A DNA stretch of 10,374 nucleotides from Candidatus Atribacteria bacterium 1244-E10-H5-B2 (GTDB lineage: Bacteria > Atribacterota > JS1 > SB-45 > 34-128). The notes beneath the pieces were generated by a model. It had not been told where the DNA came from. It searched no databases and was given only the letters and a program-made list of their open reading frames with translations. Positions within the stretch are counted from its first letter, which is position 1. Every line of letters starts with the position of its first letter. The DNA is taken from assembly GCA_003575245.1 (NCBI GenBank), contig NMQN01000355.1, forward strand, positions 1 to 10,374, in the 5' to 3' direction. A program made the position numbers and the translations under genes. Shown here one piece after another: positions 1 to 10,374 of the stretch.

Positions 1-1157
1 AATTCTATTAGGTATTTTTCAACTGTTTCCTCGATATCAATCCTATGGGTCTTAGTGGGGATCCAACACTTATGGAAAGCCAAAATAACCTTATCACCCT
101 CCCTATATACCCCGACAACGCTTGAGCTATCGTGAGCGTAACCGATATCGATCCCTACACTCAATCGACCCTGAAAGCCTGGTAAGATAGGTCGCAAGTT
201 ATTATCGATACAAGCGTCCCACATCTCCGGAGATACAAAGGCACTTTCACTTGAAGTCCACCTATTTTCATGGAGCCTGAGATAGGTATTCGGTCTCAAC
301 CGTCCCCTCTGGCTGTCCAGGTATTTTTTAGTTACCCAACTTGCCAGGTTTTTATGAGACCAAATAAAAAACATTGCCTTATCTGTCCTGGCCAATCCCT
401 TTTTATAGAGGTCAAACAGCAGACTTTCCTCATCAAATCCTGCATAGCTGACGACCAAACTTAAAGGATTTTTACGGGTCGGTACTTCGCAAAGTTCGTC
501 CCAAAACTTACGGCTACTGTCTAGTTCCATGGCCCAAATTTCGTCCCAGACCGTTAGTGAAGGATTACTACCTGATGCTGTCCGGTAATTCGGGGCTACA
601 ATCCTACAAACTGTCCCGGTTTTTTTGACCTCGATTACATCCTCATACAATCTAACCTCTTTTAGCTGTTTGGGGTTCATTTGCAGGCTCTTTTTTAGCT
701 TATTGAATATAATCCAGGAAGATTGTTCTTTACTATTTGCAGTCAAAATTATCTCTCCAAAATCGCAATCCTGGAACATAAAATAATTTGCTACCATGCT
801 GGCCATTGTACTTTTAGAATTTTTCTTGGGGAGTCCGATAATCGCTAGGGAAAATTTCCTTAGTCCATCCTCATTAAGACTGAATAAGGGCATGAATATC
901 CTCTTTTTCTGCCAGTCCTCGAGTACCACCGGGGCCTTTGTTTCGATAATATAATACTGATCCTGAAGATATTTCACAATATCATTTTTATAAACAGAGC
1001 CAAAAGGGTTATACTCGGCCTCTTTCTCTGTTTCGATACTTCGTTTATTTTTGCTCTGTTCGCTTCCTTTTATCCCGCCTTCTACTTGCCGGGCTTTCGC
1101 CTCAGGAGTATTGGCCCGAAAACTTTCTTTTGATCTCTTTTTTTTATTTTTAGCCAT
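1..1157 (-). CDS. terL: Phage terminase large subunit, 3' end cut by the window edge
   Basis: This is the ATP-driven motor and nuclease that cuts concatemeric phage DNA and packages it into proheads. I translated the minus strand from ATG at 1157-1155 and found 385 open codons with no stop before the window edge. The ATPase half shows a Walker A variant GLPKKNSKST (residues 108-117), a Walker B-type SLTVWDE with D205/E206, and a coupling-type motif SYAG (237-240). The nuclease half begins with GIDIGYAHDSS, whose D337 and D343 fit the acidic metal ligands of the RNase H fold. The order and spacing fit the Terminase_1 (HK97-type) family. About the last 100-150 residues are probably missing. The start is preceded by a GAGAGGTG ribosome binding site and lies 3 bases after the stop of the 51-residue gene, so the two are probably translationally coupled. 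The first 40 residues are Lys/Arg rich. Confidence 0.93.
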   Translation of the reverse strand, partial: MAKNKKKRSKESFRANTPEAKARQVEGGIKGSEQSKNKRSIETEKEAEYNPFGSVYKNDIVKYLQDQYYIIETKAPVVLEDWQKKRIFMPLFSLNEDGLRKFSLAIIGLPKKNSKSTMASMVANYFMFQDCDFGEIILTANSKEQSSWIIFNKLKKSLQMNPKQLKEVRLYEDVIEVKKTGTVCRIVAPNYRTASGSNPSLTVWDEIWAMELDSSRKFWDELCEVPTRKNPLSLVVSYAGFDEESLLFDLYKKGLARTDKAMFFIWSHKNLASWVTKKYLDSQRGRLRPNTYLRLHENRWTSSESAFVSPEMWDACIDNNLRPILPGFQGRLSVGIDIGYAHDSSSVVGVYREGDKVILAFHKCWIPTKTHRIDIEETVEKYLIE

Positions 1158-1160
1158 ATA

Positions 1161-1316
1161 TTATTCACCTCTCACTTTGAATTTTTTATTCTTTTGCTTC
1201 TTTTTCTTTCTGCCTGATCTTCCGTCATATTCTGCTTTCTTCTTCAGCAGCTTTTCTTCTCTCTTCTCTTTCTCAAAAAAGGCATTTATAACTTTTAAAC
1301 TCTGCCAATCTCCCAT
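1161..1316 (-). CDS. Small basic protein (51 aa) upstream of terminase
   Basis: An ATG at 1316-1314 follows an AAGGAG site at good spacing and opens 51 codons ending in TAA at 1163-1161, 3 bases before terL. The product starts MGDWQSLKVINAFF and is then almost entirely charged, with runs of Lys and Arg through the C-terminal half. It is likely disordered or helical and nucleic-acid binding. I do not recognise a family. Its place directly before terL is where a small terminase subunit often sits, but it is far shorter than known TerS proteins. Coupling to terL suggests a packaging-related role (inference). Confidence 0.7.
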   Translation of the reverse strand: MGDWQSLKVINAFFEKEKREEKLLKKKAEYDGRSGRKKKKQKNKKFKVRGE

Positions 1317-1341
1317 TTCATTCACTCCTTAATGTTAAGTT

Positions 1342-1752
1342 TTATAACTTAGCTTTAAGCAATTCTTTTGCTCTTATTTCTCCCCTATTTGTTAATTTTA
1401 TTATCTTCACTTTAGTTTTTCCCTTCATTGAAAAAACAGTTATTACTCTTTCTCTCGTTGGATCTACTCCACGCTTTAAGCAATCATTTTCAAAATCTTT
1501 TATGCTTTTACCTTTTTTGTTATAAAGTCTAGCCATATCACTTAATTTCATTAGAGATAATCCTGTAATAAATCCTCTCCCAACCAAACTCCAGATTGAC
1601 CGAGATAAAACTACCTCATTAGTTGGTGTTCTCCTCTCAAAAAATCCAGTACGTCTGCCAATTATGTCTCGTCTGGCAATTACTCTGTTTGGTGATTTTA
1701 AGCAAGCCGTCAAGATCCACTTCTGCAATTTAGAAAATCTTTTTTTTGACAC
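1342..1752 (-). CDS. Winged-helix-like basic protein (136 aa)
   Basis: The GTG start at 1752 has an AGGGG site about 6 bases upstream. The product is basic, with an N-terminal segment (residues 5-30, FSKLQKWILTACLKSPNRVI) that looks like the first helices of a winged helix domain. The following segment, roughly 44-65, includes VLSRSIWSLVGRGFITGLS. The C-terminal VKIIKLTNRGEIRAKELL (118-134) resembles the strand-plus-helix end of such folds. That points to a DNA-binding protein. It ends 25 bases before the 51-residue gene and is the first gene of the packaging module, just downstream of a strong terminator. It could be a small-terminase analogue or a late-gene regulator. The fold call is by eye and the function is unknown. 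Confidence 0.7.
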   Translation of the reverse strand: MSKKRFSKLQKWILTACLKSPNRVIARRDIIGRRTGFFERRTPTNEVVLSRSIWSLVGRGFITGLSLMKLSDMARLYNKKGKSIKDFENDCLKRGVDPTRERVITVFSMKGKTKVKIIKLTNRGEIRAKELLKAKL

Positions 1753-1775
1753 TTTAACCCCTTTTCTTTTGTTTT

Positions 1776-1829
1776 AAAAAAAATAGCCGGATCTAAAAGA
1801 GTTAAAAACTCTTATACAAATCCGGCTAT
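1776..1829 (-). terminator. Intrinsic terminator for leftward transcription
   Basis: A 10-bp perfect outer stem (ATAGCCGGAT at 1783-1792 with ATCCGGCTAT at 1820-1829) encloses a 7-bp inner stem (AAGAGTT 1797-1803 with AACTCTT 1807-1813). Read on the minus strand the hairpin is followed at once by eight Ts (1783-1776). It lies between the cargo genes and the packaging genes, so it should stop transcripts from the amidohydrolase side. The packaging genes must then be read from another promoter, from read-through or by antitermination. Confidence 0.85.
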
Positions 1830-2025
1830 CTTGTAGCTCTTATTTATTCAATTTTTAGAAATTGACTTGCCTCCCCCCTATTTTTTTAGTAGGATTTAAA
1901 ATATCACCCCAAAAAAGGAGGCAAATCTACCCTATGGAAAACTTAACAGTAACCATAAAATTAACCAACCTTAAATTAAATATACCAGAAGTAGACTGAA
2001 CCCCTCAGTCTAGACACTTTAAGTC
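1830..2025. other. Intergenic region with two small hairpins, no convincing gene
   Basis: It holds a perfect 7-bp stem with a 4-base loop (TCAATTT at 1848-1854 with AAATTGA at 1859-1865) and an 8-bp stem with a 5-base loop (TAGACTGA 1992-1999 with TCAGTCTA 2005-2012). An 8-bp inverted pair, TTGCCTCC and GGAGGCAA, flanks the tract between about 1867 and 1924. On the plus strand a GGAGG at 1917-1921 lies 12 bases before an ATG (1934) that opens 21 codons (MENLTVTIKLTNLKLNIPEVD, stop 1997-1999). The spacing is long, the orientation opposes every neighbour and no promoter is clear, so I do not call it a gene. Confidence 0.45.
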
Positions 2026-2213
2026 TTAACACACCATGCATTCCCGAGAGCTATTCTTTGCCAGTAGTCTCTCGTATTCCTCAATCTTCTACCGGGAGGC
2101 CTTGTTCTCTTAACTGAGTGTCCGTTTTATCGGGGAAAGACCAGTTTTCTGCTGTTCCCGGTTTGAGATACTCCCTAAAATCTTCTGACATCGCATGAAA
2201 TGTTTTTTGCAAT
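2026..2213 (-). pseudogene. Frameshifted remnant of an unidentified gene
   Basis: Directly after the amidohydrolase stop the minus strand keeps a protein-like reading frame: from an ATG at 2191, MSEDFREYLKPGTAENW and on to REQGLPVED, with TGA at 2083-2081. In a second frame the text continues naturally as IEEYERLLAKNSSRECMVC with TAA at 2028-2026. The two halves join well if about two bases were lost near 2085. The ATG at 2191 has no ribosome binding site. It looks like the 3' end of a gene truncated at its 5' side and then frameshifted. I do not recognise the family. It may mark the edge of an insertion of the cassette. Confidence 0.4.
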
Positions 2214-3410
2214 TTATAGAGGAACTTCTTTTGCCAGCCAGTCAACAGCACCCTGAGCGAGGAGAGTTGTTCCTTTCCAGAAGACATCTTCGTCAACGTC
2301 GAATTTAGAATTGTGATGCGGGGCAACTATACCTTTAGCTTCATTGCCTCCTCCCAGGAAAAAGAAAGTACCAGGTGCTTTTTCCAGGAAATAGGCCATA
2401 TCCTCACCGCCCATAGTGGGTCTGGCGATTTCCACAACATTTTCTTTTCCGACAACTTTTTTTGCAGTTTCCGCAAACCCTTTGGTAAATTCCGCATCAT
2501 TTACGAGAGGGGGGTAACCATAGGTGTATGTAAATTCATAATCCCCCCGCATGCCTTTTGTAACATTGGCAACAATCTCTTCCATACGGCTAGCTATTTT
2601 TTCCCGCACTGCCTGGCTAATTGCCCTGGCTGTCCCTATTATTTCAACGGAATCAGGAATGATATTATAGGATCTGCCACCATTAATTTGGCCTATTGTT
2701 ATTACCGCAGGTTCAGTAGGTTTTATTTCCCGACTGATAATGGTTTGCAGAGCATTAATTATCTCTGCAGAAATGACAATAGGGTCTACCCCTGTATCAG
2801 GCATAGCGCCGTGACAGCCTTTTCCGATTACTTTAATTTCAAACCTGTCAAGGCAGGCCATTAAGTTGCCATAGGCCACACCCACTTCCCCGGTACCGAT
2901 TTCTTTAAAAATGATTCCTATATGCAGACCCAATACTGCATCTACCTTGGGGTTTTCCATAGCACCATCATCAATCATGGGTTTTGCTCCGCCCGGGCCT
3001 TCCTCACCAGCCTGGAAAATGAGTTTAATGTTGCCTTTTAGCTTGTCTTTGTTTTCGTTTAATATTTTTGCAGCTCCCAAAAGCATAGCGGTATGAGCAT
3101 CATGGCCGCAGGCATGCATATTCCCATTTGTGGAAGCAAAGGGAAGCCCTGTCTCTTCCACAATAGCCAGGCCATCCATATCTGCCCTGATAGCAATAGT
3201 TTTACCATCTTCTTTACCTTTAATCAAACCGACAATCCCGGAAACTCCAATATTTTCCTGATACTCGATACCCATTTCTGAAAGTTTTTCAGCAACGTAA
3301 GCAGAGGTCTTGGGCAACTCTAAGCCCACTTCAGGTATTTGATGCAGGTCTCTGCGCCAGGAAATAAGCTGATCCTGCATTTTTTGTGCTGCTTCAACAG
3401 TGTTAAACAA
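2214..3410 (-). CDS. M20D-family amidohydrolase (N-acyl amino acid / hippurate hydrolase type)
   Basis: This is a cytoplasmic metal-dependent hydrolase that cleaves the amide bond of N-acylated or N-aroylated amino acids or related conjugates. The 398 residues match the usual family length. Visible features are RADMDG (75-80), the HACGHDAHT metal motif (99-107, ligands C101 and H103), GEEGPGG (136-141, with the general-base and metal Glu pair), GLHIG with H163, the dimerisation/lid domain from about 185 to 295 including the H200 region, PTMGGEDMAYFL (331-342) and PHHNSKFD (364-371). The start is TTG at 3410, chosen because AAGGAGGG lies 7 bases before it and the family alignment begins there. 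It follows two membrane-protein genes on the same strand, which suggests uptake followed by hydrolysis. The substrate cannot be read from the sequence. Confidence 0.93.
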   Translation of the reverse strand: MFNTVEAAQKMQDQLISWRRDLHQIPEVGLELPKTSAYVAEKLSEMGIEYQENIGVSGIVGLIKGKEDGKTIAIRADMDGLAIVEETGLPFASTNGNMHACGHDAHTAMLLGAAKILNENKDKLKGNIKLIFQAGEEGPGGAKPMIDDGAMENPKVDAVLGLHIGIIFKEIGTGEVGVAYGNLMACLDRFEIKVIGKGCHGAMPDTGVDPIVISAEIINALQTIISREIKPTEPAVITIGQINGGRSYNIIPDSVEIIGTARAISQAVREKIASRMEEIVANVTKGMRGDYEFTYTYGYPPLVNDAEFTKGFAETAKKVVGKENVVEIARPTMGGEDMAYFLEKAPGTFFFLGGGNEAKGIVAPHHNSKFDVDEDVFWKGTTLLAQGAVDWLAKEVPL

Positions 3411-3485
3411 TTTAAAACCCTCCTTTATAATTATAATTAAACTCCTGTTGCTCGTAAAATTTTAACCTGAAAAAAAGTAATGAAG

Positions 3486-3531
3486 TCATTTGGATCTCAA
3501 GACTTTTTAAAATGTCTTGAGATCCAAATGA
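3486..3531 (-). repeat. Perfect 18-bp inverted repeat between membrane protein and amidohydrolase genes
   Basis: TCATTTGGATCTCAAGAC (3486-3503) is perfectly complementary to GTCTTGAGATCCAAATGA (3514-3531), with a 10-base AT-only loop. On the minus strand a run of seven Ts follows only about 10 bases after the stem. It is therefore not a textbook terminator, but it could reduce read-through or stabilise the 3' end of the transporter message, lowering amidohydrolase expression relative to the transporter. A possible separate promoter for the amidohydrolase (TTTACG, 17 bases, TATAAT) lies just downstream, but it would place the start of transcription at the ribosome binding site, so I rate it weak. 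Confidence 0.65.
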
Positions 3532-3545
3532 TAATACCAAAAAAT

Positions 3546-4226
3546 CTATGCTGCAATTTTAGGGTTTTTTGTACTACTATTAAACAAAAGTTTTGCTATC
3601 CCAATAGTTCCAAACACAGATGCAACAATTAACGCCCATACAGGCAGGGAGGTAAAGAGCCTTAAGCCTACCGGGATAATAAATCCTACAACAGCAAGTT
3701 TCGGATATTTAATAGCGAACTGACCAAACACCGCGCCGAAGATAGCCGGAACGGTATATGTTCTAAAGGCGTCAGCGATTATAGGTGGGAAAATCCTAAT
3801 TAAAATGGTCCCGATGAAAGCCGCTAAAGTTACGCCTATAAGATTTGTGATAACTGAGCCGGCGATGCCTAAAGTTGATACGATTTCAGCTTCTTTTGTC
3901 CCGGGCTCGGTATTTGTTACATCAAGAGCCATGGCAGCGCAGGGCAGCCGGAGATTGGAAATGTTCCCCGATAAGAAAGACATATACGTTCCTGCGAGAC
4001 CCAGAACGGCATAATAAGACACTGGTTCGACGATATAAAAGGCTCCGAATAAGAGAGCAATCATCCCCCAGGATTTTAGCATTAAAGATACAGACGGAAT
4101 AATGCCATGAACAAAGTACAGATACAGAACCGGCAGGAAAGAAAGAGCGGAAGCCATGAGTAGCGTAATCATGCCTATCTTCATTACAGGGGCTTTCCAG
4201 TCTTTTTCCATATTAAAATTTGACAT
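3546..4226 (-). CDS. Polytopic membrane protein, probable partner of the DUF5058 protein
   Basis: The 226 residues contain about six hydrophobic segments, near 16-40, 45-66, 70-88, 115-145, 155-172 and 176-212. A conserved-looking loop, NISNLRLPCAAMALDVTN (about 88-105), sits between the third and fourth, and the C-terminus is short and polar. The ATG at 4226 has AGGAGGTGA ideally placed. The gene starts 21 bases after the DUF5058 stop, so the two are co-transcribed. Two small membrane proteins of nearly equal size next to a hydrolase suggest a two-component transporter (inference). I know no characterised homologue and assign no substrate. Confidence 0.85.
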   Translation of the reverse strand: MSNFNMEKDWKAPVMKIGMITLLMASALSFLPVLYLYFVHGIIPSVSLMLKSWGMIALLFGAFYIVEPVSYYAVLGLAGTYMSFLSGNISNLRLPCAAMALDVTNTEPGTKEAEIVSTLGIAGSVITNLIGVTLAAFIGTILIRIFPPIIADAFRTYTVPAIFGAVFGQFAIKYPKLAVVGFIIPVGLRLFTSLPVWALIVASVFGTIGIAKLLFNSSTKNPKIAA

Positions 4227-4247
4227 AATGTCACCTCCTATTTTTTA

Positions 4248-4958
4248 TTAACCTATTATACTAACAAGAACAGCAGCAAACATACCAATTAGCATGGCAA
4301 TCCCCAGAGAATATTCCTTCAGGGCCGGAAGTTTTTTAATGACAAACCTAATTATGACTATCATCGATAAGCCACCCACAACGACAGCCACTAACCTGGA
4401 TCCACCGGATACCACGTCTCCGGAATTAAGATAGCCGAAAACCCCCAGCATGGCTGCACCGCTTAACATTGCCAACCATTTGACGTTCCCGCCGCCGATT
4501 ATATCTCTTAGAGAATCCAGTTTGTGACTGAATAACCCGACTAGGAGCAACCAGCCCACACCGTTAATAGCCATAGTCCACCATGAGGTTGCTAAGGCCA
4601 TCAAATTATAATCCGGGGAACCAAATTGGAACCCCGCAGCTTCTGAACCTACCCTGGCCGCTGTTAACTCAGTGGGTGCAGCACCGATAATTGCTAATCT
4701 CATCCAGCTCATAGGTCCGCCGATAACAGACATCATTCCCACCATAATGATAAAAATAGCGATAGCTGGGCCAATTGCAGTAACCATACCAGTTCTAAAA
4801 GCAATGTTACAAGTTTCCTTTGATAGACCAATTCCGGTGGCAGTGGTACGGGCAAGCTTATAATACATAATAGACTGAACAGCAACCAGGCAAACAAGTA
4901 TTGCAGCAATAATCCAAACACCAAAACTATTTGCAACTCTTAAAACCTCTTCTGACAT
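4248..4958 (-). CDS. DUF5058-family integral membrane protein
   Basis: The family is recognised from ANSFGVWIIAA near the N-terminus and the signature around GGPMSWMRLAIIGAAPTE followed by an Ala/Gly-rich stretch (about residues 80-110). Hydrophobic segments fall near 9-32, 52-80, 118-145, 160-180, 185-207 and 212-236. I place the start at ATG 4958 (236 aa) rather than the in-frame ATG at 4973. The GGAGGTG ribosome binding site lies inside those extra five codons, 6 bases before the 4958 ATG. DUF5058 proteins are uncharacterised membrane proteins mostly of Clostridia. The linkage to a partner membrane protein and an M20D hydrolase points to import of an acylated amino acid or peptide-like compound (inference). 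Confidence 0.88.
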   Translation of the reverse strand: MSEEVLRVANSFGVWIIAAILVCLVAVQSIMYYKLARTTATGIGLSKETCNIAFRTGMVTAIGPAIAIFIIMVGMMSVIGGPMSWMRLAIIGAAPTELTAARVGSEAAGFQFGSPDYNLMALATSWWTMAINGVGWLLLVGLFSHKLDSLRDIIGGGNVKWLAMLSGAAMLGVFGYLNSGDVVSGGSRLVAVVVGGLSMIVIIRFVIKKLPALKEYSLGIAMLIGMFAAVLVSIIG

Positions 4959-5174
4959 AATTAACACCTCCATTTTTTGTTTTTTCAGTACAAAGCATCA
5001 ATCCAATTATTTTTATTATTTTTAATATCACCTCCAATCATTCCTTATTTTGTGCCTTTCAGAAAACTTTGAAACCCTTGTCTTGCAAGGCTTTTAGAGT
5101 ACCTCTATTTTATTCTTCACCTCCTGTCTTTTTCATAATAGTTTTCTATCTTAATTATAATATCTCAAATAGCA
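4959..5174 (-). promoter_or_regulatory. Leader between XRE gene and transporter operon, with orphan ribosome binding sites
   Basis: On the minus strand a TATAAT at 5159-5154 could serve as a -10, but no good -35 is found at 16-18 bases. Two strong Shine-Dalgarno sequences follow, AGGAGGTGA (5125-5117) and GGAGGTGA (5035-5028), neither with a normal start codon nearby. After the second, an unusual ATT would open a 13-residue frame. After the first, the fragment LKALQDKGFKVF is readable behind a stop codon, which looks like decayed coding sequence. Either broken leader peptides or the scar of an insertion would explain this. Regulation by the neighbouring XRE protein is possible, but no clear operator is seen. 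Confidence 0.4.
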
Positions 5175-5429
5175 TTATTTGTCTTTCTTCTCTATCTTTT
5201 CCTCTAACTCCTTCCTTCTTGCTTTATAAAATTGATGCAGTTCCTTATTTAAAGTTTCCGGACTGATGCCCAGAATTTTACTAATCTTTTTAATATGGAT
5301 CTCGGAGGGGGTGAGTCCCCCAGTCTCAAAGTGAGAAATATACATCTGAGAAATTCCTACCATGAGAGCCAGATCCACCTGGGTTAACCCCTTCTTTCCT
5401 CTCCTCTTTTTAATCGGATTGGTTATCAC
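5175..5429 (-). CDS. XRE-family helix-turn-helix regulator (84 aa)
   Basis: A compact DNA-binding protein. Residues about 12-62 form a typical HTH_3 domain, with LTQVDLALMVGISQMYISHFE (15-35) as the helix-turn-helix and KISKILGISPETL closing it. The C-terminal 20 residues are a highly charged helix (KARRKELEEKIEKKDK). The start is GTG at 5429 with AGGAGG about 11 bases upstream; no ATG is available. It is read from the strong promoter at 5615-5642 through a structured leader, and it sits directly upstream of the transporter/hydrolase genes. It could be the local regulator of that cargo or a phage repressor. No divergent cro-like gene is present. Confidence 0.88.
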   Translation of the reverse strand: MITNPIKKRRGKKGLTQVDLALMVGISQMYISHFETGGLTPSEIHIKKISKILGISPETLNKELHQFYKARRKELEEKIEKKDK

Positions 5430-5455
5430 TTTTTCTCTCGCCTCCTAATAAAGAA

Positions 5456-5482
5456 GGCCTGACTTCTGACAGAAGCCAAGCC
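5456..5482. terminator. Terminator-like hairpin in the XRE leader
   Basis: GGCCTGACTTCTG (5456-5468) pairs with CAGAAGCCAAGCC (5470-5482), allowing G-U pairs. The flanking AAGG/CCTT bases extend it. On the minus strand a T-rich stretch (TTCTTTATT) follows, then the XRE ribosome binding site. On the plus strand TTATTGTTTTTT follows. It may end the short leftward RNA from the 5615-5642 promoter, acting as an attenuator for the XRE gene, or work in both directions. Confidence 0.5.
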
Positions 5483-5487
5483 CCTTA

Positions 5488-5515
5488 TTGTTTTTTATCC
5501 TTTATGTGATATAAT
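5488..5515 (+). promoter_or_regulatory. Candidate rightward promoter
   Basis: TTGTTT (5488-5493), a 16-base spacer and TATAAT (5510-5515) make a plausible sigma-A promoter on the plus strand. It opposes all genes around it and would start transcription near 5522, reading into the hairpin-forming segment 5522-5596. Confidence 0.45.
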
Positions 5516-5521
5516 AAATCA

Positions 5522-5608
5522 GGAGCCAAGAGAAAACCATAAGGACTTAGGCTCTGTTTCGGGTCCGCTTATCTCGGTCTAGTGATAATAGCGGGCTCGT
5601 TCCTTCTT
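5522..5608 (+). ncRNA. Candidate small structured RNA, plus strand
   Basis: Downstream of the rightward promoter, two stems can form in plus-strand RNA. GAGCCAAG (5523-5530) pairs with CTTAGGCTC (about 5546-5554) with one bulge. GGGTCCGCTTATC (5561-5573) pairs with the segment 5584-5598 ending GCGGGCTC. The second stem uses G-U pairs that work only on the plus strand, which favours a rightward RNA. A T-rich stretch follows. There is no coding frame with a ribosome binding site. The 3' end and existence of the transcript are unproven. Confidence 0.3.
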
Positions 5609-5614
5609 ATTTTT

Positions 5615-5642
5615 ATTATACTTATTTTTAGAAGGATGTCAA
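5615..5642 (-). promoter_or_regulatory. Consensus sigma-A promoter reading leftward to the XRE gene
   Basis: TTGACA (5642-5637), a 16-base spacer and TATAAT (5620-5615) match the consensus exactly on the minus strand. The -10 is flanked by two copies of AAAAATAAG, and CCTTCT/AGAAGG arms lie on either side. Transcription should start near 5608, giving a leader of about 180 bases before the XRE start. It lies 29 bases past the stop of the 41-residue zinc ribbon gene. It is the strongest promoter seen in the window. Confidence 0.8.
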
Positions 5643-5670
5643 ACCCTTTCTTAACTTCCACCGAGCCACC

Positions 5671-5796
5671 TCACTTCACTCTGCTTTTAGCAGTCTCATT
5701 TGCCGGCACTAACTTGCTACCGCAAACCCTGCAAATCCCTTTTACTCCCCAACCGAAAAAGTGTCTACCGCAATTTTGGCATTTAAATTCTGGCAT
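5671..5796 (-). CDS. 41-residue zinc ribbon protein
   Basis: ATG at 5796-5794 is preceded by AAAGGAG at 6-7 bases and opens 41 codons ending TGA at 5673-5671. The protein has two CxxC knuckles (C6/C9 and C22/C25), with basic and aromatic residues between them and a short polar tail. This is a minimal zinc ribbon, usually a nucleic-acid or protein-binding module. It lies 35 bases after the other zinc ribbon gene in the same direction. Function unknown, but the four cysteines and the ribosome binding site make it a convincing gene. Confidence 0.82.
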   Translation of the reverse strand: MPEFKCQNCGRHFFGWGVKGICRVCGSKLVPANETAKSRVK

Positions 5797-5831
5797 TATT
5801 TTCTCCTTTCATTTAATATGAATACATTTAG

Positions 5832-6014
5832 TTATGTTCTTTTGTTCTTCTCGACAAACCTCTCACATTTCGCAATTATTCTATCCCAATCTTCTGAAAC
5901 CTCTGAAACCTCTCTTATTTTTACTCCCCTGCCTTTACAAATCGGGCATACTGCCGATACTTCTCTGCATCTGAAAATTTCTCCACAACCAAAACATTTA
6001 TATTTAGAATACAT
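5832..6014 (-). CDS. 60-residue zinc ribbon protein
   Basis: ATG at 6014 follows AGGGGG at 8 bases. The protein has CFGC (7-10) and CPIC (23-26) knuckles with an extra Cys at 16, then a charged helical tail (SEVSEDWDRIIAKCERFVEKNK). The fold is probably a rubredoxin-like zinc ribbon with a helical C-terminus. It begins 2 bases after the stop of the 25-residue peptide gene, so it belongs to the same small-gene operon. It is not the same as the 41-residue zinc ribbon, though both may descend from similar phage modules. Confidence 0.85.
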   Translation of the reverse strand: MYSKYKCFGCGEIFRCREVSAVCPICKGRGVKIREVSEVSEDWDRIIAKCERFVEKNKRT

Positions 6015-6016
6015 TT

Positions 6017-6094
6017 CTAAATCCCCCTTATTCTCCTCTTAACCGGAGAATTGATCTTAAGACCCATCAGTCCTAAAAGATATAAAATTACCAT
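6017..6094 (-). CDS. 25-residue hydrophobic peptide
   Basis: ATG at 6094 has AAAGGGG 6-7 bases upstream and opens 25 codons (MVILYLLGLMGLKINSPVKR and five more) with TAG at 6019-6017. The N-terminal half is hydrophobic and the C-terminal half basic, like many tiny phage membrane peptides. It is tightly packed between the 48-residue membrane protein and the zinc ribbon gene. Function unknown. Confidence 0.55.
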   Translation of the reverse strand: MVILYLLGLMGLKINSPVKRRIRGI

Positions 6095-6114
6095 ACCTAA
6101 CCCCTTTCACTTTT

Positions 6115-6261
6115 TTATAGCAGCCCCACTATATAACTTTGGGTATCGCCAAGAATTTCTATAATATTTTTGTTCCGGTTAATTTGGGTAAAATTATGTA
6201 GAGAGATTAAAAGAGCAATAATAACTATAATCCATAGAATTGTTTTCTCCAATTTCCCCAC
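6115..6261 (-). CDS. 48-residue single-span membrane protein
   Basis: GTG at 6261-6259 is preceded by AGGAGG at 8 bases. The product has a short basic start (MGKLEK), a strong transmembrane helix (TILWIIVIIALLISL, about 7-21) and a polar-amphipathic tail of 27 residues, ending TAA at 6117-6115. It follows the structured block 6287-6515, which forms its 5' leader. It could be a holin-like, superinfection or other small phage membrane protein; nothing decides. Confidence 0.75.
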   Translation of the reverse strand: MGKLEKTILWIIVIIALLISLHNFTQINRNKNIIEILGDTQSYIVGLL

Positions 6262-6286
6262 TCGGTTATCCTCCTTTTTTTAAACG

Positions 6287-6515
6287 CCCTGCTCCCCGGG
6301 AGAGTTCCTTTCGAACCAGAGAGCAGGGTTTTAAGCTCGGGAAGCACCAACTCAAACCCGAGCTTGTTAGTTCTTCGTGCTGATATAGACTTTTAACTTT
6401 AGTGAGCTATGCCCATGGGCACCACCGCCTGCTAGATACTCCCTGCCCCCCGTAATGACTGCCAGGACCGGAGGGCAGGGTAACGGCAATCCGGAGAATG
6501 AATAGAGAACCGGAT
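6287..6515 (-). ncRNA. Hairpin-rich, apparently non-coding block
   Basis: About 230 bases, visibly richer in G+C than their surroundings, contain successive stems. Read along the minus strand these are ATCCGG/CCGGAT (6515-6510 with 6494-6489) and CCCTGCCC/GGGCAGGG (6480-6473 with 6448-6441), the latter extended to 12 bp by pairs including a G-U that exists only in minus-strand RNA. Then come a 12-base palindrome TGCCCATGGGCA near 6410-6421, AAGCTCGGG/CCCGAGCTT (6365-6357 with 6341-6333) and CCCTGCTC/GAGCAGGG (6328-6321 with 6294-6287). No frame with a ribosome binding site covers it on either strand. It matches no riboswitch or ribozyme that I recognise. A structured RNA, a regulatory leader for the 48-residue gene, or a replication/packaging site are all possible. 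Confidence 0.55.
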
Positions 6516-6527
6516 CACCAAGTTATT

Positions 6528-6635
6528 CTAATTAAATCCTTTCTTTATATCTTCTTTCAATTCTTTACCTGACTGATAAGATATTAGTCCTATCGCGAGA
6601 AAATTAATTATTGGAATCGAAATCAACCACCACAT
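6528..6635 (-). CDS. 35-residue membrane peptide
   Basis: ATG at 6635 follows GGGGG at 10 bases and opens 35 codons with TAG at 6530-6528. The sequence begins MWWLISIPIINFLAIGLISY, a single membrane helix, followed by a charged tail KELKEDIKKGFN. It starts 3 bases after the stop of the preceding peptide gene, a sign of coupled translation. The form (one helix, basic/acidic tail) is common among phage holin-associated and membrane effector peptides, but the role is not known. Confidence 0.65.
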   Translation of the reverse strand: MWWLISIPIINFLAIGLISYQSGKELKEDIKKGFN

Positions 6636-6638
6636 AAT

Positions 6639-6731
6639 TTAATTACCCCCTTTCTTTTCTTTCCTGATTGAGCAAATTATTATCCCTAAAACTACTAAAA
6701 ACGTTATAAGCGGATACCAATACGAATACAT
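6639..6731 (-). CDS. 30-residue membrane peptide
   Basis: Two adjacent ATGs occur (6734 and 6731) after AAGGAGG. The second gives 7-base spacing, so I use it. The product, MYSYWYPLITFLVVLGIIIC then SIRKEKKGGN, is a single aromatic-started membrane helix with a basic tail. The upstream region carries a copy of the duplicated leader element also found before the acyl carrier protein gene, which supports real expression. Function unknown. Confidence 0.65.
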   Translation of the reverse strand: MYSYWYPLITFLVVLGIIICSIRKEKKGGN

Positions 6732-6738
6732 CATTTAA

Positions 6739-6783
6739 CCTCCTTTCTTATTTAATAACTCGTTCAGAATACCCTTAGAAACG
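6739..6783 (-). repeat. Leader element, copy B
   Basis: The bases just upstream of and including the ribosome binding site of the 30-residue peptide gene closely resemble those before the acyl carrier protein gene (7248-7292). They share an identical 11-base core GGGTATTCTGA (6774-6764 here) followed by a similar TTATT-AATAA stretch and the Shine-Dalgarno. It may be a shared promoter, operator or translation-control element. Confidence 0.5.
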
Positions 6784-6797
6784 ATTTTAAACCCCTT

Positions 6798-6986
6798 CTA
6801 AGCGTCAATAAATTTTTTATGCTTCCCTTCTTCCTCGGCTTTCTCTTTCCTTTCAATAAATCCCTCAATAAGACCTAAAGCACTTAAATATTTATCTCTT
6901 TCTTTTTCCGTCAGTCCTTCCTTCTCCAATTCCGCCTTATAGAAAGCCCTGGTTTCTTCTAAAGCCTTTAGCTTTATTGGCATCAT
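6798..6986 (-). CDS. Charged helical protein (62 aa)
   Basis: A 62-residue product, almost entirely Lys/Glu-rich helix (KLKALEETRAFYKAELEKEG, then LTEKERDKYLSALGLIEGFI), probably two helices forming a hairpin or dimeric coiled coil. It starts 24 bases after the acyl carrier protein stop. The ribosome binding site (AAGGGA, about 12 bases from the ATG) is weak, so translation may depend on coupling. No family recognised. Adjacency leaves open that it interacts with the acyl carrier protein. Confidence 0.65.
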   Translation of the reverse strand: MMPIKLKALEETRAFYKAELEKEGLTEKERDKYLSALGLIEGFIERKEKAEEEGKHKKFIDA

Positions 6987-7010
6987 TCTTTAGACCATTC
7001 CCTTATATTT

Positions 7011-7235
7011 TTATTTATCTAAGTATTTAATCGCATCTCCGACAGTCTTAATTTTTTCCATATCTTCATCCGGAATTTCTATATTGAATTCTTCTTCAAA
7101 AAGCATTATTAGTTCAACTATATCTAAAGAATCTAAACCCAGATCATCAATAAAAGAAGAATTTTCGGTAATTTTGCTTTCAACAACTCCTAATCGATCT
7201 ACGAGTATCTTTTTTATTTTGTCCCTGGATTCCAT
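7011..7235 (-). CDS. acpP: Acyl carrier protein
   Basis: A 74-residue acidic four-helix carrier protein that holds acyl chains on a phosphopantetheine arm. The hallmark [20 protein letters not shown] (residues 31-50) contains the attachment serine S36, followed by the acidic helix II and III pattern and the closing [10 protein letters not shown]. Length and motif are those of stand-alone bacterial AcpP or closely related carrier proteins. ATG at 7235 follows a GGTGG-type site. No fatty-acid or polyketide enzyme and no holo-ACP synthase is nearby; the neighbours are small phage-type genes, so it would rely on host enzymes for activation. The gene symbol denotes family; it may be a specialised carrier rather than the housekeeping one. 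Confidence 0.93.
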
Positions 7236-7516
7236 TCTATTCTTTCACCACCTTTTATTATTGAATAAACTGCTCAGAATACCCCTAAAATAGAGCCCCT
7301 GATAGCTTTGTTAGCGTTTCTCTGACCGCTATGGTATGGATCTATCCACCCCTTTTTAGTTTTAAAGCCTGAAGATAGCTCAAAGTTATGAGAAATAAGG
7401 CAGAATCGTTGATTTAGCTAAAATAAAACGCCCAAATATCGCTTTTAAGCCCCCTCAATTATCGAATAGGTATAAAGACAAGCGAAATATTGATATTTTC
7501 GCTAAAAACTTGCAAC
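7236..7516 (-). promoter_or_regulatory. Intergenic leader between recombinase and acyl carrier protein genes
   Basis: No gene is seen in these 281 bases. Just after the recombinase stop lies a 7-bp inverted repeat, AGCGAAA (7481-7487) with TTTCGCT (7497-7503), AT-rich in the loop; it could be a weak terminator or a recombinase-related site. TAGCG and CGCTA arms form a small stem around 7310-7330. The last 45 bases (7248-7292) are copy A of the duplicated leader element. I find no promoter that matches consensus well. Confidence 0.4.
7248..7292 (-). repeat. Leader element, copy A
   Basis: The counterpart of the element at 6739-6783, located directly before the acyl carrier protein gene. The core GGGTATTCTGA (7284-7274) is identical and is followed by a similar AT-rich segment running into the ribosome binding site (AAAGGTGG here, AAAGGAGG there). 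Two independent copies at equivalent positions suggest function or gene-start duplication. Confidence 0.5.
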
Positions 7517-8095
7517 TTAAATGCAGATCTCCCTCTCCAGCCGGTTAACCTCTTCCCTGGTGATCCCGATATATCTTTTAGTTACCTCTTCATTCTTATG
7601 GCCCAGCTTCTCTCGTATCATCGTAATCGAGGCTCCCTGCAACCTGGCCTGGTAGCCCCAGGTCTTTCTTAAAGAATGAAAACCGTATCTCTCGCTATCT
7701 AAACCGACCTCATCGGTCCACTTCCTAATAAGCTTCCAGACCCTTACCCTGCTTATCGCCCGGCTCCTATTTCTGAACGAATAAAATAGAAAATCGTTAG
7801 GGTCAAGCCCCTTTTCCTTCGTAAGATAAAAGTTTAAGGCCGTCCTGATCGGCTCATTAAGGTAAATCTTAGCTTCTCTCTTTGTCTTTGATTCTTTAAC
7901 GAAAAGATATTCCTTAATCTCTCCGGTGCCATTAATAAGGTCTTTAACCCTTAACTGCAGTAAATCGATCCCCCTTAGAGCACTGTTGATCCCTAAGACG
8001 AATAAAAGGTAGTTCCGGGGGCTCTCTTCCTCCCTTAAATTGTTTTTAATAGCCAGTATCTTGGTTTTTGCCCGGATAGGCTCCACAAAATTCAT
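7517..8095 (-). CDS. Short tyrosine recombinase / phage integrase (192 aa)
   Basis: A site-specific DNA recombinase of the XerC/phage integrase class, acting through a covalent tyrosine-DNA intermediate. The catalytic set is visible: R41 (SALRGIDLLQL), K70 or K72 in the beta-hairpin (SKTKR), H140 and R143 (HSLRKT), H166 (LGHKN) and nucleophile Y175 (TKRYIG). At 192 residues it holds the catalytic domain only and lacks the usual N-terminal arm and core-binding domains; MNFVEPIRAKTKILAIK is the start typical of this short Firmicutes phage group. ATG at 8095 follows GGGAGG. Such short enzymes may work in integration or in resolving phage genomes. A likely promoter lies at 8132-8160 and a possible att site upstream. 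Confidence 0.92.
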   Translation of the reverse strand: MNFVEPIRAKTKILAIKNNLREEESPRNYLLFVLGINSALRGIDLLQLRVKDLINGTGEIKEYLFVKESKTKREAKIYLNEPIRTALNFYLTKEKGLDPNDFLFYSFRNRSRAISRVRVWKLIRKWTDEVGLDSERYGFHSLRKTWGYQARLQGASITMIREKLGHKNEEVTKRYIGITREEVNRLEREICI

Positions 8096-8129
8096 TTTCT
8101 TACCTCCCTTATTGATTACTGAATCTAAC

Positions 8130-8219
8130 TCATTGTAACATTAAGTTAATCAGTATGCAAGTCAAAAGGGATAATTTTTTTTTGCTTTCTCTCAAAGCTT
8201 TTAGATATAAGCTTCTCAT
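8130..8219 (-). CDS. Possible 29-residue basic-hydrophobic peptide
   Basis: ATG at 8219 has GAGGAG 9 bases upstream and opens 29 codons (MRSLYLKALRESKKKLSLLT and nine more), ending TGA at 8132-8130. The same frame could start at an upstream ATG (8240), without a ribosome binding site. The N-terminal half is basic and the C-terminal half hydrophobic. It overlaps the likely recombinase promoter, which argues against it. Marginal. Confidence 0.25.
   Translation of the reverse strand: MRSLYLKALRESKKKLSLLTCILINLMLQ
8132..8160 (-). promoter_or_regulatory. Likely promoter of the recombinase gene
   Basis: TACAAT (8137-8132) as -10 lies 17 bases after TTGCAT (8160-8155) on the minus strand. An overlapping alternative is TTGACT (8165-8160) with a 16-base spacer to TAATGT. 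Transcription would start about 30 bases before the recombinase ATG. The -35 is poor in the first arrangement, so strength is uncertain. Confidence 0.45.
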
Positions 8220-8280
8220 CGCTTCTATCTCCTCAGCCATTAGGATAACTTAATAAGACTTGTGTTAATTAGAGACTAAA

Positions 8281-8324
8281 GTCCTGGTTGAATAACCACA
8301 GGGAGCCACAGGTTCGAATAGAAG
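8281..8324. other. tRNA-like sequence, candidate phage attachment site (attP)
   Basis: The plus-strand text GCCACAGGTTCGAATA (8305-8320) reads like the T-arm of a tRNA, but the matching T-stem half (CCTGT) is absent and GAAG follows, so no tRNA can fold here. Upstream, CCTGGTT and AACCACAGG (8283-8301) form an imperfect stem, and ACCACAGG is repeated as GCCACAGG. A partial tRNA 3' segment next to a phage integrase gene is the classic form of attP for phages that integrate into tRNA genes. The core would be roughly CCACAGGTTCGAAT. No second copy occurs in the window. Confidence 0.35.
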
Positions 8325-8378
8325 ATTTTTTTTGTACCCCTTTTTAGCCCCTAATTGGTCAATCGACTTAACTAAATA

Positions 8379-9281
8379 TTAGGTTGTTGTTAAAATTACC
8401 TCCCTACTATCAATTACCTCCCTACTATCAACAATTACCTCTTTGCCCCATACCTCCCAACCCTCAATTCTTTCTGTCCCAAATAGTTCTATACGTGGCA
8501 AATCACCTACTAGTTGCACTATCTTTTTTCGCACTATAGCCGGTTTCCTGCTATGCTCCTCTCGAGGTGTATATACTATCTGAGATATAGTGGCATCTTT
8601 CCTTTCTACGTTCCCTTTAAGCCCTATTAAACAATATTCTGCATTTGCCCTGGTCCAGCTGCCACAACCAAAGGCAAATCCAGTTTCATCTCTTAGACTT
8701 TTGACCCATACAAAGCCAAAACACGAATAATGAAAATCCCAGGCCTTAATAACTTGTAAGGCATCCTGGATATTAAATGAGGTTGTCCATAAAAATAAAA
8801 TACAATTATCTGCTGCTATCTCTGAAATGGGTAAGGCATAAATATCAAATACCTCCATCGTGTCATAATGTTGTTCGGGGCCCCGGTTACCGCTTTCCCA
8901 CTGTTCCCAGGGGGGGTCTGCTAGGATAATACTGTATTTGCCTTCCGGTAGCGGTGGTGTTTCTGGTTTTGGTCTTGGCAGATATAAATATTTATGTACA
9001 ATCTGGCGCCAACTCAATTTTCTGACGGCGTCAGAAATTTCGGGAAATTTTTGGGCAAATGTTTTACAGGCGTATAAATCACCGCTACTAACATCTAAAT
9101 CCTTTGCTAGATTTTCAATTCGTTTTTTCCCATATTCTGGCTTCCCGAACTTCAATTCATCTTTTAGGATCCTTAAACCGATAGCGTGTTTCGTTTTAAT
9201 GATTCCTTCGAAGGCTAATTTTTTTAGATCAAAAACTAATTCTTTATACCAATCGTTTATCTCTATTAGATTTTTTGCCAT
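8379..9281 (-). CDS. MT-A70 family adenine DNA methyltransferase with DUF1016-like N-terminus
   Basis: An N6-adenine methyltransferase acting on DNA with S-adenosylmethionine. Numbering from the chosen ATG (9281, 300 aa), residues about 1-100 are helical and resemble the N-terminal domain of DUF1016/YhcG proteins (IGLRILKDELKFGKPEYGKK, later LSWRQIVHKYLYLP). The catalytic DPPW is at 122-125 (ILADPPWEQWESGN), followed by LFLWTT, GFVWVK, the WTRANAEYCLIGLKG segment and EEHSRKPAIVRKKIVQL; the end is FGTERIEGWEVWGKE. I prefer ATG 9281 over the TTG at 9323 because the latter has no close ribosome binding site, while GAGG lies about 10 bases before 9281. Phages often carry orphan methyltransferases to evade restriction. 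The C-terminus is extended by an 18-bp tandem repeat. Confidence 0.9.
   Translation of the reverse strand: MAKNLIEINDWYKELVFDLKKLAFEGIIKTKHAIGLRILKDELKFGKPEYGKKRIENLAKDLDVSSGDLYACKTFAQKFPEISDAVRKLSWRQIVHKYLYLPRPKPETPPLPEGKYSIILADPPWEQWESGNRGPEQHYDTMEVFDIYALPISEIAADNCILFLWTTSFNIQDALQVIKAWDFHYSCFGFVWVKSLRDETGFAFGCGSWTRANAEYCLIGLKGNVERKDATISQIVYTPREEHSRKPAIVRKKIVQLVGDLPRIELFGTERIEGWEVWGKEVIVDSREVIDSREVILTTT
8394..8429 (-). repeat. 18-bp in-frame tandem repeat at the methyltransferase C-terminus
   Basis: AATTACCTCCCTACTATC occurs twice in perfect tandem (8394-8411, 8412-8429), with a partial third copy from 8433. On the coding strand it encodes the repeated DSREVI near the protein end. The unit also contains GGGAGGTAATT, a strong Shine-Dalgarno-like string, so it could mimic ribosome binding sites. 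Recent slippage or duplication is the simplest origin. Confidence 0.85.
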
Positions 9282-9586
9282 CCTAAAAATTCCTCTTTTC
9301 CAAATTTTACCTAAACTAAACAAAAAACTTTTGTTCGCCCCCGAATCCTCTTTTTCTATATTTACTATCCTCTTAATTCTTTTTATTCCTAATATTTACC
9401 TGTGAGAAGATTCTAAGATATCAGGGTATTAAGGGCTAAGACCAGAGAGGAAACAACTAAGATAGTATATTATTACCCCTTCCTGCTTCTGTAACCCTTA
9501 TAAAATATAGAAATTATCCCTTAAAAACTGGAGGGTTTTTGTGATTATAAAAATTATCCCTTAAAAACTGAAGGGTTTTTGTGATT
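9282..9586. other. Intergenic region before the methyltransferase gene
   Basis: I see no gene with a ribosome binding site on either strand. It contains the 40-bp tandem repeat at 9511-9590, a loose dyad GGTATTAAGGGCTAAGACC near 9424-9442 and AT-rich sequence. A weak minus-strand promoter-like pair (TTGTTT with TAATAC about 19 bases on) may drive the methyltransferase gene. Confidence 0.4.
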
Positions 9587-9590
9587 TTAG
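9511..9590. repeat. Two tandem copies of a 40-bp unit forming terminator-like hairpins
   Basis: Positions 9511-9550 and 9551-9590 match at 37 of 40 bases. Each contains CCCTT, an 8-base loop and (A/G)AGGG followed by TTTTTG on the plus strand; on the minus strand the stem is followed by an AT-rich but weaker T tract. The second copy overlaps the stop codon of the replication gene. They may be duplicated terminators or iteron-like sites beside the replication gene. Confidence 0.75.
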
Positions 9591-10374
9591 TTATAAAAAG
9601 ATTTGTCTATAATCCCCTTTTCCTTCAATACCTTAATTGCATTTTTAACAGTATCGAAATTCATTTTAGTCTCTTCTGCTATCTTATTCATTGAAGGATA
9701 TTCACCTTCGTAATAAGTTCCTAATAGTAAAGCAATCCTACTTTCTGTATTACTTAACCCTAATAACTTCCTTATGTTCTTAATTAATATATTAGCCACT
9801 CCTAAAACACCTCCTTTAAATCGATACTTACACTTAGAGCATTCGATATAAGGTAAAGTTTCCCTTATCGTAGAGCATTTGAAACGATATCTCTTCCTAA
9901 AAATCTTCTTCAATTCTTGATCAGTAAGAGGTTTCACCAATGAATTATTTTTAAGGATAGCAATTTTTTTAGCGTGATCCAGCCTATTTTTATTCTGCAA
10001 TAGCAAATTATATAAAATAAATAAACTGCTATCCCTTTCCCCTTTATTCCCTTTTTCCCCTGCCTTCAATTCTTTGCCTAATATCTGCTTTAAGCAATAA
10101 CGATCTTGACCATTATAACGAGGGAAAGATAAAGCCCTTCTTTTCTTATATTCCACTTCTACGCCGGGAGCCTGGCCACCTTCTTTTATCCCTGTTTCTA
10201 TTCCTGGTAAAGCCACTTCTAAGTGTCTAATTATCTTTTCAGGTGAGGGTAAAATCTTCGATAAGGGAATTACAAAATGATAGGTAAAATTATCTATCTT
10301 TGAAGGGGGAGCTACTACATAATTGCCATTAGCCTTTAATTCAATTCCCAAGCCAAAGAGGTTTTTCGTTGACT
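9587..10374 (-). CDS. Prim-Pol-like phage replication protein, 5' end outside the window
   Basis: The frame is open to the right edge (261 codons visible). The first visible residues, STKNLFGLGIELKANGNYVVAPPSK, match the end of bifunctional primase/polymerase (Prim-Pol) domains, where GI(D/E)-x-GxYVVAPPS is characteristic. The YHFV segment and the region up to about residue 75 continue that domain. Next comes a basic linker, a segment with CSTIRETLPYIECSKCKYRF (possible metal-binding cysteines) and a C-terminal winged helix-turn-helix (SMNKIAEETKMNFDTVKNAIKVLKEKG). An apparent TTG start at 10351 is internal to the domain, so the true start is upstream. The protein probably primes phage DNA replication; the missing N-terminus should hold the catalytic acidic motif. 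Confidence 0.75.
   Translation of the reverse strand, partial: STKNLFGLGIELKANGNYVVAPPSKIDNFTYHFVIPLSKILPSPEKIIRHLEVALPGIETGIKEGGQAPGVEVEYKKRRALSFPRYNGQDRYCLKQILGKELKAGEKGNKGERDSSLFILYNLLLQNKNRLDHAKKIAILKNNSLVKPLTDQELKKIFRKRYRFKCSTIRETLPYIECSKCKYRFKGGVLGVANILIKNIRKLLGLSNTESRIALLLGTYYEGEYPSMNKIAEETKMNFDTVKNAIKVLKEKGIIDKSFYN

Follow-up and report, generated by a model that had tools for sequence, protein, structure and literature searches.

The window, by which we mean the whole stretch of 10,374 nucleotides analysed here (contig NMQN01000355.1 of Candidatus Atribacteria bacterium 1244-E10-H5-B2, positions 1 to 10,374), carries all of its identified genes on the minus strand. Two membrane-protein genes and an M20D amidohydrolase gene (together, the trio or cassette) stand as a block among phage-type genes, and the features are as follows:

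9587..10351, minus strand: replication-type protein with weak Prim-Pol and HTH_36 matches, its frame open to the window end
8379..9323, minus strand: MT-A70 adenine methyltransferase (PF05063, 1.9e-26; phrog_359)
7517..8095, minus strand: short tyrosine recombinase of 192 aa (PF00589, 3.3e-21; phrog_216; 67 IMG/VR relatives)
7011..7235, minus strand: acyl carrier protein with a DSL serine motif (PF00550; phrog_5934, moron category; NF002151 above cut-off)
6798..6986, minus strand: 62-aa protein; L087 and L089 have partial matches to it, placed between their recombinase and TerL genes
5175..5429, minus strand: XRE-type regulator (PF01381, 2.4e-15), the last recognised gene before the cassette
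4248..4958, minus strand: DUF5058 membrane protein (PF16481, 5.7e-65), which would be subunit A of a permease
3546..4226, minus strand: membrane partner of DUF5058 (769 homologues), which would be subunit B of the permease
3486..3531, minus strand: hairpin formed by a 23-bp inverted repeat, in the gap from partner to M20D
2214..3410, minus strand: M20D amidohydrolase (TIGR01891; Peptidase_M20 and M20_dimer), with a TTG start behind GGAGGG
2081..2191, minus strand: 36-aa reading frame just behind M20D, perhaps what is left of a gene at the border of the insertion
1342..1752, minus strand: 136-aa gene of no known family, on the phage side
3..1157, minus strand: large terminase (TerL), cut by the window end (PF03354, 4.1e-14; phrog_9, 6e-45)

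Gene and profile calls confirmed that the trio lies, on one strand, between DNA with a recombinase, small genes and an XRE regulator on one side and terminase DNA on the other, as the sequence-only reading had described. That reading spoke of terminase genes in the plural, and a single terminase gene was recognised in the window. Searches found no homologue of the 36-aa frame at 2081..2191. A tRNA-linked att site was considered and set aside, as the window contains no tRNA.

The DUF5058 protein matched PF16481 over 222 of 222 positions with 219.5 bits (gathering score 28.2). Its frame is open from an ATG at 4973; translation probably begins at the ATG at 4958, which is preceded by GGAGGTG, so the start assigned to this gene in the sequence-only reading is right. 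An AlphaFold model of the protein (pLDDT 87) is helical throughout. The partner had no family match in Pfam, PHROG or NCBIfam, its closest homologue is P0001 (94%), and 46 partner homologues gave only weak matches in Pfam, the best with an E of 0.0021 in one member. With respect to transporter families in Pfam, DUF5058 matched PF16481 only and the partner nothing. By sequence, neither protein resembles any transporter of solved structure, and the matches listed by fold searches with both were weak, with no clear transporter among them; they include MATE, presenilin and GPCR proteins, and we leave them aside. We also considered that the two proteins might be duplicated halves, and rejected this on an hhalign probability of 0.8%, that is, no detectable homology. 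A full-text search of 5.39 million papers found no mention of 'DUF5058' or 'PF16481', so we saw no published function for DUF5058, and among the papers listed by literature searches for related operons none described the trio.

The hydrolase belongs to the TIGR01891 family (369.1 bits, curated cut-off 153.75) and has the two-metal motifs of M20D enzymes when aligned to 1ysj, namely Cys101, His103, Glu136/137, His163 and His365/366, which we take to be the metal ligands. Its best NCBIfam match is the carboxypeptidase CpsA (NF040868), with 424.1 bits against an equivalog cut-off of 500 and hence short of membership. A hairpin occurs at the same place between partner and M20D in L006, the nearest named relative, and is unlike that of the window; in seven other folded loci it was not clearly present. 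All three cassette reading frames are intact and show dN of 0.11-0.13 with saturated dS against L006, which indicates that they are selected genes and not chance reading frames.

Counting the co-occurrence of the three genes across genomes, as the sequence-only reading had proposed, revealed a tight association. In 39 genomes, all DUF5058 genes (65 of 65) are followed directly by the partner, on the same strand and after a gap of 34-208 bp; since these genomes were chosen for holding a partner, 26 of the pairs count beyond one each. A phylum sample of 149 genomes included 10 with DUF5058 above cut-off, and the same 10 had the partner. The membrane pair is thus obligate in the sampled genomes. 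At 81 of 87 loci an M20 hydrolase is encoded within 1.5 kb and on the same strand as the pair: M20D lies within 1 kb at 50 loci, and another M20 enzyme (within 1.5 kb, same strand) at 31. Four loci are without a nearby M20 gene, and two of these have other enzymes beside the pair, an M42 peptidase in L165 and an Amidohydro_1 enzyme in L170. Haloarchaeal and Paracoccus plasmids also carry the trio; in the parts of a Vibrio plasmid (L001) and a Paenarthrobacter plasmid (L004) that were read, the pair is present and nothing matches M20D. By record titles, the carriers include Clostridia, Synergistota and gut Lachnospiraceae. The trio is a widespread operon of chromosomes and plasmids. In the Vibrio case the pair stands among transposase genes and a stop codon lies within DUF5058. 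The earlier suggestion of an uptake-plus-hydrolysis system fits an obligate pair, the putative transporter, that nearly always stands beside an M20-type hydrolase; for a role on an acylated signal, also raised there, we found no evidence.

The flanks of relatives supplied a new clue that was absent from the sequence-only reading, a link to glycine riboswitches and glycine catabolism. A glycine riboswitch adjoins the trio or pair at 8 of 87 loci. It lies immediately upstream of DUF5058 in L006, L007, L031 and L034 and closely follows the trio in L022, L046 and L053, and in L029 one riboswitch precedes an AGCS symporter gene that is followed by the pair. Among the 55 riboswitch elements in the 39 genomes, at least 7 have a pair on their own strand no more than 3 kb away, against 0.13 expected under uniform placement. 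The gcv genes flank the trio in L006 and L046, with the L006 locus continuing into them, and glycine reductase genes occur in the flanks of L022, L034, L053, L059 and L170. The window partner groups with a riboswitch-controlled Dethiobacter copy (FastTree, local support 1.0), and the window's own clade includes the riboswitch-controlled copies L006 and L007. In the window no glycine riboswitch (RF00504) was found with Rfam to E 1 or with our own model to E 5. Because 79 of the 87 loci had no riboswitch match, a general role for glycine as the substrate is excluded. Elsewhere the substrates are probably different ones, to judge by the PucR regulators in 25 and the carbamoylase-like M20 enzymes in 15 of the 87 flanks.

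Relatives of the phage-side genes place the trio inside a defined kind of element. L087 and L089 are small circular IMG/VR elements that are colinear with the recombinase and terminase of the window, and both keep the order tyrosine recombinase, 62-aa gene, TerL without the trio; the window TerL is 76% identical to that of L088 and 80% to that of L089. The recombinase side and the TerL side of the window therefore belong to one element family, and the trio, an operon-like unit with element genes on both sides in a single contig, looks like inserted cargo. A transposon-borne cassette was also considered and set aside, as there are no clear terminal repeats and no transposase was found among the scanned window proteins. 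No att-like repeats were found, direct repeats in 1100-5700 being short and diverged, and the ends of the element are unseen because the window is cut at both ends.

Carriage by independent phages was not seen, as relatives of DUF5058 and the partner were absent from the 2.9 million viral contigs scanned. A single-sequence pattern scan can miss relatives, given that it missed terminases 76 and 81% identical that were found otherwise; an alignment-based scan likewise found no relative of the pair. The claim of phage cargo thus stands as to the position of the trio within a phage-type element and not as to recurrence; as no second viral contig with the pair was found, cargo status rests on one contig. 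We rejected a phage-specific system: those relatives whose flanks were read lie on chromosomes or plasmids, in surroundings that are not phage, and the scans of viral contigs found none with the pair. None of the window's phage-side proteins, the acyl carrier protein excepted, had a match in any of the 85 trio or pair loci. One record named 'Bacteriophage sp.' (MT836200) contains the pair and was counted as bacterial contamination, because its remaining genes, as judged by eye, encode peptidases, an epimerase, an NAD synthetase, a MATE pump and a TetR-type regulator; three further 'Bacteriophage sp.' records had partner matches only. An M20D match occurs in 45 phage records, and among the 25 matches listed 23 are without annotation. 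In the phage contigs L119 and L150 an M20D gene occurs alone, with no DUF5058 or partner match. It is intact (45% identical) and lies some 0.9 kb upstream of a short recombinase like that of the window, which is followed by packaging genes. The sequence-only reading had held that the trio at the same host locus in closely related strains, free of phage genes, would speak against cargo. This arrangement was not found as worded; in the nearest named relative the trio does stand at a gcv locus, and no phage gene was seen there.

Our preferred reading, to which we give an even chance, is that a phage-like element captured whole a bacterial amino-acid-scavenging operon encoding a two-subunit importer and an M20D hydrolase, with glycine conjugates as the likely substrates in the window's clade. 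DUF5058 and its partner would form a two-subunit membrane permease for the uptake of small peptides or N-blocked amino acids; for the window's clade the probable substrates are conjugates of glycine, for instance N-acyl-, N-carbamoyl- or peptidyl-glycine. The cytosolic M20D protein, by family and metal motifs a zinc amidohydrolase, would cleave the imported conjugates in the cell, and gene linkage in relatives suggests that the released glycine may enter host glycine cleavage or glycine reductase. As the operon stands among phage-side genes and lacks the riboswitch of its relatives, it is presumably expressed from phage promoters or its own. The host cell would profit, and the element through its host.

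The same operon and carriage would also be expected if the pair were a general permease for dipeptides or N-acyl or N-carbamoyl amino acids, its specificity following the adjoining hydrolase. This is possible, if doubtful: it accounts well for the varied neighbouring enzymes (M20D, other M20, M42 and Amidohydro_1), for the PucR and carbamoylase-like genes and for CpsA as the best, sub-threshold match of the window hydrolase, but less well for the riboswitch-controlled copies L006 and L007 in the window's clade and for the run of the L006 locus into gcv genes. A different function, either in export of a toxic acylated product or as a regulator or scaffold that serves the peptidase from the membrane, would suit two proteins that resemble no solved transporter by sequence, nor clearly by fold. 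We think it unlikely, since uptake is the best fit for a pair of short polytopic proteins whose order next to an M20-type hydrolase is fixed, and since in L029 a single riboswitch precedes both the pair and the amino-acid symporter gene in front of it.

Other explanations concern the contig. An assembler might have joined a Dethiobacter-like host operon to phage sequence; the failure to find the pair in viral contigs agrees with this, as does the class of that bacterium, in which 7 of 97 genomes have weak terminase relatives (23-30%) and none a stronger one. Such a chimera would, however, require two wrong joins, both at the intergenic borders of one operon, whereas both element halves around the trio are colinear with L087 and L089 and the trio genes share the strand of the phage-side genes, and we regard it as improbable. 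It is very unlikely, in our judgement, that the trio belongs to the host, lying at the edge of a prophage or with a separate phage remnant on either side: although the failure to find att-like repeats and the unseen element ends would allow it, the order of recombinase, 62-aa gene and TerL is that of single small circular elements.

Under the preferred reading of a captured scavenging operon, DUF5058, a Pfam domain of bacteria and archaea with no assigned function, gains a testable role: it would belong to a membrane system of two obligately paired genes that goes with M20-type hydrolases, and glycine offers a first concrete class of substrates. Given the Clostridia, Synergistota and gut Lachnospiraceae among the carriers, this bears on the use of acylated amino acids by gut and sediment anaerobes. 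The window case, one contig, suggests that a complete uptake-plus-hydrolysis pathway can travel on a very small element. A bolder version, which we hold tentatively and consider somewhat unlikely, is that the pair represents an unrecognised class of two-subunit importers for M20 substrates, glycine-riboswitch-controlled in some branches, and that a minimal element took the whole pathway riboswitch-free and scavenges regardless of glycine state. If so, the DUF5058 system would feed glycine cleavage and Stickland glycine reduction in some branches, and a minimal terminase-plus-capsid element would keep its host cell scavenging glycine whatever the glycine state of that cell.

Several known systems resemble parts of this arrangement. 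The AbgT permease feeds p-aminobenzoyl-glutamate to the AbgA/AbgB M20D hydrolases and is thus, like the trio as proposed, a permease supplying an N-acyl amino acid to M20D; AbgT is a single polypeptide of another family, whereas DUF5058 matches PF16481 only and the partner no Pfam family. Structure matches of the window M20D include 3io1, and near full-length matches with common metal motifs were obtained to YxeP (1ysj), ILL2 (1xmb) and the N-alpha-acyl-glutamine aminoacylase 6slf, enzymes for which we know of no membrane pair. In Clostridioides difficile, one report describes an apparent lysine-riboswitch operon of a YfcC-type antiporter and a putative M20D amidohydrolase (PMC11477304). The operon shares with the trio an amino-acid riboswitch (for the trio, in relatives), a membrane transporter gene (for the trio, a proposed one) and M20D, and differs in its one-protein YfcC transporter, in responding to lysine and not glycine, and in being chromosomal (PMC11477304). 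The lone M20D genes of L119 and L150 are like the window in M20D and short recombinase, and differ in being without DUF5058 and partner. As to the carrier, cfPICI are capsid-encoding phage satellites. Streptomyces satellites are likewise described as small elements with their own packaging and capsid genes (PMC10690885). L086-L089 resemble both kinds of satellite in being small and in having packaging and capsid genes of their own, and differ in a size near 8 kb.

The genes of the 10,374-bp window all point one way, and their 5' to 3' order on the minus strand is as follows:

minus strand, replication-type protein
minus strand, MT-A70 methyltransferase
minus strand, short tyrosine recombinase
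7011-7235, minus strand, acyl carrier protein (ACP)
minus strand, several small genes
minus strand, XRE regulator
4248-4958, minus strand, DUF5058 membrane protein
3546-4226, minus strand, partner membrane protein
2214-3410, minus strand, M20D hydrolase
minus strand, 136-aa unknown protein
minus strand, large terminase (TerL), cut at the contig end

The three cassette genes (DUF5058, partner and M20D) are intact and have good ribosome-binding sites. Their G+C content is 43-44%, and that of the other genes is 29-33% (replication-type, ACP and 136-aa genes), 39% (MT-A70 and XRE), 42% (TerL) and 44% (recombinase). Composition therefore does not decide the origin of the cassette.

The pairing of DUF5058 with its partner is complete in our samples. 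A search at E up to 1e-3 gave 769 partner homologues; a genome scan confirmed 93 relatives, and 80 loci were kept, with carriers that include, by record title, Bacillota, Synergistaceae, Halanaerobiales, Spirochaetaceae and others. The partner lies directly downstream of DUF5058 in 65 of 65 DUF5058 genes from 39 genomes. Since these genomes had been chosen through the partner, we retested the pairing in a phylum sample, in which 3 of the 10 positive genomes already belonged to the 39-genome set. DUF5058 exceeded the cut-off in 10 of 149 genomes and the partner was present in the same 10, always adjacent as judged by the listed coordinates (10/10); an eleventh DUF5058 match, below the cut-off, had no partner. 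A class sample gave DUF5058 in 19 of 97 genomes, and the 12 loci fetched comprised 11 of a divergent subfamily (22-27% identical) and the Dethiobacter copy. Joining seven phylum-sample loci to the 80 from the genome scan gave a set of 87 loci, of which 86 contain the pair; the exception, L042, stops at a contig edge.

A hydrolase usually accompanies the pair. An M20D gene (at least 35% identity) lies within 1 kb on the same strand in 50 of the 87 loci, another M20 gene within 1.5 kb on the same strand in 31 further loci, and an M20 match on the opposite strand in one. Four loci have no M20 neighbor: the contig of L008 runs just 348 bp past the pair, L165 carries an adjoining M42 peptidase, L170 has an Amidohydro_1 enzyme instead, and only L058 is without explanation. 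The sequence-only reading had left the recurrence of the trio to a count across genomes, and these counts bear it out. In a distant branch (L066-L085), two unlike M20 enzymes often stand behind the pair, and next to them comes a cluster c5 protein of roughly 430 aa, for which the one member tested gave no Pfam match. The trio is also plasmid-borne in Haloterrigena and Paracoccus; no M20D match was found beside the pair in the stretches read of the Vibrio (L001) and Paenarthrobacter (L004) plasmids. On the former, from Vibrio diabolicus, the pair (L001:5965-6696) is unannotated and sits amid insertion-sequence genes, and its DUF5058 frame is interrupted by a stop codon.

We then consider the carrier. 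A single-sequence scan with the window's TerL returned no relatives, and the recombinase as query found 67 IMG/VR loci. Four of these (L086-L089) are contigs of 7.7-8.5 kb that end in direct repeats of 54-125 bp, and are therefore probably circular. TerL is 76% identical to the window's in L088 and 80% in L089, both of which encode a phage capsid protein (PF05065 in L088), and L087 and L089 have the window's order of recombinase, 62-aa gene and TerL but without the cassette. An alignment-based TerL scan gave 14 loci, three already known, with 11 of the 14 on contigs of 7.7-13.3 kb. L088 contains five non-overlapping ORFs of 60 aa or longer, and each was assigned (TerL, an HTH/excisionase-like protein, capsid, primase and recombinase), with no portal or tail gene among them; L154, unlike L088, has a tape-measure gene. 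As the relatives share TerL, recombinase and gene order, the genes on either side of the cassette come from a single type of small element, with the trio in a variable stretch between its recombinase and terminase, in agreement with the earlier placement in a phage-type region.

The contigs L086-L089, L154-L157, L159 and L161 (7.7-12 kb) bear direct terminal repeats, have a TerL or recombinase family in common with the window and resemble minimal elements or satellites that encode a capsid. L158 has a 98-bp terminal repeat and two copies of the terminase and its neighbors about 6.36 kb apart, an arrangement like that of a very small element concatenated head to tail. The window's phage-side ACP has an intact DSL serine motif and shares the element with an N-acyl amino acid hydrolase. 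At 7240-7290 and 6720-6780, leader-like stretches that resemble each other (GGGTATTCTGA...TTATT...AATAA) precede the ACP gene and one small gene, respectively, and a sequence resembling one of them lies near 1649-1694 of L089.

Scans of viral contigs found no second one with the pair, so phage carriage is a single case and the phage context proposed for the trio was not seen to recur. A chimeric contig, with the trio joined to phage sequence by a double misassembly, is unlikely, because both cassette borders are intergenic in an element otherwise colinear with its relatives. M20D is phage cargo lacking the membrane pair in two phage contigs, intact at L119:7861-9054 and L150:7932-9125, with a recombinase like the window's some 0.9 kb downstream and packaging genes next, most flanking genes being assigned by eye. 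The genes downstream of M20D in both include HNH and terminase genes. The PHROG family phrog_36725 matches DUF5058; it may derive from contaminated records, since MT836200, a phage record with DUF5058, looks like bacterial contamination.

Some of the relatives point to glycine. The nearest named relative of the trio, L006 (Dethiobacter sp.; 80, 86 and 82% identity), has a glycine riboswitch ahead of DUF5058 and, behind the trio, a carbamoylase-like M20 gene, a second glycine riboswitch, gcvT, gcvH and two P-protein genes. A covariance model made from the L006 and L007 aptamers, which these two loci fit by construction, was run on all 87 loci (1.3 Mb) and gave 11 matches (E up to 1) confined to eight loci, each above the gathering score of Rfam's own model. 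DUF5058 directly follows the riboswitch in L006, L007 (from Clostridium acetireducens), L031 and L034, and in L029 an AGCS symporter (PF01235) stands between the riboswitch and the trio. In the other three loci the riboswitch lies behind the trio; in L046 it precedes a GCV_T-domain gene, and in L022 and L053 it precedes glycine reductase genes, recognized by PF09338 and PF07355 in L022 and as tblastn relatives in L053. Glycine riboswitches occur somewhere in 32 of the 39 genomes and adjoin a pair in six. At least seven elements lie within 3 kb of a pair on the same strand against 0.13 expected under uniform placement (55 elements and 65 pairs in 111 Mb), a rough figure, as the uniform model takes no account of the usual position of riboswitches in front of genes, and 4 of 85 aptamer matches fell below the cut-off. 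By tblastn, glycine reductase genes also occur in the flanks of L034, L059 and L170, and AGCS-like genes in those of L008, L032 and L059, as plain occurrences without a background rate. Any glycine feature (riboswitch, glycine reductase, AGCS-like or gcv) was counted in 12 loci and none was found in the other 75, so glycine suits no more than a portion of the family. The window's clade falls within this portion; in it, the window, P0001 (the closest partner copy) and Dethiobacter cluster together (FastTree local support 1.0). Neither Rfam nor our covariance model detected a glycine riboswitch in the window copy, which, if working, thus works outside riboswitch control.

The operon, the obligate pair, the family and motifs of the hydrolase and the gene linkage are observed and fit the uptake-and-hydrolysis system first proposed; for import and substrate we infer the following. 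The DUF5058-partner pair would import an N-blocked amino acid or peptide, and the product in the window's clade would be glycine. The predicted structures reached pLDDT 87 (DUF5058) and 76 (partner), and fold searches with these models placed neither subunit. One survey divides the targets of glycine riboswitches among glycine metabolism, glycine transport (three transporter orthologues) and serine metabolism, a scheme into which the proposed importer would fit (PMC3766115). A comparable arrangement of amino-acid riboswitch, transporter and M20D has been published for C. difficile, where a lysine riboswitch, yfcC and M20D make up an apparent operon (PMC11477304).
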